This document shows positions 1-64,000 of a DNA stretch of 64,000 nt, piece after piece. A model generated the notes under the pieces. That model searched no databases. It saw nothing but the letters and a program-made list of their open reading frames with translations, and was not told where the DNA came from. The stretch lies in assembly GCF_003991905.1 (NCBI RefSeq), contig NZ_RSCL01000015.1, positions 126,001 to 190,000 of the forward strand, in the 5' to 3' direction. The number at the start of each line of letters is the position of its first letter. Position 1 is the stretch's first letter. The translations under genes and the position numbers were made by a program. This DNA is from Dulcicalothrix desertica PCC 7102 (GTDB lineage: Bacteria > Cyanobacteriota > Cyanobacteriia > Cyanobacteriales > Nostocaceae).

Positions 1-1051
1 CACTTGTGCCTGTGCCATGCCCTTCAAAATAACTAACTGTTTCAATTCCAAAACCTGCTCGATGATATGTGCGTTTTAAAGCTAACATTTGTCCTTCAAC
101 TTCAGGACGGGTAATGCCACCGCTACCATCCGAAGATACACCCCAACCACGAATAATGGCATAAATTCGATGCGAATGGGCAATCGCATCTTCATACCGC
201 ATCAAAACTACACAACCGCAACCCTCACCAGGAAAAAAGCCTTCAGACCGGGTATCATAAACGCGCATTTCTGACTCTGCTAAGGCGCCTGCTTTCGCAA
301 ACCCGACCAATTCAAATGGGTCTATGCTCAAATCTACACCACCAGCAATTGCTACATCTATATCCCCTGCAACCAGGGCACTAGCGGCGTTAGTAACTGC
401 TAACAGCGAAGAACTACAAGCTCCGTCAATAGTATAGCCGCCACCTTTGAGATTAAAATGATTGCAAATACGTCCAGCAATTGTATTAGATAAGTTACCT
501 GCTAAAGTTTCTTCACCAATTATTGGAAACGGTGCTTTATATTTTGCTTCTAAATTATTTAGAAATTCCCAACGTTTCTCTGGCAAACAGTTTTGCTCCG
601 CAAGGGCAGCTTCTACTACTCGGCGCACATAAGGCCAACGCAAGCGCATTGTATTAGCTCTAGAAAATTCCCCTGTTAGCGTGTTGCCTAACAATACAGC
701 AGTTGTATCTCGTGGTAAACCCTCACCTCCAGAAAATCCAGCATCTGCTAATGCCAATTCAGCGACATCCAACGCTAGCCAATGTGCCAAATCTGCGGCG
801 CGAAATGTGTTGCCAGCAACCCGAAAAGCTACTCTGTCAAATTCATAACCTTCAATTAAAGCAGCTTCCGTAGTATAAGTACAATCAAGAGCATTACGGT
901 CAGCAGACATATAATCTGCTAAGTTCAAACGTTCTGGTGGTATTTGCCTGAATGACCGACGCTGGGCGAGTACATTTGACCATAAATCTATCGGTGAGGC
1001 AGCATCTGGATAACGGCAAGCCATGCCAACAATTGCTATTGCAAATGTCAT
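1..1051 (-). CDS. Enediyne-type iterative type I polyketide synthase, N-terminal ketosynthase part (runs off left edge)
   Basis: The frame is open from an ATG at 1051 to the window edge, giving about 350 residues of a beta-ketoacyl synthase that would condense malonyl units into a polyene. The start reads MTFAIAIVGMACRYPDA. The active-site Cys lies in DGACSSS (about residue 212) and the first catalytic His in EGHGTGTS (about residue 345). Long stretches such as LTGEFSRANTMRLRWPYVRR and LSNTIAGRICNHF match what I know of PKSE ketosynthases (SgcE/CalE8 type) rather than modular or heterocyst-glycolipid PKSs. It starts 3 bp after the UnbU stop with GAGAGG upstream, so it is the last visible gene of an E3-E4-E5-E operon. 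AT, ACP, KR, DH and PPTase domains should lie outside the window. Family call is firm; that the product is a true enediyne is inference. Confidence 0.92.
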   Translation of the reverse strand, partial: MTFAIAIVGMACRYPDAASPIDLWSNVLAQRRSFRQIPPERLNLADYMSADRNALDCTYTTEAALIEGYEFDRVAFRVAGNTFRAADLAHWLALDVAELALADAGFSGGEGLPRDTTAVLLGNTLTGEFSRANTMRLRWPYVRRVVEAALAEQNCLPEKRWEFLNNLEAKYKAPFPIIGEETLAGNLSNTIAGRICNHFNLKGGGYTIDGACSSSLLAVTNAASALVAGDIDVAIAGGVDLSIDPFELVGFAKAGALAESEMRVYDTRSEGFFPGEGCGCVVLMRYEDAIAHSHRIYAIIRGWGVSSDGSGGITRPEVEGQMLALKRTYHRAGFGIETVSYFEGHGTGTS

Positions 1052-1054
1052 TAT

Positions 1055-2011
1055 TTATACCTCTCTAATTGTTTTGGTTGCTGGTACTAAAACCTTTGTA
1101 AATGCCACATAGTCAGCTATTGCTTGGGCGTAAAAGCTCAGTCCTCGAAATATACAGACAATTGTCAGAGCAAAGAAAAACCCAAACACGATGTGATTGA
1201 CCATTAGTAGCCCATACACAATAGCCACTGATAAGCCAAATATCGCTTGATTTAATGGTCTGCTTGGCGTTGTACCTGGGTCTGTCACCATATAAAAGGT
1301 GAACAACACAAACGCTACACCCGTCATCGGTACAAATCCAGCTATCATAGGTGTTCCAAATATCAAACTTCTCAATAATGCTTGTAAGACAAAGCCACCT
1401 AGCCAACCTGCAATTAGGGAAAGTTTTCCAGTGAAGCGAGTATTGAGAAATGTGCCACTAATTACAATTAGCCCCGGTAAAATCCAATCTCCTGCACCGC
1501 TAAGGTTTTCTGTAAATTGGTAAGGAGGAGCAATACCAACCCAAGGAAACATTAACAGTGTGACTGTGATGCCAAAGTTGGAGGGGTTGAGAAAATGCCG
1601 CTGTTCGTTACCCAACGGTGCGCGAAAGATAGCTTTTGAGGCGATAGCGACTGCACTGGCAAAAGCGATAGGTAATAGACGCTCGTTTGCATACAGCAGC
1701 ATAGCAACTGCCAAAGCTGTAATGTGTGCGGATAATAGAAAATTGACAAAACGCCTCAGTCCACCAATGAACACAGGTTGGCGCCCATTAACCCATGCAT
1801 CAATCAGTTCGAGCAGAATTTCCATACTATAGGCAGTCGCTAAGGCAATTAAAGGCTGTGCCCAAGATTGCTCAAAGCCTAAAACCGTATGTCCTAAAAT
1901 ATTCAAAACTGTAATTGCTACAGCAAAACGCTGCAATCCTGCTAAACGATTTGCTTTGTGTATGTTAAAAGTGCTTATCACGTCTTCATACCTCTGTGCT
2001 ATTACCAACAT
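1055..2011 (-). CDS. unbU: UnbU/E5-type enediyne cassette membrane protein (RnfD-like)
   Basis: A 318-residue polytopic protein with about eight to ten hydrophobic segments. The N-terminal region RFAVAITVLNILGHTVLGFE and the later TGVAFVLFTFYMVTDPGTTP are typical of the UnbU/E5 family, which resembles the RnfD/NqrB membrane subunits and is found beside enediyne PKSs. The biochemical role is not established; proposals include transport or redox work at the membrane. The ATG at 2011 overlaps the end of unbV by 26 bp. A GTG at 1981 with AGAGG about 8 nt upstream is an equally plausible start, because the family homology begins only around residue 20. It is translationally linked to the PKS gene, 3 bp downstream. 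Confidence 0.88.
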   Translation of the reverse strand: MLVIAQRYEDVISTFNIHKANRLAGLQRFAVAITVLNILGHTVLGFEQSWAQPLIALATAYSMEILLELIDAWVNGRQPVFIGGLRRFVNFLLSAHITALAVAMLLYANERLLPIAFASAVAIASKAIFRAPLGNEQRHFLNPSNFGITVTLLMFPWVGIAPPYQFTENLSGAGDWILPGLIVISGTFLNTRFTGKLSLIAGWLGGFVLQALLRSLIFGTPMIAGFVPMTGVAFVLFTFYMVTDPGTTPSRPLNQAIFGLSVAIVYGLLMVNHIVFGFFFALTIVCIFRGLSFYAQAIADYVAFTKVLVPATKTIREV

Positions 2012-3917
2012 TTTTTTCGTTCAGTAGTACCGTATGCCAACCAGATGATAAAAGTCGTGTTGACTCATGTACCCGACCAGATGAATCTCGCCATTGTATG
2101 TCAATTGGTACTTGCGTATTAGGATTTAAATCACCCAGTCCGAACAAAATTTCTGAACTGCGGGCGCCAGAATGACCATTACCACCATCTACTTGTGCCA
2201 CAAGTTTTCTACCATCTGGAAGGTGTACAGTTGCATTAGCTCCAATAGCTGGGCGCCCAGTAACATGTTCTAAATTCCCAGCCACAGGTAGTAGCAACTT
2301 GAGTCCTAAAAATGTTCCTAACTTAGAACTTTCATTTCGATAGAAAACTGATGAATCCCACTGATTCGCCACAGCAAAATCCAAATCGCCATCACCATCT
2401 ACATCGGCAGTGGCAATTCCACGAGTAACCTGGATTGTGTCCATCCCTAATTCCTTAGCAAAGTCATAATAACGACCATCATTTGCACGCACAAAGAATG
2501 GGTTGTGTCCATGACCACTCAAGTCGTCACCAGTTTGTAAACGAAACCAACTATGGGGGTTGCTCAGAAGTTCATCATTCCCCATTGCCAATTCGTGTAA
2601 CTCAGGCCATCTGTTAATATTACCTTTGGTAAAACCTGTTGCTTGTAGTGCTTCTAAAACTCCATCATTGTCAAAATCACCAAATTTCGTCTCCCAACCC
2701 CAGCTACTGCGCGATAGACCGAGACTCTCGCTACGGTCAATATAAGGTGCAACACCCCGACGCATTTGCTCAAACTTGCCTGTGCTAGTAAAGAGAAAAT
2801 GACTTTCTTCCAAAGAATATTCACCAGCAATATTACTGACATAAATATCAAGCAAACCATCGCCATTTACATCACCGAAGTCCACACCCATACCCTTAAA
2901 GGAGTCGTGTCCAAGAACCTTTGAATTGGGTGTTGTCAGGGTTTTCTTACCTTCCAAAAGTGCAAAGTTCAGCTTACCAGGCTTTGAGCGGTTGTGCAGT
3001 AATCGATCTGGCCCAAAATCGTTAGCAAAATAAATTTCTGGAAGCAGGTCACCATCTAAATCTGCTGCACCCACAGCTAGCGTCCAAGCGTTTGCAATTT
3101 GTTCATTTAAAACTTCTTTCGCCTCCTGAAACTGCACTTTTGGTTTATTGCCCATAGTTGCATTTTTCCAGAGTAAAAGTCGATTTCGACCACCATTGTA
3201 AGCGCGAGTCATTGAATGTTGCATTGACTCTACACCTGTGGCACTTGCATTTAAAACTTCGGCATTGTCAGGAAAGTAGTTACCAATAATCAAGTCGGTG
3301 TGACCATCACCATCTAAGTCAGAAAAAGTTGCAGCGTTTGTATACCACCGTTCCTGTTCTGTTACTATCTCTTGCTGTACATATATAGTTGATTCTAGTT
3401 TCACAGAAGATGCTGTTTTCAAGAAGGCAATGGGAGTACGTCCCCAGTAGTAGACAAGGATATCAATCAACCCATCTTCATTTAAGTCTCCAGGCAGGCA
3501 ACCCATCGGCGCCATCGCGGTATCTCTATATAAACTTGCAGATGGTTCCAGTACAAAAGGTTGGTATCGAGCCGTTGTTCCAGGTACTGGTGCTATATTT
3601 ACTTGATTAGTTCGCGTATCTACGTAGCAAACATCGTTAGGCAAACCATCTCCGTCAAGGTCGTTTAATCCCACAGAAGCACCAACAGCGGATATCCATG
3701 CTGAGTGTCTTTCCATACTAGGATGGACTGAACGCGAAAATCGAAGCGTTCCTGTTAACTCTGGTAAAGGTAAGGGAGTAAAGCTAAAGTGGGAAGCTAT
3801 TGTGGCTCGTTCGTTTGCAGATAATGTTGGAAGGCGGGTAAACCAGAATAAACATATAATCAAGGCTAATGCTACAAGGCGCCTGGTATTTTGGCGCCAA
3901 AAATCAGCTAGAAACAT
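1986..3917 (-). CDS. unbV: UnbV/E4-type FG-GAP repeat + ASPIC/UnbV domain protein
   Basis: About 643 residues. The N-terminus has a positively charged stretch and a hydrophobic segment (LVALALIICLFWF), so it is probably exported or membrane-anchored. At least seven Ca-binding-like FG-GAP/VCBS loops follow (for example DLDGDGLPND, DLNEDGLIDI, DLDGDGHTDL, DVNGDGLLDI, DVDGDGDLDF), consistent with a beta-propeller. The last ~100 residues (from about FLGLKLLLP to GWHTVLL) form the ASPIC/UnbV domain. I chose the ATG at 3917 because GAGG lies 8 nt upstream; an upstream TTG at 3941 would overlap unbL. This family is one of the conserved partners of enediyne PKS genes; its exact role is unknown. Confidence 0.9.
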   Translation of the reverse strand: MFLADFWRQNTRRLVALALIICLFWFTRLPTLSANERATIASHFSFTPLPLPELTGTLRFSRSVHPSMERHSAWISAVGASVGLNDLDGDGLPNDVCYVDTRTNQVNIAPVPGTTARYQPFVLEPSASLYRDTAMAPMGCLPGDLNEDGLIDILVYYWGRTPIAFLKTASSVKLESTIYVQQEIVTEQERWYTNAATFSDLDGDGHTDLIIGNYFPDNAEVLNASATGVESMQHSMTRAYNGGRNRLLLWKNATMGNKPKVQFQEAKEVLNEQIANAWTLAVGAADLDGDLLPEIYFANDFGPDRLLHNRSKPGKLNFALLEGKKTLTTPNSKVLGHDSFKGMGVDFGDVNGDGLLDIYVSNIAGEYSLEESHFLFTSTGKFEQMRRGVAPYIDRSESLGLSRSSWGWETKFGDFDNDGVLEALQATGFTKGNINRWPELHELAMGNDELLSNPHSWFRLQTGDDLSGHGHNPFFVRANDGRYYDFAKELGMDTIQVTRGIATADVDGDGDLDFAVANQWDSSVFYRNESSKLGTFLGLKLLLPVAGNLEHVTGRPAIGANATVHLPDGRKLVAQVDGGNGHSGARSSEILFGLGDLNPNTQVPIDIQWRDSSGRVHESTRLLSSGWHTVLLNEKNVGNSTEV

Positions 3918-3927
3918 TATTAATACC

Positions 3928-5025
3928 TCATACCGCTGCAAATTTTTTCTGAATTCGCTGTCGCCATACCTCGTAAACTGTTTCTATACCATCAATTGGT
4001 AAATTTTTTAAAGCAATATCTGTAATTTGAGAAGCAGCCTCAGCGGACATTTTGCACAAAACTTGGCATGTCATTTCAGTGTGTGTTTCGGAGTTGCCCG
4101 CTAAAGAACGTGCCTTAGCAGCAAAAGCGGCCCCCTGAGCTAAGTGAGGACAATAGATATCCGCTGCCAAAAGTAAAGCTTCTTCTTCGGCACAATCTAC
4201 ACCACCAGCATAAGTACAGGCAAGACCAACACCGCTCCAGAGGTCTGCTTGTCTGCGGTCGTCAAAACTGCGAATTGTAACCGAGATACGATTTACGTCA
4301 GCACCATCCACAAACCAAAGACTACGCCCTAAACCCTGGTCAAAAACTCTGCGGGCATAACCAGTAATTTCACGAGGAATTATTTGCTGTCTCACATAGC
4401 GTGAAGCATTGAAATAACCCTGATGAAAACCATACCCATCAATTGTTAACCAGCCAAATAAGGGGTGAATATTTCGGAGTTTTGAGTTTTGAATTTCTAA
4501 ATTATTTGTGTTTTTTGTCACTTCTTTGTTGAGTTGAGCTAGATAACGGTCAACGCTCAAAGGAATTCTAGCTAGCGCCCAACCAATACCTACATACACC
4601 ATATAAACATGAGATGCTGCCCCAATTGTTAGAAACGTCTCAATGCGATGTTTCCAAGGTGTAAAGTAATCTAACAGCGCAAGACCCATTGCGGCGCCTT
4701 CAAAAGCAAACCCACGTAACTCTGTTTCAACATTGTTTAGCTTCCATACAAGCGTTTCTAGATTATCTATAGCTATTGCTGTATGGTAGCCATGCAAAAA
4801 CGTATTACCAATATTTTCTAATCTTTGTTGTACTTCAATATCTTTACTATAAAATCCACGTTTAGCGAAAGTTACCTCTTCACAAGAAATAGTGAATAAG
4901 TACTGACGCAGATTTTTACATAAAGGGGTGAGAACAGAGTTGTTATGCTCGGAGAATACTTTTGTTTTAAAACTTGAGTCTGGATTATTTGTACGGTTAC
5001 ATAATCCCCTGATAATTTGTAACAT
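3928..5025 (-). CDS. unbL: UnbL/E3-type DUF1702 protein of the enediyne cassette
   Basis: 365 residues. The family signature is clear from about residue 55 onward: RGFAFEGAAMGLALLDYFTP, HVYMVYVGIGWALAR, DGYGFHQGYFNASRYVR, GYARRVFDQGLGRSLWFVDG, ADLWSGVGLACTYAGG and HLAQGAAFAAKARSLAGN. This is DUF1702, the E3/UnbL member of the minimal enediyne cassette. No enzymatic function is established for the family. The first ~50 residues are not conserved, so an internal start is possible. It is the first gene of the minus-strand operon E3-E4-E5-PKS, the same relative order as in known actinomycete enediyne clusters such as C-1027. The promoter must lie in the 819-bp gap upstream. Confidence 0.9.
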   Translation of the reverse strand: MLQIIRGLCNRTNNPDSSFKTKVFSEHNNSVLTPLCKNLRQYLFTISCEEVTFAKRGFYSKDIEVQQRLENIGNTFLHGYHTAIAIDNLETLVWKLNNVETELRGFAFEGAAMGLALLDYFTPWKHRIETFLTIGAASHVYMVYVGIGWALARIPLSVDRYLAQLNKEVTKNTNNLEIQNSKLRNIHPLFGWLTIDGYGFHQGYFNASRYVRQQIIPREITGYARRVFDQGLGRSLWFVDGADVNRISVTIRSFDDRRQADLWSGVGLACTYAGGVDCAEEEALLLAADIYCPHLAQGAAFAAKARSLAGNSETHTEMTCQVLCKMSAEAASQITDIALKNLPIDGIETVYEVWRQRIQKKFAAV

Positions 5026-5345
5026 AAAGAAACCTTATGTATCATTATTTCAGCAGGAGTGACCCTATATCTTATTCATCTGAAAACGTTGTAACTCTAG
5101 AATGATGAGCTACTAAGGCAAAATAAAACTGTAGTAAAATTTGGTTGCTATATCAGCAATTACGAAGAAGCGCAAAAGCTATTATTCAACAATAACACGA
5201 ACAGTCTCAAAAATAGATAGGTGTATTGTAACTTTTTTTTAATTTTGTCGAACCTGAGTTAAGACGCAGGTGCCGGCATACAAACAAAAAGCAAAAAGCA
5301 GAATTTGTAAAGAATTATTGCAAAATTGACTTTTTAATATACTTA

Positions 5346-5412
5346 GTTATACTGCAAACGGGTAGAATATGGACTTTTGTCATGCTGAGGAACGAAGCAT
5401 CTTAAAGATTTA
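5346..5412 (+). repeat. Dispersed repeat, inverted copy at 27772-27836
   Basis: The stretch begins TACTGCAAACGGGTAGAAT and continues through GTCATGCTGAGGAACGAAGC to TCTTAAAGATTT. Its reverse complement is present almost unchanged at 27772-27836. The GTCATGCTGAGG(A)ACGAAGC core also recurs near 54300-54350. This is a short mobile or recombinogenic repeat family. Confidence 0.7.
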
Positions 5413-5522
5413 GACTTTGTTTAAAACCCACATTCCGCACTTCAAAATGTCGCATAAAATATTACATCATTCTAATAGTTCGTGTTATTAGTTTTGGTTG
5501 GTTGTGTAAATAATAAAACCTT

Positions 5523-5550
5523 GTAGAGACGTTACATGTAACGTCTCTAC
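5523..5550. repeat. 28-bp perfect palindrome of the GTAGAGACG family
   Basis: A perfect palindrome starting GTAGAGACGTTACATG and ending CGTCTCTAC. Close relatives lie at 34424-34451, 46911-46938, 22552-22600 (with a longer loop) and inside the MITE at 57887-57979. Downstream, to about 5664, are CTCGGTTAACG and TTAACCGAGTAGTATTG. These match the ends of the 57.9-kb MITE, so this may be a degenerate composite copy. Confidence 0.65.
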
Positions 5551-5844
5551 ATTCCTCGGTTAACGTTTTGTACCAGGCGGGGGTGTGGGAGATTTATGTA
5601 TACACGGTAGCCTTCAACGCGGGGGGCTAGGGGGGATTTAATTCTTAACCGAGTAGTATTGGTAGTAGTCCTATCAAATTAATGCAAAGTTGAGAATTTC
5701 AAATGAGCAATTTGGAAGAAGTCATAACTGTAGCAATACAACACAATGAGAAACAATGAACAATAAAAATATCTGATGTCTGAAGTCAACTATTAACGAA
5801 ATGTCGGCAGGACAAACCACTCGACTCAAAGGATAAAAGCAACA

Positions 5845-7173
5845 ATGGCAATTGACCTTTGCAATAAGTCAGAACTTAGACGTAATGGAAACGCAGCAAC
5901 AGCAAAGAATATTCTTGGCTCAACGTTGAATAACGTTTCATTACCCCTTATTCATCCACAGCAACAGGAAGTTCTGGAACTTGCCTATCAAACAACTCTT
6001 GGGTATACCGAACCTCACTACTTCGTTGGAGACCCCGCAGCTTGGGCAAGTGATTTTGGCTATGCCCTAGACCGAATATCAATGCGTCTTGACTCCCGCC
6101 CCAGCGATGTACTACGACAAGATGCGCTATCTCATCCCGACCCTGTAATGCGTGAACAGGCACTATACGAGTATGTTGACCGTAATGAGTGCGATGCTAT
6201 TGAATTACTTTGCCAGATTGTTGAACACGATAGTGACCGTCAAGTTCGTTGGGATGCACTTTGGGCAATTGAGAAACTCGGCGGTCAAAATGCAGTTCAA
6301 GCATTGCAGAAATTTTGCTTCGATGCCGATCCAGAAATTGCAGAATGGTCGAGTTTATTTATTTCAGAGCTACAAACAGGTGACCCAACCTTTGATAATC
6401 GTAACTGTCGATATACACCTGGACGTACCTTTGACGAAACCATTTTTTTGCTAATTCATTGCGACCTTTATATCCGTTTAGATCAGAAAAATCAACATTG
6501 GGGCAAGTTATCGCTTGCGCCTCAAGGATTGGCTCGCGTCTATGGTCAAGCTCATGCTTGTCCCAATGTAGAAACCAGAGAGCGACAGTTAGTGATTGCA
6601 AAAGCAATCTCTGGACTACATGCAGATGGCAGCTTGCATATTGATAATTATCTATTTAGGGGCTTTACAGAAAGAACGCGCGCAGACAGAGGAAATTTTT
6701 ACTTTGAGTCACAAGTTCAACGTCCTTTTTACATCTCCGGTAGAGCCGACGACCCATCTATGGGATTCCGAGATGCTTTAATTGGCTTTGCACGTCAAGG
6801 ATGCTGGTATTTGGACAATCGGTTTAAAATCCGAGAAGCAGACGCAATTCGATACGTGCGGGGTCGTTTCCAAGGTTGGGGTTACACCAATCTCGAAAAA
6901 TTAGCTGGTAAATCTTTAGAAGAAATTATCCAGCCAGGTAATGGCATTCTCTCAACTCTACACGACCCAGTTACAGGCCCTCTCACCAACGTATTTATTT
7001 CAGGTACATTCAAAGGCAAACTGAACGACTGGGACAGAGACGGCTATATTGACCTTAATTCGCGCGATGTCTATGCAACAACAGAAGGAGAAGTCGATAC
7101 CAACATGGATGGTATTGCCGATGTTCCTGGTTTGTCCTGTTGTCCAGGTAAACCTACTTTGCATTCCGTTTAA
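5845..7173 (+). CDS. HEAT-repeat protein with C-terminal EF-hand-like loops, biosynthetic cluster
   Basis: 442 residues with no signal peptide. Residues ~90-175 look like HEAT-type helical repeats (HPDPVMREQALYEYVDR, DRQVRWDALWAIEKLGG, DPEIAEWSSLFI). The middle part is unlike anything I recognise (RPFYISGRADDPSMGFRDAL, FARQGCWYLDNRFK). Near the C-terminus are two Asp-rich loops, DWDRDGYIDLNSRD and DTNMDGIADV, reminiscent of EF-hand or dockerin Ca-binding loops and of the loops in the neighbouring UnbV. It is the first gene of the plus-strand operon, facing the enediyne cassette, which suggests a cluster-specific role such as an assembly or accessory protein. Function unknown. Confidence 0.8.
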   Translation: MAIDLCNKSELRRNGNAATAKNILGSTLNNVSLPLIHPQQQEVLELAYQTTLGYTEPHYFVGDPAAWASDFGYALDRISMRLDSRPSDVLRQDALSHPDPVMREQALYEYVDRNECDAIELLCQIVEHDSDRQVRWDALWAIEKLGGQNAVQALQKFCFDADPEIAEWSSLFISELQTGDPTFDNRNCRYTPGRTFDETIFLLIHCDLYIRLDQKNQHWGKLSLAPQGLARVYGQAHACPNVETRERQLVIAKAISGLHADGSLHIDNYLFRGFTERTRADRGNFYFESQVQRPFYISGRADDPSMGFRDALIGFARQGCWYLDNRFKIREADAIRYVRGRFQGWGYTNLEKLAGKSLEEIIQPGNGILSTLHDPVTGPLTNVFISGTFKGKLNDWDRDGYIDLNSRDVYATTEGEVDTNMDGIADVPGLSCCPGKPTLHSV

Positions 7174-7214
7174 TACTGGTTGACATCAAATAACTGAACT
7201 CACGGAAACTGATT

Positions 7215-7886
7215 ATGACTACTGTAGAAGCTTTTAATCATCAAAACAAAAAATTAGCTTGGGGACCTCAAATTGATTTATCAGGGTTAGATTACTTATA
7301 TCCACCCCAAAACGTTAAGCCATACACACCTCCCCCTCCAGGAGTTGATAATTTAGGAATTTCATCCACTGACAGTTTTTTAGTGCCTAATGTAGGTGAG
7401 TTTACAGTTAACTTTGAAGGGTATGTTCGGGTAGCTCGTTCGCAACCAACCAGCAACGAATGGAATACTTCAGATGTTTTCACAAATTTAATTGACATGT
7501 GTATGCGTGGAGAAGAATCGGGAATTGGAGAAATAATTGTCACCCTCAATCCTGATGTTCTATCTACAGGGCAACTGCGAACACCTCACGCCGACTTAGC
7601 TTGTGAAAAGCCATCAAAAGCTTGTCGAATGGCTGTTGGAGCATTGTTTAAAATGCCACTACTAAATCTAACCCTCTTCAATAAAGAACCCATCGAACTA
7701 ACAATCGATGATGTGCGTATGATTCCACCTGCTGGTAACCCTGGAGAAGGACGGATATACCAAATTTTGCCTTTATTTCACCGGGAAAATCCAGACGGTC
7801 TTCCAGCCGCATATCTTACAAGTTTACAATTTAGGATGGGTCACTACATCACAGAAGCTAAAATCCAGGGTATTTTGCAAGGTTAA
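7215..7886 (+). CDS. Conserved protein of unknown function in the biosynthetic operon (possibly DUF6073-like)
   Basis: 223 residues, soluble, with no signal peptide. A proline-rich N-terminus (YTPPPPGVDNLGIS) is followed by a predicted beta-rich body: TDSFLVPNVGEFTVNFEGYV, GIGEIIVTLNPDVLSTGQ, LFNKEPIELTIDDVRMIPP and HRENPDGLPAAYLTSLQFRM. The layout recalls the DUF6073 group described in actinomycetes, but I hold that match only weakly. Its stop codon overlaps the next start by one base (TAATG), so it is translationally coupled to the SRPBCC gene. Confidence 0.75.
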   Translation: MTTVEAFNHQNKKLAWGPQIDLSGLDYLYPPQNVKPYTPPPPGVDNLGISSTDSFLVPNVGEFTVNFEGYVRVARSQPTSNEWNTSDVFTNLIDMCMRGEESGIGEIIVTLNPDVLSTGQLRTPHADLACEKPSKACRMAVGALFKMPLLNLTLFNKEPIELTIDDVRMIPPAGNPGEGRIYQILPLFHRENPDGLPAAYLTSLQFRMGHYITEAKIQGILQG

Positions 7887-8884
7887 TGGTAATGTCTAAT
7901 ATATCTAACCTAAATTTGCCTAACTTTTCTAGTCTTGAAAACCTAGAAAAGAAGTTGCCGCCTTTACATGCTGCTAAAGCACAGACAATCATTCGTGACC
8001 GCTGGGAACAATTAGTAACCAATATTACGCTGTCGGCACCTGTAGAGGATACGTGGCAGGCATTGACAGACCCCAATCTACTAAAGTACTGGCTTGCCGT
8101 TTGTCATGGTTCTCTAGACAAAGTTCATACTGATTGTGTATTAGACTTTGAAGATGGTGAGTTTTTTTTGTGTCAGCCTCTGGTTGTGCAACCTCCCTCT
8201 CAACTTCAATATCTCTGGCGCTGGCTAGGTATTGGTCAGGCAACAACTGTAACCTGGCAGTTAGAACCAACTGAACAGGGAACTAAGGTAACTGTGATTG
8301 AGGAAGCATTAAATCCGCCTTGGGACTGGCAAACCTGGAATGGAGAAGGTTGGACTGGTATTCTAGAGCAGCTAGCTGCTTATCTACGAACTAGAATTGA
8401 GTGGCGTTGGCCTTGGCGCCGTATGGGTCCCTATGTACAAATTGAACTACCAGCACCCGTATATTTAGCTTGGGATCAACTGTTCAACCCTGCGAGCTTA
8501 AAGTATTGGCTACTAGTTAGCCAAGGGGAAATGGCGCCAACACAGTCATTAAATATTCTTATGGGTGATGCTAGTGGCGCCATCGAAATGACAGTGCATG
8601 AAATAATTCAGCCTGGACAATCAGCCCCATCATTTTTACCCTACGCGAACTTCTCTTTAAATAGACCAGCTTGGCAAAATTCCGTGGCTGGAAGATTTTG
8701 GCTCGAACCTGCAGGATGGGGACGCAGCTTATTCCAAGTCTTTAACTATGGTTGGGAAAGCTTACCTGCAGGATTACAACTCTCAGAACGAAAAATATTA
8801 ACTCGTTTTTGGGCAGATACAATGCAACGTGCCAGCCTAATGTTTACACCTTCATCCATCCCTGCTGGACCCCATAATTGGTAA
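7886..8884 (+). CDS. Tandem SRPBCC (AHSA1/START-like) domain protein, candidate self-protection or ligand-binding protein
   Basis: 332 residues containing two copies of an AHSA1-type SRPBCC fold, at about residues 45-165 and 178-325. Each begins with a hydrophobic beta strand followed by an x-DPxxLKYWL-type helix: ITLSAPVEDTWQALTDPNLL with LKYWLAV, then IELPAPVYLAWDQLFNPASL with LKYWLLV. SRPBCC proteins bind hydrophobic ligands or act as cyclases. The calicheamicin resistance protein CalC has this fold and is cleaved by the activated enediyne in place of DNA. That parallel, plus the location, makes a protective role possible, but a cyclase or carrier role is equally open. The start overlaps the preceding stop by 1 nt; a second ATG lies two codons further in. 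Confidence 0.85.
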   Translation: MVMSNISNLNLPNFSSLENLEKKLPPLHAAKAQTIIRDRWEQLVTNITLSAPVEDTWQALTDPNLLKYWLAVCHGSLDKVHTDCVLDFEDGEFFLCQPLVVQPPSQLQYLWRWLGIGQATTVTWQLEPTEQGTKVTVIEEALNPPWDWQTWNGEGWTGILEQLAAYLRTRIEWRWPWRRMGPYVQIELPAPVYLAWDQLFNPASLKYWLLVSQGEMAPTQSLNILMGDASGAIEMTVHEIIQPGQSAPSFLPYANFSLNRPAWQNSVAGRFWLEPAGWGRSLFQVFNYGWESLPAGLQLSERKILTRFWADTMQRASLMFTPSSIPAGPHNW

Positions 8885-8908
8885 ATTTTATTCATAGGAG
8901 AAAATAAA

Positions 8909-9346
8909 ATGTCAACACCAGAGGAACTAGAAGAAAAAAAAATTGTTGTTCGTCGTTGGGTTGAGCAGGTTTTTAATAACAAAAATTTGGCTTGTGTAGA
9001 TGAACTCAAGATAGCTAACTACGTTGACTGGACACCATTTCCGGGACAAGGCCCAGCACTAAAAGGATTTAAACCTGTTTTGCAACTTTTCTTAACAGCT
9101 TTTCCTGATTTCCATTACACTATTGAAGATGAGCTAGCTGAAGGTGATTTAGTTGTGTTTCGGGGCACTTGGAAAGGAACTCATCAAAGGGAATTTATGG
9201 GAATTCCTCCAACTGGACGCGAAGTTACTGGGCAACGAATTGATAATTTTCGAGTTATTGGTGACAAAATGGTGGAACACTGGGGTTGCGGTAACGAATT
9301 AGACGTTATGCAGCTTATCGGCGCCATTCCATCAGAACAGGAGTAA
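8909..9346 (+). CDS. SnoaL-like ester cyclase / NTF2-fold protein
   Basis: 145 residues, full-length for the SnoaL family. AGGAGA lies about 7 nt before the ATG. Typical features are KKIVVRRWVEQVFNNKN, FLTAFPDFHYTIEDELAEGD, the EFMGIPPTGREV motif and VEHWGCGNELDVMQLIGAIP at the C-terminus. SnoaL proteins close or isomerise polyketide rings in anthracycline pathways, but the fold is also used for other chemistry. Lying in the cluster next to a second copy, it probably acts on the polyketide or a derived intermediate. Confidence 0.87.
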   Translation: MSTPEELEEKKIVVRRWVEQVFNNKNLACVDELKIANYVDWTPFPGQGPALKGFKPVLQLFLTAFPDFHYTIEDELAEGDLVVFRGTWKGTHQREFMGIPPTGREVTGQRIDNFRVIGDKMVEHWGCGNELDVMQLIGAIPSEQE

Positions 9347-9397
9347 AATATAAAACGTAAAATATCCAACAAAATCTAACCAAAGGAGAATGACTTG

Positions 9398-9871
9398 ATG
9401 TCATTAGAAAAAAATAAAGCTGTTGTTAATCGTTTTTTGTCAGAGGTTTTCAATCAAAGAAATCTCACTGTAATTGATGAAATTGTTGATGCAAATGCAA
9501 TAGACCATTATAAACAAGGCTTGACTTTATGGTTGATTTTGGGTGCTTTCCCAGACTTTCGCATCAGCATTAAAACTATGATTGCCGAAGGTGATAAAGT
9601 CGCAGTTATCTCAACCTTATATGGAACGCATCAAGGTGTACTAATGGGTATTCCGCCTACTCATAAACCTGTATCAATTGTAAAGGCTGATATTTTTCGC
9701 ATTGCTAACGGTAAAATTGTAGAGATTTGGCAAAACGGTGACTACATTGGTTTAATGCAGCAAATAGGAGCTATTGATGTTCAACGTTTGACTTATCATT
9801 TACAAGTAGCTCCTGAAATCTCTAATAAGACGCAGCCATCGGTTGTCGCAACACAGGTGAAAGGCGCCTAA
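9398..9871 (+). CDS. Second SnoaL-like ester cyclase / NTF2-fold protein
   Basis: About 157 residues from the ATG at 9398, with GGAG 9 nt upstream; a TTG three bases earlier is an alternative. It parallels the preceding gene: NKAVVNRFLSEVFNQRN, LGAFPDFRISIKTMIAEGDK, LMGIPPTHKPV and IWQNGDYIGLMQQIGAI. The two are diverged duplicates rather than recent copies. This copy has a C-terminal extension of about 30 residues, and its central region (DANAIDHYKQGLTLWLIL) is shortened, so the two may not share a substrate. Confidence 0.86.
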   Translation: MSLEKNKAVVNRFLSEVFNQRNLTVIDEIVDANAIDHYKQGLTLWLILGAFPDFRISIKTMIAEGDKVAVISTLYGTHQGVLMGIPPTHKPVSIVKADIFRIANGKIVEIWQNGDYIGLMQQIGAIDVQRLTYHLQVAPEISNKTQPSVVATQVKGA

Positions 9872-9896
9872 TCAAAATAGGAGGGAGGAAATTTTT

Positions 9897-11447
9897 ATGT
9901 TAGTTCAACCAGGTGAGCCAATATTAGAAATTCATGAGATTCAAGGTCATATTTTACCTGGCTTTAATAAAGATTTCCAAATACTGCTTTTCCTTGAAAT
10001 TGTCGAAGTCTGTCAGATTAAGGATTGGTTGCGCCAAATTCACCCGCGCATCGTCAGCTTAGAAACAGTATTAAATCATCAACAATTAACTAGTAATGAT
10101 TCTCCAAATCATCTTTCTAGTTGTGAACCTAGCATTTGGATAAATATTGCTTTTTCATTTAATGGACTAAGCAAATTGACTAACGATGCTGATTTATTTA
10201 TTGATGCAGCATTTAAAGATGGTTTACATAACCGCTCAGAACTATTAGGAGACCCAACTCATCGAGATATAGAGGGTAATTGCCACAACTGGGTTATTGG
10301 TAGTTCTGGTAACATTCCAGACATTATCTTAATTATTGCTGCTGATGATAATAACAATCTAGTTCAGGCAGTTAACCAAATAGAAGCAAGCTTGAACAGT
10401 GGGTTTAAAGTAATCTTTAAGCAAGCTGCTGCGGTTTTACTTTCACCTTTTAAGGGTCATGAACATTTTGGTTTTCGTGACTGCATTTCTCAACCATGTG
10501 TTAGAGGAAGAATTTCCAACCAGGCAAATGATTTTCTTACACCCCGCTTTAATCTTGATAATGCACACCAAGAAAAGATCACCCAAGATTTAATTTGGCC
10601 TGGAGAATTTATTTTTGGATACCCTCGTCAAAGTCCAATTGATAAACTTTTACCTGGAGCAATTGCGGAAGCTGGACCAAGTTGGGCGCCTAACGGTTCA
10701 TTTCTTGTTTTTCGGAGGTTACGCCAAGATGTAGAGGCTTTTCAAACTTTTACTAAATCTGTTGCAAAGCAACTAAGGGAGAAAAATCTGACTCTTGAGG
10801 ATATAACTTCCGAAAAATTGGCAGCAAAACTTATGGGACGTTGGTTTAGTGGTACGCCAATTATTCATGCACCCAACAGTGATAACCCTGAGATTGCTCA
10901 AGAAAGTTGGCTTAATAATCACTTTGTATATGAAAATTCTAGTCAATCTGCTGTCGATTCTGCTGTTGATGATGTCCACTTGTTAGGTGATACACTAGGT
11001 ATAATTTGCCCTCACGCGGCTCACATCCGCAAAGCTTTCCCGCGCGATACAAAAACTCTGAGTGGTAGCGAAGCTGATACTCAAACTCATCGACTACTAC
11101 GCCGAGGAATACCATTTGGACAACTTTTCTGTGATGATACAGAGCGAGGTTTACTATTTCTTGCTTATCAAACCTCTATAGAACGACAATTTGAATTTAT
11201 TACTACTAATTGGATCAACAACCCAAACTTTCCTGATAGTGGCGCCGGACACGATCCAATTGTTGGTCAAAATAATAATCTTGGAGAAAACCGCGTTCGG
11301 AGTTGGAATTTACCAGTTAAAAACCCTGATGGGGGTGTAACAAAAATTTCCGTAAAAATTCCCATTGATTGGGTTATTCCCACAGGTGGAGGCTATTTCT
11401 TTGCTCCCTCTATTAGTGCTTTAAATTACTTGAGTAAAAATCATTAA
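9897..11447 (+). CDS. DyP-type heme peroxidase
   Basis: 516 residues. A very strong ribosome-binding site (AGGAGGGAGG) precedes the ATG. Family marks: IQGHILPGFNKDFQ at the N-terminus; GFRDCISQP, the GxxDG motif with the catalytic Asp kept but the last Gly replaced by Cys; the heme-ligand His region CPHAAHIRKAFPRD; and the distal Arg region HRLLRRGIPFG followed by RGLLFLAYQTSIERQFEFI. DyP enzymes oxidise dyes, phenols and other bulky substrates with H2O2. No Tat signal is visible, so it is probably cytoplasmic and a tailoring oxidant for the cluster product. Confidence 0.92.
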   Translation: MLVQPGEPILEIHEIQGHILPGFNKDFQILLFLEIVEVCQIKDWLRQIHPRIVSLETVLNHQQLTSNDSPNHLSSCEPSIWINIAFSFNGLSKLTNDADLFIDAAFKDGLHNRSELLGDPTHRDIEGNCHNWVIGSSGNIPDIILIIAADDNNNLVQAVNQIEASLNSGFKVIFKQAAAVLLSPFKGHEHFGFRDCISQPCVRGRISNQANDFLTPRFNLDNAHQEKITQDLIWPGEFIFGYPRQSPIDKLLPGAIAEAGPSWAPNGSFLVFRRLRQDVEAFQTFTKSVAKQLREKNLTLEDITSEKLAAKLMGRWFSGTPIIHAPNSDNPEIAQESWLNNHFVYENSSQSAVDSAVDDVHLLGDTLGIICPHAAHIRKAFPRDTKTLSGSEADTQTHRLLRRGIPFGQLFCDDTERGLLFLAYQTSIERQFEFITTNWINNPNFPDSGAGHDPIVGQNNNLGENRVRSWNLPVKNPDGGVTKISVKIPIDWVIPTGGGYFFAPSISALNYLSKNH

Positions 11448-11482
11448 AAAAAAATTACACAAATTTTTATATATGTCCAGAG

Positions 11483-12454
11483 ATGAAACCTACCTCTGTT
11501 AGCTTAATTCGAGCAAATTCCTACGACCAAGACTCATTATATCTTGCCTTAGAAAATCTGTTGGCGCCATTGGGAGGAATAGCTGCTTTTGTAAAACCGG
11601 GTGATCGCGTTCTCTTAAAACCCAATTTGTTAACAGCTTCTAAGCCCGAAAAAGAATGTATCACTCGAAAAGAATTAGTACGTAACATAGCCTATATGAT
11701 TAAAGCAGTAGGCGGTAAACCTTTTCTTGGGGACAGCCCAACGTTTAATACTGCAAAGGGAGTTGCCAAAGCAGCAGGTTACTTTCATATTGCAAAAGAA
11801 CTAGACATGCCAATAGTTGAACTGCACAGTAAACGTTATCAAACAGAGAATAAGGAATTTCAACATTTACTACTTAGTAAAGAGGCAATGGAAGCTGATG
11901 TAGTAATTAATTTACCTAAAGTTAAATCTCATTCGCAGGTAACGTTAACACTAGGTGTAAAAAATTTGTTTGGTTGTGTACCTGGTAATACAAAAGCTTG
12001 GTGGCATATGGAAATTGGCACTTCGAGCATTCACTTTGCCAAAATGCTGGTAGAAACTGCACGAACCATCAGTCCAGACTTAACAATTATTGATGGCATT
12101 ATTGGACACCAAGGAAATGGGCCGAGTGATGGGGAACCCCGTTATTTGGGTTTACTAGGAGCTTCTCAAAATGTATTTGCCCTAGACCGAGTTATCGTAG
12201 AAATTCTAAATGTAGACCCAAACTTAATTCCTACCATAGTCGCAGCACAACAATTAGAACTTTGTCCTGAGCTTGCAACTATTAATTTCCCTTATTTACG
12301 ACCAGAAGAATTAAAAGTTTTTGACTGGCAGTTACCCAGCAAATACATCCCACTCGACTTTGGTTTACCAAATATAGTTAGGTCTACTCTCAAATCTTTA
12401 TTTTTACGATTAATGAAAGAACGTATTTATTCTAGTACAGAAAAAATTAATTGA
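11483..12454 (+). CDS. DUF362 family protein
   Basis: 323 residues. Matches the DUF362 pattern: VKPGDRVLLKPNLL near residue 40, LGDSPTFNTAKGVAKAAGY, the region DVVINLPKVKSHSQVTLTLG followed by VKNLFGCVPGNTKAWWH, and IDGIIGHQGNGPSDGEPRYL. Many DUF362 proteins carry a C-terminal ferredoxin-like CxxCxxC cluster; none is seen here. The biochemical role of the family is not settled. It sits 35 bp after the DyP gene and 13 bp before the next gene, so it belongs to the same operon. Confidence 0.88.
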   Translation: MKPTSVSLIRANSYDQDSLYLALENLLAPLGGIAAFVKPGDRVLLKPNLLTASKPEKECITRKELVRNIAYMIKAVGGKPFLGDSPTFNTAKGVAKAAGYFHIAKELDMPIVELHSKRYQTENKEFQHLLLSKEAMEADVVINLPKVKSHSQVTLTLGVKNLFGCVPGNTKAWWHMEIGTSSIHFAKMLVETARTISPDLTIIDGIIGHQGNGPSDGEPRYLGLLGASQNVFALDRVIVEILNVDPNLIPTIVAAQQLELCPELATINFPYLRPEELKVFDWQLPSKYIPLDFGLPNIVRSTLKSLFLRLMKERIYSSTEKIN

Positions 12455-12467
12455 GGAGTAAATAATA

Positions 12468-13481
12468 ATGCAATTCTCTCTCAAAAGGCTATTTAAATTC
12501 CGAATTTTTCGCCAACTAGGTATAAAGCTGGCAATATTTGTGTTTCTCGCTTTCGTAATTTTCCCACTCTCGCCTTGTTTTGCACAAGAAATTGCACAAC
12601 AACCAGATTTCTCTATACCTATACCTGGCAACTTTAGGTTACCTAATGCTGGGACAAATTTTATCCCCAGTAGATTTGATATCGATCTGGAAATCTTGAG
12701 CGGACCCAATGCAGGTAGAAGACTGATACTAGGCAATTTAACTGATATTATGGTTGTCTCTCGCAGCAACCCAATGACAGGTAACGAGACTTCTGCAAGA
12801 GTCAAATTTGATTTTAAAGACCAAAATGGCGAAGGAGAAAAATTTTCCCGACTAGATAAACTACGCAAAGAAGGAATTACCCTTGATAAAGAAGTCCGTA
12901 AATCGGATTTTAGTATGATTCCTGAAGGGTTTCGCGATAATCAGGCAAGAAAGATTTTTGTAGAAATTGCATCTATTGATGCTTCCTCTGCCGATGGTAG
13001 CAGTCGAATTTTAGTCGGTCAACCCCTCAAAAACATGTTTCCTCAAATTTATAAACCTGCTTTAGGGATGATTGTTATGGATGGAAATCGTAAATACCCA
13101 GCAAGAAGCTTTTTCATTCCATATGGAGTAATCATGACAAAGTATGGAAACTTCATCGCCAATGCTAACGGATATGAAAATCCAATTTATGCCTTTGCCA
13201 CCCCTCCAACTCGAAAGTATCCCAATATACCTGTTGATCTGGAAGAAGAAGGAGAAAGCTACAGAGCAGTTGAAAGATCACAATTAGTCTCACTTGATAA
13301 TCCTAGTGGACCTCCTGTTGCAAGACTAAATCAAGTTAGGTTTACAAATGCTACAATCCGTCGCCGAATAACAGGAGAACTTGACTTAGAGCCTCCCGAA
13401 AGGCAACCAATACCCAAACCTTTTCGTGGTGAGCGTTTTACAAATTCTAAAGACCCCAAAGACCTATTTCCCAGTGAGTAA
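12468..13481 (+). CDS. Secreted protein of unknown function in the biosynthetic operon
   Basis: 337 residues with a clear Sec signal peptide: basic N-terminus (KRLFKFRIFRQLGIK), hydrophobic core (LAIFVFLAFVIFPL) and a probable cleavage after SPCFA, before QEIAQQPDF. GAGGAG lies upstream of the ATG. The mature part is rich in beta-type sequence (FDIDLEILSGPNAGRRLILG, KPALGMIVMDGNRKYPARSF) and ends in a Pro/Arg-rich tail. I do not recognise a family. Its place between the DUF362 and NRPS genes suggests a role in handling the product outside the cytoplasm. Confidence 0.8.
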   Translation: MQFSLKRLFKFRIFRQLGIKLAIFVFLAFVIFPLSPCFAQEIAQQPDFSIPIPGNFRLPNAGTNFIPSRFDIDLEILSGPNAGRRLILGNLTDIMVVSRSNPMTGNETSARVKFDFKDQNGEGEKFSRLDKLRKEGITLDKEVRKSDFSMIPEGFRDNQARKIFVEIASIDASSADGSSRILVGQPLKNMFPQIYKPALGMIVMDGNRKYPARSFFIPYGVIMTKYGNFIANANGYENPIYAFATPPTRKYPNIPVDLEEEGESYRAVERSQLVSLDNPSGPPVARLNQVRFTNATIRRRITGELDLEPPERQPIPKPFRGERFTNSKDPKDLFPSE

Positions 13482-13542
13482 TTAAGGACTAAAAAATAGT
13501 ATGGGGCTTGGCATTAAAAGACTTGAAGATTGAGGGAAAAGC

Positions 13543-16500
13543 ATGAACGAGGCTTTGGATATTTCGCAATTATACCCGACAGATATTTGTATTCATCAGT
13601 TATTTGAGGCTCAAGTAGTTAAGTCTCCTGAAGCAGTTGCAGCAATTTTTGGTTCAGAGCAACTCACTTATCGAGAGTTAAACCGTCGAGCTAATCAACT
13701 GGCACATTATCTCAAACGTTTAAACGTCGGTTCAGAAGTTCTCGTTGGTATTTGTCTGGAACGTTCTTTAGAAGCCTTAGTTAGTTTATTAGCTATTCTC
13801 AAGGCTGGTGGTGCCTATGTACCATTTGACCCAGCATATCCGTCAACGCGCCTTGCCTTCATGTTTCAAGATAGCCAAGTTCCGGTAATTTTGACTCTTC
13901 AACACTTAGTCAATAATTTTCCTAACAACACTCAAGCGCGCATAATTTGCTTGGACAATTGGGAGATAATTGCTCCAGAGTGCGAGCATAACCCCACGTC
14001 AGAGACAACCGCTGATAATATTGCTTACGTCATTTATACCTCTGGTTCCACTGGAACCCCCAAAGGTGTCCTAGGACTACATCGAGGTGTAATCAACCGT
14101 TTTTATTGGATGTGGAATCTATATCCCTTTGAGGTAGAGGAAGTATGTTGTCACAAAACTTCTCTCAGTTTTGTAGATTCTATCTGGGAAATTTTTGGCC
14201 CGTTGCTACAGGGGATACCGATAGTAATTATAACCGATGATGTCGTTAAAGACACTTATCAGCTAGTCCAAACCTTGTCAAAAAACCAAATTACGCGCAT
14301 TGTACTGGTTCCCTCTTTGCTACGCGCGATTGTTGATAGTACTGTTGATTTACAGCAACTTTACCGACTTAAGTATTGGCTTAGTAGTGGTGAAGTTCTC
14401 TCACTGGAATTAATGCAGCGCTTTCAACGACGAATGCCTGAAAGTGTACTGATAAACCTTTATGGTTCATCTGAGGTCGCAGCAGATGTAACTTATTTCG
14501 ATACAAGAGCCAACTCATCACAAATATCAGTTCCCATTGGGCGCCCTATTGCTAATACGCAAATTTATATTCTGGATACTGCACTGCAACCTGTTTCTGT
14601 TGGAGTTACGGGTGAATTGTATATAGGTGGTGCTGGTTTAGCCAGAGGTTATCTCAACCAACCTCAATTAAGCGCTGAGAAATTTATTCCCGATCCTTTT
14701 AACCAACCGGGTGCGCGTCTGTATAAAACTGGAGACTTGGGGCGTTATTTACCAAATGGCGATATCGAATTTATCGGGCGCCTTGACCATCAGGTGAAAA
14801 TACGGGGTTTCCGAATTGAGCTAGGAGAGATAGAAGCAGTTTTAAAACAACACCCAGCGGTGGAAGAGTCTGTAGTTATTGTTTGCGAGGAGCAACCTGA
14901 CAACAAATATTTAACCGCCTATGTAGTTACCAACCGTCAGTACCAAGAAGACCAAGAAGCAGTAATGCAATGGGATGTTGTTCATACTAAGCAATGGCAA
15001 AAAGTTTGGGATGAGATTTATAGTCAAACCCAACTACAACACGAGCCAACTTTTAATACTATTGGCTGGAACAGTAGCTACACAGGTTTACCAATTCCAG
15101 CAGTACAAATGCATGAGTGGGTAGAAGATACAGTTAAGCAGATTCTTGATTTAAAACCAACGCGCGTACTAGAAATTGGTTGTGGAACAGGGTTATTGTT
15201 GTTTCAAGTTGCCCCGCACTGCACGTCCTATTGGGGAACTGACTTTTCAAAAGTGACCCTTAACTATTTGCGACAACAATTAAACCAACTAGAAAATCCT
15301 TTATCTCAAGTTACTTTGCTGCAAAAGACAGCAGATGATTTTGAAGGAATTGAAGCAGGTAGTTTTGACGCGATAATTTTAAACTCTGTTATCCAACAAT
15401 TTCCGAGTGTTGAATATTTGTTGCGGGTGTTAGAACAAGCTGTTAATACAGTAGCACCTGGAGGATTTATCTTTGTGGGAGACGTGCGTAGTCTTCCACT
15501 CCTAAAAGCCTTCCACGTTTCTGTAATGCTGCATCACGCACCTGAGCACCTCTCAACAGAACGGATGCAACAGCGGATGCTTCTTCAGATAGATCAGGAA
15601 GAAGAACTGATTATTGAGCCAGCATTTTTTATTGCTTTAAAAGCACATTTCCCACAAATTAGCCATGTAGAAATTCGACCAAAGCGCGGTCATTACCACA
15701 ACGAATTAACTCGATTTCGTTATCAGGTAGTTATTCATGTAGGGAAGCAGAATAATTCTGTAAATCCTGTTTACTTAGATTGGCAGCGTGAGGGCTTAAA
15801 TTTGTCTACAGTTCTCCAATTATTAGAAACTAAATTAGAAACTAAATTAGAAACCAAACCAGAAATTGTGTGCATTACACGTGTGCCCAATGCTCGCCTC
15901 TGGCAAGAAATGAAAACTCTAGAGTTGCTAGCAAGTTCTAGTCCTCCTGCGACTGTAGGAGAACTGCGTCAAATCCTCAGTCAAATTTCTGGAGATTGGG
16001 TAGACCCAGAACATTTTTGGGCATTAAGCCATGACTTACCTTATGCTATCAGCATCGATTGGTCGAACCCAGGTGCTGATGGCTGTTACAATGTAGTTTT
16101 CCGACGAACCGAAACTAAAGCACAGAAACAGGAAACAATTATTACCTCCTTATTAATACCAACATTTGACCCCAAACCTTGGAAAAGCTATGCAAACAAT
16201 CCTCTACGAGGAAAATTTATCCAAGGTTTAGTACCACAGTTGCGTAGCTTCCTGCATGAAAGACTACCCGAACACATGGTACCTACCACATATATGTTGC
16301 AAAATTCCTTACCACTGGCGCCTAATGGTAAAGTAGATCGTCGTGCGCTTCCTTTTCCTATCAAGACTCGACCTCAATTAGTAGAGACAACCTTTGTAGC
16401 ACCTGGCAATCCTACAGAAGAAATATTAGCAAGTATCTGGATGAAAGTTTTAGGACTCGAAGAAATTGGTACTCACGATAACTTTTTTGAACTAGGGGGA

Positions 16501-17988
16501 CATTCCTTACTTGCGACTCAAGTCATCTCTCGCATCAGCGAAGTTTTTCAAGTAGAAATTCCCTTGCGTCAACTATTTGAGGCACCCACAATAGCGAGTT
16601 TAGCAAAGAGTCTCAAAGAAGACAAAAATCGAGAACTTAATCTGCCTACCATTGAGTCAGTTGAGAATAGGTCTAATATACCTATGTCCTTTGGTCAGCA
16701 GCAGTTATGGTTCTTTAATCAATTCCAGCCTGCAAATCCTTTTTTGAATGTACCAACAGCTATTCGTCTGAGCGGTCAACTTAACGTAGAAGCTTTAGAA
16801 CAATCCCTCAAAGAAATTATTCGGCGCCACGAAATTTTACGAACTACTTTTACAACAATACATGGGCAACCAACAGCAGTAATTTTTCCTCTAATTAACT
16901 TTAGTTTGAGAGTGATTGATTTACAAGGTTTGCCAGTAAACGAACGTGAAATCGAAGCTCAACGATTAACTAATCAGGAACTACAGCAACCCTTCAACCT
17001 GACAGAAAATTTGCTCTTCCGCAGTAGTTTGTTGTGCTTAAATCAGCAAGAACACATTTTATTATGGACAATGCATACCCTTATATGTGATGGTTGGTCT
17101 ATAAAAGTGTTTATGCGTGAATTGAGTAAGCTGTACACTGCTTTCTGTCAGGGACAGGCTTCACCACTACCCAAACTAGCAATTCAATATGCGGATTTTG
17201 CCGCTTGGCAACGACAATGGTTACAGGGAGAAATTCTAGAGCGTCATTTAGCTTATTGGCAACGACAATTAGGTGGCAATTTACCTGTGTTGCAATTACC
17301 TACAGACCATCCGCGTCAAGTTAGGCAGAGCTATCGCAGTGCAATGCAGACTCTATATCTATCTCCTGACTTGACGACGGCGCTCCAGTTACTGAACCAT
17401 CGTGAAGGGGTAACGATGTTTATGCTCTTACTGGCAGCATTTCAAACATTATTGTACCGCTATACAGGTCAAGAGGACATTTTGATCGGCGCCGCCATTA
17501 CCAACCGTAACCGGGTGGAGTTAGAAGCTCTAATTGGATTGTTAAGCAATGGAATAGTCCTACGTACAAATTTATCCAGTAATCAAACATTTCAGGAATT
17601 ATTAGCTCAGGTAAGGGAAACAGTATTAGATGCTCACGCTCATCAAAACCTGCCTTTTGGGATGTTGATGGAAGTTTACCAGCAAGAACCTGGGCCACCA
17701 GCACCACCATTCCAAGTAATGTTTAACCTCCTCAACTTGGGAGACAGGTATATTGAACTACCATTAGTTAAAGCAGAAGTACTTTCACCTCCTGCGGGAC
17801 TAACATGTGAAGTAGATTTAATTTTTTGGGTTGTTGAGCAAAACGCTAGTATTTTACCTGCTCTGATTTATAATGCCGAGTTATTTGAAGCTGCTACCAT
17901 TAACCAGATGTTAAACGATTTGCAAACTTTACTGTCGGATATTTTGGTTAATCCTCAACGGCGCCTGCACAAATTTCTCCTCAAATAA
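13543..17988 (+). CDS. NRPS module A-[MT]-PCP-C, adenylation code close to beta-alanine
   Basis: 1481 residues. The A domain spans about 15-940: A3 YTSGSTGTPKG near 165, A5 NLYGSSEVAAD, A7/A8 YKTGDLGRYLPNGDIEFIGR and RGFRIELGEIE near 421, A10 NGKVDRRALP near 927. A SAM methyltransferase is inserted between A8 and A9 (VLEIGCGTG near 542-550), as in N-methylating NRPSs. The PCP has GGHSLL with the phosphopantetheine Ser at about 988. A C-terminal condensation domain follows (about 1045-1475). The hand-read selectivity code is V-D-W-V-L-S-L-A-D-K, one residue from the beta-alanine code VDWVISLADK. The C-domain motif reads HTLICDG (1178-1184), with the second, catalytic His of HHxxxDG replaced by Thr. 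No thioesterase is present. Confidence 0.93.
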   Translation: MNEALDISQLYPTDICIHQLFEAQVVKSPEAVAAIFGSEQLTYRELNRRANQLAHYLKRLNVGSEVLVGICLERSLEALVSLLAILKAGGAYVPFDPAYPSTRLAFMFQDSQVPVILTLQHLVNNFPNNTQARIICLDNWEIIAPECEHNPTSETTADNIAYVIYTSGSTGTPKGVLGLHRGVINRFYWMWNLYPFEVEEVCCHKTSLSFVDSIWEIFGPLLQGIPIVIITDDVVKDTYQLVQTLSKNQITRIVLVPSLLRAIVDSTVDLQQLYRLKYWLSSGEVLSLELMQRFQRRMPESVLINLYGSSEVAADVTYFDTRANSSQISVPIGRPIANTQIYILDTALQPVSVGVTGELYIGGAGLARGYLNQPQLSAEKFIPDPFNQPGARLYKTGDLGRYLPNGDIEFIGRLDHQVKIRGFRIELGEIEAVLKQHPAVEESVVIVCEEQPDNKYLTAYVVTNRQYQEDQEAVMQWDVVHTKQWQKVWDEIYSQTQLQHEPTFNTIGWNSSYTGLPIPAVQMHEWVEDTVKQILDLKPTRVLEIGCGTGLLLFQVAPHCTSYWGTDFSKVTLNYLRQQLNQLENPLSQVTLLQKTADDFEGIEAGSFDAIILNSVIQQFPSVEYLLRVLEQAVNTVAPGGFIFVGDVRSLPLLKAFHVSVMLHHAPEHLSTERMQQRMLLQIDQEEELIIEPAFFIALKAHFPQISHVEIRPKRGHYHNELTRFRYQVVIHVGKQNNSVNPVYLDWQREGLNLSTVLQLLETKLETKLETKPEIVCITRVPNARLWQEMKTLELLASSSPPATVGELRQILSQISGDWVDPEHFWALSHDLPYAISIDWSNPGADGCYNVVFRRTETKAQKQETIITSLLIPTFDPKPWKSYANNPLRGKFIQGLVPQLRSFLHERLPEHMVPTTYMLQNSLPLAPNGKVDRRALPFPIKTRPQLVETTFVAPGNPTEEILASIWMKVLGLEEIGTHDNFFELGGHSLLATQVISRISEVFQVEIPLRQLFEAPTIASLAKSLKEDKNRELNLPTIESVENRSNIPMSFGQQQLWFFNQFQPANPFLNVPTAIRLSGQLNVEALEQSLKEIIRRHEILRTTFTTIHGQPTAVIFPLINFSLRVIDLQGLPVNEREIEAQRLTNQELQQPFNLTENLLFRSSLLCLNQQEHILLWTMHTLICDGWSIKVFMRELSKLYTAFCQGQASPLPKLAIQYADFAAWQRQWLQGEILERHLAYWQRQLGGNLPVLQLPTDHPRQVRQSYRSAMQTLYLSPDLTTALQLLNHREGVTMFMLLLAAFQTLLYRYTGQEDILIGAAITNRNRVELEALIGLLSNGIVLRTNLSSNQTFQELLAQVRETVLDAHAHQNLPFGMLMEVYQQEPGPPAPPFQVMFNLLNLGDRYIELPLVKAEVLSPPAGLTCEVDLIFWVVEQNASILPALIYNAELFEAATINQMLNDLQTLLSDILVNPQRRLHKFLLK

Positions 17989-18019
17989 AACATTCCGAGC
18001 AGCAAGGGAGGCTAATAAA

Positions 18020-18625
18020 ATGGATGCAGTTCGTTTAGAAGAATCACAGATTGACGAAGCTACCATAACTCTTTATCAAGCCTTTGATAACGACCCAATG
18101 CTTCGCTACATCACTTTAGAAAATAATCTGGCAAGGGCAGATATAATAAAATGCTTTTGCCAAGCTATTTTGCGCTATACCAAATCATATAACACCATCT
18201 ATACAACCTCAAAAGACTTGAAAGGCGTTGCAATTTGGATTCCACCAGGTCAGTTTCCGATTAATTTTGTTAGACTTTTACAAGCAGGTCTTTATAAACT
18301 ACCTTTCAAACTTGGTTGGAGCGGATTTAATCGATGGGTTTCCCTGTTTACATTAGATTCATACCATAAAAGTGATATGTCTCAACCTCACTGGTATTTA
18401 TTAATACTGGGAGTAATACCTACCTATCAGGGACAAGGGATTGGAAGTTCGCTATTGCAACCAATCCTCAAGCAAGCAGATGCAGAAAAACTCCCTTGCT
18501 ACTTAGAGACTTTTACTACAGCATCTGTTCGCTTTTTCCAAAAGCATGGTTTTAAAGTTTTGAAAACAGACCAATTGCCGGGTAACGCTTTGTCTTTTTG
18601 GACAATGAAAAGAGAACCGATATGA
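18020..18625 (+). CDS. GNAT-family N-acetyltransferase
   Basis: 201 residues, with AAGGGAGG before the ATG. The acetyl-CoA loop is visible as LGVIPTYQGQGIGSSLLQPI at about residues 135-155, followed by the usual C-terminal part SVRFFQKHGFKVLKTDQLPG. The N-terminal half (LYQAFDNDPMLRYI, GVAIWIPPGQFP) is typical of GNATs often found beside cyanobacterial NRPS/PKS genes. It could acylate the product for tailoring or for self-protection. It lies 31 bp after the NRPS gene, in the same operon. Confidence 0.88.
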   Translation: MDAVRLEESQIDEATITLYQAFDNDPMLRYITLENNLARADIIKCFCQAILRYTKSYNTIYTTSKDLKGVAIWIPPGQFPINFVRLLQAGLYKLPFKLGWSGFNRWVSLFTLDSYHKSDMSQPHWYLLILGVIPTYQGQGIGSSLLQPILKQADAEKLPCYLETFTTASVRFFQKHGFKVLKTDQLPGNALSFWTMKREPI

Positions 18626-18673
18626 TAAAACATAAAACATTAGATATAAGCTTGAAAAATGGAGGAGAAAAAA

Positions 18674-19165
18674 GTGGATTGGTTAAGTTTACTTAAAGGA
18701 ACAGCAGTAGGTGGTGTTTTACTGTTTCTGTGGAATGGACTCACACAAAGCTTTACTCCTTGGGGGATTAAAAGCATAAAAGAACTTGAAGACCAAGCGA
18801 CCATCACAGAAACAATTGCGCGCGCTTCAACCAATGGTGTGTATTATCTGAAAGACAAGGTTACTGCTTTTATTGCAGTTAAGCCTGAAGCATATTACTC
18901 TATGCCACGTTACTTTACCATTGAATTTGTGACAGAGGTGCTAGTTGGTGGTGTATTAACAGCAATTTTGCTGTTAACCAGCACAGAATCTATCGTGACA
19001 CGGTTAATAATTATTGGACTAGTAGCACTGGCTGGTATCTTTAGCATAGACCTTCAGTACTGGAACTGGTGGGGCTTCTCAAGTATTTTTACATTTGGCA
19101 TTGCCATCAATCGCCTTGTTGGCTATTTGCTTACTGGCTTTGTTCTGATAAAATTTATACTTTGA
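18674..19165 (+). CDS. Small integral membrane protein, last gene of the plus-strand operon
   Basis: About 163 residues from a GTG at 18674. The GTG has GGAGGAG 6 nt upstream, whereas the ATG at 18659 lies in front of that site and lacks one of its own. Hydrophobic segments: GTAVGGVLLFLWNGL near the N-terminus, then VLVGGVLTAILLLT, LIIIGLVALAGIFSI and VGYLLTGFVLIKFIL. A soluble loop of about 60 residues (IKELEDQATITETIARAST) follows the first segment. No family recognised; an envelope or transport accessory role is possible. It ends 25 bp from the convergent DUF3052-like gene. Confidence 0.7.
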   Translation: MDWLSLLKGTAVGGVLLFLWNGLTQSFTPWGIKSIKELEDQATITETIARASTNGVYYLKDKVTAFIAVKPEAYYSMPRYFTIEFVTEVLVGGVLTAILLLTSTESIVTRLIIIGLVALAGIFSIDLQYWNWWGFSSIFTFGIAINRLVGYLLTGFVLIKFIL

Positions 19166-19190
19166 ATTTATTTTTAGTTAATGTTTAAAA

Positions 19191-19586
19191 CTATTTGACA
19201 ACCAGTTCATATGGTCTAAAACGCAATGCTGACCAAACATGATTAATTGATATCTGAGCTACTCCCTTTAAACCTGCTTTATCAATCACATCCCAACCCA
19301 CATCTCGATTAATATCCGTTATCATTTTTGAACTTTGTTTCGGATAGGCAATCCATAATATGCCATCGTACTTTAAAGCACTGATTGCTTTTGAAGCAAA
19401 ACTTTCTAACTCTGAAATATTTTTGACAAATATATGAATAAAGTCAAATTGACCTTCTAGTTCCTTTGCCAACTCTACACCTTCTGGCAATATTAGTTGT
19501 TCCATATATCCAGGTGGGGAATTAATAACAATCATTCTCTGCCCGGATTTTATACGTAATTTTTTAACTAATGGATTATCTACCAT
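19191..19586 (-). CDS. DUF3052-like small protein
   Basis: About 131 residues from the ATG at 19586, which has AAAAAGGA close upstream; an ATG at 19604 would add six residues. The sequence LVKKLRIKSGQRMIVINSPP, LILPEGVELAKELEGQFDFI and ISALKYDGILWIAYPKQSS resembles the DUF3052 group: a Rossmann-like fold that looks like a methyltransferase remnant without a SAM motif. Function unknown. It is the distal gene of the three-gene minus-strand set 21470-19191. Confidence 0.72.
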   Translation of the reverse strand: MVDNPLVKKLRIKSGQRMIVINSPPGYMEQLILPEGVELAKELEGQFDFIHIFVKNISELESFASKAISALKYDGILWIAYPKQSSKMITDINRDVGWDVIDKAGLKGVAQISINHVWSALRFRPYELVVK

Positions 19587-19614
19587 ATTTTCCTTTTTAC
19601 ACATCCTTTTTGTA

Positions 19615-20871
19615 CTAGTTTATCTTATTTAGCGCAGCCATTACGAACGGCACAGCTTCCTGCTGGAAGTTGAGATCAGGGAACCTCTGCTTGGCTACAC
19701 CCTCAAATACCAGCAGAGAGAGGATTGTAAGCGTAAATTGATTAGTACCGTAGATACCATGTTTACGCTGAATTGCAAACAGTTCTCCAACAAAACCTGC
19801 AACTTGAAAATCGCGCGCTCGTAAACCTCCCACTCGTTTGATTAAGCAGGTGATTTCCAAGTCAAAAGCTTTGATATTAAGGTTAGAAGGCAGATTAGTC
19901 GCGGTTTCACGGACAATTTGAGCTGCGGTATTACCTTCACAGAACGCTATAGATAGAAAGAATCTTGCAAAATTGCGACGGGTTGAGTTATCAAGTTGGG
20001 TCATAAATCCTGCATCCAAAATGACCAATCGATTATCCGGCGCCATCAGGACATTGCCGGGATGCATATCGCAATGAATAAAACCTTCCTTGAAAATCAT
20101 ATTGTAAAGTGATTGCACTCCAACGGTAAGAGCTTTTCTTGCGAAATGTTCTGGCAAAGCAGGGTCGCTCAACTTTTGCAAACCTGGAATGAACTCCATT
20201 ACAAGAATTTCTGGCGTGCAGAGGTTTTCGTGAAGCACTGGCACAATTACATTATGGTTATTAGCAAAGAGCGCATGGAGCCGCTTTAAGTTCGATGCCT
20301 CACGCATAAAATCAGTCTGACCAATCAGGATATCGCTTGCTTCTTTCAATGCCTCTTTTACAGGAATACTCTGCATTGCAGGCAGTTTTGCAATAAACTG
20401 CCCGAAGAACTGAATAATTAGGCAATCACTTTTCAATGCCTCCCGTACAGTTGGTCTTAGAACCTTTAACGCGACTTCACAGTTATCATCACAACGAATG
20501 CCACGATGCACTTGAGCGATAGTGCCACTTGCTATTGGGGTGAAATCAACGTTCTTAATTTTGTGAGAAAGTGTATATTTGTCTAATATTTGCTTGGTTA
20601 TGTTAGGGCTAAGAGCTTTAACTTGATCCTGCAAACAGCTTAATGCTTCACAAATCTCAAGAGGTAATAAATCTGCCCTAGTCGCGAGGATTTGTCCTAT
20701 TTTTGGAAAGGCGCCACCTAGATGTTCACAAATAAGTGCAAGCGTCTGAGCAAAATACACACGCAAAGTTAGAGGTTTCCCTAAAAGTATATAAAAACAG
20801 AAAGTCAGAACAAATCGAATCACTTCAAATCCAAGAATCAAAAAGACATGTAGAAATCTTATTATTACCAT
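19615..20871 (-). CDS. ABC1 atypical kinase (AarF/UbiB family)
   Basis: 418 residues. The KxGQ motif of the family is FPKIGQILATRADLLP. The loop region is FTPIASGTIAQVHRG, with SGT in place of the usual Ala-rich AAS. The ATP-site Lys is in VALKVLRP, the catalytic loop is HCDMHPGNVL and the metal-binding Asp lies in VILDAGF. UbiB-type proteins are atypical ATPases/kinases supporting quinone or lipid metabolism at membranes. At the end of a biosynthetic cluster it may assist handling of a hydrophobic intermediate, which is inference. About 30 bp separate it from each neighbour. Confidence 0.9.
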   Translation of the reverse strand: MVIIRFLHVFLILGFEVIRFVLTFCFYILLGKPLTLRVYFAQTLALICEHLGGAFPKIGQILATRADLLPLEICEALSCLQDQVKALSPNITKQILDKYTLSHKIKNVDFTPIASGTIAQVHRGIRCDDNCEVALKVLRPTVREALKSDCLIIQFFGQFIAKLPAMQSIPVKEALKEASDILIGQTDFMREASNLKRLHALFANNHNVIVPVLHENLCTPEILVMEFIPGLQKLSDPALPEHFARKALTVGVQSLYNMIFKEGFIHCDMHPGNVLMAPDNRLVILDAGFMTQLDNSTRRNFARFFLSIAFCEGNTAAQIVRETATNLPSNLNIKAFDLEITCLIKRVGGLRARDFQVAGFVGELFAIQRKHGIYGTNQFTLTILSLLVFEGVAKQRFPDLNFQQEAVPFVMAALNKIN

Positions 20872-20903
20872 ACAGAAGTAAACTAGTAGATGCTACAAAG
20901 GTT

Positions 20904-21470
20904 TCAGCAATTATTCTGACCAAAGTCACTTGGAAAACGATGGTAGTACAAGGCAATTAGCATTGGTAAAAGTACAAGTGCATTGTAGAAGAGATGAAGC
21001 TCAAGGCGAGGAATCCACAGTTGACCGATACTGGTGGGAACGGGAGAACCAAACAAATTTTTGTTGATTAAAACTTGTCCCAGCAATAAAGCATGTTCAA
21101 AGTGATGATAGAACGCAATCACAAATGTAATGTCCCACCAGATACGAGCGCGTCCGACAATAGCAGGACGCAAAGCAGCTAAACCTAAAAGCATGAAAAG
21201 TGCATGTCCATAGTGCAGCCATTCTGAGCGGACTAACCAGGGGTATAGTAATCCTAAAGCGCCGAGCGCATCCTTTCGAGACCAGCCTAGAACATAAACT
21301 TGATATACCTGGAAGATGTGTTCTAAAAGATGAGTGATGATAATCACCATGAACACTTGCATAGCAGGTTTATGCCATCGTCCATTAAGCGTATGAAAGA
21401 TAGACTGAGTTATTAATTTTGGATATTGCGTAAACCGGGGGTTACTGATGGCATTCTTGGCTCGACTCAT
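20904..21470 (-). CDS. Histidine-rich integral membrane protein
   Basis: 188 residues with AAGGA before the ATG. There are four or five hydrophobic segments with clustered histidines at their ends: THLLEHIF, WLHYGHALF, AFYHHFEHALLLGQ and RLELHLFYN. Paired His in membrane helices suggests metal (di-iron) or heme binding, as in membrane desaturases/hydroxylases, but the classic three-box desaturase layout is absent. I do not recognise the family. It leads the minus-strand set with the ABC1 kinase and DUF3052-like gene, so it may be a membrane oxidase acting on the cluster product. Confidence 0.75.
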   Translation of the reverse strand: MSRAKNAISNPRFTQYPKLITQSIFHTLNGRWHKPAMQVFMVIIITHLLEHIFQVYQVYVLGWSRKDALGALGLLYPWLVRSEWLHYGHALFMLLGLAALRPAIVGRARIWWDITFVIAFYHHFEHALLLGQVLINKNLFGSPVPTSIGQLWIPRLELHLFYNALVLLPMLIALYYHRFPSDFGQNNC

Positions 21471-22180
21471 ATTATTTCCTTAGCGTTAATTTGTGTCTTC
21501 AACAAATTGATCTTTTGAAACCCATCAATACTGATACATTTTATGGGACTAATTAGGAGTAAATAAGCGGCATTAACGATAATTAATTTGATTCCTAATT
21601 CAAAACATTTACTGAAGGGCAATTCATAAAAACAGCAAGAAGCAAAAGGACAAATATTTTGTCCATCGTTTAGTTTTGTTGATAAGCCTTAAAATTTTTG
21701 GTAGTCCAGTATGGCTAAAATAACTATCCAGTTGGAAAAAGCGACAAAGCTTGTGAAATAAGGTTTTTTTCTTTTGTCTTTTAGCTTTTTACTTTTGCCT
21801 TGTTGCATTATGTCTCTAAAATGTAATGCATTTGCTCTAATACCTACATTTGTTTGCGTCTTTGTGTATTTTAACTAAACGAGAACCACTAGTGCCAGAA
21901 GGCAGAAAATAAGAGACAGAGGGAATATTCCTTATTTAATAAGCCTTTTAGTTTTTTCTAACTACAGACTTAACTTAGCCATGTTGCACTATTATATAGC
22001 TTATTCAACTATTTTTTTAGTATAAAAGTTACTAATAACAGTAATACTTAAAAAAATATTAAAATTAGTAGTTAGTTTAATCTTATTAAATAATGTATTT
22101 TTTAATAAAAAAATTGTTTGTGTTATTGGAGAGCGAAAAATTTCAGGGGGCTGGGCTAAATAATGCGGTAAAATAATGCA
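21471..22180. other. Non-coding AT-rich gap
   Basis: About 710 bp without a convincing gene. It contains low-complexity T-rich words (CTTTTGTCTTTTAGC and TTTTACTTTTGCC) and the promoter side of the 21470 gene. I see no RNA gene or complete mobile element. It marks the right border of the biosynthetic cluster. Confidence 0.5.
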
Positions 22181-22438
22181 ATGCCTAATTCCTCGCTCAC
22201 TAGTCGTCTACCAGTTAAAATATTACTGCTTGGTATTAGTCCAGCAATTTGGGGACGAGTACTCGTGGGAGCATTCAGTTTTGGCAGAGACACTCAAACA
22301 ATGGGGCATTTGGAGATAAGTACTCTAATCCTAAACATGGTTAGTTACAATACCCACTATCGCCTTGAACAAGGGTGCAGAAGCTTCATTTCTATTAGAA
22401 TACGCCGGGTTAATAAATACACACTTACCCGCAGGTAG
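22181..22438 (+). pseudogene. Probable remnant of a plasmid pRiA4b ORF-3-like gene
   Basis: An 85-residue frame whose first third reads RLPVKILLLGISPAIWGRVL. This resembles the conserved start of pRiA4b ORF-3 family proteins (typically L..I.L.GI.PPIWRR..V). Homology appears to stop soon after, and the rest is not family-like. I read it as a truncated copy left in the genome rather than a working gene. The family is common on plasmids and transposons, which fits the plasmid-like content downstream. Confidence 0.38.
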
Positions 22439-22858
22439 CTTTAAAAACTGTGCTGGCTCAAACAACTTCCGCATTTTTCTTTAGAAATAATTGCTTCTTG
22501 CATATTCAAATTTGTCTTTACATTGACGCTGTTACCCTCTGCTGACATAGTGTAGAGACGCATTCACGTAGTGTCCCGCTCTTAATAATCGCGTCTCTAC
22601 TGAATTAAATCAAGAAAAGTTAATTTGAATAGCTAATGCCAATCTAACAAATACAAAGCTCTGGGAACAAGCAACACTAATTATACTTCTTTGAATTAGT
22701 GCAAGTGAAGTTAAGCGTGACTGTATAAATATAAGAATTTTCTAGTTTGCCAGGGAGTTAATAGTCCATAGGCACAAATTCCCGCTAGAAGAAAATATGT
22801 GTAAATTTTAACTGCCGAAGCTAAGTATTGTTGAGTTCAGCCAAAATAAAGATTATCG
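22439..22858. other. Non-coding gap with one hairpin repeat
   Basis: 420 bp upstream of the three-gene nuclease operon. The only structure seen is the inverted repeat at 22552-22600. The promoter of the 22859 operon should lie in the last ~150 bp, but no ribosome-binding site is evident before its ATG. Confidence 0.45.
22552..22600. repeat. GTAGAGACGC...GCGTCTCTAC inverted repeat
   Basis: Ten-base perfect inverted repeats (GTAGAGACGC / GCGTCTCTAC) flank a loop of about 29 bases. It belongs to the same family as the palindromes at 5523, 34424 and 46911. Confidence 0.65.
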
Positions 22859-23701
22859 ATGGATATTAATGAATTAGATTTTCTTCTTCAGTTACTGGGA
22901 TGTAACGATTATTGTTCTAGCTACGATGCCATTGAATTTAAGTCTTTGAAGACTAAAGATAAGATTTGTCTTTCTTTAGGTAAGCAAAAACTTATAGACT
23001 ATACCCGTGAAATTGCTACGGTCAAAATTTTATCTCATGGTCAAGATTTGCTAAAGCTCGACCCTAAAGAAGTGTCGATAACACAAGAAGAACGTCAGGT
23101 ATTGGAAAAGATTAGTAAGGCTTCTGAACAAATTAGTCTTAGTAAAATTACTTTGCCAGAAGCTAGTAAACGGGATGAGATAATAAAAGTCTTGATTGAT
23201 AAGGGCTTAATTGAAGCAGAAGAGAAAATCAAAAAGACGAAGGCTGAAGTTTGGCTGACTGAACGCGGTATTGAGTATTTGCGAGATGATTATGTTGCTG
23301 AAGGCGCCGGGAATATCAGCTTAGACTTGCTTGGTAATTACCTGCGCTTCATGCGGAAAACTCTATGCGGTCATTCACAACAGCTATCTACACCGATAGA
23401 TAACACAGAGCCATCGGTTGAAAAAGATACTAATATTGGCGATGAAGAAATTTTAGAAATTATCCGGAATTTAGACAGAGAGCTTGGTAGTGACAATTAT
23501 TTACCAATCTTCCACTTACGGAAAAAGTTACAGCCACCACTAACGCGCGATGAATTGGACAAAGCACTTTACCGTCTGCAAGCAAGCGACCAGATAGAGT
23601 TAAGTACTTTACTTGACCCCACAGATTATAAGCCCGACGAAGTTGAAGCTGGAATTATTCAGAATATAGGTGGTTCGCTCTTTTTTATTATTGTTTACTA
23701 A
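22859..23701 (+). CDS. Winged-helix-like protein, first gene of an ATPase/nuclease operon
   Basis: 280 residues, soluble and charged. Two regions look like winged-helix or helix-turn-helix units: residues ~75-145 (ITQEERQVLEKISKASEQIS, EVWLTERGIEYLRDDY) and ~195-265 (EEILEIIRNLDRELGSDNYL, LTRDELDKALYRLQASDQIE). No family is recognised. It lies 48 bp before an AAA ATPase and likely forms a complex or acts as DNA-recognition partner in a three-gene system. The ATG at 22859 has no clear Shine-Dalgarno sequence. Confidence 0.75.
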   Translation: MDINELDFLLQLLGCNDYCSSYDAIEFKSLKTKDKICLSLGKQKLIDYTREIATVKILSHGQDLLKLDPKEVSITQEERQVLEKISKASEQISLSKITLPEASKRDEIIKVLIDKGLIEAEEKIKKTKAEVWLTERGIEYLRDDYVAEGAGNISLDLLGNYLRFMRKTLCGHSQQLSTPIDNTEPSVEKDTNIGDEEILEIIRNLDRELGSDNYLPIFHLRKKLQPPLTRDELDKALYRLQASDQIELSTLLDPTDYKPDEVEAGIIQNIGGSLFFIIVY

Positions 23702-23749
23702 GCTACACAGCTAAACGCTTTTACATTAATTTCACCGTACAATTGAACT

Positions 23750-25732
23750 ATGGTATCTATCAACGACATCATCATGCGCGAGGTTAACCCTTTTGACCTC
23801 GTAAACACAAAGGTTGGCAATTTTTGGAATGATAATCAAGATTATGCTTCTGTTGTTGAGTCAATTCATCAAGAAGTAATTAATGATATCGAAAGTTATT
23901 TAGACCTTGTTTCTAAAGATAATCGCAGTCGTACACTTTTACTTGTAGGTGATTCAGGTTCGGGTAAAAGCTATCTTTTAGGAAGACTGAAAAAAACTTT
24001 TAACTCAAAAGCTTTTTTTGCCTACATTGGACCTTGGGCAGATAATGATTATATCTGGCGCCATATTTTACGGTATACTGTTGATAGCTTAGTGCAAATA
24101 CCCGAAGGTCAGCAAGAATCTCAATTAATTTTATGGCTTAAAAGTTTATCGGCATTTACAAAGCGTTCCACTAAGAAAAATTTTGCCGATAGCATCTGGC
24201 AATCATTATTAAATGACCGCCAAAAATTTATCAAGCATCTTAAAAACGAATATAAATTAGCAAGTATTTATAATCCTGAGATGTTTTTTGGGGTATTATA
24301 TGACTTGACGAATCCAGAACTATCTGACTTAGCTAGCGAGTGGTTAAGAGGTGATGACTTGAGCGAAGAGTCAATGCAAGCTCTCAAAGTAAAATTTTGT
24401 ATTGATACGGAAGATGCAGCTAAAAATATTTTGGCTAACTTTGGCAAAATATCAACACAGACACAACCTATAGTTCTCTGTTTTGACCAAGTTGAAACTA
24501 CAGCTAAATTCGACTCCAACCCACAACCACTATTTAATATTAACACAACTATTCATAATGACAATATTAAAAACTTTCTAATCATTATTAGCATAGTTAA
24601 AAACCCTTGGATGCGCGCTAATAAGTTTATTCTTCAAGCAGACAAAGCTAGAATAGAAAAAGATATTCAGCTTAAACCGATTAACTTAAACCAAGCAGAA
24701 GCACTTTGGGCTTATCGATTACAACCATTACATCAAGCAGCTAACCTTCAACCTGATACATCCATCTTCCCACTCACTACAAAACTATTACAATATAACT
24801 TTCCTGGTGGAAAAGCTCTTCCAAGAAATATAATTATTTTAGGAAGACAGCAATATCAAGAATATAAAGAACTACTTATCGAAGCTGGAAAAGGTGGCAA
24901 TAAAGACCAAGCTGAATTTGAATTAATTTGGCTAAAAGAAATTAAAAATACTCAGGAGAGAATTAATCAAATAAGCTATGTAGCTGCACATGACTTAATA
25001 AAAATGTTACAGTTATCATTAGATGCTTTAGAGTTGCTGTCTGTGAAAACTAAGTTTATTAACGGTAAATATGATAGCTCTTCTTTAAGCTACCAACATC
25101 ATAAAGTTGGCAAAAGAGGAGTAATTTGGACGGAAGATGCTAATATGGTAACATTTTTCAACGTGATGAATGCTGCTCAAAAAGTCATTCAGCAAAGCCT
25201 TTGTCAAAAATTATATTTGATTAGGATGGCTAGTGTTGGAGATGCAAAGCTGAAAGGTAATCAAATCTATCAACAAATTTTCAAAGGAACTAGAAATATT
25301 CACATCAAACCTAATTTAGAATCAGTTCATATTCTCGCAACTTATCAGAGCTTGGTTAATTCTTGCATAAGTCAAGAATTACTTATTGGTGGTAAGACTA
25401 TTCAAGTACCAGAGTTACAAGACTTAATGCGTAAGTCTAAGATTTTAGAAAATTGTACCGTTTTACAAGACTTAGGTCTTATTGCTAAAGATAATTCTAC
25501 AGGAATTCAGGCTAAAGATTTACAACCAATTAAAGACTTTTTGCTAAATCTTATCACAACTCAACAATTTCTTGGAATTTCAACTTTATTATCACAAGCT
25601 CAAAATCAGTATCCGAATGTTAGTGACAGCGACATTCAGGGATTAATTGATTCTTTGCGAGATGAAGATAGAGTGAAACTTATGGATACTAATAAAAACA
25701 TGGAGCAGTTAATTTGCTTAGTCGCTAAATAA
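23750..25732 (+). CDS. AAA/STAND-like ATPase, second gene of the nuclease operon
   Basis: 660 residues. Walker A is LLVGDSGSGKSYLLGRL near residue 65 and Walker B is IVLCFDQVETT near 245, followed by an IISIVKNPWMR sensor-like strand, so this is an AAA-type P-loop ATPase. The C-terminal third is helical and ends in a winged-helix-like part (SDSDIQGLIDSLRDEDRVKL). A DNA-loading or motor role is likely by analogy with ATPases paired with nucleases in defence systems. It lies 21 bp before the nuclease gene. Codon use is markedly AT-rich. I could not assign a named family. Confidence 0.8.
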   Translation: MVSINDIIMREVNPFDLVNTKVGNFWNDNQDYASVVESIHQEVINDIESYLDLVSKDNRSRTLLLVGDSGSGKSYLLGRLKKTFNSKAFFAYIGPWADNDYIWRHILRYTVDSLVQIPEGQQESQLILWLKSLSAFTKRSTKKNFADSIWQSLLNDRQKFIKHLKNEYKLASIYNPEMFFGVLYDLTNPELSDLASEWLRGDDLSEESMQALKVKFCIDTEDAAKNILANFGKISTQTQPIVLCFDQVETTAKFDSNPQPLFNINTTIHNDNIKNFLIIISIVKNPWMRANKFILQADKARIEKDIQLKPINLNQAEALWAYRLQPLHQAANLQPDTSIFPLTTKLLQYNFPGGKALPRNIIILGRQQYQEYKELLIEAGKGGNKDQAEFELIWLKEIKNTQERINQISYVAAHDLIKMLQLSLDALELLSVKTKFINGKYDSSSLSYQHHKVGKRGVIWTEDANMVTFFNVMNAAQKVIQQSLCQKLYLIRMASVGDAKLKGNQIYQQIFKGTRNIHIKPNLESVHILATYQSLVNSCISQELLIGGKTIQVPELQDLMRKSKILENCTVLQDLGLIAKDNSTGIQAKDLQPIKDFLLNLITTQQFLGISTLLSQAQNQYPNVSDSDIQGLIDSLRDEDRVKLMDTNKNMEQLICLVAK

Positions 25733-25753
25733 TTAATATAGTTATCAGGAATC

Positions 25754-27220
25754 ATGCAATATTTAACAGGAAGCATCGAAATCATAACAAAAATTAACGA
25801 ACTTACTTCGGCTAAAATATTATGGGTAGATACAGAAATTGCTGACTGGTATACTGAAAAGCCTAGGCTTTCTATAATACAAGTATTAACAAAAGCTAAT
25901 GATGCAGCAAGCCAGTCAGTGTATATTTTTGATGTTTTGGATAAACATGATTTGATTTCCTATTTCATTAATCAAATCATGATTAATCCTCAAATCGAAA
26001 AAGTATGTCATAATGCTAGCTTTGATTTGAAATATCTTGGTAGTATTGATGCACAAAACATTACTTGTACATTAAAAAAAGCCAGAAGGATAAGTAAGGA
26101 AGTTTTACAAGTTTCTAATTTACAGTTAAAAACCTTAGCCACAGAGCTATGTAACTTCTCAGATGTAGATAAAGAAGAACAAGGAAGTGACTGGGGAAGG
26201 CGCCCGCTTACTCAAAAGCAGCTAAAATATGCAGCTATGGATACTGTCTATTTAGCTGCTGTTCATCAACGTTTACTAGCATTCTCTAAAGCTAATGTAC
26301 TAACTCCTGTTATCGAAGTGGCGCCAAGTTCAACACAACCAGTAGAAAAACCCAAGTCTTTAACGCCGAACAAATTAAGATTAGCGTTTGAATGTCCACG
26401 CTTACTCTATCTAAACCATCATTTTGGAGGTAGTACATTATTCTTACAGACGGAGGACGTTATTGATATTAGTCAATTCCATAACCTAGTAGACGAATTG
26501 ATTAATTTACTACTTAATAAACCAGACTTTATAGAGTTATTTAGACCATCTGCATCAGAGTTAGTTGTAGAGCAAATAGCTCATAACATACAACAGCTTT
26601 ATTACAACAGAATATTCTATGCTTATTTACAAAAGGCGACAAGTAAAGATTCAAAACTAGCTCAACCACTGCTCAAAGTTTGGGAAGGTTTGAAAAAATT
26701 AATTATAAGCTTTGCAGAGCTACTAATAATTAACCGAAACTATTGTGATGCTGAAAACGTAATTAGCGAAACTTTTATTGTTGAAGACCGTAAGCTTGAA
26801 CATTATTTCAACTTGCCTGATAACTCACAGCTAAGAGTTTTAGGAAGATACGATTACTTAGTTTTCAATTTTGATCTTAACCGCTTATGCCTAATTGAGT
26901 TTAAAGCTTATCAACCCGTAGACTTATCAGCGCAGCTAGCACAAGTCGCAGTTTACAGCTATATGCTTTCGCAAAATAAAAAGGCGCCTGTTGATTCGGT
27001 GGTTTACTGTATTTTGCCATTTAAAGAATATTATTATTCTTGGGAGCAGCTAGAACATATAGCCCACGAGCTAATTCCTCGTAAATTAGAACAAATGCAG
27101 CAATGGTTAACTTGGAGGGCGCCTTTACCAAACCCACCCCCAGCTACTATCCAGCCACATTTATGTCAAATTTGCCCGCAGCAACAAAAATGTCAAAGTT
27201 ATTTTGGGGGTAGTAGCTAA
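25754..27220 (+). CDS. RNase D-like DEDDy 3'-5' exonuclease fused to a Cas4/RecB-like PD-(D/E)XK nuclease
   Basis: 488 residues with two nuclease modules. Residues ~1-180: DEDDy exonuclease with VDTEIADW (motif I Asp and Glu), CHNASFDLKYL (motif II Asp) and KYAAMDTVYL (motif III Tyr/Asp). Residues ~200-488: Cas4-like, with FECPRLLYL giving the first Cys, GRYDYLV and LIEFKAY giving the Asp and ExK of the active site, and CQICPQQQKCQSYF giving three more Cys for a probable 4Fe-4S cluster. The fusion would combine 3'-5' trimming with single-strand nuclease activity. It ends the operon begun at 22859. Defence or DNA repair is the likely field; this is inference from domain content. Confidence 0.88.
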   Translation: MQYLTGSIEIITKINELTSAKILWVDTEIADWYTEKPRLSIIQVLTKANDAASQSVYIFDVLDKHDLISYFINQIMINPQIEKVCHNASFDLKYLGSIDAQNITCTLKKARRISKEVLQVSNLQLKTLATELCNFSDVDKEEQGSDWGRRPLTQKQLKYAAMDTVYLAAVHQRLLAFSKANVLTPVIEVAPSSTQPVEKPKSLTPNKLRLAFECPRLLYLNHHFGGSTLFLQTEDVIDISQFHNLVDELINLLLNKPDFIELFRPSASELVVEQIAHNIQQLYYNRIFYAYLQKATSKDSKLAQPLLKVWEGLKKLIISFAELLIINRNYCDAENVISETFIVEDRKLEHYFNLPDNSQLRVLGRYDYLVFNFDLNRLCLIEFKAYQPVDLSAQLAQVAVYSYMLSQNKKAPVDSVVYCILPFKEYYYSWEQLEHIAHELIPRKLEQMQQWLTWRAPLPNPPPATIQPHLCQICPQQQKCQSYFGGSS

Positions 27221-28418
27221 TTAATTTATTGACTGTCATTCTGAACGAAGTGAAGAACCTACAATATACTTCACTATACATAGGCTTAAAGTAGGGTGGG
27301 CACTGCCAGCCCTTTCAACGCGAACTAGAGTTCTATTAAAACGGCGCCTGAAACCCCGATTCTTGCGTTACCTACAAATTAGGTTTTTTAGTCATCGACC
27401 CAATTTACTCACTTCGGATATCAAAAATGATCAACATGGCGCCGTTTATATTGTTCATTTTTTTGAAGGATATGCCGCAAGTCTTGTTTGAGCGGAGGTT
27501 AATTCAACATGTATTTTAGGTAACTAATTTGGTACTAATGTTCGCGACATCAAGGGCTGGGTGGGCACTGCCCACCTTACTCTCTAATTTCAAGAAGAAA
27601 TTCTACAAGAGTCTAGATAGCTGTAAAGAGAATCTGGTGTATCAGCGTATTGAGATAAATCAGAAATAAGATTCTTTTTAGATCAAGATAAAACAACTTT
27701 GATTTTTTTAGTAAAATATGGATAACTATACTAATAACGGGTTGTTACTTTACTTTTAAAATCAGTGAAAATCTTTAAGATGCTTCGTACCTCAGCATGA
27801 CAAAAGTTTAGATTTTACCCGTTTGCAGTATACCTTGGTTCGCTTCACTTATAAGCTTTTGAAGAAAAGGAAATAAAAATTCAATCTCAAACTTACCTCT
27901 AAAGTTGTTCTGACGATTTTTAACCAACTCACTTCATTTTGCGTCTAATTCATCTTGAGAAATAGAACATGTTTTTGGGTACATTGTGTATAAATCATTA
28001 GATAATTACTAATATATCTAATATATCCTAAGTTGCGGGTGGTAAGATTCCCAGATTTAATGACATAGACCAGTAGTATATTATGTTCACGGCAACAGAT
28101 ATTTCACTAATGATAACCAAGAATTATTGGTTTAGTAAAGTAAGCAGCAAAAAGCTGCTCCAGTAAGTATCTCGCAAATGGAATACTCTCACCCGTAAAC
28201 AATGCCAAACTCGGTTGGGGAACCATAGCTTGCTTCTAATTTATAATATTTGTGTACTAAATAATTGAAATTACCATAGTCAAGCTAAGGTTTGGCGCTC
28301 CAAAACGCGGTGTTGAGTATTCGCGAGATAATTATGTATTTAAGGCACCAATTTTGCAAGCTTAAATCTACTAAGTAACTCGTGTTTTACACGGGAGTAT
28401 ATAATCGGCTAAATTTGA
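27221..28418. other. Intergenic region with several dispersed repeats
   Basis: About 1.2 kb between convergent genes with no convincing CDS. It contains two copies of a GGGTGGGCACTGCC(C)A(C/G)CC hairpin (near 27295 and 27556; a third copy is at 48319) and the inverted copy of the 5.3-kb repeat at 27772-27836. Low-complexity AT-rich DNA follows. GAGTATTCGCGAGATAATTATGT near 28315 resembles a piece of the 22859 gene (GAGTATTTGCGAGATGATTATGT), suggesting a small internal duplication. Confidence 0.5.
27772..27836 (-). repeat. Dispersed repeat, inverted copy of 5346-5412
   Basis: Reads AAATCTTTAAGATGCTTCGT, then CCTCAGCATGACAAAAG, then TACCCGTTTGCAGTATA: the reverse complement of the repeat in the biosynthetic cluster promoter region, with a few changes in the middle. 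Confidence 0.7.
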
Positions 28419-29195
28419 CTAATGTTGCTCCTTGTTAAATGAAATTTCTGACCAAGTATCAACTATTTGAAGCATTTTCTTTTCACTAATAGCTTTTGTT
28501 TCTTTTTTACTTTTGCCAACTTTAAGTTTAATTCTTTCAACTATATCCGCTAAAGAAGTAAATGCTTGATTACTACGCTCTTTTTCAATCTTTTCTGCAA
28601 CTTCTATAGCTCTTTTTTCAGGATAGTTAACTGTTTTTAACCTAGCTATTAAATCTCGTACATTTAACTTATTAAATGCTTCTAATGGTGTTAGGTTATC
28701 AGCTTGAGTAAATTTTTTAGGCTGATTAACAGCACTATATAGTCTTTGTATTTCTTGTACTAATTCTATCCTTAAGTCGCTCATCTGCTTTTCTAATGAG
28801 CTTAGTTGATTGCTTGGTAGTGTCTGAGATTTAGTTTTTGAAGTTGATGCCTTTACTTCCTGCTCATAATTTTGTGTAGTGTTAAGCTCCGTATTTTTTA
28901 ATAGTGCAGTTTGTTCGATAACCAAATCTTCAACTTTAGGCGAGATTACAAAAGCATTAACCATTTCACCTTGTCTTGGATTTTTTTCCCTTGCTTTAAC
29001 AGCGGCATAATATTCTAGATGTCCGTCAATTACTGAGAATTCTTCTACACCTGTTTCTTTTAAAACTAAAGGTTTAATAATCCCTCCACTGGCAAGAATT
29101 GAATCTGCAAGTTTTTCTAAATTACTTTCGGAAAAATTAGAACGAGGAACGTCTGAACTAATACTTTTGACATCAACTAGATAAAAATCAATCAC
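28419..29195 (-). CDS. ParB-like (ParB/Srx N-terminal domain) protein
   Basis: 258 residues. The N-terminal ~90 residues form a ParB/Srx-type domain: VPRSNFSESNLEKLADSILA, SGGIIKPLVLKE, FSVIDGHLEYYAAVKAREK. A linker and a helical C-terminal half with helix-hairpin-helix character (FNKLNVRDLIARLKTVNYPE) follow. GTG start at 29195 with AGGAG 8-9 nt upstream, inside the end of the preceding gene (3-bp gap), so it is co-translated with the ParA fusion. The pair could partition a plasmid or act in a DNA-bound defence complex. No central ParB HTH domain of the classical kind is seen. Confidence 0.82.
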   Translation of the reverse strand: MIDFYLVDVKSISSDVPRSNFSESNLEKLADSILASGGIIKPLVLKETGVEEFSVIDGHLEYYAAVKAREKNPRQGEMVNAFVISPKVEDLVIEQTALLKNTELNTTQNYEQEVKASTSKTKSQTLPSNQLSSLEKQMSDLRIELVQEIQRLYSAVNQPKKFTQADNLTPLEAFNKLNVRDLIARLKTVNYPEKRAIEVAEKIEKERSNQAFTSLADIVERIKLKVGKSKKETKAISEKKMLQIVDTWSEISFNKEQH

Positions 29196-29198
29196 AAA

Positions 29199-30599
29199 TT
29201 ATTCTCCTACGTATCTTAAAACTTCATTAGCTAATTCAATAAACTCTTGAGCAGACTGTTGAGCAGCAGTTTTTGTTTCCGCGTACTTCACAATTGATTT
29301 TGGGTCGGGATACTCTAACTCCCCAACCATTAAAACTTGGTTCATTGATTCTGATAAAGCCGTTCTATCATAGATTACAGAATCCATAAGAGGTAAGTTA
29401 TAACGCTTGGTTATTACTTCTCTTTGTTTTGGAAAAGTATATTGCACAAATTTTGGATTTGGCGATATTTTAGAGGCAAGTACACCTATAATATTGATTG
29501 GAGGCTTTCCTCTATCTTGCCGAGCTTCATTAATATCTTTAACAAAATTTATGACTGTTGGTAATCCTTGATTAGCAAATGGTTTTAAATCAGATGGAAT
29601 AATTAGATAATCCGTAGTCATTAAAGCAACTTGAGCATAATAGTCTCGTGAAGGAGGAGTATCTATAATTACAAAGTCATAGTCAGAATCAACTTTTTTT
29701 ATTTTTGCAATTAATCGACCTTGAGTAGCAACAATCCTACTAAGTTTGTCAATCTTCTCTATAAGTGTAATATGAGAAGGAATAACATCAACTTCTGGGT
29801 TATTAAAATACTCGGACTTACGAACAATATCGGGAATGAAGTTATAATCACCCGATTCTAATAAATGATAAACGTTTCTATCTCTTAAATCATCATCTTC
29901 ATCAAACTGAAATTTTACTAAACCCGCAGCAAAAGTTGTGTTTGCTTGAGAATCAATGTCTACAAGCAGGACTTTTTTACCTTTATTACTTAAAGCTGCT
30001 GCTAAATTAATCGAAACTGTAGTTTTTCCGACACCACCTTTATTATGGTAAATTGCAATAGTTTTCATTGTGCGCTCCTTTTTTTCTGTAGAAGTAGAAT
30101 CAGAATTGGTTCTAGTATCATTTTTTTCACTTAACGTAACTTCATTAATTACTGGATTAATTATTTGCTTTTGAAATGAATCTTTTCCTATTAAGCTTTT
30201 GATTTCATTGATTTTATTAGCAACTTCTTTTCCAGCACACTGAAATACTAATTGAATATCGTCTTGATATTTATGATAAATTCTGATTTCTTTCCCATTA
30301 GTTAATAAACCATGTTTCGCATTCAATTTATTTAAATAGTGCCTAAGTCTATGAACATGATTGTTCAAGTTTTGTTTGGGATGCTTTGCTTCCATGACAA
30401 CACTCAGAGGTGAGTTTGCATCCAACACAAAAGGAATAACCTGTGCAGCGAACGCTAGAAAATCTAAACGAATACTGCCTACAGCTACTTCTTGATGCCA
30501 TGTGTCAGGAGTATACCCCAATTCAGGTAGCAAATATTGAACGATGAGCTTACTTTCTACTTCGCTTTCATTACGGCAAAGCTCTGGGTTAAAAGCCAA
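29199..30599 (-). CDS. HsdR-N-like PD-(D/E)XK domain fused to a ParA ATPase
   Basis: 466 residues. Residues ~1-140 resemble the N-terminal nuclease-like domain of type I restriction R subunits: ESEVESKLIVQYLLPELGY, then RLDFLAF (Asp) and VVMEAKHPKQNL (ExK). Residues ~175-466 are a ParA/MinD-type ATPase: HNKGGVGKTTVSINLAAALS (deviant Walker A), VLLVDIDSQANTT and FVIIDTPPSRDYYAQ. The start is TTG at 30599, with GGAGGG about 9 nt upstream, supporting it despite the rare codon. Standalone ParA proteins are ~250-290 aa, so the N-terminal nuclease-like fusion is unusual. It forms an operon with the ParB-like gene. Confidence 0.87.
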   Translation of the reverse strand: MAFNPELCRNESEVESKLIVQYLLPELGYTPDTWHQEVAVGSIRLDFLAFAAQVIPFVLDANSPLSVVMEAKHPKQNLNNHVHRLRHYLNKLNAKHGLLTNGKEIRIYHKYQDDIQLVFQCAGKEVANKINEIKSLIGKDSFQKQIINPVINEVTLSEKNDTRTNSDSTSTEKKERTMKTIAIYHNKGGVGKTTVSINLAAALSNKGKKVLLVDIDSQANTTFAAGLVKFQFDEDDDLRDRNVYHLLESGDYNFIPDIVRKSEYFNNPEVDVIPSHITLIEKIDKLSRIVATQGRLIAKIKKVDSDYDFVIIDTPPSRDYYAQVALMTTDYLIIPSDLKPFANQGLPTVINFVKDINEARQDRGKPPINIIGVLASKISPNPKFVQYTFPKQREVITKRYNLPLMDSVIYDRTALSESMNQVLMVGELEYPDPKSIVKYAETKTAAQQSAQEFIELANEVLRYVGE

Positions 30600-31020
30600 T
30601 TTTTATAACCCTCCTCTAAGTTGTTTTGTTTTGAACATGCTGTTACTTTACTTATTGTTACACTGCATCAGTAAACATTAGCAATAAGAATTACTTATTA
30701 TTATGTATTGATAATTACAATATTAACTAATATTACTAGGTGGTGTCAGTATATATAAAAAATCTTTTGGAACAGACTACTTTGTCTAACCTATTTGTTT
30801 GACGTATCGGGCTTCCTTACCTTATCTTAAGTATTTTGTAAATATATATAAAGAGATAATATAAAAGTATTCTATAGATAGATGACATTCACAACATAGA
30901 TTATACTAAAAACTAAACTAATCATCTTGTGGGATGGGCATCTTTGCCCGTCTAACCGAGGTGCCCCCACCCAACTTACTATTCTCCTTTTATCCGTTCA
31001 AATTTACCAGGAGGAACAAG
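30600..31020. other. Non-coding AT-rich gap, promoter region of the ParA fusion
   Basis: About 420 bp. The part next to 30600 should hold the promoter of the minus-strand ParA-ParB pair. A copy of the TGTGGGATGGGCAT...TGCCCGTCT repeat sits at 30926-30954. No CDS seen. Confidence 0.45.
30926..30954 (+). repeat. Dispersed TTGTGGGATGGGCAT repeat (three copies in 0.6 kb)
   Basis: CTTGTGGGATGGGCATCTTT followed by GCCCGTCT recurs at 31371-31399 in the same orientation, with the preceding AACTAA...CAT bases also shared. An inverted relative (GCGGGCAAGGATGCCCGCTC) lies at 31517-31541. Each core is a small hairpin (GGGCA/TGCCC). They bracket the broken antitoxin gene. Confidence 0.65.
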
Positions 31021-31280
31021 ATGGCCATACTTAGAGGTTGCTCTTGAAGAATACGAGCATGATGGGGAGGAGTGCGTTTTTTCTGGAAGCATTGCGGAAT
31101 GTGGTGGAGGCACGGTTTGGGATGACCCACTTTGCGGAAAAAACGGGTTTGAATCGTCAAAACCTGTATCGGGCTTTGTCTTCAGAGGGGAACCCTGAAC
31201 TGCGAACCATTAGCCTTGTTCTTCATAATCTTGGCTATCGCTTGAGCATACAACCGATTCGCGCTGTGTCAAGTAATTAA
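31021..31280 (+). pseudogene. Frameshifted HTH antitoxin (HigA/addiction-module antidote type)
   Basis: The 3' part encodes NVVEARFGMTHFAEKTGLNR, NLYRALSSEGNPELRTISLV and LGYRLSIQP, a typical small addiction-module antidote with a helix-turn-helix. The 5' part continues this homology in another frame (PYLEVALEEYEHDGEECVF), and the two frames meet at a run of six T at 31077-31082; one T fewer would restore a single frame. A strong AGGAGGA site stands before ATG 31021, but that ATG is in a third frame and stops after eight codons. No toxin gene is adjacent. Inactivation or a homopolymer sequencing error are both possible. Confidence 0.6.
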
Positions 31281-31732
31281 TGTTTTGCTCAAATGCTTAT
31301 GTGGTAAAGTTTCTAAAAAACTTTGTGATTTACGGAATATAGATTAATTACCAAAAATGAAACTAACCATCTTGTGGGATGGGCATCCTTGCCCGTCTTA
31401 TATAAACAGGCGCCAATCTTAAGCTCTTCTTACTCTTCTCTCTGTGTACTCTGTGCCTAATAAGGTAATTATCTTTACCTGAAAATGACTAGTGGCTTGT
31501 TTGTTTGATAGTTGGGGCGGGCAAGGATGCCCGCTCCACAAGAAAGAGATGTTACTCTACAAATTCTCTTTTTTGTTTGCTCTGTTAGTTATTCTTCGCT
31601 GGTATAATTTTGACTGCTTGAAATTGTGAGGGGTGTGGGGAGGTAACTTATATAAATACTCATATATATGTTGGGTTCCGCAAAGCCTCCACCCAACCTA
31701 CAATGTGAATGCGTTATTGGAAGGGTTGAATA
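31281..31732. other. Repeat-containing gap upstream of parA
   Basis: About 450 bp without a CDS. It contains repeat copies at 31371-31399 and 31517-31541 and a degenerate CTCTGTGTACTCTGTGCC repeat near 31440. The promoter of the 31733 gene should be here; GGAAGGG precedes its ATG. Confidence 0.5.
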
Positions 31733-32617
31733 ATGGGATATGTAATTGCGACTGCGAATATGAAGGGTGGTGTGGGTAAAACGACACTTACTGTTAATAT
31801 GGCTACTTGTTTGGCGAAAAATCACGGTAAACGGGTGTTAGTTATCGATTTAGATACGCAAATTAGCGCTACTCTAAGTTTGATGTCTCCTGTTGAGTTT
31901 GCTAATCGTCGTAAACAGGGTAAAACGTTTCGATATTTAATTGACCAAATTATGACCCCTAGTGAGGCGCCGAGCCATACAATTCATGATGTAATTCAAA
32001 AGCAGGTGTGTAATGTGTCTGGTTTGGATATGATACCGGGTGACATTGACTTATACGATGAGTTTGTGGTATCGGAACTTTTGCACCAGCAAGCGGTTAC
32101 TTTGGGTGAGAAGGATTTTGAGACTATTTGGAACCGTTTTGAGCGGGTTTTGCTAAGTAAAATATTAGAACCAGTACGCGATGAGTACGATTTTATTATT
32201 TGTGATTGCGCTCCCGGTTATACTTTACTAACACGTAGCGCGCTGGCAACGAGTAATTATTATATATTGCCTGCAAAACCTGAGCCATTATCTATAGTTG
32301 GAATTCAACTTTTAGAAAGACGCATTGCCCAGCTAAAAGATAGTCACGAACACGAAGCTAAGATTGATATTCAAATGCTAGGTATTGTGTTTACCATGTA
32401 CAGCGGTAATTTGCTCAGTGGTAGGTATTATAAGCAGGTAATGAACCGTGTATATCAAGACTTTGGCGATAGCAAGGTGTTTAAAAGCCAGGTACCGATG
32501 GATATGAATGTCGCAAAAGCTGTTGATAGTTTTATGCCTGTGGTTTTAAATAATCCTCAGTCTCCTGGTTCTAAATCTTTTGTGCAGTTAACACAGGAGT
32601 TATTAATGAAATTGTGA
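31733..32617 (+). CDS. ParA family ATPase
   Basis: 294 residues. Deviant Walker A NMKGGVGKTTLTVNMATCLA at the N-terminus, VLVIDLDTQISATLS, and Walker B region FIICDCAPGYTLLTRSALAT. This is a complete ParA/Soj-type ATPase used in plasmid or chromosome partition or in positioning of large complexes. It is only distantly similar to the ParA part of the 29199-30599 gene, and no parB follows. A decayed nuclease gene is downstream. Together with the ParA-ParB pair it gives the 22-33 kb region a plasmid-like character. Confidence 0.9.
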   Translation: MGYVIATANMKGGVGKTTLTVNMATCLAKNHGKRVLVIDLDTQISATLSLMSPVEFANRRKQGKTFRYLIDQIMTPSEAPSHTIHDVIQKQVCNVSGLDMIPGDIDLYDEFVVSELLHQQAVTLGEKDFETIWNRFERVLLSKILEPVRDEYDFIICDCAPGYTLLTRSALATSNYYILPAKPEPLSIVGIQLLERRIAQLKDSHEHEAKIDIQMLGIVFTMYSGNLLSGRYYKQVMNRVYQDFGDSKVFKSQVPMDMNVAKAVDSFMPVVLNNPQSPGSKSFVQLTQELLMKL

Positions 32618-32669
32618 TATTTAATTGGTTTTGGCTGGCGCCAGTCAAAACCACCTCTAAAATAGGCTA

Positions 32670-33039
32670 ACCTTAAAAAACGTTATTATCCCAAGTCGCG
32701 CAAAAAGTTGCTACAATCTCAGATAGGAAATCAAGACAGAATATTGCAGCTTATACGGAAATACTAGCAGGTTTACGCTTTGCAAAAGATTTAATTCGTC
32801 AGTTATTGAGTGAGGATAGTATGCGAGAGTCAGTAATTTATCAAGATATTCTTCAACAAGAAGCATTTAAATTAATTAATCGTCAGTTAAATCGACGCTT
32901 TAACCAAATAAATGCATCGTTAACAGAACGAGTGTAAAAATTATCTGCGGAACAGATAGAGAATTTAGCGGAAGAATTTGTTGATTTTTCAGATATATCT
33001 GATTTAGAGGCATGGTTAGATCAGCAAGAAGAAAGCTAA
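32670..33039 (+). pseudogene. Remnant of an Rpn/DUF4351-type nuclease gene (C-terminal part)
   Basis: A continuous frame reads SRQNIAAYTEILAGLRFAKD, LLSEDSMRESVIYQDILQQE, FKLINRQLNRRFNQINASLT, then an in-frame TAA at 32935-32937, then LSAEQIENLAEEFVDFSDIS and LEAWLDQQEES before the final stop. This is the C-terminal helical region of cyanobacterial Rpn-type PD-(D/E)XK proteins. The N-terminal nuclease domain is missing, so the gene is dead. Confidence 0.7.
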
Positions 33040-33088
33040 CTTAGAACAATTAATTATTAGAAGGTCAGAGTTGTTAATTCTTACCTTT

Positions 33089-33868
33089 TTATTCACGTAA
33101 TTTTTTTTCGCGTAAAAGCGTATCACACCATGCCGCGTTGTCGGCTTTGAGAGGAGGTACTGGTTCAAGGTTATAATCAATTCTTAAATGATATCTGGCA
33201 CGATTATATATACTGTTTAATAAAGATTGTATATCTAAAATTGGTTCTATATCTTCTGATTGTAAAGGTAGTTGAAGTGAGGGTATTGGCTGTTGGACAG
33301 AAAAAGTGTATAGTTTCGCTTTGGGACGAGTATTGCTTCTGCTGACAATGATGTAATAATCACTTATGGCTACTTCTCCTAATATCGACATAGGTTTGCC
33401 ACTTCTTAATAAATTAATTTCGACTAAGTGAGAAAGACTAGCTAACACTTTTTTCCGTTTACTTTCATAAGCTTTTCTGCCTTCTCCAGCTTTTTTATTT
33501 TTTGGAGATATAATTTCAATTGTTGTGACTACAAAACCAGTTGCTATTTCTCGTATTTCTAAGTAACTTTCTGTAACATTTTCTGGCATTGGCATTATTA
33601 CTGTTATACCTTCTGATGTAGAAAGCTGTGTTGTAGATGAATGTTGCGGCGCCAGTTGTTTAGAAAAGACAGAAACATCAGGTATCCCAACAGATACAGA
33701 ATCTGAGTCATCACTTAAATAAGTGCGCTGTTCAATGGCAACTTGATATTGCTGTGGGATATTAACCTCAATTGCGTCTGCTATCGCTGTAATCAATCTA
33801 TGATGTAACTCTGCCCAAAAAACAGGATTCTCTAAATATGGATTCATTCCTGGAAACGGATTATTCAT
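33089..33868 (-). CDS. DUF4058 family protein
   Basis: About 259 residues. The family start MNNPFPGMNPYLENPVFW fixes the ATG at 33868; a TTG five codons upstream is not needed. Other marks are LHHRLITAIADAI, YLEIREIATGFVVTTIEIIS with PKNKKAGEGRKAY (an ExxxPxxK core that recalls a PD-(D/E)XK-like site) and SQLVEINLLR-like SHLVEINLLRSG. DUF4058 is common and often multicopy in cyanobacteria; its function is unknown. Confidence 0.88.
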   Translation of the reverse strand: MNNPFPGMNPYLENPVFWAELHHRLITAIADAIEVNIPQQYQVAIEQRTYLSDDSDSVSVGIPDVSVFSKQLAPQHSSTTQLSTSEGITVIMPMPENVTESYLEIREIATGFVVTTIEIISPKNKKAGEGRKAYESKRKKVLASLSHLVEINLLRSGKPMSILGEVAISDYYIIVSRSNTRPKAKLYTFSVQQPIPSLQLPLQSEDIEPILDIQSLLNSIYNRARYHLRIDYNLEPVPPLKADNAAWCDTLLREKKLRE

Positions 33869-34043
33869 TTTTGGAGTGTCCAAAAAAAGCTACTCTTAAA
33901 TTTTAATCATCTTACTGACTTTTGTGGTGTTAGAGAGTATTTGCTTCTTTTGATGGCGCCGAATTATTTCGTTTGACGGAAGATGCGCGCGTGTGATGAG
34001 CCATATATTGAGCCTATAGATATATAATATTAAGCTGTGTACT

Positions 34044-34214
34044 ATGATGTTATTTATACAAAATTGGCAGTCTTTGACTTGCGCTGCTATGGTTGTAGGG
34101 TCTGTGTTCATGGGTTTGCAGGCAGCTATTTATCAAAATAGGTCTGGTGTAAAATATTCTTTCGTTTGTTTTATGATTGCTGTTTCTGCGGCTTTATTGC
34201 AAACGGGGTCATAA
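34044..34214 (+). CDS. Possible 56-residue two-helix membrane protein
   Basis: The frame from tandem ATGs at 34044/34047 to TAA at 34212-34214 reads MMLFIQNWQSLTCAAMVVGS ... GLQAAIYQNRSGVKYSFVCF ... SAALLQTGS. Two hydrophobic segments are separated by a short polar turn (YQNRSGVKYS), a credible small-protein architecture. There is no strong ribosome-binding site and I do not recognise the family, so it may be spurious. Confidence 0.4.
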   Translation: MMLFIQNWQSLTCAAMVVGSVFMGLQAAIYQNRSGVKYSFVCFMIAVSAALLQTGS

Positions 34215-34251
34215 TATAGATTTTGTAGGTCAGGCAAGATACCTACCCTAC

Positions 34252-34373
34252 CTCACCGGATGCACGCCTGCCTAGAAACCGGGCTTCTGTACGAAATATT
34301 AACGTTTTATGCAAAATCTTTGCCAAGAAGCCCGGTTTCTTTAAGCTTGTTGAGAATGCTGCATTCCGGTGAG
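34252..34373. repeat. Nested inverted-repeat element (MITE-like)
   Basis: The outer arms are CTCACCGGA (34252-34260) and TCCGGTGAG (34365-34373). The inner arms are perfect 15-bp AGAAACCGGGCTTCT (34274-34288) and AGAAGCCCGGTTTCT (34326-34340). About 120 bp in total. Arms of this kind suggest a small non-autonomous mobile element or a strong transcript hairpin. Confidence 0.65.
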
Positions 34374-34423
34374 CTACGAAGTAAAAATTTTTTGTTTTCT
34401 AGCGCACGCGGTTGGATGCTAGA

Positions 34424-34451
34424 GTAGAGACGTTACATGTAACGTCTTTAC
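34424..34451. terminator. GTAGAGACG-family palindrome on the RDD gene stop codon
   Basis: A 28-bp near-perfect palindrome (one mismatch) that differs from the one at 5523 in a single base. The RDD gene stop TAA (34448-34450, minus strand) lies inside its right arm. It may act as a transcription terminator, although no T-run follows on the minus strand. Confidence 0.5.
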
Positions 34452-35236
34452 CTTATTGATGTTTTTTGATAGGCAAGATAAATGCCTTCTAAAAAAGTAT
34501 CTGGGCTAATTCCATCAGGTAAGTTATTTAATTGAATAATTGACTGTACTTGTTGAGTAAGCTCAATAGCAAGTGCTGCTCGTGCTTGTTTAGACATTAT
34601 ATGGCGCCGCACTAAATATTCTCGAATAACTGCAAAATCATCAGGAAGCATTGGTGATAAATTAGTAGTTTCTAAAATTTTTTCACAAGCTGAATTAGAA
34701 GATTCTGACAGTGTTAATTTTTGTTTTTCCGAAACAGCTATAGAAGAAGTTTGAATTACGATTGTACCTGCGACGAAATCACCTAAACGCTTTTCTTTAC
34801 GATTAAACATAATTAGCAAGGCGCCAATAAAAGAAATTTCATCAAAAGGTCGCAGTAGGGCACGTAAAGTTGTTTGCTGAAGTCCGACAGGTCTACCATC
34901 ATCGCGAACGACGCGGATTTTTGCTAAACGCTTACCTGGTGTTTGCCCTTGCCATAAAGTTTCAAAAAATACAAAATATCCAGCGTAAACTGCAAACAAA
35001 ATGAAGAATGCTATAGCAACTACCCAGTTATCAGCTTGCTCACCAAATATTTGTTTTCCAAAAGTTTGTATTTGATAAGAAACTGTTAGCCAAATAGTGA
35101 AAATTAACGCTATTATTAAAGCTAAAATATGATAATCAATTAGTAGAGCAAAAGTTCGACTACCAATACCAGCTAAAGTAAATTCAAGCTCAACGCTCTC
35201 TGGTGTAATAAATTTAACGCGATTAAAAATATGCAT
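34448..35236 (-). CDS. RDD family membrane protein
   Basis: 262 residues. RDD-family marks are FTLAGIGSRTFALLIDYHIL (Arg and Asp), the TPGKRLAKIRVVRDDGRPVG loop and KEKRLGDFVAGTIVIQ. About three transmembrane segments lie at 28-50, 72-92 and near 140, with a soluble C-terminal tail of ~90 residues. RDD proteins often occur beside MoxR/DUF58/SpoIIM genes; transport functions have been suggested for some. It is cotranscribed with the next upstream membrane gene (21-bp gap) and diverges from spoIIM-like 36202. Confidence 0.88.
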   Translation of the reverse strand: MHIFNRVKFITPESVELEFTLAGIGSRTFALLIDYHILALIIALIFTIWLTVSYQIQTFGKQIFGEQADNWVVAIAFFILFAVYAGYFVFFETLWQGQTPGKRLAKIRVVRDDGRPVGLQQTTLRALLRPFDEISFIGALLIMFNRKEKRLGDFVAGTIVIQTSSIAVSEKQKLTLSESSNSACEKILETTNLSPMLPDDFAVIREYLVRRHIMSKQARAALAIELTQQVQSIIQLNNLPDGISPDTFLEGIYLAYQKTSIR

Positions 35237-35257
35237 AATTTTTTTAACATAATTTTT

Positions 35258-36127
35258 CTATATATTACGGTCGCGCAACTTTAAGCCAAAACCTTCACGA
35301 CGACTTCGTAAATCACAGTAAAGTACGGCTTTAATTGTTTGCCACAATGGTACTACTAATGCAATACTAATCAAAGTTAGAACTATATTTACTATTGCAG
35401 CTAACAACCTATAGTTACTATTTACTCGTGCTAAAGGTTGTAAGGAAATTTGAATAATAATATTTAACACACTTAAAGGTACTTGAAGCGGAAAAGTTAA
35501 TAAAGAAGTGACAATAATAATTGCAACAATTCTCCATAAATTACCCCTTGTCAAATTCCAACTTCGCTTAATAGTTGATGCTCCATCAGTAGAACTTTCA
35601 ATTGCTAAAGGCACTTCAACAAGAATAAAACGTGCTTGCACTAAAAGAAACACGCTAAAAATTAGACCTATATAAACAAGTACCAATGTAAATGATACTA
35701 ATGCTACTACAGGGTTAAAAGCATCGTTTGCGGCGCCTCCAGGTATAAAAATTCCTAATATAACTCCCGTTATCAGTGCCAAAATAAATAATAATATAAT
35801 TACTCCAATTGTGATACCGATAATAAGTAAAAACATTAATAAACCCATGACCAGAAATTGCCATAACCGCGCTCTTAAAAAACGACCCGCTTCTGATGGA
35901 GTTTCTGGTTGTTCAACTAATTCGCTATATGCCAACCGAGATATCAATGCTAAAGTGGCGCCGCATCTTGCCCAACCGTAAACGGGCACAAGTATCCAGG
36001 CATAAGCAATAAATGCTAGTTTTAAATAAGATTTGAGATGTACACCATACAGCCTAAGTCCAGCAGTAACTACGTTACCAATACTCAACGGTTGAATGGG
36101 TTGCGAAGAACCTTGGTTAAAAGACAT
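35258..36127 (-). CDS. Polytopic membrane protein (DUF975/GDPD-membrane-domain-like)
   Basis: 289 residues with about six transmembrane segments (for example FLVMGLLMFLLIIGITIGVI, VVALVSFTLVLVYIGLIFSV, RIVAIIIVTSLLTFPLQVPL). The stretch FILVEVPLAIESSTDGASTI followed by KRSWNLTRGNLWRI is typical of cyanobacterial and bacterial proteins grouped as DUF975 or glycerophosphodiester phosphodiesterase membrane domain. It is 21 bp upstream of the RDD gene and divergent from the SpoIIM-like gene, so it belongs to the same functional neighbourhood. Role unknown. Confidence 0.78.
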   Translation of the reverse strand: MSFNQGSSQPIQPLSIGNVVTAGLRLYGVHLKSYLKLAFIAYAWILVPVYGWARCGATLALISRLAYSELVEQPETPSEAGRFLRARLWQFLVMGLLMFLLIIGITIGVIILLFILALITGVILGIFIPGGAANDAFNPVVALVSFTLVLVYIGLIFSVFLLVQARFILVEVPLAIESSTDGASTIKRSWNLTRGNLWRIVAIIIVTSLLTFPLQVPLSVLNIIIQISLQPLARVNSNYRLLAAIVNIVLTLISIALVVPLWQTIKAVLYCDLRSRREGFGLKLRDRNI

Positions 36128-36201
36128 GGTGCTATTACAATAATTAAGCTACTGCTTCAAGCTATCTTAAGCTAAGGTAGCCTGAGTAAGAGTATAAATT
36201 C

Positions 36202-37158
36202 ATGAATATTCAACGTTGGATAGCGCGACGTGAACCAAACTGGCAACGTCTCGACACTTTATTAAAAAAAATCGAAAAATCTGGACTTAAATCACTGCGT
36301 TCAAATGAAATTCGCGAAGTGGCTATTCTTTACCGTACCGTTGCCGCTGATTTAGCGCGCGCTCGTACCCAGCAAGTCAGTAATACGCTTATACAAAGCC
36401 TACAATCAATGACAACGCGCGCTTATAACCAAGTTTATCAAGGTTCGCGTCGGCAAGAATGGCAAGGTATCACCGATTTTTTTCTATGGGGATTTCCTGC
36501 GGTAGTGCAGCAAAGTATAGTTTATATAGCTTTGGCGACTGCTTTGTTTATATTGGGGTGCTTGATTGCTTGGTGGTATGCTTGGCAAGACCCAAGTTTC
36601 ATGTCCCTAATTGTACCCGAACATTTAATTAAAACAGTTAGAGACGAGCGCAAACTTTGGATGGGTTCGATATTAGGCATCGAGCCGCTAGCATCAAGCG
36701 GTATTATGATTAATAATATTATGGTGTCGTTTAAAGCTGTTGCTGGTGGAATTACCGCAGGCGCCTTTACTTTCTACATTCTGTTATTTAATGGTTTATT
36801 AATAGGCGCCGTTGCAACGCTTGTTGGACAAAATAATTTGGCATACCCATTTTGGGCATTTGTCTTTCCTCATGGGTCATTAGAGTTACCAGCGATATTT
36901 TTTGCAGGTGGTGCAGGGTTTTTAATCGCACGGGCAATTCTGTTTCCAGGGAAATATCGGCGCCTGGATGCTCTGAAGTATTATGGAACTCTAGCTTCGC
37001 AATTAGTGTTTGGAATTATACCTATGCTTGTAATAGCAGGCATTATCGAGGGTTTCTTTTCCCCTAACCCAAGTGTGCCTGAACCATTAAAATATCTTGT
37101 TGGGACGGGGCTGTTTATGAGTTTAGTTGTATATTGTAGTAGGCGAGGCAACGGATAG
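36202..37158 (+). CDS. SpoIIM-like (stage II sporulation protein M family, DUF95) membrane protein
   Basis: 318 residues. The soluble N-terminal helical part (EPNWQRLDTLLKKIEKSGLK, LYRTVAADLARARTQQ) and the membrane domain with NNIMVSFKAVAGGITAGAFT and FVFPHGSLELPAIFFAGGAG match the SpoIIM family. In cyanobacteria this has nothing to do with sporulation; such genes travel with MoxR, DUF58, DUF4129 and RDD genes. Here the RDD and membrane genes are divergent just upstream, while MoxR and DUF58 are 25 kb away. Confidence 0.9.
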   Translation: MNIQRWIARREPNWQRLDTLLKKIEKSGLKSLRSNEIREVAILYRTVAADLARARTQQVSNTLIQSLQSMTTRAYNQVYQGSRRQEWQGITDFFLWGFPAVVQQSIVYIALATALFILGCLIAWWYAWQDPSFMSLIVPEHLIKTVRDERKLWMGSILGIEPLASSGIMINNIMVSFKAVAGGITAGAFTFYILLFNGLLIGAVATLVGQNNLAYPFWAFVFPHGSLELPAIFFAGGAGFLIARAILFPGKYRRLDALKYYGTLASQLVFGIIPMLVIAGIIEGFFSPNPSVPEPLKYLVGTGLFMSLVVYCSRRGNG

Positions 37159-37182
37159 AACGGATGTAACGGATGTATTTGT

Positions 37183-37626
37183 ATGTTTGGCTTTAATAAG
37201 AAAAGTATTCGCTTAATTTTGGTTAATTTGTTTGCTGTGGTTGTGATTAGTAGTGCATTGATGGGGTGTACGACGACGAATAGCAACATGCCTCCTACTC
37301 AAGCTGAGAAACCAGTGGAATCTTTACCTAATCAAAGTGAGAGTCAAAATAATAAATTACCCGAAGCTGTAGCAAGTGCTGTTTTAAAAGATGCTTCTAA
37401 ACGTACTGGTAAAGAGAAGAGTGAGTTAAAAATTACTACGTCAGAAGCGCGCACGTGGAATGATGGTTGTTTGGGTTTAAAAGAACCGGGGGTTCTTTGT
37501 ACTCAAGCATTGGTTCCAGGTTGGCAAGTTCAGGTAACTACTAATTATAAAGTACTGCTGTACCACACTAATAAGTCAGGTAGCGTAGTTCGACTGAACA
37601 CAGCAGCCAATGATTCTACCACCTGA
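37183..37626 (+). CDS. Predicted lipoprotein
   Basis: 147 residues. A signal peptide with basic start (FGFNKKSIR), hydrophobic core (LILVNLFAVVVISSA) and lipobox LMGC gives a lipidated Cys near residue 29. The mature part has a Ser/Pro/Gln linker and a conserved small domain: AVLKDASKRTGKEKSELKIT, RTWNDGCLGLKEPGVLCTQA and VPGWQVQVTTNYKVLLYHTN, a pattern I associate with many cyanobacterial periplasmic proteins of unknown function. It follows the SpoIIM-like gene by 24 bp. Confidence 0.8.
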   Translation: MFGFNKKSIRLILVNLFAVVVISSALMGCTTTNSNMPPTQAEKPVESLPNQSESQNNKLPEAVASAVLKDASKRTGKEKSELKITTSEARTWNDGCLGLKEPGVLCTQALVPGWQVQVTTNYKVLLYHTNKSGSVVRLNTAANDSTT

Positions 37627-37921
37627 ACCTAACCCAGCACATATTGCAGACCCTTCAGCTAATGAATGTGAGGAAGGAGAGGTATGTAAAAATTTTAGAG
37701 ACTTTGCTCACGGTTCTTCGCTAGAATCTATAAATAACATCGTTACTAATGGATTGAGTTTAAATGCAGCAAGAAACAATTCTAAAGGAGGGTTAGTTAA
37801 TAGACCTGGTTGTTTCTTCACAATTGAGCTAACTCAAAAAGATGGTATTGTAGTTTCGCAGAAACTCCAACTGGCATATGAGTTCGGTCTAAACCGTGGT
37901 TCACCAACAGCACGGCATTGA
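37610..37921 (+). pseudogene. Probable 5' fragment of an unrecognised gene
   Basis: A 103-residue frame, overlapping the lipoprotein end by 17 bp, encodes NFRDFAHGSSLESINNIVTN, GLSLNAARNNSKGG and PGCFFTIELTQKDGI. The 'HGSSxExxxxIxxxGLS' pattern recalls toxin or ADP-ribosyl-transferase-like folds, but this is weak. The last ~30 residues overlap, on the opposite strand, a LysR fragment, so the original gene seems cut at about 37865. Confidence 0.4.
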
Positions 37922-38075
37922 TATTTGTATTTGGAACAAGCCTTAGATTTATATTAGGCGCCGTTTTTTCTAAGATGGGCAGTAATTTTGGTAACAATAG
38001 TGCTGCTGTGTAGTCTGCCACTGAAAGCGTAAATGTGTGAGTTGCTTTCTCTAGGTCAAACATAGTAGGTGAAAG
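37905..38075 (-). pseudogene. LysR-type regulator fragment
   Basis: The frame reads LSPTMFDLEKATHTFTLSVA, DYTAALLLPKLLPILEKTAP, NINLRLVPN: the beginning of a LysR substrate-binding domain. Both the HTH domain and the rest of the ligand domain are missing. It is a broken copy joined to a transposase fragment. Confidence 0.6.
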
Positions 38076-38089
38076 CGCTTGACGTGTAC

Positions 38090-38299
38090 AGCACATAGAC
38101 GATGATCTGATTGAGTAATAATATACGTCAATAACAATACACTTAATTGCCCGTAACTCAGCCCTTTGTGGTTTCCGTGTAGTGGACTTAATTTTTGGTC
38201 AATAGATTTAGCAACCTCCATCTGTTTGAGCCATTCAACTATTACGGGAATATCATCAATTCTCTCAGAATTAATTTTTACCTCTTCGCTTACCACCAT
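38090..38299 (-). mobile_element. Truncated IS1634-type transposase (DUF4277 N-terminal domain)
   Basis: The start of a transposase is intact: KINSERIDDIPVIVEWLKQM, EVAKSIDQKLSPLHGNHKGL, SYGQLSVLLLTYIITQSDHR, LCAV. This is the DUF4277 domain of IS1634-like elements. After about 70 residues it runs into unrelated sequence, so the element is a remnant and not mobile by itself. Confidence 0.7.
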
Positions 38300-38677
38300 A
38301 CGTACACCATGAACCAGAATATGTCTTACACATTACTGGATTTAGGGCGCCAAGCTTACTGACTGCCTTATTCCTTTCCCCTCAAGGCATTAATTCCTCT
38401 TCGACTCTAAAAATCAGCGAACGCACAGTTTGAGAGTTTTCGGACGATAATTTTACACGCACAATTTTTGTGTGAAATTACATTAACTTTACATTATGTT
38501 ACATAATTTGATTTATTTATGCCAATCCACTTGGGCTAGTCAAATATTAATTTTGTTAACGATTAATTGTGTTCAAACAGTAACTCTTTGTATTACTTCT
38601 TAACAATATATATAATAAGTGAAACTATAATAACAGTTATACTGATAACTGATTTTATTTACTTAGTACTTAATTCT
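38300..38677. other. Gap upstream of the CHAT-TIR gene
   Basis: About 380 bp with no supported gene. The last ~170 bp are very AT-rich and probably hold the CHAT-TIR promoter. A GTG at 38567 in frame with that gene would add 37 hydrophobic residues not typical of CHAT proteins, so I did not use it. Confidence 0.45.
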
Positions 38678-39769
38678 ATGAGTAGTGATACTCAAATTCA
38701 ACAAATTTTGATTCTCACAGCCAATCCAGAAGGTACAAACAAATTACGTCTTGATAAAGAGGTTCGTGAAATTGCAGAAGGCTTGAGGAGGTCTAAAATT
38801 GGACAACAATTTGTGATTGAATGTAGATGGGCAGCAAGTCCGGATGATATTCGGCGAGCTATATTAGATGTCGATCCACAAATCGTCCATTTTAGTGGAC
38901 ACGGTGAAGCAGAAGGGGGGTTAGTATTTGAAGACGTAAGTGGAGAAGCTAAAATTGTAACCCCAGAGGCATTAGCGGGACTTTTTCACTTATTTACTGA
39001 TAAAGTAAGCTGTGTGCTGCTCAATGCTTGCTATTCAGAAAAGCAAGCGAATGCTATTGTTCAGCATATTGACTACGTAATTGGTATGAGACAGCCAATA
39101 GGGGACGCTGCTGCCATTAAATATACAACTGGTTTTTACGATGCTCTTGGCGCCGGACGAACAATAGAAGTAGCACACGGTTTTGGCGTTAATGCCATTC
39201 AGCTAGAAGGAATTTCAGAAGAACAAACTCCAACTATAAAAAAGAAGGTAAATATCAATTTACTTAGTAGTTTACCTACTACAGAAAAAAAGCTTGTAAG
39301 TATGCAACATAATAATAGTATCGAAGTATTCTTCTCATACGCACGTCAAGATGAAAAACTGAGAGATGATTTAGAAAAGCACCTTGGTCTCCTAAAACGC
39401 CAAGGAGTGGTTACAGGTTGGCATGATCGTAGAATTAGTCCAGGAAAAGAACGGAACAAAGAGATAGATACACATCTAAACACAGCTAAAATAATTTTGT
39501 TGCTTGTTAGTTCGTCGTTTATTGCTTCAGATTATTGCTGGGATATTGAAGTCGCACGAGCAATGGAAAGACATGAAGCAAAAGAAGCTTGTGTTATTCC
39601 AATAATTCTAGAACCTGTAGATTGGGAAAGTGCGCCATTTGCCAAGCTACAAGCCCTTCCAAAAAATCTCAAACCAGTAACTAAATGGGGAAAACAACGT
39701 AACGAAGCTTTTACAAGTATTACTCAAGGTATTCGAGAAGCAGTTAAAGAGCTAACTGTACAAAAATGA
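38678..39769 (+). CDS. CHAT (caspase-like) domain fused to a TIR domain
   Basis: 363 residues from the ATG at 38678, where the family start IQQILILTANPEGTNKLRLD begins. Residues ~1-180: CHAT protease domain with catalytic His in IVHFSGHGEAEG (His75) and Cys in CVLLNACYSEKQA (Cys118). Residues ~214-355: TIR domain beginning IEVFFSYARQDEKLRDDLEK, with the probable NADase Glu in SDYCWDIEVARAMERH (Glu291). TIR domains of this type can cleave NAD+ or make signalling nucleotides; CHAT proteases act in bacterial death or defence pathways. Both active sites look intact. A second TIR gene follows 113 bp downstream. Confidence 0.92.
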   Translation: MSSDTQIQQILILTANPEGTNKLRLDKEVREIAEGLRRSKIGQQFVIECRWAASPDDIRRAILDVDPQIVHFSGHGEAEGGLVFEDVSGEAKIVTPEALAGLFHLFTDKVSCVLLNACYSEKQANAIVQHIDYVIGMRQPIGDAAAIKYTTGFYDALGAGRTIEVAHGFGVNAIQLEGISEEQTPTIKKKVNINLLSSLPTTEKKLVSMQHNNSIEVFFSYARQDEKLRDDLEKHLGLLKRQGVVTGWHDRRISPGKERNKEIDTHLNTAKIILLLVSSSFIASDYCWDIEVARAMERHEAKEACVIPIILEPVDWESAPFAKLQALPKNLKPVTKWGKQRNEAFTSITQGIREAVKELTVQK

Positions 39770-39882
39770 ATATATAAAGGAAATGAGAAATAGTAGCAGG
39801 AACTAAAATTACCAGTTTTTGCGAAATGTAAGTAATTATACGTGAAGTTTTAACTCATTGTCGTCATAACATATTGAAATCC

Positions 39883-40959
39883 ATGCCATCTACAAAAGCA
39901 ATCAACCTTTTATACTGCTGTTCTGATTCACAGCGAGATGAAGACTTGCGGAAAGGATTAGAAAAGCATCTTAGACTTATGAATCGTCAGGGAGTGATTA
40001 ATACTTGGGATAAAGGAATGATTAGCGCTGGGAAAGAGTGGGAAAATGAAATTGATACGCGCCTAAATACAGCAAATATTATTTTACTTTTAATTAGTTC
40101 AGACTTAATATATTCTGATTATCACTGGGAAGTTTTAGTCAAGCGCGCGATGGAAAGGCATAAGGCTCGCGAGGCTCGCGTTATTGTAGTTTTGTTAAGT
40201 ACATACGATAATTGGAAGTCTGAATTTAGTAATGTCAAAGTTCTGCCTGATGAAGAAAAACCTGTAACAAGGTGGAGAAATTACGATCATGCTTTTGAAA
40301 ATATTGCTAAAGGTGTACGAGAAGAAGTCAATCAATATATAAACACTCCCTTCGTAATCAAATCTCTCCAGCTACTTAGCAAGCGTGCAGCTAATGCTTT
40401 TTCATCCTTGAAATCTCAAATAATATCATTAACATCTTCCTCTCCATCTAACTTATCAAAGCCTCGTCAGCAAGGTAAAGCCTTGGTAAGTTTCGCAAAA
40501 CCTATTAGTATAATTTTTTTAGGCGTGGGCGCGTTAACATTAGTTGCAAAAAATAGTGACATTTTCAGTGCTTCGCCAGACTCAAAACCCAGTTCTAATT
40601 TAGTATCAGCGAAAGAAGCCACTTCGACTGGGTGGATTTGGTTAGGTATGGTTAAGGATTCTTCTAACAGTTTGTCTGTAGGGGAGCAACTATTCCAAAC
40701 TTCAAACCCTGAGTCTAAGGTACTTCCTAGTATCAATCCTCCTGTTGTTCCATCACCAGGAAAATTAGTAACTGTTAAGTATCCAGTGAATTTAAAAAAA
40801 AATAAGTCTTTGTCTGGACAACCACTTGATGTACTTAAACCAGGAGAAAAGTTAGTCGTGTTAAAAGTAGAACGCTTGGCAAATGCAACTAATAGTCTTC
40901 CATATATTAAACTTCGGGCACAAGTACGTAAATGCAACGACACTTGTAATCCAAAATAG
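39883..40959 (+). CDS. TIR domain protein with a transmembrane anchor and C-terminal extracytoplasmic domain
   Basis: About 358 residues from the ATG at 39883 (a TTG nine bases earlier is possible). The N-terminal TIR domain (~1-150) parallels that of the previous gene: DEDLRKGLEKHLRLMNRQGV, LNTANIILLLISSDLIYSDY, HWEVLVKRAMERH. The probable catalytic Glu is kept, but the first strand is diverged (NLLYCCSDSQ). A single membrane helix (ALVSFAKPISIIFLGVGALT, ~201-223) is followed by a ~130-residue domain with an SH3-like look (LDVLKPGEKLVVLKVERLAN). A cytoplasmic TIR tied to an outside sensor is one reading. About 100 bp of this gene are duplicated at 47985-48085. Confidence 0.87.
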   Translation: MPSTKAINLLYCCSDSQRDEDLRKGLEKHLRLMNRQGVINTWDKGMISAGKEWENEIDTRLNTANIILLLISSDLIYSDYHWEVLVKRAMERHKAREARVIVVLLSTYDNWKSEFSNVKVLPDEEKPVTRWRNYDHAFENIAKGVREEVNQYINTPFVIKSLQLLSKRAANAFSSLKSQIISLTSSSPSNLSKPRQQGKALVSFAKPISIIFLGVGALTLVAKNSDIFSASPDSKPSSNLVSAKEATSTGWIWLGMVKDSSNSLSVGEQLFQTSNPESKVLPSINPPVVPSPGKLVTVKYPVNLKKNKSLSGQPLDVLKPGEKLVVLKVERLANATNSLPYIKLRAQVRKCNDTCNPK

Positions 40960-41027
40960 TAAATACTCTCAGAGCAAAAGCTAATCTTTGCTACTTAAAT
41001 TATAATTAGTATTAGTTATTATGCTTA

Positions 41028-41196
41028 AGAGGTTGTTTGAAAAGTCAAATAAGGTATAAATTGTCCCAAGCGAGTGGAGCTATAAGGAACGTAATGCGAA
41101 GCATTTGCCGCAGGCTAGAATCTAGGGTTTAAAACTATATACTGAGATGCTTCTACCTGGGTCATGACATTCACAGATACTTTTCAAACATCCTCT
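41028..41196. mobile_element. 169-bp MITE, copy 1
   Basis: Terminal inverted repeats AGAGGTTGTTTGAAAAGT and ACTTTTCAAACATCCTCT enclose a body containing TAAATTGTCCCAAGCGAGTG and GCTATAAGGAACGTAATGCG. A second copy of identical length lies 334 bp downstream. Non-coding, so a non-autonomous element. Confidence 0.8.
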
Positions 41197-41361
41197 AACA
41201 AAGTAGTTGGAAATCCAGTACCGAACTTGTTTTAAAAGTGTCTTTTCATATCATTATGAAAGCAGTAAATCATCTAAGTATCTAGATTCATCGCTATGTT
41301 CAGAATGACAATTTATGCATTTTCTAACTTTTAAAATATCATTTTTTTTTAAATAAGTCTT

Positions 41362-41530
41362 AGAGGATGTTTGAAAAGTCAAACAATGTATAAATTGTCC
41401 CAAGCGAGTGGAGCTATAAGGAACGTAATGCGGAGCATTTGCCGCAGGCTAGAATCTAGGTTTTACACCTATACTGAGATGCTTCACTGCGGGACTCATG
41501 ACACGAAACGACACTTTTCAAACAACCTCT
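41362..41530. mobile_element. 169-bp MITE, copy 2
   Basis: Terminal repeats AGAGGATGTTTGAAAAGT and ACTTTTCAAACAACCTCT, with a body nearly identical to 41028-41196 in the same orientation. A short frame across it is not a gene. Between the copies is ~165 bp of AT-rich DNA. The rest of the 40960-41702 gap holds no other feature I can see. Confidence 0.8.
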
Positions 41531-41702
41531 TAACCCTTATTAATCAAAAAAATTATATAGTCATTCTCTACATTCACATAAGTAGGTGGGCATAAATATT
41601 TATCGTTGAAACAAGCTAGGACGCAGAAGTTAGAAGGTAAGAGCAAGGAGGCTTTGGAGCAACTTTACTTTTCGTTACATACTTCCATTTTTTTGCGCCT
41701 TC

Positions 41703-42350
41703 CTACTTAGCTTCAGTGTGTACGACTTCGTATAGTGACATTTGAAACTCATTATTTGCTAGCGCGCGCATTTGTTTTAATGGTTCAGCCATTGGTGGGT
41801 TTGCGTTCATTTTGGCGTATTCTTCTTGAGATGTCCATAAGCCGTAGTTTATCGCACGGGCGCCATCTAGTGAACGATGGAAGTGAGTGGTTGGCATTGC
41901 GGGTAAACCTGAAATTTGTCGAATTGCTTCTGCGGTTGCTTCTAAAAATTTAGGTTGGTCGGCAGGATTTTTTAGTTTAAATATACCAAAGTTGATAAAT
42001 TGACCAATACCCGCCTTAATTTGCATTTTACTATCGGCTGGTTCACTCATAAAAATTTCGTATAGGTGAGAATCCGGCGCCAAAAAGCCTGTTATTTGTG
42101 TAGCTAAAGCAATATTTATGTTACTTATATATGTGTCATAGTCAGCTTGAGTTTGCCATTGCACATAGTTAACAACGCGCAAACCATCGAAACTGCGATG
42201 AATTGCACTAGCTATATATCCGGGTTGCTGTTTGAGAATGTTTTGAGTGTAAGTTATCAAGCTATCTACTAGCATCCATTGTTGTTCTGGTTGAGTTACA
42301 AAAATATCCAACTCTGCCAAAACTGAATTGTCCTTAAATACTGTAAGCAT
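41703..42350 (-). CDS. Tandem antibiotic-biosynthesis-monooxygenase (ABM) domain protein
   Basis: 215 residues with two ABM-type ferredoxin-like domains. Domain 1 (~10-100): AELDIFVTQPEQQWMLVDSL, GYIASAIHRSFDGLRVVNYV, QWQTQADYDTYI. Domain 2 (~115-210): FINFGIFKLKNPADQPKFLE, THFHRSLDGARAINYGLW and SQEEYAKM. The shared HRS(F/L)DGxRxxNYxxW motif shows internal duplication. Such proteins are heme-degrading or quinone-forming oxygenases or simple stress proteins. It is divergent from, or independent of, the AraC gene upstream (109 bp). Confidence 0.88.
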   Translation of the reverse strand: MLTVFKDNSVLAELDIFVTQPEQQWMLVDSLITYTQNILKQQPGYIASAIHRSFDGLRVVNYVQWQTQADYDTYISNINIALATQITGFLAPDSHLYEIFMSEPADSKMQIKAGIGQFINFGIFKLKNPADQPKFLEATAEAIRQISGLPAMPTTHFHRSLDGARAINYGLWTSQEEYAKMNANPPMAEPLKQMRALANNEFQMSLYEVVHTEAK

Positions 42351-42458
42351 ACAGGCGCCCTAATATTGTTGTTCATTGAAAAGTTTTATATAAAGCTTAA
42401 CTATACAGAGTGTTGTAACTGCCGTATAGCCGTTTCTTGCATTTTTATGCGATTATTG

Positions 42459-43268
42459 CTAATTTTTGAAGAATTCTTTTGGAGTCATGCCTGTAAAACG
42501 CTTGAAATGTCTACCAAATTGACTTTGACTTGTAAAACCAACTAGTACTGCTATATCTGTGATACTTCCCTGCCTAAGCATCATTAATTGCTTCGCGCGC
42601 TCAATACGGCATTTAATTAAATATTGATAGGGAGAGTAACCTGTAGATTGTTTAAATAATCGAACGAAATAATATTGGCTGATTCCAACATATGCAGCAA
42701 TATCTTCTAAAGATATATCTTCAGATAGATGAGATTGTATATAATCTATTGATTTTTGCAATTTATGGCTAGGCAAACCACCAGAATAATTAGAAATTTC
42801 GTGTTTTTTAGATGAGTAACGATGTAATATGTGAACAACTAGTGCATTCATCATTGACTCAGCGTAAAGACGATTGCATAATCCGTCTGTTTCTATCTGT
42901 GATTTTAGTGCTAAACCTATATTTTGAATTAAAGGGTCACGAAGTTTAAGTTGTGGTGTAATATGACACTTGGAATCGGTAAATTGCTGTGTTATTGCAC
43001 TGAAAAACTTTGATTCAAAACGAAGTAGTAGAAACTCTGCATCAGTATCCCAAGATAACTTACGACGTAGGTAAGGAGGCGAAATCATTATATCGCCTTC
43101 TATTAAATAATCACTGCTACGGCGCCCGTCTATTTTTCGTTGTATTGTTATTGGTTGTCCAAGATGAATGCTTAGTAAATAGCTTGGAAGACAACATTCA
43201 GAGGCGCCGTTAGCTGGTTGGTAATGATGTTCTATTTTGAGAATATCTGAAATTATATTTTGGTTCAT
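42459..43268 (-). CDS. AraC family transcriptional regulator
   Basis: 269 residues. The C-terminal ~100 residues carry the two AraC helix-turn-helix units: ISLEDIAAYVGISQYYFVRL and SITDIAVLVGFTSQSQFGRH, then FKRFTGMTPKEFFKN. The N-terminal part is a cupin-like effector domain without a recognised ligand. It is divergently transcribed from the methyltransferase gene at 43328 with a 59-bp shared promoter region (TATAAT near 43305) and precedes the ABM gene on the same strand, so it may control either. Confidence 0.9.
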   Translation of the reverse strand: MNQNIISDILKIEHHYQPANGASECCLPSYLLSIHLGQPITIQRKIDGRRSSDYLIEGDIMISPPYLRRKLSWDTDAEFLLLRFESKFFSAITQQFTDSKCHITPQLKLRDPLIQNIGLALKSQIETDGLCNRLYAESMMNALVVHILHRYSSKKHEISNYSGGLPSHKLQKSIDYIQSHLSEDISLEDIAAYVGISQYYFVRLFKQSTGYSPYQYLIKCRIERAKQLMMLRQGSITDIAVLVGFTSQSQFGRHFKRFTGMTPKEFFKN

Positions 43269-43327
43269 GCACCTTCAATTTAACCAGGTTAGGTATTATC
43301 ATTATATAATGTCAGTAATTCCGTATT

Positions 43328-44023
43328 ATGAACATTGAACCACTCAGCGATACTAAAATCATTGATTCATGGTACAAAAACGCTTTACCTTGGACAAATG
43401 CAGTACGTTCTGGTGAAATTGAAAGTCGCAATTTAGTTACAAATCAAGCAATAATTGATACATTTATGAGTTATTCACCGCAGTCTGTACTTGACTTAGG
43501 TTGTGGGGAAGGGTGGTTGACTCGTGAGCTTGCAGTGCAAGGAATGCATGTTATTGGAGTGGATGTAGTTCCTGAATTGATTGAGAAAGCACAACAAGCT
43601 GGAGGAGATTTTTTTAATGTATCTTATGAGGAAATACAACAAGGTAAACTAAGTATTTCTGTTGACGCTATTGTTTGTAATTTTTCGCTGTTTGGCAAAG
43701 AATCTGTAGAAGGGTTATTTACAACAATTACTACACTTTTAAATCCTAATGGTTTATTTATTGTTCAAACGCTTCATCCTTTGGTTGCTTGTGGTGATTT
43801 TTCATACCAAGATGGCTGGAGAGAAGGTTCTTGGGCAGGATTTAATGATGATTTTACCGACCCGGCGCCGTGGTATTTTAGAACTTTAGAGAGTTGGGTA
43901 AAGCTATTTAATGATAATGGGTTGCGGTTAATTGAAGTGCGTGAACCTGTCCATCCAAAAACACAAAAGCCTGCTTCAATAATTTTTATAAGCTGTAACA
44001 TAGGTGTCTTGCCTGGTTTATAG
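43328..44023 (+). CDS. Class I SAM-dependent methyltransferase
   Basis: 231 residues. The SAM-binding motif VLDLGCGEGWLTRELAVQGM lies at ~58-77, followed by VIGVDVVPELIEKAQQAGG and the post-motif VDAIVCNFSLFGKES. The domain is complete and resembles UbiG/Methyltransf_11 types acting on small molecules; the substrate is unknown. The 5' end of a near copy of this gene survives as a pseudogene at 57868-58110. Confidence 0.9.
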   Translation: MNIEPLSDTKIIDSWYKNALPWTNAVRSGEIESRNLVTNQAIIDTFMSYSPQSVLDLGCGEGWLTRELAVQGMHVIGVDVVPELIEKAQQAGGDFFNVSYEEIQQGKLSISVDAIVCNFSLFGKESVEGLFTTITTLLNPNGLFIVQTLHPLVACGDFSYQDGWREGSWAGFNDDFTDPAPWYFRTLESWVKLFNDNGLRLIEVREPVHPKTQKPASIIFISCNIGVLPGL

Positions 44024-44106
44024 CATAGTTGGAATACATATAGAGACACTCCAAATCGAAGCATCTCTCAAAAATAGCTTGCGTATTACTATAAGATTAG
44101 GAGCTA

Positions 44107-44997
44107 TTAAATTAACTGTCGCAACTCATCCAAAGTTTGCGCGTTTTTAATTGCGTCTCTAATTGTTTTCAGTTTATTTAAGTCAGCAATTTGAGAAACA
44201 GGTTCCATCAACTCTAAACCTTCGGCGCCGAATTTTAAATCAAGCCCCAATTCTATCGCCGAAATAATTCCTCGTTGCTCACCTCGTTGTTCACCGATCA
44301 CCTTCCCTCTTTCCTCACCTCGTTGCTCACCTCTTTCCTCGCATTCTTTGCCAAATTGTTGATACCAAGGAGACTCTTGTAGTATTGCCATATCCCATCC
44401 CATTATACTTTGAACTATCGCATTGTCTAATACAAATGTAGCAAAGAAACCCAAAACAGTTTCAAGTTCACTTAACTTTTCATCTGCACGCATGACTCGC
44501 AATGCTTGTTGGATTGTTTCTTCGTTGTCTCCATTTTTGAGAATAGGCGCAAACGGTATTAAAGAAGAGACTTTTTGGAAAGCTAACTGTACGTCTACTT
44601 CCCACAGATTAATGACTCGGTAGTCTTGACGCGCGACTAAACCCATGAACTTCGATTTGAATCTGGTAGGTATTGGGGTATCACTGTCTTTAATAAAATT
44701 GATTAGAACTGGATAAACTGGTAAGTCGTACTTCTCCTCTGCTAAACCTGTATATGCACGCACCCGTTTAGGCATCTTAGTTTTGTAACGCAACTGCAAT
44801 TCATTCAAAATCAAGAAATTACCATGCTGTGGGCTGTTAACTTTAATCAGAATGTCACTATCACGGCTTACAAATTGGAACTCTGAGTTGACTATTTCTT
44901 GAACTGTTATATTGGAACTACCAGTAATCCATTGTGCCCATTGAACTGGTTCAAGACCAATAATGCGCTTGGAACTGATATCAGCTGATTGTGTCAT
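44107..44997 (-). CDS. Rpn/PD-(D/E)XK-type nuclease family protein (transposase-like)
   Basis: 296 residues. The nuclease core is visible as FVSRDSDILIKVNSPQHGNF followed by LNELQLRYKTKMPKRVRAYT (Asp, then ExQ, with the MPxRxRAY motif of this cyanobacterial family). A middle helical part (TVLGFFATFVLDNAIVQSIM) leads to a low-complexity hinge of GEQRGEERGK-type repeats and a short C-terminal helix pair. Such proteins are multicopy in cyanobacteria and linked to recombination or transposition. Complete and apparently intact. Confidence 0.82.
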   Translation of the reverse strand: MTQSADISSKRIIGLEPVQWAQWITGSSNITVQEIVNSEFQFVSRDSDILIKVNSPQHGNFLILNELQLRYKTKMPKRVRAYTGLAEEKYDLPVYPVLINFIKDSDTPIPTRFKSKFMGLVARQDYRVINLWEVDVQLAFQKVSSLIPFAPILKNGDNEETIQQALRVMRADEKLSELETVLGFFATFVLDNAIVQSIMGWDMAILQESPWYQQFGKECEERGEQRGEERGKVIGEQRGEQRGIISAIELGLDLKFGAEGLELMEPVSQIADLNKLKTIRDAIKNAQTLDELRQLI

Positions 44998-45311
44998 TTC
45001 TGGTTACGCCTTACCCTGTATAAAAATAGACAATTAATCAAATAAGATTGATTGGTGAATAATATAATACTCTTATTTGAATATAAGTTAATTATTTAAA
45101 CAAAAATAATGATAACTTTTATATAATCATTCTCGTTTAAATAAAAATGTATTATTTCCTTTAATTGTAAGGGTTTGATTAATATGCTATTATTTTTATT
45201 ATCAAAATCATGTCTTTTTATATACATTAAAAGATTTGATTACACTTACATGCTCAGAGATGCACACTTGGAGCAGTGCCTACTCCACTTTTATGAATAA
45301 TAAAGAGAAAA

Positions 45312-45381
45312 TAGGTGGTGCGTTACTGCACTGGAATTTGTTGTTTAATTTGCGGTTATTGTTTGCAGTAACGCATCCTAC
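45312..45381. repeat. Small inverted-repeat element
   Basis: TGCGTTACTGCA (45319-45330) and TGCAGTAACGCA (45364-45375) are perfect inverted repeats. The outer TAGG(TGG) / (T)CCTA bases extend the symmetry. The rest of the gap 44998-45518 is AT-rich with no gene I can support. Confidence 0.6.
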
Positions 45382-45518
45382 ATTATATTTTGCAAGCATT
45401 TCTTTTGATAACTTTTGCTCCGAACGTTATTTTTACGCTTATTACACCAAACTCTCAAAAATCGGAAATTTTACTAAGTAACAATACTCAATCTTCAAAA
45501 ATTGAATAAAAATTATGG

Positions 45519-45534
45519 ACTTTTTGGTTCAAAA
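45519..45534. promoter_or_regulatory. Putative TetR operator, copy 1
   Basis: ACTTTTTGGTTCAAAA, 31 bp before the tetR ATG. Its exact reverse complement stands at 46161-46176, just before the SDR gene. Identical 16-mers at both promoters are best explained as the operator of the TetR regulator encoded between them. Confidence 0.65.
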
Positions 45535-45564
45535 CATATATCCTAATCTCAGGAGGTGATAAAT

Positions 45565-46146
45565 ATGGGGCGCCCAAAAGAGTTTGACCGTGAAGAAGTA
45601 CTGCAAAAAGCTCTCTACACATTCTGGGAAAAGGGCTATGATGCAACCACACTCCCAGATTTACTAGAGAGTATGGGCATTAATCGTTCAAGCTTCTACA
45701 ATTCTTTTGGGGATAAGCAGACTCTTTTTCGTGAGGTGATGAGTCTCTACTATCAGCAAATAGGGATAAAAAGACTTGCTATACTGCATAAAGCCAAGTC
45801 CATAAAACAAGGATTATGGGATTACTTCAATCACAATATTGATGTGGCAGTAGCTGAATATAACCCAGGTGGTTGTTTGCTGACTAACACAGCTACAAAC
45901 CTCAAAACCATTGATGAACAAGTAACCAAGCATATTGTTCAAGGTGTTGACCGTTTGGAACAAGCACTGTTTAATCTTCTTGAGAAAGGTCAACAATCAG
46001 GTGAAATCGCCCCTAACAAAGACATTAAAGCTATCGCACGACTTATGATATCTGTATCATACGGGCTAAATATCGCCGCACGCATCCATTCTGACCGAGA
46101 GATGCTTCTCGACATGGTGAAAGCTGCTCTGTCAACTCTCGACTAA
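45565..46146 (+). CDS. TetR family transcriptional regulator
   Basis: 193 residues from the ATG at 45565, which has a perfect AGGAGGTGAT site upstream. HTH region FDREEVLQKALYTFWEKGYD, TTLPDLLESMGINRSSFYNS, FGDKQTLFREVM. The C-terminal ligand domain contains NPGGCLLTNTATNL, as in the AcrR/TetR subgroup that controls short-chain reductases and efflux genes. It probably represses itself and the SDR gene 42 bp downstream through the paired operator motif. Confidence 0.92.
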   Translation: MGRPKEFDREEVLQKALYTFWEKGYDATTLPDLLESMGINRSSFYNSFGDKQTLFREVMSLYYQQIGIKRLAILHKAKSIKQGLWDYFNHNIDVAVAEYNPGGCLLTNTATNLKTIDEQVTKHIVQGVDRLEQALFNLLEKGQQSGEIAPNKDIKAIARLMISVSYGLNIAARIHSDREMLLDMVKAALSTLD

Positions 46147-46160
46147 AATTTTTTCGTTTA

Positions 46161-46176
46161 TTTTGAACCAAAAAGT
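46161..46176. promoter_or_regulatory. Putative TetR operator, copy 2
   Basis: TTTTGAACCAAAAAGT, the exact reverse complement of 45519-45534, located 12 bp before the SDR start codon. Confidence 0.65.
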
Positions 46177-46188
46177 ACAAAACACACT

Positions 46189-46914
46189 ATGAAGAAGATT
46201 GTTTTTATTTCCGGCGCCACCAAAGGTATTGGCAATGAAGTCGCACAGCAACTAGCTTTACATGACTTTATTGTTTTAATTGGCGCGCGGAATAGACAGC
46301 ATGGAAAAGCAGCAGTAGAAAAACTCCAGTTAAATGGCGCCGATGCTCATTTTATTCAACTTGATGTTAATGATGAATCATCAATTAAATTTGCGGCTGA
46401 AACAATTAGTAAACAGTTTGGAAAAGTTGATGTACTTATCAATAATGCTGGAGTTAACTATGAGTTTTCATCGGGTACTCGTCCATCAATGCTGAGTGTA
46501 GATACTCTAAAAGATACGTTTATCACGAACTTTTTTGGAGTATTCGCAATTATTCATCATTTTCTACCACTACTTAAGCAAGCTGGCGCCGCTCGTATTA
46601 TAAACGTTTCATCTACACTTGGCTCACTTACTGCATTAAGTAATCCCGAAAACTTTTTCTATGGAGTTAATAGTCTTGCTTACAATTCTTCTAAAACTGC
46701 ACTAAACGCGCTAACTGTATCTTTAGCAAAAGATTTAGCTGAAGACAAAATTAGCGTCAACTCAATTTGTCCAGGTTGGGTGAAAACAGATATGGGAACA
46801 GAAATGGCGCCGCGAACTGTGGAGCAAGGAGCAGCTATTATAATCAAGATGGCTACAAGGAACGATTCACCAACAGGTAAATTTCTTGATGACAACGGGG
46901 AAATTCCTTGGTAG
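46189..46914 (+). CDS. Short-chain dehydrogenase/reductase (SDR)
   Basis: 241 residues, full-length classical SDR. Cofactor motif FISGATKGIGNEVAQQLALH with GARNRQ, which favours NADP(H). Also LINNAGVNY, the catalytic Ser in INVSSTLGS and the YxxxK motif in LAYNSSKTALNAL. The C-terminal SVNSICPGWVKTDMGTEMAP is typical of carbonyl reductase-like SDRs. Substrate unknown; TetR control suggests induction by a xenobiotic or carbonyl stress. The stop codon lies inside the palindrome 46911-46938. Confidence 0.93.
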   Translation: MKKIVFISGATKGIGNEVAQQLALHDFIVLIGARNRQHGKAAVEKLQLNGADAHFIQLDVNDESSIKFAAETISKQFGKVDVLINNAGVNYEFSSGTRPSMLSVDTLKDTFITNFFGVFAIIHHFLPLLKQAGAARIINVSSTLGSLTALSNPENFFYGVNSLAYNSSKTALNALTVSLAKDLAEDKISVNSICPGWVKTDMGTEMAPRTVEQGAAIIIKMATRNDSPTGKFLDDNGEIPW

Positions 46915-46938
46915 AGACGCGATTTATCGCGTCTCTAC
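46911..46938. terminator. Palindrome supplying both convergent stop codons; probable bidirectional terminator
   Basis: A palindrome with 12-base arms GTAGAGACGCGA / TCGCGTCTCTAC and a four-base loop. The SDR stop TAG (46912-46914) and the dapF stop TAG (46935-46937, minus strand) are both part of its arms. The family also occurs at 5523, 22552 and 34424. Confidence 0.6.
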
Positions 46939-47768
46939 TCAAACATCTCCAATGAAATTACACCTTCGGCAACCTTAGTAACACCACCTGTCATAGTCAC
47001 CATAAAATCATCAGTAACTTGTATAAAAATTTGCCCTCCAGGCATATGAACAGTTATTGATGAATCGCACAAACCTAACTTATAAGCAACGGCTGCTGCC
47101 GCACTGCTACTACTCCCAGATGCTAAAGTATATCCCGCTCCCCTTTCCCAAATTTCAATTTGGATATTTTCACGGTCGATAACCTTCATAAATTGAACAT
47201 TCGTGCGATTCGGAAAACTTGGGTGAACTTCTAATAAAGAACCATATTTATAAGCAATATCCGGCGCCACTTCAGGCAGTAAAATAACACAGTGAGGATT
47301 ACCAATAGTAGCAGCACAGAAAGTAAACGTCTGGTCTAAAACTGTTATACTTTCTTGAATAACTTCTCTCGGTTCTCCTGTAACGGGAATTTTTTCGCTG
47401 TTAAAGTTGACACGTCCCATCTCGACTTGAACACTTTTACCAGAGTCAGCAACCCGCGCTTTAACTTTTCCACCAAGTGTATCAATACTAAATTGTTCTC
47501 TCACAAGCTGCCTATCCCACAAGTAACGAGAGAATATCCTCAAACCATTACCACTTTTTTCTGCTTCGCTGCCATCGGGGTTAAAAATGCGTAGTCCAAA
47601 GTCCGAATTTTGGGATGGTAACGGACCAAGTAGAATTCCATCGGAACCAACACCGAAGTTACGATGACAAATTCGCTCAATACGTTCTTTGGTTAATTCA
47701 ATCTCCACATCTTCAGGAGCAATAACCAAATAATCGTTTCCTAGTGCATGATACTTTGAATATTTCAC
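46935..47768 (-). CDS. dapF: Diaminopimelate epimerase homologue lacking both catalytic cysteines
   Basis: 277 residues from a GTG at 47768, full-length for DapF. Family marks: YHALGNDYLVI, RNFGVGSDGILLG, ATIGNPHCVILL and FPNRTNVQFMKV. The two catalytic Cys of DapF, normally in (C)GNGxR and A(C)GT/S, are Ser here: EAEKSGNGLRIFSRY (codon AGT) and YTLASGSSSSAAAA (codon TCT). DapF uses the Cys pair to deprotonate and reprotonate the alpha carbon of diaminopimelate, so this copy is unlikely to be a normal lysine/peptidoglycan pathway enzyme. It may act on another substrate or be a non-catalytic paralogue. The remaining substrate-binding signatures look intact. Confidence 0.88.
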   Translation of the reverse strand: MKYSKYHALGNDYLVIAPEDVEIELTKERIERICHRNFGVGSDGILLGPLPSQNSDFGLRIFNPDGSEAEKSGNGLRIFSRYLWDRQLVREQFSIDTLGGKVKARVADSGKSVQVEMGRVNFNSEKIPVTGEPREVIQESITVLDQTFTFCAATIGNPHCVILLPEVAPDIAYKYGSLLEVHPSFPNRTNVQFMKVIDRENIQIEIWERGAGYTLASGSSSSAAAAVAYKLGLCDSSITVHMPGGQIFIQVTDDFMVTMTGGVTKVAEGVISLEMFE

Positions 47769-47849
47769 TTAACTATCAAATCCATTACAAATGTACTATA
47801 ATTGTTTTTTATATCTTTTGATAAATATACTCTACTCAGGACTGATGTA

Positions 47850-47999
47850 ATTCCCTATGTTTCAAGATTATTCATCTATCCTATTAAATCTTTGGATAGA
47901 GTTAGCGTTGAGAGTATAAATGTTCTTAAAAGCGGCGCCTTAGAGCGAGATAGAGAGTTTGCCATTGTCGATAAATTAGGTAACTTAGTTCAGACTTAA
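47850..47999 (+). pseudogene. MOSC N-terminal domain fragment
   Basis: The frame reads VSRLFIYPIKSLDRVSVESI, NVLKSGALERDREFAIVDKL, GNLVQT, then a stop. This is the start of a MOSC (molybdenum cofactor sulfurase-like) beta-barrel protein. It breaks off after about 50 residues, where sequence copied from a TIR gene begins. Confidence 0.68.
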
Positions 48000-48085
48000 T
48001 ATGTTCTGATTATCACTGGGAAGTTTTAGTGAAGCACGCGATGCAAAGGCATAAGGCTCGTGAGGCTCGTGTTATTCTAATTTTG
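47985..48085 (+). pseudogene. Fragment copied from the TIR gene at 40094-40194
   Basis: About 100 bp from TTAGTTCAGACTTAATATGT to CGTGTTATTCTAATTTTG match 40094-40194 with roughly ten differences (LISSDLIYSDYHWEVLVKRA region). It is fused directly to the MOSC fragment. The following 48097-48181 may be the first ~20 codons of an AraC-like gene in reverse (TGAGCCAAGATTTCAA, compare 43250-43268). Confidence 0.7.
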
Positions 48086-48318
48086 CGTGTATAATGGGCA
48101 AACGTGGCGCCGTCTGCGAAGTAATGTTTTTGTTTTTATCGTTTTGATTGAAATCTTGGCTCATGCACTTTTAGCTTAACTGCTTATACTTAACTTTAAC
48201 AAAACATAATTTAATTAATAAAAATTAACTGCTACTATCGCTTATGTAAAATTTTTTTAATGGTCAAAGTTGAAAGCAGTATAAATATTAAATTATTTTT
48301 GAAAAAATATTTCTATAT

Positions 48319-48343
48319 GTAGGGTGGGCACTGCCCACCCTAC
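48319..48343. terminator. GGTGGGCACTGCCCACC palindrome on a stop codon
   Basis: A 25-bp palindrome with arms GTAGGGTGGGCA / TGCCCACCCTAC. The minus-strand CrtI-type gene ends with TAG at 48340-48342, inside the arm. Related copies lie near 27295 and 27556. Likely a repeat that also serves as a hairpin terminator. Confidence 0.55.
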
Positions 48344-49842
48344 GTGTCATTTACAGATGTGGTGATGTCTTGTCCAACAAAAGATGTTGCACTTTTCGCT
48401 GCTTCCAAAATTGTTAGTAAACCGCTACCTGGATGGACGGCGCCACCAATAAAATATAATTTACTAACGGTGTTTGAGCGAATATGGGGACGTAAGGGAC
48501 CAAGCTGTTTCCAGTTATGAGTGAGATTGAATACTGCGCCTAAGTGCGTGCGATAATCATCCTGCCATGTATTAGCAGTGTAACAAGTCTCTGTAACAAT
48601 ATGCTTTTCAATATTTTTATAACCTAGTAAGGGCATTCGTTGAATAATTAGATTACGGTAGGATTTTTGTTTGCTTGCCCAGTCAACGTTGTAAGCTGTA
48701 TTAGGAATGGGAACAAGAACAAATAAAGTGCTGTGTCCTGCTGGTGCGTTACTTGGGTCAATAATTGTTGGGTTACAAACGTAGAAAGGCGGGTTTTCTT
48801 CATCTAAAGCTGAATCATCAATCCAAGGACGGCTGCGTTTACGAACGTTATCAGATAGGTAAATTTGGTGATGGGGTAAATCTTCGTAACGTCGATTTAT
48901 TCCCAAGTACAGCATAAAAGTTGAGCATGAGAACTGCATTTTTCCTAGTTTAGCATCTGTATACTTTCCGCGCGCTGATTCTGGTAATAAATTTTTCATT
49001 GCGTGGGCAAAGTCTGCATTAATAATTACGGCATCCGCGCGTACACGTTCACCAGATGCTAATTCTACTCCCTTTGTTTGTCTGTTTTCGATCCAAATTT
49101 GTTTTACCGATGAATTTAAGTGAATGCGTGTTCCTAAATCTTCAGTAGCTTTTGCCATTGCTAAAGCTAAAGCACGAAATCCACCTTCCGGATGCCAAAC
49201 TCCATCTGCAAATTCTAGGTATGGGATAAGACTAAATATACTTGAGCATACGGTTGGATGCATTCCTAAATATTTTGAAGAATATGAGAGCGCGTAAGCA
49301 ATGCGCTCATCTTTGAAATGGTGCCAAAATTGTTGATATAAGCTTTCCCAAGGACGGAAAGATATAGCTCTGGCAATTTCTAATGGATTTAGATAACCTG
49401 CTATTGAACGTACTGGTGTACCGAGATATGATTTATATCCAACTTTGTATTTACGGACATGTTCGGCGTACCATTTATCAAATGCTGTTCCTAAGTCAGA
49501 ACGAATGGCGCCAAGTTGAATTTTGAAAGCTTCTATATTTGATGTTAAGTCTAATCGGGTATTATCCCAAAAGTGTACACGAGTATTAGGGTCAAGCTGT
49601 TTGAATTGGATATAGTCGCTTAGATTTAAACCTGATTCTGTGAATAATTCTTGATACACTCGTGGTAATTGCAAAATAGTTGGCCCTGTGTCAAACGAGT
49701 AAGAACCATTTTCAAATCCTGCCATCCTTCCACCTACGCGGTTTGCGGCTTCAAAAATCTCTACACTATATCCGCGTGATGCTAGCCGTATTGCTGTGGC
49801 TAGTCCTCCAGGTCCTGCTCCGACTATGATAATTTTTGGCAT
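48340..49842 (-). CDS. CrtI/CrtN-family phytoene desaturase-like FAD oxidoreductase
   Basis: 500 residues from the ATG at 49842, where the FAD-binding sequence KIIIVGAGPGGLATAIRLAS begins; an upstream extension would overlap the GNAT gene. Other marks: VGGRMAGFENGSYSFDTGPT, ADGVWHPEGGFRALALAMAK, and the C-terminal carotenoid desaturase signature FIGGAVHPGSGLLTILEAAK. CrtI-type desaturases and isomerases act on polyene chains; here the substrate is not defined, and cyanobacteria normally use CrtP/CrtQ/CrtH for lycopene. It might serve a specialised carotenoid or keto-carotenoid step. Confidence 0.88.
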   Translation of the reverse strand: MPKIIIVGAGPGGLATAIRLASRGYSVEIFEAANRVGGRMAGFENGSYSFDTGPTILQLPRVYQELFTESGLNLSDYIQFKQLDPNTRVHFWDNTRLDLTSNIEAFKIQLGAIRSDLGTAFDKWYAEHVRKYKVGYKSYLGTPVRSIAGYLNPLEIARAISFRPWESLYQQFWHHFKDERIAYALSYSSKYLGMHPTVCSSIFSLIPYLEFADGVWHPEGGFRALALAMAKATEDLGTRIHLNSSVKQIWIENRQTKGVELASGERVRADAVIINADFAHAMKNLLPESARGKYTDAKLGKMQFSCSTFMLYLGINRRYEDLPHHQIYLSDNVRKRSRPWIDDSALDEENPPFYVCNPTIIDPSNAPAGHSTLFVLVPIPNTAYNVDWASKQKSYRNLIIQRMPLLGYKNIEKHIVTETCYTANTWQDDYRTHLGAVFNLTHNWKQLGPLRPHIRSNTVSKLYFIGGAVHPGSGLLTILEAAKSATSFVGQDITTSVNDT

Positions 49843-49858
49843 ATTTTGAGGTTTGCTA

Positions 49859-50743
49859 TTAATACAAGGCAGATGGTAGAAAGGCGCCTGCTGGCTCGTT
49901 ATAAAGACCAAGACTCATCAACGTTTCGGGTTGGATGATACGCAGTCCATGTTTCAAACACCAACGCAACAACTCGGCGTTACGCATTGGAACATAAAAG
50001 CCTGACCCAGCTAACTCCTTTGCCGCTCCTATAAGTGCTTTTAGGTCTTCATTATTCTCACCAACAGCGTGACCAAAGAAGCCTATTTCGGTAGCATAGC
50101 CCGATACACGCCCATCATACTCGACAAGCGTCGCGGTACCTCGCTCGACAGCCCTCTTTAATTCCCCCGCTCGGTCATGACCGTGAATGCCATAGCAGAG
50201 TTGATTACATACAGCAAGATCAGCTTCAACCACTGAACGAACAATACGATTAGGTATCGTTAAGCCGAGCGGTTGCCCTTGAAGGTTTGCCAGTGGCTCG
50301 CGTACATTGAAGCCAAGTTTTGTATACAGTCCAAGGGAACAACTATTATATGCAGCTTGAACGAGCCGCACACCAGCGTAACGTTTTTCACGTGCCCGTT
50401 GTAAAACATGTTCCATCAGGCGCCGACCAACCGACCTATTTTGTGCGGTTGGGTCTACCGTAGTGGGACCTATTCCGGCGATAGTGTCCCCTTCCCACAA
50501 AAAGTTGCTACCGATAACTTGTCCATTAGATGTTTCAGCTACAACAGAATAAATTGCTGGGTCAGCTAAAAGCTCAGTCAGCATATCCGCTCCAAACTCA
50601 GCAGAGGGAAAATCGGCTACAAAGCCATGCTGTTCCGCAATGGCACGAATTGCTTCATACACAATGGCGCCACACGGGAATGCATCATCAGGTTGTCCTG
50701 CACGCAGTATTACCAGAGGTGCTTGTTCAAATACTTTGTCCAT
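49859..50743 (-). CDS. GNAT-family N-acetyltransferase (two-domain)
   Basis: 294 residues from the ATG at 50743, chosen because homology starts at VILRAGQPDDAFPCGAIVYE. The acetyl-CoA loop is DPTAQNRSVGRRLMEHVLQR in the first domain. A second, weaker GNAT-like half follows (RGTATLVEYDGRVSGYATEI ... LLRWCLKHGLRII). By eye this gene is richer in G+C and has different codon choice from its neighbours, suggesting transfer from another lineage. It is divergent from a TetR gene with palindromic sites between, so likely TetR-controlled. Confidence 0.86.
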   Translation of the reverse strand: MDKVFEQAPLVILRAGQPDDAFPCGAIVYEAIRAIAEQHGFVADFPSAEFGADMLTELLADPAIYSVVAETSNGQVIGSNFLWEGDTIAGIGPTTVDPTAQNRSVGRRLMEHVLQRAREKRYAGVRLVQAAYNSCSLGLYTKLGFNVREPLANLQGQPLGLTIPNRIVRSVVEADLAVCNQLCYGIHGHDRAGELKRAVERGTATLVEYDGRVSGYATEIGFFGHAVGENNEDLKALIGAAKELAGSGFYVPMRNAELLRWCLKHGLRIIQPETLMSLGLYNEPAGAFLPSALY

Positions 50744-50767
50744 CAAAATATACAAGGATAAACAAAA

Positions 50768-50810
50768 GTGAGAAATTCTCACGTTTTCTAAAATACGAGA
50801 ATTCCTCACG
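50768..50810. promoter_or_regulatory. Putative TetR operator pair between GNAT and tetR genes
   Basis: GTGAGAAATTCTCAC (50768-50782) is an almost perfect palindrome. ACGAGAATTCCTCACG (50795-50810) repeats the same half-sites (GTGAG / CTCAC). Two copies 27 bp apart in the divergent promoter fit binding of the adjacent TetR protein. Confidence 0.65.
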
Positions 50811-50902
50811 TTTGTCTAGTGGTAGGTAAAATGTGATTATTTGTAGAAAACTCTCTTGAATTGGAGGGGTACTATTTTTTATTAATATTTCCCAAGCGAC
50901 AA

Positions 50903-51511
50903 ATGCCTGAACCTTTACGCCGTTTACCTCAGCAAGCTCGCAGTCGTCTGCGATTTAATCAAATATTAGATGCAGCTGCACTGGTTTTTGAGGAAGTTGG
51001 CTATGAGATGGCAAGTACGGAATTAATTGCTGTACGGGCTAATACTTCTATTGGGTCGTTATACCGTTTTTTCCCTGATAAATCAGCAATTTTACATGCT
51101 TTGGGAGAAAGGTATGCATCTGAGCTAAAAGACTTGTTTGTGGAGATTTTTCACGCTAAAAATCTGGGTAAACCACTAGCTGATATTTTGAATGAAGCTG
51201 TAGACTTATGTGACATTTTTTACTCTAATAATCTGGCTGCTAGAATTATTTTTTTGCAATCCCAAGCTTTTCCTCAATTGCAAACAATGAATCGACGTTT
51301 AGATAATGAAATCGCTGTGATATTTGATACGTTTTTAGCGTTACGGCAACCAAATGTAGAAGCAGAGCAGCGGCGCTTGATGGCATTAATGGTAGTAGAA
51401 ATAGCAAGTGCTTTACAATTATTTTACTGGAATCAAGATGAACAACTAAGGCAAAAAATCGTGACGGAAACTAAATTGGTATTAATTAGGTATTTAGAAC
51501 CAATCTTTTAA
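50903..51511 (+). CDS. TetR family transcriptional regulator
   Basis: 202 residues from the ATG at 50903. HTH region RSRLRFNQILDAAALVFEEV, YEMASTELIAVRANTSIGSL, YRFFPDKSAILHALGERY. The C-terminal domain (LADILNEAVDLCDIFYSNNL onward) resembles the TetR_C_17 type ligand domain. It probably represses the divergent GNAT gene and itself through the sites at 50768-50810. Confidence 0.9.
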   Translation: MPEPLRRLPQQARSRLRFNQILDAAALVFEEVGYEMASTELIAVRANTSIGSLYRFFPDKSAILHALGERYASELKDLFVEIFHAKNLGKPLADILNEAVDLCDIFYSNNLAARIIFLQSQAFPQLQTMNRRLDNEIAVIFDTFLALRQPNVEAEQRRLMALMVVEIASALQLFYWNQDEQLRQKIVTETKLVLIRYLEPIF

Positions 51512-51826
51512 AGAGATATACATCTAAGGGTATTTCCACAACAGTGAAACAATGCTACATATTGCATTATCCAGTACACATGGGCGCCAAATACACAGTT
51601 AATTGAATGAAGGGCACAAAATCCTAATTTATCAATGGGTAGCATCGCTGAGTTACAAGGACTAAAAAAACAAGAAGTGTTTGTGTGTGAACAAAATTGG
51701 AAGTTGGACGCAATATCTTGACAATATTTTCTTTGTGTCCTTTGTGTCTTTGTGGTTCATTCTCTTCCCTCTGTGTTCTCTGCGCCTCTGTGGTAAAAAA
51801 AAGATATGTACTGCACATCTGGGACT
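51512..51826. other. Gap with CTTTGTGTCC-type dispersed repeats
   Basis: About 315 bp without a gene. The part 51727-51795 carries TTTGTGTCCTTTGTGTCTTT, GTGGTTCATTCTC and CTCTGTGTTCTCTGCGCCTC, a repeat family that also appears at 54155-54183 (between devC and devA) and, degenerate, near 31440. Confidence 0.6.
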
Positions 51827-53389
51827 TTATGCTACAGCTCTAAAATAGGCTTTTAAGTCTTTTAAGGAAATTTCCTTGGAAATAAATCCGATATAGTTAT
51901 CTGGTCTTAGCAGCACCTTAAAAGTTTGATTTTTCCCGAATATTTCTATGACGCGCGGGTAAAGGGGAATAACATTGAAGTCGATTAAATCGCCGTATTC
52001 CTTTTCGAGTTCCAACTTCAAACCTTGATAATCTTGTTGCCCGTCTGAGAAAATAAGCAGGTGAAATTTAGGAGCGCGGAGTTGATCGTAAACATTGGCG
52101 CCGTTTACCAGAAAATATGGCATTCTGTCTCCAGCTTTGACCTCAAAATCGTGATCACCTTCATGCCTACTTAATGAACTGTCATGGTAATTAAGTCCAA
52201 TTTGAGAAACCATAGGAAATATGAACTCTTTTGCGGCGCCAAACTGACTCACAAAACTGGCGACGCTTGGCAATATATTGTTCCGAATAAATCGGAAATA
52301 CCACTGTTCGCCCGCTGCAACATTAAAAAACTGGTCAGTCGTATGCAAGAGATGTTTTGCATTTGCCAAACGTTCCTCGTTATAACTTTCAAGTAACGAA
52401 TCCTTGGCATAGCCTTTCAAAATAAACGCTATTTTCCAAGCCAAATTGTAAACGTCCTGAATGCCCGTGTTCATTCCCTGACCGCCAGCAGGTGTGTGGA
52501 CATGAGCAGCATCACCAGCAAGAAAACATCTGCCGTATTTGAACTTCTCAGCATGACGAGTATGCACTTTGTAAGTCGAAAACCAGCGCACGTTAGTTAT
52601 ATCAAGTGGGCGCCGCACTAATTGCTTAACTTTATTTTCAACTTCATCATAGCTGACTTCAGAAGAAACCTGGTTATTGTAATCGTGTTCAGGCATATTA
52701 CCTATAAGCCTCCAATGTTTTTCGCCTTGCATAGGAACTATCAGCACAAATGCATCTTGTCCTAAGGCAGCGCTAAACATATGCTCATCAGTCTTCCACT
52801 CCATGTCTACGTCCGCAACATAAAACAAACGTGGATAAGTTGAACCTTCAAACTCAACATTGAGTAAATGTCGTGTTAGACTGCTGGCGCCGTCACAGCC
52901 CACCAAGTATTGAGCTTCAATAGTCTGTGTGTCACCGTTTGCAGCTTTGAGAACTGCTTTCACGCCGTTTGCATCTTGCGTGAAACTGTTCATTTCGGTC
53001 TGCCACTGAACGTCTTTCCCGTTCTGTTGGAGATGCTCGTAAAGAAGATGCTCATTTTTGCTTTGTTCAAAAACGAGTAAAAAAGGAAAAGGGCTGAGTC
53101 GTCCACCAAAATCTGAAAAATCGAGGTGGGCACTGATTTTAGCATCGTGCATTAAGGCGCCTTTCTGAACTATGGAACCGCTAAGAATAGCTTTTCGCGC
53201 TAGGTCAAGTTGGTCGTAAATCTCTAGCGTCCGTGCGTGAACGACCAGAGCTTTTGATAAATCGGTGACACCTTCCTTTTTGTCAAAAATTACGAAGTCG
53301 ATACCATAACGCATCAACTGGGCAGCTAAAGATAATCCTGTCGGACCGGCGCCTACGATTAGTACTTCTGTCTTGGTTATTGTTTCCAT
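51827..53389 (-). CDS. FAD-dependent aromatic monooxygenase (PheA/TfdB family)
   Basis: 520 residues. The Rossmann start is VLIVGAGPTGLSLAAQLMRY, the DG motif is YLVGCDGASSLTRHLL and the GD motif is RCFLAGDAAHVHTPAGGQGM with NTGIQDVYNLAWKIAFILKG. A C-terminal thioredoxin-like extension (FHLLIFSDGQQDYQGLKLEL) is typical of the phenol/polyketide hydroxylase and rifampicin-monooxygenase group. It uses NAD(P)H and O2 to hydroxylate an aromatic compound. It is 18 bp downstream of the ABC ATPase gene, so detoxification by hydroxylation and export may be coupled. Confidence 0.92.
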   Translation of the reverse strand: METITKTEVLIVGAGPTGLSLAAQLMRYGIDFVIFDKKEGVTDLSKALVVHARTLEIYDQLDLARKAILSGSIVQKGALMHDAKISAHLDFSDFGGRLSPFPFLLVFEQSKNEHLLYEHLQQNGKDVQWQTEMNSFTQDANGVKAVLKAANGDTQTIEAQYLVGCDGASSLTRHLLNVEFEGSTYPRLFYVADVDMEWKTDEHMFSAALGQDAFVLIVPMQGEKHWRLIGNMPEHDYNNQVSSEVSYDEVENKVKQLVRRPLDITNVRWFSTYKVHTRHAEKFKYGRCFLAGDAAHVHTPAGGQGMNTGIQDVYNLAWKIAFILKGYAKDSLLESYNEERLANAKHLLHTTDQFFNVAAGEQWYFRFIRNNILPSVASFVSQFGAAKEFIFPMVSQIGLNYHDSSLSRHEGDHDFEVKAGDRMPYFLVNGANVYDQLRAPKFHLLIFSDGQQDYQGLKLELEKEYGDLIDFNVIPLYPRVIEIFGKNQTFKVLLRPDNYIGFISKEISLKDLKAYFRAVA

Positions 53390-53407
53390 AATCCAAACTC
53401 CAGTTAT

Positions 53408-54151
53408 TCAACTTTGAACTAATTCATGTGATGCTTCTGATGAAGCATTAACGTTACCATCGCTAATTAAATGACCATCTTCCATATTAATGATTCTGTC
53501 AGCGATATCTAAAATTCGGTTATCGTGTGTTACCAATAGAATTGTGCATCCTTGTTCTCGTGCTAACTTCTGCATTAATTCCACAACATCGCGTCCAGAT
53601 TTTTTATCGAGGGCAGCAGTTGGTTCGTCTGCAAGAACAATTTTAGGTTGACCAACTAACGCGCGCGCAATAGCAACCCGTTGTTTTTGTCCTCCTGATA
53701 AGTCATCTGGGTAGTAGTTGACACGTTGACCTAACCCAACGGTTTCCAGCATTGCTTTAGAACGAGTAATCATTTCGGTTGGAGTAATACCTGGATGAAT
53801 CTCCAAACCCATCCGTACATTTTGTAGTGCAGTTAAACTGCCATGTAAATTATGAGCTTGAAAAATATAGCCATTATTCCGTCGCGCTTGAGTTAATTGA
53901 CTTTGACTGGCGCCAGAAAGTTCTTGTCCTAATACACGTAAACTACCATCAGTGGCAGAACGTAAACCTCCAGCAAGAGTAAGTTGGGTCGTTTTTCCGG
54001 AACCAGAAGGACCTGTCATGATAATAATTTCACCCTTTTTGATTTCCAGATTTATATTGAACAAAACCTGTTTACGAAGTTGACCTTTACCAAAATAGTG
54101 GTTAAGATTTTTGATAGAAATAACAGTTTCATTGCTAAATTTACGTTCCAT
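53408..54151 (-). CDS. devA: DevA-type ABC transporter ATP-binding protein
   Basis: 247 residues. Walker A GPSGSGKTTQLTLAGGL, Q-loop YIFQAHNLHGSLTALQNV, signature DDLSGGQKQRVAIARALV, Walker B IVLADEPTAALD and switch His LVTHDN. Closest in style to DevA/MacB-like ATPases that energise envelope-spanning exporters with DevB (adaptor) and DevC (permease). The operon order here is DevB-DevC-DevA, the usual one; a ~200-bp stretch filled with dispersed repeats separates devC and devA. Classical DevBCA exports heterocyst glycolipids; this one, under TetR control and next to a monooxygenase, more likely exports a toxic compound. Confidence 0.92.
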   Translation of the reverse strand: MERKFSNETVISIKNLNHYFGKGQLRKQVLFNINLEIKKGEIIIMTGPSGSGKTTQLTLAGGLRSATDGSLRVLGQELSGASQSQLTQARRNNGYIFQAHNLHGSLTALQNVRMGLEIHPGITPTEMITRSKAMLETVGLGQRVNYYPDDLSGGQKQRVAIARALVGQPKIVLADEPTAALDKKSGRDVVELMQKLAREQGCTILLVTHDNRILDIADRIINMEDGHLISDGNVNASSEASHELVQS

Positions 54152-54154
54152 ATT

Positions 54155-54348
54155 ATTCTTTGTGTCCTTTGTGCCTTTGTGGTTAAATAAAAAGGTTGCA
54201 GCTTAATTTTGAATCAGAGTGTAAATATATAAGATGCTTTCCTGCGGGAAAACTCCGTTTACGTTCGCGACTCATAAGATAATATAAATATGATGAGATG
54301 CTTCGTTCCTCAGCATGACATTTTGAATTTCGTTCCTCGGCATGACAT
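54155..54348. repeat. Repeat-filled spacer between devC and devA
   Basis: Contains TTCTTTGTGTCCTTTGTGCC (shared with 51727) near the devA start, a TCCTGCGGGAAAACTCCGTT word related to 62626-62650, and two tandem versions of CGTTCCTC(A/G)GCATGACATTT (54309-54348; compare 5380 and 27795). Insertions here have spaced devA away from devC. Confidence 0.6.
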
Positions 54349-55524
54349 TTAGAACATATCTGCTGGGTCGGCAGATTGTAATTTATTCGTAGCAATCACT
54401 CCAGAAATAGTACACATAATAATAGTTAGCCCAAATACTAATATTGCCCTTGCAACAGGCATATATATAGGTAGATTGGTTGCATTTGCAGCTAACTGAT
54501 AAAGACCTAAAGGAATCAAATAACCAGGAATAAAGCCAATACAAGCTAAAATAATTGCTTCTTCAAAAATTACGCCTAATAAATAGCGGTTGCGATAACC
54601 CATCGCTTTAAATGTTGCATACTCTTTAAGATGAGCATTTACATCTGTTGAAAGAATTTGATAAACAATAATTACACCAATTAAAAAGCCCATTGCCACA
54701 CCAAATCCGAAGATAAAGGCAATTGGACTTTCTCTTCTTAAATTACCCTCTTCTAGTTCCACAAATTCCGCGCGCGTTAAAACTTTTACATCGTTAGGTA
54801 GATGTGCTTTAATTGCTGTGGCTACTTGAGTTGGATTATATCCTGGTTGCAAGTAAATTAAGCCAACGTTGACGCTACTAGCTTTTTGACGGGGAAATAA
54901 CCGTAAAAAATTTTCCTCGCTAGAAAGTAATATACCATCTGCTGCGAAAGAGGCGCCGAATTTAAACAACCCACTAATAGTAATAGTCTTTCTATCTACC
55001 TCGGTAGTAACTTCTTTACCTGCATCAACACTTTCAAATACTTTTTTATATTCACCCCTTGCACCTCTATCAAACAAAAAACTGTTTGGTAATTGAATTT
55101 TATCGAGTTGAGCGTTTGCTGCTGGTATATCTAAAGCAGGTACTTCTGGATTAAAGCCAATTGCTTGTACCGTAGCTCTTTTGAGCGTTTGAGGATTTCT
55201 CCATGTTACCATCCCAATATACATTGGTTCAGAAGTTTTTACACCAGGTATATCAGATGCATCAAATAACCTACGACGTGAAAAGGTAGATAAATTCTGC
55301 GTATTCTTTGCTTGCGAACTAACTAAAACAATATCTGCAAGGATTGAGCGATTTAAACGAGTATTGCTATCAAAGAGCGCGCTTTGAAAACCTAACTGCA
55401 TAAACATCAGAATATCAGCAAATGCAATTCCAGAAACGGCAACTAATAAACGACTCTTATGACGGTTTAATTGTAACCATCCTAACGGTGTGCGTCTTTG
55501 TAATTCTTGAACAAATCCAACCAT
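54349..55524 (-). CDS. devC: DevC-type ABC transporter permease
   Basis: 391 residues. N-terminal helix region TPLGWLQLNRHKSRLLVAVS with GIAFADILMFMQLGFQSALF, a large extracytoplasmic MacB-like domain (~50-270), then three C-terminal helices (IFGFGVAMGFLIGVIIVYQI, AIILACIGFIPGYLIPL, AILVFGLTIIMCTISGVIAT). The sequence HLKEYATFKAMGYRNRYLLG is a DevC hallmark. It follows devB by 27 bp. Confidence 0.92.
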   Translation of the reverse strand: MVGFVQELQRRTPLGWLQLNRHKSRLLVAVSGIAFADILMFMQLGFQSALFDSNTRLNRSILADIVLVSSQAKNTQNLSTFSRRRLFDASDIPGVKTSEPMYIGMVTWRNPQTLKRATVQAIGFNPEVPALDIPAANAQLDKIQLPNSFLFDRGARGEYKKVFESVDAGKEVTTEVDRKTITISGLFKFGASFAADGILLSSEENFLRLFPRQKASSVNVGLIYLQPGYNPTQVATAIKAHLPNDVKVLTRAEFVELEEGNLRRESPIAFIFGFGVAMGFLIGVIIVYQILSTDVNAHLKEYATFKAMGYRNRYLLGVIFEEAIILACIGFIPGYLIPLGLYQLAANATNLPIYMPVARAILVFGLTIIMCTISGVIATNKLQSADPADMF

Positions 55525-55551
55525 AATAATTTTTATGATATTTACTAGCTA

Positions 55552-56844
55552 TTACAATTCAATCGCTGCTTTAACTTGCAAGTTTGTAAACTTAGCAGCT
55601 TCCTGACTCGATTTTTCATCTAGCTGTATATGAACCTCAATCACTCTAGAATCAATATTTTCGCTAGGGTCTGAGTTAATAATGTTCTGACGCTGAACTT
55701 GCCAACCAATCCAGTTAACTTTCCCTTGCAATTCACTGCCTAAAGAGTTGCTACTAATACGAACATTTTGTCCTAACTTCACCTTTCTAATATTGGTTTG
55801 ATATACTTCCGCAACTACTCGCATTTGACTAACTTGCCCAAGCTCAACAACCCCGTTATCAGAAACCTTTTCACCCGCACGGGAGTTAATTTTGAAAATT
55901 ACTCCATCTTGAGGCGCCTTAATATATGCTTGTTCATAGTTTGCTTTGGCTTCTTTTTTAGCAGCTACCGCTTGTCTGACTTCCGCATTTGCTGCCATGA
56001 CATCGACTGGACGTACTTCAGCTATTTTTTCAAGAGTTGCTTGTGCAGAACTAACTTGTTTGCTACTAGTACTTTTAATTCGTGCTAAAACTACTTTCGC
56101 CTCTTGTATTTGCTTCCTTCCAGTTCTGGTAGTGCGTTCAAGGTTAGCTTTGGCTTCGCTCAACTGCTGCGTTAAAGTTTGTGTTGGCAAACGCTTGCTG
56201 TCATACATGGATTGAGAAATGGCGCCATATGAGTAAAGCTGATAATAACGGTTTAACTCTGCTGAAGCATTACTCAATTCAGCTTCAAGTCGTCTAACAG
56301 TCGCTTGTTGTGCTGCTTTGTCTCCTTCCCACTGCGCTTCTAATCTTGCTACAGTTTCCCGCTGCGCGCGTTCTTCACCTAATGACTGTGCTTGTACTCT
56401 GGCTATCTCAGATTTCTGAGCATCAATTTCCCCAACTTTTGCACCTGCTTTGACTTTTGCTAAATTAGCCTGAGATACCAGCACCGCTTCTTTGGCTTTT
56501 TGATAGGCAGCTTGCAACTTATCACGGTTGTCCAAAACCGCAATTACCTGTCCTGCTTTGACTTTCTCTCCTTCTTGCACCAATAAATTCTCTAAGCGAC
56601 TTCCTTGAGTAGATGCTGGTGCAGATACTTTTATTACTTCTCCCTTTGGCTCAATTCGACCCAACGCTGTCACTGTCTTAATTTGAGGTATTTCAACTTG
56701 CGGCGCCTTTGTTACATCTGGCTGTGACTTAAAATTGCGAGTAACTAATACTCCTCCCGCAATACTAACTACAGTACCAAGTATTACAAGCTGGCGCCAG
56801 TTAGGCTTAGATAGTATTGAATCTTTAGCTATTCCTAGACGCAT
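55552..56844 (-). CDS. devB: DevB/HlyD-family periplasmic adaptor protein
   Basis: 430 residues. One N-terminal membrane helix (LVILGTVVSIAGGVLVTRNF). Biotinyl-lipoyl-like halves are at ~60-110 (GRIEPKGEVIKVSAPASTQG, EKVKAGQVIAVLDN) and after the hairpin (AYIKAPQDGVIFKINSRAGE). A long coiled-coil hairpin (~110-300) rich in Ala/Gln/Lys lies between them. The adaptor would link the DevC/A pump to a TolC-like outer-membrane channel, which is not in this window. It is the first gene of the operon, with two TetR-type operators immediately upstream. Confidence 0.92.
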   Translation of the reverse strand: MRLGIAKDSILSKPNWRQLVILGTVVSIAGGVLVTRNFKSQPDVTKAPQVEIPQIKTVTALGRIEPKGEVIKVSAPASTQGSRLENLLVQEGEKVKAGQVIAVLDNRDKLQAAYQKAKEAVLVSQANLAKVKAGAKVGEIDAQKSEIARVQAQSLGEERAQRETVARLEAQWEGDKAAQQATVRRLEAELSNASAELNRYYQLYSYGAISQSMYDSKRLPTQTLTQQLSEAKANLERTTRTGRKQIQEAKVVLARIKSTSSKQVSSAQATLEKIAEVRPVDVMAANAEVRQAVAAKKEAKANYEQAYIKAPQDGVIFKINSRAGEKVSDNGVVELGQVSQMRVVAEVYQTNIRKVKLGQNVRISSNSLGSELQGKVNWIGWQVQRQNIINSDPSENIDSRVIEVHIQLDEKSSQEAAKFTNLQVKAAIEL

Positions 56845-56869
56845 TTTTATTTACCTGGCGCCAACTAAG

Positions 56870-56919
56870 TAAACTATACCGTTTAGTTGCGCTAATACTA
56901 AACTAAACAGTACAGTTTG
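56870..56919. promoter_or_regulatory. Two TetR-type operators between devB and tetR
   Basis: TAAACTATACCGTTTAG (56870-56886) and CTAAACAGTACAGTTTG (56903-56919) are two imperfect palindromes of the AAAC(T/A)GTAC(A)GTTT type known for TetR/AcrR-like repressors. They lie in the 120-bp divergent promoter, so the adjacent TetR-RHH protein probably represses both directions. Confidence 0.72.
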
Positions 56920-56964
56920 TTTTGTCAAGGGTGTAGAATAGAAACTAGGAAAATAACAAAACAT

Positions 56965-57834
56965 ATGCGAGCAAGGCGAAAAAAGACAAGTACATCGGAT
57001 ACTGATGAACTGGCGCAAGGGACAACTAAAGTAGAAGCAATTCTTAGAGGCGCCATGCAAGAATTTTTGGTACATGGGTATGCTGCGACATCTATGGATA
57101 GAGTCACATCCGCTGCTGGTGTGTCAAAAACTACTGTTTACAGTAATTTTCATGACAAAGAACAATTATTTATTGCCTTAGTAAAAACCTTAGTCAAAAA
57201 GTCTCAGGGTGTACTTTGCTCTATGCAGCAAGAAACACTGCAAGGAAATCCAAGTGAAATATTAAAGCAATTAGCGACAAATTTTTTAAATGGACTAAGT
57301 AGAACTATTGATGATACACCAGAAATTTTAGATTTAATTCGTTTGGTGATTGGTGAATCAGGACGCTTCCCAATGCTTGCTCAAATAATGGTGAGAGATA
57401 GAGATAAACCAATAATCGAATTAGTTACTAATTATCTAAATTCGCATCCTGAACTACAGATACCAGACTGTGAAGCTGCCGCACGCATATTTTTGGGTTC
57501 TCTAGTACACTTTGCGATGGTAAAGCATATTCTTCATTGTCATGAAATTTTGCCAATGGAACAAGAGCGTTTGATTGATGCTTTGGTTTATTTCTTAACC
57601 ATGAATCAAGATGCTCAAACTTCAGATAAATATTCTGCGATTAAAGAAAAATCATCCCGGCGCCAACGTTCTATTTCAGGCAAATTTGAGGCTGATTACA
57701 AAGAAGAGAAAAAAAACTTAAGGTCAATTCGATTAACTGATACAGCTTGGGAGCAATTAGATAAAATCGCCAAAGAAAATAATCTGTCCCGCAGCGAACT
57801 AATTGAAATTTTCGCGCGTCAGCAACTTGGCTAA
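56965..57834 (+). CDS. TetR family regulator with a C-terminal ribbon-helix-helix-like extension
   Basis: 289 residues from the ATG at 56965. The N-terminal HTH is KVEAILRGAMQEFLVHGYAA, TSMDRVTSAAGVSKTTVYSN, FHDKEQLFIALVKTLVK. The ligand domain (~85-215) resembles TetR_C proteins that control efflux pumps. After a basic linker (SSRRQRSISGKFEADYKEEK), the last ~40 residues read NLRSIRLTDTAWEQLDKIAK and ENNLSRSELIEIFARQQ, a good match to a CopG/Arc-type ribbon-helix-helix. A regulator with two different DNA-binding domains is unusual. It is divergent from devBCA, with paired operators between. Confidence 0.9.
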   Translation: MRARRKKTSTSDTDELAQGTTKVEAILRGAMQEFLVHGYAATSMDRVTSAAGVSKTTVYSNFHDKEQLFIALVKTLVKKSQGVLCSMQQETLQGNPSEILKQLATNFLNGLSRTIDDTPEILDLIRLVIGESGRFPMLAQIMVRDRDKPIIELVTNYLNSHPELQIPDCEAAARIFLGSLVHFAMVKHILHCHEILPMEQERLIDALVYFLTMNQDAQTSDKYSAIKEKSSRRQRSISGKFEADYKEEKKNLRSIRLTDTAWEQLDKIAKENNLSRSELIEIFARQQLG

Positions 57835-57867
57835 TTGACAATTTTGTATATACATGGGTAGCAGCAC

Positions 57868-58110
57868 ATGAATATGGAACCACTCACAATACTGCTCGGT
57901 TAACGTATGTAAAGACGTGACATGTCACGTCTCGGAGCGGGCTTTTACGTTTCGCAATTGTCTTAACCGAGCAGTATTGGAACCACTCAGCGATGCTAAA
58001 TAATTGACTCTTGGTACAAAAACGCATCACCCTGGACAAAGGCAGTACTTAAGAGCGAAATTGAGAGTCGTAAACTAATTACCAATAAAGCAATAATCGA
58101 TGCATTGATG
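57868..58110 (+). pseudogene. 5' fragment of a duplicated methyltransferase gene, interrupted by a MITE
   Basis: ATGAATATGGAACCACTCA at 57868, then after the MITE GAACCACTCAGCGATGCTAA, TTGGTACAAAAACGC, GGACAAAGGCAGTAC and AAGCAATAATCGATGCATTG match the first ~140 bp of the methyltransferase gene at 43328. A frameshift/stop near CTAAATAATTGA and truncation after 58110 show that it is dead. Confidence 0.75.
57887..57979. mobile_element. 93-bp MITE with 17-bp inverted repeats and 10-bp target duplication
   Basis: The left end CAATACTGCTCGGTTAA and right end TTAACCGAGCAGTATTG are perfect inverted repeats. GAACCACTCA flanks it on both sides (57877-57886 and 57980-57989), and the uninterrupted version of that site exists at the paralogous gene (43328 region). 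An internal 20-bp palindrome (AGACGTGACATGTCACGTCT) links it to the GTAGAGACG palindrome family. Confidence 0.88.
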
Positions 58111-58239
58111 TGTAGCCAGGCGTTTGAGTTTGACCTGACCTAGATTGATATGCCTCTGTTTTATAGGGAATATTTAATTCGTGAAGTATCCAATGCACTT
58201 GTAGCGCGTGTAAGCTTTTTATGCCGTAAACAATCAAAG

Positions 58240-58277
58240 CTAAATTGTAAGGTGGCTAAAGCCACCTTACAATTTAG
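58240..58277. terminator. Strong hairpin at the end of the TPR gene
   Basis: Arms CTAAATTGTAAGGTGGCT / AGCCACCTTACAATTTAG with almost no loop, 38 bp in all. The TPR gene stop TAA (58274-58276, minus strand) is inside the arm. No T-run follows, so it may be a repeat-derived hairpin used for mRNA 3' stabilisation or termination. Confidence 0.6.
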
Positions 58278-59044
58278 TTGAGTAGGTCTTGGAAGCGCTT
58301 GTCTTGACGTAATGCGGTGAAGTCGGTGTCAGATTTGGCTAGGGTTTTGTATTTGGCGGGTTGTAATTTGATTGCTGCTTGCAGGTTTTTAATGGCTTCT
58401 TCATGGTTGTTTTGCAAGGCATAGGCACATGCTTTGTTGTAGTAAGTTAAGTGTTTTTTGGGATTGATGGCAATTGCTTTGTCGTAAGAGGCAATTGCTT
58501 CAGTATAACGGTTTAGCTTTGCTAGAGCTATACCTCGGTTTATCCAAGCTTCTTCTTTGTCTGGTTCTATTGCAATTGATTTGTCATAAGAGGTAATTGC
58601 TTCAGTATAGCGTTTTAGCTCGCTGAGAACGTTTCCTCGGTTGAACCAAGCTGTACTGAGCCGTGGATTGATTTTGACTGCATTATCATAAGATGTGATT
58701 GCATCTTCATTTCTTTGTAAAACGGTTAATGCATTACCACGATTTATCCAAGCTTCTGCTTTGTTCGGTCTAATTTTTAGTACTTTATCATAGGTTTCTA
58801 TGGCGTTTTTGTATGAATGCGCGTCTAATAAACTGTTAGCTTGACGAAACAAGCCATCTACTTCCTGAGTTGTCTGAGCTTCGGTTAGTAATTGCGCTAC
58901 GTTCGATTCCTGCACCGCTTGATTTGTATATTCGTAAGCTGGCGCCACATTACTACAGCCAAACGTCAATAGTGCTATTAAGCTTAAGGCAGCAAAACTT
59001 CCCGAATCAGTCATTTTGTACCTACATATATCGTACATCTGCAT
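58274..59044 (-). CDS. TPR-repeat lipoprotein
   Basis: 256 residues. A signal peptide with a basic start and hydrophobic core (FAALSLIALLTFGC) carries the lipobox LTFGC, so it is lipidated at about Cys30 and located in the periplasm. Five tetratricopeptide repeats follow from ~65 to 235 (YKNAIETYDKVLKIRPNKAE, NEDAITSYDNAVKINPRLST, YTEAITSYDKSIAIEPDKEE, YTEAIASYDKAIAINPKKHL, HEEAIKNLQAAIKLQPAKYK) and a C-terminal ALRQDKRFQDLL tail. TPRs serve protein-protein contacts; the partner is unknown. Confidence 0.9.
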   Translation of the reverse strand: MQMYDICRYKMTDSGSFAALSLIALLTFGCSNVAPAYEYTNQAVQESNVAQLLTEAQTTQEVDGLFRQANSLLDAHSYKNAIETYDKVLKIRPNKAEAWINRGNALTVLQRNEDAITSYDNAVKINPRLSTAWFNRGNVLSELKRYTEAITSYDKSIAIEPDKEEAWINRGIALAKLNRYTEAIASYDKAIAINPKKHLTYYNKACAYALQNNHEEAIKNLQAAIKLQPAKYKTLAKSDTDFTALRQDKRFQDLLN

Positions 59045-59504
59045 GTTAAAACTTCTGTTCCTATTAAAAAAGTAAGTTGCATTACTGTTTCATTACACTT
59101 TATTTATTCTTTTTATTTCTCATGAAATTATTATGGAGATAACCATTTTCTTGCTTGACTTTAAATCAATTACACACACTCTTTGCAAGTACTTCATATT
59201 TTGATGAGATATCAACTATTTACCCTGGCAAAAGCTAACAAAAAATGTCGCTTTTTTTTATGCAATTATTTCTTTACTGTAAAATCATATTACCTTTTGT
59301 CCCTCTTAAAGAAAAATTTATAAAAATATACAAATTAATGTAAAATTTTTAACACTTCCGGCTTTAAATGTGGTATGCCGTTTGACACCGGGTTTCTCTA
59401 CCATGTACCAGAAAATGATTAATGCTTCTTACCGTTACACACCGTGCAGCAGATACCATAGGATAAATATCGTTTAAGGAGTCGATACGGCACCCATACT
59501 AAGC
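59045..59504. other. AT-rich intergenic region, divergent promoters
   Basis: 460 bp between the divergent TPR lipoprotein and the pentapeptide gene. I see no CDS, RNA gene or clear repeat; the centre has A/T runs. It should hold both promoters. Confidence 0.45.
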
Positions 59505-60854
59505 ATGACAATTGATAACAATTCCAACTCATCCCATTCATCTGAGCAAGCGTCTGAAGACAAATTACAACTGGACGACTTTAACGGCGCCAGCGAAAAT
59601 GGTCTTACCTCAGAAGGACTTGTTACACAGCAAGCTCTAGCTGTAATTAATTCTCTACAATCTCAACAAAGTACAAATGCTCTAAAACAATCGCACTCTA
59701 ATGTAGAAATACGCTCAAATAAGCTTGTAGTAGTCCAAAGGCGGGCATTTTTATTATCTCTTGTAGCTGTAGGCTTGATTTTTATTGGTTTTGCCTCAAA
59801 TATTTGGATTATTGGCGCCATTGGAACCGTTGCTACTTTAGCTTTATCGCTCGCAATACTTTTTCCGTGGTTACGAGAAGTCTTTGCGGAATGGTTTTCA
59901 CCTCAAGAACGTGCTGTTCTATTTGGTATTTTAGTATTAACTATAGGTATAATAGGCGCCATTAAATTTACAGGCGTGGGTGATGATATTTTACGTTGGG
60001 GGAAAACTGTTAACTGGGATGCTTCAGGAGCATTAGGGGAATGGTTTGGCGCCTTGGGACAAATTTCTATCGCTATAATTGCTGTTTACGTCGCTTGGCG
60101 CCAGTATGTTATTTCTAAAGACTTGACTATTCAACAAAATTTGCTCACAGTTCAACAAAATATTATTACTCAGCAGCAAACTATTGACTCCTACTTCCAA
60201 GGTATTTCCGATTTAGTACTTAACGAAGAAGGACTGCTCGAAGATTGGCCCCAAGAACGCGCAATTGCCGAAGGACGTACTGCTGCTATTCTTAGTAGCG
60301 TTGATGGTAGTGGCAAAGCTAAAATACTTCGCTTTTTATCTCGTTCAAGATTGCTAACTCCACTTAAACGCGACCGTACTCTCGGACGCCCAATACTCGA
60401 TGGTAGTGGAGGATATGCTGAAGACCGTACTTTTGGACAGCGTGTTATCGACCTTGGCGTAACATTAGCAGGCGCCGACCTTTCTAGTACAGATTTACGA
60501 TGGACAGACCTCTCTGAAGCGAACCTTGTACGTGCTAACCTTAGTGGTTGTGATTTAGTCAAAGCAAACTTATCGCGTGCTATTTTATACGAAGCTAGCT
60601 TAAGAAATTCTGACTTAAAAACAACACGTTTGTTTTACGGTTCTCACGAAACCGCATCACCACGCAGTCGAGTTAACCCTCCCAATTTCCAAACTGGTGA
60701 ATATACTGGTGCGGTTGTTCAAGACGTTGACTTTACTAATGTTCAGCGTATGTCTGAACAAGTACGCTATTACTGCTGTGCTTGGGGTGGCGAAAAAACT
60801 CGCGGCACAATTCCTGGTGGTTGCGAAGGTATCCCTAATAAATTAGAAAAATAA
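59505..60854 (+). CDS. Membrane protein with C-terminal pentapeptide repeats
   Basis: 449 residues. A polar, low-complexity N-terminus (~1-75) is followed by membrane helices (RRAFLLSLVAVGLIFIGFAS, IIGAIGTVATLALSLAILF, AVLFGILVLTIGIIGAI and ISIAIIAVYVAWRQYVI), a Gln-rich stretch (QQNLLTVQQNIITQQQTID) and a soluble region. Pentapeptide repeats run from ~323 (AGADLSSTDLRWTDLSEANL, VRANLSGCDLVKANLSRAIL, YEASLRNSDL). The cap may fold as a right-handed quadrilateral helix for protein contact. It heads the DUF4129-DUF4350-MoxR-DUF58 operon and probably works with it. Function unknown. Confidence 0.85.
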   Translation: MTIDNNSNSSHSSEQASEDKLQLDDFNGASENGLTSEGLVTQQALAVINSLQSQQSTNALKQSHSNVEIRSNKLVVVQRRAFLLSLVAVGLIFIGFASNIWIIGAIGTVATLALSLAILFPWLREVFAEWFSPQERAVLFGILVLTIGIIGAIKFTGVGDDILRWGKTVNWDASGALGEWFGALGQISIAIIAVYVAWRQYVISKDLTIQQNLLTVQQNIITQQQTIDSYFQGISDLVLNEEGLLEDWPQERAIAEGRTAAILSSVDGSGKAKILRFLSRSRLLTPLKRDRTLGRPILDGSGGYAEDRTFGQRVIDLGVTLAGADLSSTDLRWTDLSEANLVRANLSGCDLVKANLSRAILYEASLRNSDLKTTRLFYGSHETASPRSRVNPPNFQTGEYTGAVVQDVDFTNVQRMSEQVRYYCCAWGGEKTRGTIPGGCEGIPNKLEK

Positions 60855-60871
60855 TTCTCATTCTCTTTCTT

Positions 60872-61477
60872 ATGTCCGCATCAGAATTTGAAACTAATAG
60901 TCTAGGTTGGCAGTTTTATCTGTTTCAAAAGCGAGTGGGAGAATCTATTGAGTATTTTCTTTCTCGCTTTGACCCTCCTACACCTGATAAGTCTCAAGGT
61001 TTAAGATTTAGCCAATGGTTTTTAAACTTGCTTAATTTCTTATTTTGGGTAGCAGTTAGTTTTTTTGCTTTGTGGTTAATGTGGCGCCTGTGGAAAGAAT
61101 TTAACCCGTATTTATACGCTTGGTTAAACGAAGCACAATCGAATGATATTCGTAGTCAAAAAAACGAGCAGCAAATATCAGCAGCAGCTTTGTTATCGCA
61201 GTCGCAAGAATTTTATAGGCAGGGTAAGTATCGTGATGCTTGTAAATGTTTATACTTGGCGCTTTTACAATTTTTACATGAAAAAAATACATTGCCTCAT
61301 AAAAAAAGCCGCACCGATGGCGAGTATTTACAAATATTGCGATTATCTAATTCTTCTATGCAGCCATACGAAACGCTAATTACAACCCACGAACAAATAT
61401 GTTTTGATGAAATGGAAGCAGCGCAAGTCAACTATGAACAATGTCGAGAAGCATATAAAGAAATTACGCAAGAATGA
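60872..61477 (+). CDS. DUF4129 family protein
   Basis: 201 residues with one membrane helix (LLNFLFWVAVSFFALWLMWR, ~50-70). The C-terminal DUF4129-like helical part contains EFYRQGKYRDACKCLYLALL with LQFLHEKNTLPHKKSRTDGE. It lies 17 bp after the pentapeptide gene and 21 bp before the DUF4350 gene. DUF4129 proteins are regularly encoded with MoxR/DUF58 genes, supporting a shared envelope-associated role. Confidence 0.85.
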   Translation: MSASEFETNSLGWQFYLFQKRVGESIEYFLSRFDPPTPDKSQGLRFSQWFLNLLNFLFWVAVSFFALWLMWRLWKEFNPYLYAWLNEAQSNDIRSQKNEQQISAAALLSQSQEFYRQGKYRDACKCLYLALLQFLHEKNTLPHKKSRTDGEYLQILRLSNSSMQPYETLITTHEQICFDEMEAAQVNYEQCREAYKEITQE

Positions 61478-61498
61478 ATTAAACAATAAACTAAATAC

Positions 61499-62623
61499 AT
61501 GAAACGTCCAAATCGCCTAACTATATTTTCTCTAATTATTCTTGGAGTTTTAATTTTTATAACTTTGTTTGCTGCTCCGAGTGGTGGCAAACTTAATAAT
61601 GGTTCTACTTATAATCGGGCGCCTGAAGGTTATGGCGCCTGGTATAATTATATGCAGCGTCGAGGCAAAATCGAACGTTGGCAGCGACCTGCTATAGATA
61701 TTAAATCTAAAAAAGACCTTGTAACTCTTTTGCAAGTAAACCCACCTCAATTTGGCGTTGCTCCAGAATATGAACTACAAGGTTGGATAGAAAAAGGCAA
61801 TAATCTCATTGTCTTAGATTACACCGGAAAAGCAACAGGAGCAAATTTTAGTACAATTCATAAGTCAAGTGCAGGTAATGTAAAAATAGATACTACTAAA
61901 CGGTATAAAATTTCTTTCTCAAAATCGGAAGTAGAGCCATTATTAAGCGATGATAGAGGCGCCATTGTTTGGCAAGCAAGATATGGTAAAGGTAAGGTTA
62001 TATATTCTGTGACTCCTGAACTGGCAGCTAATGCATATCAAAACGAACCTGGAAATTTTGAGTTTTTAGCGCAGCTAGCTAGTGATAATAATAAAAGGAA
62101 AATATATATAGATGAGTATATACATGGCTATAAAGATAAAGATATTAAAGAAGCTAAAGGTGAAGGAAATATTCAAACTTACTTTATTCAGAAACCTATT
62201 TTTACAGCATTTATTCAAGCTGGGATTTTGCTGCTAGTACTAATATTTGCACAAAATCGTCGTTTTGGTAAAATAGCTACTTTGGAAGCACCAAAAGTAG
62301 ATAACAGTCAAGCTTACATTCAAGCACTTGCCGCAGTTTTACAAAAAGCTGACTCTACCGACTTTGTTGTAGAGATGGTTGGTAAGGAAGAAATAAATCA
62401 ACTGACACTTAATCTGGGTTTAGGTAAGAAAAATCTTATTGATATTACAGCACCCGACTCTGAGGAGTTATTAAGTGTATGGCAAAATAAGTTTGGTGCT
62501 GGGTCAGATGTAGAATCTGCCTTGCGTGTACAATCTCAACAAGGACAACGGCGCCTGAGTGAAAAAGATTTGATAGCTTGGTTAAGAAAATGGGGCAATA
62601 TACGTAAGTACAGACGTGATTAA
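61499..62623 (+). CDS. DUF4350 family protein
   Basis: 374 residues. An N-terminal membrane helix (LTIFSLIILGVLIFITLFAA) is followed by GSTYNRAPEGYGAWYNYMQR, a DUF4350 hallmark, then a Rossmann-like domain (GWIEKGNNLIVLDYTGKATG; YGKGKVIYSVTPELAANAYQ). A second helix (TAFIQAGILLLVLIFAQNRR) and a C-terminal helical part (ALAAVLQKADSTDFVVEMVG) complete it. The protein is likely in the plasma membrane with its globular domain outside. It is in operon with the DUF4129, MoxR and DUF58 genes. Confidence 0.88.
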   Translation: MKRPNRLTIFSLIILGVLIFITLFAAPSGGKLNNGSTYNRAPEGYGAWYNYMQRRGKIERWQRPAIDIKSKKDLVTLLQVNPPQFGVAPEYELQGWIEKGNNLIVLDYTGKATGANFSTIHKSSAGNVKIDTTKRYKISFSKSEVEPLLSDDRGAIVWQARYGKGKVIYSVTPELAANAYQNEPGNFEFLAQLASDNNKRKIYIDEYIHGYKDKDIKEAKGEGNIQTYFIQKPIFTAFIQAGILLLVLIFAQNRRFGKIATLEAPKVDNSQAYIQALAAVLQKADSTDFVVEMVGKEEINQLTLNLGLGKKNLIDITAPDSEELLSVWQNKFGAGSDVESALRVQSQQGQRRLSEKDLIAWLRKWGNIRKYRRD

Positions 62624-62678
62624 TCCCTGCGGGAAAACCTCCGGTTTACGCGTCTCTACATTAATAACTTTATTTTGC

Positions 62679-63629
62679 ATGAATCAAATGAATCCTGTTC
62701 TAATCCGTTTAAAAGACGCACTTAATCAAGTTGTTGTTGGCCAGTCTACGTTAATTGAGCAAACTTTGATAGGTTTGTTATCAGGGGGACATATTATTTT
62801 AGAAGGTGTCCCAGGAACTGGTAAAACTTTACTAGTTAAGGTATTGGCTCAATTAATTAAGGCTGATTTTCGCCGTATTCAGTTAACACCCGATGTTTTG
62901 CCTGGTGATATTACTGGTACTAACATATTTGATTTGAATACTCGTAGCTTCTCGCTCAAAAAGGGGCCTGTATTTACAGAGGTATTGCTTGCAGACGAAA
63001 TTAACCGTACTCCTCCTAAAACTCAATCTGCACTTTTGGAAGCTATGGAAGAGATGCAGGTGACGCTTGATGGTGAGACTTTACCACTTCCTGATTTGTT
63101 TTGGGTAATTGCTACGCAAAACCCACTCGAATTTGAAGGAACTTATCCTTTACCGGAAGCGCAGTTAGATAGATTTTTATTCAAACTGGTTGTAGATTAT
63201 CCTGAACTTGGCGCCGAAAAGCAAATGCTATTAAATCGTAAAGCTGGGTTTGCTGCACGTCGTTTGGATATCGCTAAGTTAGAACCTGTTACTACTGTTG
63301 CTCAAATCTTAGAAGTACGTCAAGCTGTAAAACTTGTCAAGGTTTCTGAAGCTATTATTGATTATATCTTGGCTTTGGTCGGCGCCTCACGTCAGCATCC
63401 TGATTTAAATTTAGGCGCCTCCCCACGTGCTGCGGGTTTATGGTTACAAACATCGCAAGCATCAGCGTATTTTGCTGGCAGAGATTTTGTTACCCCAGAT
63501 GATGTAAAAGTTGCCGCACTCCCATTATTACGCCATAGACTTATTTTAAAACCCGAAGCTATGCTTGATGGTTTACAAATAGATGGTGTAATAGCCTCCA
63601 TATTAAACAAAGTTCCAGTTCCAAGATAA
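62679..63629 (+). CDS. MoxR-family AAA ATPase
   Basis: 316 residues from the ATG at 62679; an upstream ATG at 62616 would translate a repeat-like spacer and overlap the DUF4350 end. Walker A LEGVPGTGKTLLVKVLAQL, RIQLTPDVLPGDITGTNIF, Walker B VLLADEINRTPPKTQSALLE and sensor 1 FWVIATQNPLEFEGTYPLPE with AQLDRF mark the MoxR branch. MoxR ATPases act as chaperones that mature partner proteins, often DUF58/VWA proteins; the partner here starts 42 bp downstream. Confidence 0.94.
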   Translation: MNQMNPVLIRLKDALNQVVVGQSTLIEQTLIGLLSGGHIILEGVPGTGKTLLVKVLAQLIKADFRRIQLTPDVLPGDITGTNIFDLNTRSFSLKKGPVFTEVLLADEINRTPPKTQSALLEAMEEMQVTLDGETLPLPDLFWVIATQNPLEFEGTYPLPEAQLDRFLFKLVVDYPELGAEKQMLLNRKAGFAARRLDIAKLEPVTTVAQILEVRQAVKLVKVSEAIIDYILALVGASRQHPDLNLGASPRAAGLWLQTSQASAYFAGRDFVTPDDVKVAALPLLRHRLILKPEAMLDGLQIDGVIASILNKVPVPR

Positions 63630-63630
63630 T

Positions 63631-63664
63631 TAACTCCTAACTCCTAACTCCTAACTCCTAACTT
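63631..63664 (+). repeat. Heptanucleotide tandem repeat (TAACTCC)n
   Basis: Almost five copies of TAACTCC in a row fill the MoxR-DUF58 spacer. This is the short tandemly repeated repetitive (STRR) type common in heterocystous cyanobacteria. Confidence 0.85.
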
Positions 63665-63670
63665 TCATAA

Positions 63671-64000
63671 ATGATTCCAACTAGAAAGGTTTATTTATTG
63701 TTGACTTTGGGGATTATACTTGCCCCTGCTGTTGCGAGTTTTACTAAAGTCTCGACTGGCATAGCGGTTATTTTACTCTATGATGCAGTAATCTTAACTT
63801 TAATGATTATTGATAGTTTACGTGTGCGTCGTTCTCGTGTTGATGTTAGGCGCGAGTTACCTCCACGTTTATCAATAGGACGTGATAATCCTGTTAAGTT
63901 AGAAGTAAAATCTACTACTAGTACAATTATTAAAGTTTGCGATTATTATCCAAATACTGTTAATCTTAATCAGTCTTTGCTTCGTATTAAAGTAGAAAAA
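63671..64000 (+). CDS. DUF58 domain protein, N-terminal part (runs off right edge)
   Basis: The frame is open from ATG 63671 to the end of the window (110 residues). Two hydrophobic N-terminal segments (VYLLLTLGIILAPAVASFTK; GIAVILLYDAVILTLMIIDS) are followed by RRSRVDVRRELPPRLSIGRD with NPVKLEV, the usual start of DUF58 proteins, whose C-terminal part is VWA-like. Pairing with MoxR is the rule for this family. The DUF58 core itself is outside the window. Confidence 0.85.
   Translation, partial: MIPTRKVYLLLTLGIILAPAVASFTKVSTGIAVILLYDAVILTLMIIDSLRVRRSRVDVRRELPPRLSIGRDNPVKLEVKSTTSTIIKVCDYYPNTVNLNQSLLRIKVEK

Follow-up and report, generated by a model that had tools for sequence, protein, structure and literature searches.

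Enediynes are DNA-cutting natural products and, to our knowledge, they have been found almost exclusively in actinobacteria. In the cyanobacterium Dulcicalothrix desertica PCC 7102, a 64,000-nucleotide stretch (contig NZ_RSCL01000015.1, positions 126,001-190,000, hereafter the window) begins with genes resembling an enediyne cassette, raising the question of whether an enediyne pathway is encoded here and, if so, of which type. Coordinates refer to the window, except those prefixed L007, a locus that takes in the DNA to its left.

The enediyne cassette

An earlier note, confined to positions 1-5025, proposed a four-gene cassette comprising E3, E4, E5 and an enediyne polyketide synthase (PKSE). 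All four genes are present on the minus strand at the positions that it gave, and the feature extends beyond this interval both to the left and to the right (Table 1). The genes follow the order E3-E4-E5-PKSE, as they do on the C-1027 plasmid, in line with the proposed resemblance to actinomycete clusters. The tight spacing described there (10 bp, overlapping and 3 bp) holds provided that E4 begins at an ATG located 10 bp past the E3 stop codon, and not at the upstream TTG of the ORF call. Across the cassette, the proteins are 37-57% identical to their C-1027 counterparts, and because the identities of the PKSE (46%) and E4 (44%) extend over nearly the full length, this likeness is not attributable to chance.

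The ketosynthase (KS) residues that we take to be catalytic, Cys212, His345 and His385, are intact, as had been claimed, and align with those of SgcE and of the PKSE from genome G523. Followed leftward out of the window, the PKSE has the domain order KS-AT-ACP-KR-DH-PPTase with intact catalytic motifs. The ACP (Pfam E 0.0023 only) and the PPTase (no Pfam hit) were assigned by aligning the protein to the PKSEs of C-1027 and G523. The E10-type thioesterase that the earlier note proposed to look for in this direction follows the PKSE, with a best PDB match to an 'ACP-polyene thioesterase' (4i4j_A, E 7e-48).

Table 1. Genes of the Dulcicalothrix cluster and their counterparts.
Feature	Position	Strand	Remarks
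AraC regulator, after thioesterase, outside window	L007:9905-10717	-	35-36% to three dynemicin-type regions
E10-type thioesterase, after PKSE, outside window	L007:10739-11200	-	Best PDB match 4i4j_A
PKSE, whole gene, 1954 aa, KS-AT-ACP-KR-DH-PPTase	L007:11187-17051	-	3' end at about window -4813
PKSE, 5' part (KS)	2..1051	-	Whole PKSE: 46% identity to C-1027 PKSE over 99%; 39-41% to three dynemicin-type PKSEs
E5, UnbU-type RnfD-like membrane protein	1055..2011	-	PF03116 25.0 bits, below 27.7 cut-off; 52% to C-1027 RnfD-type protein over 274 residues; 52-58% to dynemicin-type; 5 hydrophobic segments
E4, UnbV-type, FG-GAP + ASPIC	1986..3941	-	Pfam FG-GAP_3 2.4e-28, UnbV_ASPIC 6.9e-10; 44% to C-1027; 46-48% to dynemicin-type regions
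E3, DUF1702	3928..5025	-	Pfam E 2.5e-115; 37% to C-1027; 32-35% to dynemicin-type regions
HEAT-repeat protein	5845..7173	+	66-68% over nearly whole length to three Micromonospora dynemicin-type regions
DynF homologue, DUF6073	7215..7886	+	6ubl_A (DynF) E 3.7e-72, 246 bits; 57-59% in three dynemicin-type regions
DynU16/CalU16 homologue, two START/Bet v1-like domains	7886..8884	+	6v04_A E 4.8e-16, residues 38-311; CalU16 E 4e-4; 45-49% in three dynemicin-type regions
SnoaL-like protein 1	8909..9346	+	30-32% to SnoaL-like ORFs in 2/3 dynemicin-type regions (one over 69 residues only); 93% in G698
SnoaL-like protein 2	9395..9871	+	30-34% in 2/3 dynemicin-type regions; 77% in G698
DyP-type peroxidase	9897..11447	+	70% in G698; no match in dynemicin-type regions
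DUF362 protein	11483..12454	+	77% in G698
Conserved protein, one hydrophobic segment	12468..13481	+	No Pfam match; 59% in G698
NRPS, A-MT-PCP-C	13543..17988	+	71% in G698
GNAT acetyltransferase	18020..18625	+	74% in G698
Small putative membrane protein, 3 hydrophobic segments	18659..19165	+	71% in G698; MMPL match only E 0.067
Conserved small protein	19191..19604	-	76% in G698
ABC1/AarF/UbiB-family kinase, candidate TnmR3-type regulator	19615..20871	-	32-37% to ABC1 kinases in three dynemicin-type regions
P188, His-rich putative membrane protein, 188 aa	20904..21470	-	49-54% in three dynemicin-type regions; 49% to C-1027 WQO_RS34010; 73% in G698

Phylogeny of the ketosynthase

The best NCBIfam match of the KS fragment is PfaA, albeit far under the cut-off (184 vs. 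1010 bits), and a separate PfaA-like locus is found elsewhere in the same genome; both could indicate that a synthase of the PUFA or heterocyst-glycolipid type has been misread as a PKSE. Of 53 KS rows that passed a length and E-value filter, 48 were used to build a quick tree; KSs of several PKS loci, and those of L116-L118, G382 and G278, failed the filter, and the rows include no proven heterocyst-glycolipid KS. The Dulcicalothrix KS and 33 further PKSE KSs share one side of a branch with SH-aLRT support of 98, which agrees with the proposed PKSE assignment. This group includes SgcE of C-1027 and three dynemicin-type KSs, and the three KS rows from the PfaA-like locus lie apart from it. Tree and domain order contradict the misreading, as do the C-terminal PPTase motif, the E10 thioesterase and E3-E5, and there is virtually no chance that it is correct; a PUFA-type synthase was rejected on the basis of the tree. 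The two outcomes by which the earlier note could have failed, a KS outside the PKSE clade or a PKS without the KR-DH-PPTase order, were not observed.

Within the PKSE group, the Dulcicalothrix KS is located outside the actinobacterial dynemicin-type group. A clade uniting the four DynF-positive cyanobacterial KSs with the three from Micromonospora is rejected (AU p 1.4e-9), and so is a clade of the four cyanobacterial KSs alone (AU p 7.4e-8). The KS is thus no guide to ring size, and the presence of the accessory genes does not simply follow the PKSE.

Extent and conservation of the cluster

The cluster comprises 20 genes over 27.6 kb, from approximately -6095, inside L007, to approximately 21470. 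These limits (about -6.1 to 21.5 kb) are drawn because G698, a genome from another genus, encodes homologues of all 20 genes, 18 of them in the same order; on the same grounds, misassembly of the contig was rejected. The two exceptions, the ABC1 kinase and P188, are both found at the opposite end of the G698 cluster, where the P188 homologue sits between AraC and the thioesterase. The G698 ABC1 kinase is only 38% identical to its counterpart, and may not be an orthologue. The 819-bp spacer between the divergent E3 and HEAT genes contains four promoter-like matches (3.7 expected from shuffled sequences) and one terminator-like hairpin (0.5 expected). A tRNA scan of the window returned none.

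It might be supposed that the cluster is a decayed or silent relic on a plasmid-like contig, since ParA/ParB-like genes are located 7-11 kb to its right and its distribution is patchy, with DynF detected in none of six genomes of the same genus. However, all 20 ORFs are intact, with no internal stops in any of the 20 gene pairs formed with G698, and dN/dS is 0.04-0.25 in the 18 pairs for which it could be computed, values that are only rough because dS is high (0.66-3.95). Moreover, the G698 copy is located on an 11.6-Mb contig. A relic is improbable.

Dynemicin-type accessory genes

Eleven families are common to the Dulcicalothrix cluster and all three Micromonospora regions used as dynemicin-type references (G523, G469 and G425): PKSE, E3, E4, E5, thioesterase, HEAT, DynF, DynU16, P188, AraC and the ABC1 kinase. 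SnoaL-like proteins are shared with two of the three. The DynF of G523 matches PDB 6ubl at 100% identity across 102 compared residues, and G425 and G469 are considered dynemicin-type by virtue of their gene content. In G523 and G469, the HEAT, DynF and DynU16 genes are contiguous and in the same order as in Dulcicalothrix. The HEAT protein occurs in three of 217 genomes of the family, all three of which also encode DynF and a high-scoring DUF1702 protein. The DynF homologue is predicted to hold a hydrophobic intermediate in its beta-barrel. In the DynU16 homologue, the published motif RxxFxDGDFF is recognizable only approximately by eye (FEDGEFF, without the Arg). DynF, DynU16 and the regulators of anthraquinone-fused 10-membered enediynes (AFEs) have been discussed previously (PMC8725005, PMC8488855 and PMC9464397), and the last of these places ABC1/AarF/UbiB proteins in the TnmR3 class and AraC proteins in the tnmR7 class of AFE regulators; proteins of both families are present here, as judged by comparison with the three dynemicin-type regions. 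None of the 20 genes was assigned to the tnmR1 class of HxlR-type regulators. The same paper describes iodine as essential for AFEs.

The earlier note inferred an enediyne-like product with an unfamiliar set of partners. Because several of the partner families occur in dynemicin-type regions, the first part can be sharpened to a predicted 10-membered, dynemicin-type enediyne. The second part does not apply to HEAT, DynF, DynU16, AraC, the ABC1 kinase or the His-rich protein, all of which are found in dynemicin-type regions, but it stands for the NRPS/DyP/DUF362/GNAT block, which is shared with G698 only. We assign a probability of roughly 0.8 to membership of the cluster in the dynemicin-type family of 10-membered enediynes, the 10-membered references compared all being of that type.

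A 9-membered enediyne cluster resembling that of C-1027 (Streptomyces globisporus plasmid SGLP1), with its other genes elsewhere in the genome, would account for the PKSE being slightly nearer to C-1027 than to dynemicin-type enzymes, and for the AraC and P188 homologues that C-1027 likewise encodes; an E10 thioesterase is also common to both. The record for C-1027 names only SgcE6; the names E2-E5 and E7-E9 are our presumed assignments. No homologue of E6-E9 or of the TIGR03084 gene was detected between -36 and +64 kb in BLASTP searches of ORFs with 36 of the 40 annotated proteins of the C-1027 locus, L134. C-1027 has two DUF1702 genes where Dulcicalothrix has one, and E2, the second of these, matches only the single E3. 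Conversely, profiles of HEAT, DynF and DynU16, all present in Dulcicalothrix, found no match across 100 kb of SGLP1. With the C-1027-type genes missing from this interval, a 9-membered product is very improbable and was dropped.

Tailoring and the nature of the product

Dynemicin (Micromonospora chersina) and related AFE clusters differ in encoding a P450, an FAD mono-oxygenase and a second DynU16-like gene, which were not found in the Dulcicalothrix cluster; in their place are the A-MT-PCP-C NRPS, the DyP-type peroxidase, and the DUF362 and GNAT proteins. As the oxygenases of AFE maturation were not found, we use the name 'dynemicin-type enediyne' and not 'AFE'. For the NRPS A-domain, all five of the alignments displayed are to linear gramicidin synthase. 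The G425 region has, at its edge, an NRPS ORF that matches 468 residues of the cluster NRPS at 37% identity. No self-resistance gene or transporter was recognized among the 20 cluster genes.

The tailoring genes bear on a further alternative, a PKSE-derived polyene or aromatic pathway that never forms an enediyne and, for want of oxygenases in the cluster, ends as a polyene-aminoacyl conjugate. Neither a P450 nor an FAD mono-oxygenase was recognized among the 20 genes by Pfam or by matches to the dynemicin-type regions, whereas both are present in G551. A heptaene is formed by PKSE and thioesterase alone in Escherichia coli (cited in PMC8725005), and Richelia sinica (G078) has the cassette and P188 without DynF. 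However, E3, E4, E5, DynF, DynU16 and HEAT are all under purifying selection, and inactivation of sgd15, a DynF orthologue, abolished sungeidine formation with no intermediate detected (PMC8725005). Such an end product is, on balance, rather unlikely. It is about an even bet that the product itself contains an enediyne, either intact or cycloaromatised.

In a dynemicin-type pathway, the PKSE and thioesterase would generate a linear conjugated polyene, which E3-E5 and P188, together with HEAT and with DynF and DynU16 as soluble carriers or cyclases, would convert to the 10-membered core, with AraC and the ABC1 kinase as probable regulators. More speculatively, the NRPS/DyP/DUF362/GNAT block may decorate this core in place of the anthraquinone of dynemicin, perhaps yielding an aminoacylated or oxidised enediyne.

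Conversion of the polyene to the 10-membered enediyne was still largely unsolved in two structural studies (PMC8488855, 2021; PMC8725005, 2022). The occurrence of the same set in another phylum, lacking oxygenase tailoring, narrows the candidates for core construction to about nine genes. It also flags two uncharacterised candidate components of the core machinery: P188 and the HEAT protein, whose identity between the phyla is 66-68%. It is possible, though we would sooner doubt it than accept it, that PKSE, E10, E3, E4, E5, HEAT, DynF, DynU16 and P188 are an old minimal set for the 10-membered core, that P188, present in 9- and 10-membered clusters alike, is a core enzyme that has been overlooked and may form polyynes as a metal-dependent oxidase of the membrane, and that in this strain a methylated amino acid activated by the NRPS, and not an anthraquinone, is attached to the core. 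If so, this would be a new structural class of enediyne in a new phylum.

Related loci in cyanobacteria

Enediyne-type KSs and PKSs in Cyanobacteria have already been described (PMC4247773, 2014; PMC10308959, 2023). The accessible parts of these papers treat KS domains and PKS genes, and contain no mention of DynF, DynU16 or the dynemicin-type set; nor was a report of this accessory set in cyanobacteria found in the open-licence literature. What the gene content predicts here is a 10-membered enediyne cluster with new tailoring, in a phylum whose enediyne KSs themselves are known, and it suggests that newly decorated enediynes may be found in cyanobacteria.

At least 27 PKSE loci were found, with cassette counts taken from stretches that may stop at contig ends. 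Eight other cyanobacterial loci (Richelia sinica FACHB-800, three Okeania, Calothrix sp. MO_167.B12, UBA11370, UBA11372 and Aphanocapsa lilacina) share the PKSE, and their KSs, with the exception of that from Aphanocapsa, belong to the same group as the Dulcicalothrix KS. Wherever the examined stretch extends far enough, E3-E5 and the thioesterase are present. No DyP, DUF362 or NRPS gene was found in these stretches, and DynF and DynU16 were found only in that of Calothrix (G569), whose 52-kb contig lacks HEAT, P188 and ABC1. Dulcicalothrix belongs to the same family as Richelia sinica.

The PKSE and its cassette

As the earlier note described, the E3 (DUF1702), E4 (FG-GAP/ASPIC) and E5 (RnfD-like) genes and the start of a ketosynthase (KS) occupy the minus strand in the first 5 kb of the window. 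The RnfD match of E5 falls slightly under the Pfam cut-off; its identity to the C-1027 counterpart is 52%. Extension into the left flank (L007; negative positions) completes the synthase and, beyond it, supplies the E10-type thioesterase that the note had anticipated, followed by an AraC regulator. Pfam recognizes KS, AT, KR and DH domains in the PKSE and a weak ACP (E 0.0023), and the ACP and a C-terminal PPTase are backed by alignment to the PKSEs of C-1027 and G523, a Micromonospora genome. In this alignment, 12 of 13 positions examined are identical; the other, a glycine of the KR nucleotide motif, is alanine in G523. Among solved structures, the thioesterase is most similar to an ACP-polyene thioesterase (4i4j), CalE7 and one further thioesterase, closely followed by DynE7.

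From the annotated Streptomyces globisporus plasmid encoding C-1027, a 9-membered enediyne, 36 of the 40 proteins of the first 50 kb were compared by BLASTP with every ORF between window positions -36 kb and +64 kb. The gene names E2-E5 and E7-E9 are those we take to apply to this plasmid. Beyond the matches tabulated for PKSE, E3, E4, E5, E10 and AraC, only generic ones (NRPS, carrier, oxidoreductase) were obtained. Within this interval E6, E7, E8, E9 and the TIGR03084 gene have no match, and the sole match of E2 is the single E3.

Features of the Dulcicalothrix desertica (G000) cluster and of related loci, with amino acid identities to three dynemicin-type regions and to C-1027 (BLASTP)
Feature	Position	Size	Dynemicin-type	C-1027
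Window	G000:C15:126001-190000	genome 11.4 Mb		
Cluster	about -6095 to 21470	27.6 kb		
PKSE		1954 aa	39-41%	46%
E3			32-35%	37%
E4			46-48%	44%
E5			52-58%	52%
Thioesterase (E10)		153 aa	45-53%	57%
AraC		270 aa	35-36%	36%
HEAT			66-68%	
DynF (DUF6073)	7215-7886		57-59%	
DynU16	7886-8884		45-49%	
ABC1 kinase			32-37%	
P188	20904-21470	188 aa	49-54%	49%
ParA/ParB-like genes	28419-32617			
CHAT and TIR protein	38567-39769			
Solitary DUF1702	L020:16874-17929			
Family of about 270 aa	L022:12300-13100			
Family of about 270 aa	L035:4950-5789			
TauE/TSUP	L042:16556-17569			
TauE/TSUP, C-1027 plasmid	L135:11473-12507			

Dynemicin-type partner genes

The DUF6073 (PF19550) protein is a homologue of DynF from the dynemicin pathway (PDB 6ubl; E 3.7e-72), which gave a negative result in a direct test of heptaene binding. 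Its neighbor matches 6v04 (E 4.8e-16, residues 38-311), with a weak CalU16 match. According to PMC8488855, 6v04 is DynU16, and its homologues occur in anthraquinone-fused enediyne (AFE) pathways.

A PF19550 search of 151 genomes of the genus to which the Micromonospora lupini record belongs gave matches in four, three of them strong, and the 80 kb around each strong match (G523, G469 and G425) was compared with the window. Over 102 residues, their DynF proteins are 100%, 90% and 81% identical to 6ubl, respectively; because of the complete identity, G523 is probably of the dynemicin producer's species, while G469 and G425 are designated dynemicin-type by their gene content. Eleven D. desertica genes have homologues in all three regions, and SnoaL proteins occur in two. 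The HEAT-DynF-DynU16 order is unbroken in G523 and G469, as in D. desertica; in G425, by contrast, about 2.5 kb separates DynF from DynU16. The AraC and ABC1 genes agree with the regulator families kept in the five reported AFE clusters, all of which, per PMC9464397, have AraC- and AarF/ABC1/UbiB-family members.

Ketosynthase phylogeny

Placement of the KS with PKSEs, as initially proposed, holds. In a quick tree of 48 rows, the 34 PKSE rows (D. desertica, C-1027, the three Micromonospora, G698, G551 and 27 PKSE loci among the matches listed) are split off by a branch with SH-aLRT 98 from other PKSs and the KS rows of the PfaA-like D. desertica locus (L114, L120 and L121, with a long-branch warning for the latter two). 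A careful tree (36 rows) places D. desertica within ten cyanobacterial rows (96/93), next to G698 (90/85) and separate from both the C-1027 and the dynemicin-type groups; the Aphanocapsa KS lies outside the ten.

A single clade uniting the three Micromonospora with the four cyanobacteria that have DynF is rejected (p-AU 1.4e-9), as is one of the four cyanobacteria alone (7.4e-8), Calothrix grouping with Okeania. Thus the KS does not reveal ring type when phyla are compared, nor do the accessory genes simply track the PKSE.

Cluster limits and variants

G698 belongs to a different genus and has homologues of each of the 20 cluster genes in one cluster, 18 of them collinear; genes shared outside this set are generic matches only, and the sharing thus sets the cluster limits. 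The two exceptions to collinearity, ABC1 and P188, lie around AraC at the left end in G698 but at the right end in D. desertica. Identities are 53-93% except for ABC1 (38%), which may not be orthologous. None of the 20 genes has an internal stop, and dN/dS (NG86; no value for ABC1 and the thioesterase) is 0.04-0.25 in the other 18, ratios that are rough because dS is 0.66-3.95.

G551 has a different version, with the cassette (E5 via tblastn), AraC, P188, HEAT, DynF and DynU16, but without DyP, DUF362 and GNAT and with other NRPS genes nearby. Also present are relatives of dynemicin-type ORFs: an FAD mono-oxygenase (43-45%), a methyltransferase (39-44%), SnoaL proteins and two P450s, one 39% identical to a G425 ORF. 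In Calothrix G569 the cassette is accompanied by AraC, DynF and DynU16; HEAT, P188 and ABC1 were not found on its contig.

Right of the D. desertica cluster are ParA/ParB-like genes, and farther on one protein matches both CHAT and TIR domains. Like the C-1027 record, the 290,899-bp contig may represent a plasmid.

Distribution

Among 28 PKSE loci (the 27 listed plus D. desertica; raw counts, not corrected for contig ends), E4 occurs in 21, E3 and E5 in 19 each and the thioesterase in 18. DUF6073 occurs in four, two of them distant Chloroflexota members (29-31%), and P188 in three, with a weak match in L036. In a phylum sample of 386 genomes, DUF1702 is found in eight (seven above cut-off) and DUF6073 in D. 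desertica alone. The 217 family genomes include four with DUF6073, three with HEAT, seven with P188 and 26 with DUF1702, eight of the last exceeding 380 bits and the remainder at or below 289. HEAT always accompanies DynF and a high-scoring DUF1702 (3/3), as P188 does a high-scoring DUF1702 in six of seven, the exception being a 72%-complete genome. DynF, HEAT, P188 and DUF1702 are absent from all six other genomes of the genus.

The P188 homologue of C-1027, WQO_RS34010 (HMM E 8.6e-79), lies about 0.8 kb from E2. Across nine aligned sequences, H47, E50, H51, E83, H86, H122, H123, E125, H126 and H159 are all kept, a pattern from which a metal site can be hypothesized. A crude hydropathy scan shows only one clear membrane segment in P188, a putative membrane enzyme.

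Proposed pathway

The D. desertica cluster itself provides gene content, order, conservation and intact motifs. By analogy with characterized systems, the PKSE and thioesterase would produce a polyene, the E3-E5/P188/HEAT/DynF/DynU16 group would convert it to the core, and AraC and ABC1 would be regulatory. More speculatively, the NRPS (A-MT-PCP-C), DyP, DUF362 and GNAT proteins might add decoration. No resistance gene or exporter was recognized in the cluster, the sole hint being a 168-residue protein with three hydrophobic segments.

Enediyne-type KSs in cyanobacteria are already described, in PMC4247773 (2014) and PMC10308959 (2023). Open-access titles and abstract openings yielded nothing further relevant on dynemicin, enediyne-like compounds or 10-membered enediynes in cyanobacteria.

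Other DUF1702 and PKSE loci

A second kind of cyanobacterial locus has lower-scoring DUF1702 genes near a large PKS, as checked in four cases: G191 (L030-L031), G382 (L024-L025), G278 (L026) and G097 (L028-L029). There are two or more DUF1702 copies in three of these and one in G097; lower-scoring matches, mostly 200-290 bits, occur in 19 of the 217 family genomes. The G191 PKS (KS-AT-ACP-ACP-KR-DH) adjoins two halogenase-like FAD proteins and an RPE65-type oxygenase. In the quick tree, the G191 and G097 KSs are the closest group to the PKSEs (SH-aLRT 98-99). In G143 a DUF1702 gene of the enediyne type (418 bits) stands alone: the 40 kb around it contain no match to PKSE, E4 or E5.

A family of about 270 residues, absent from the D. 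desertica PKSE locus, occurs in nine of the 28 PKSE loci listed (e.g. L022, L035, L040, L043 and L050), between E4 and E5 or directly before E3 in those inspected. In several members the N-terminus is signal-like and a CGPGxxWVNNC motif is present; matches to PEP-CTERM are not significant (E 0.45-4.9). Five of the 28 loci listed encode a TauE/TSUP transporter, and that of L042 is 41% identical to one on the C-1027 plasmid, about 12 kb from E2.
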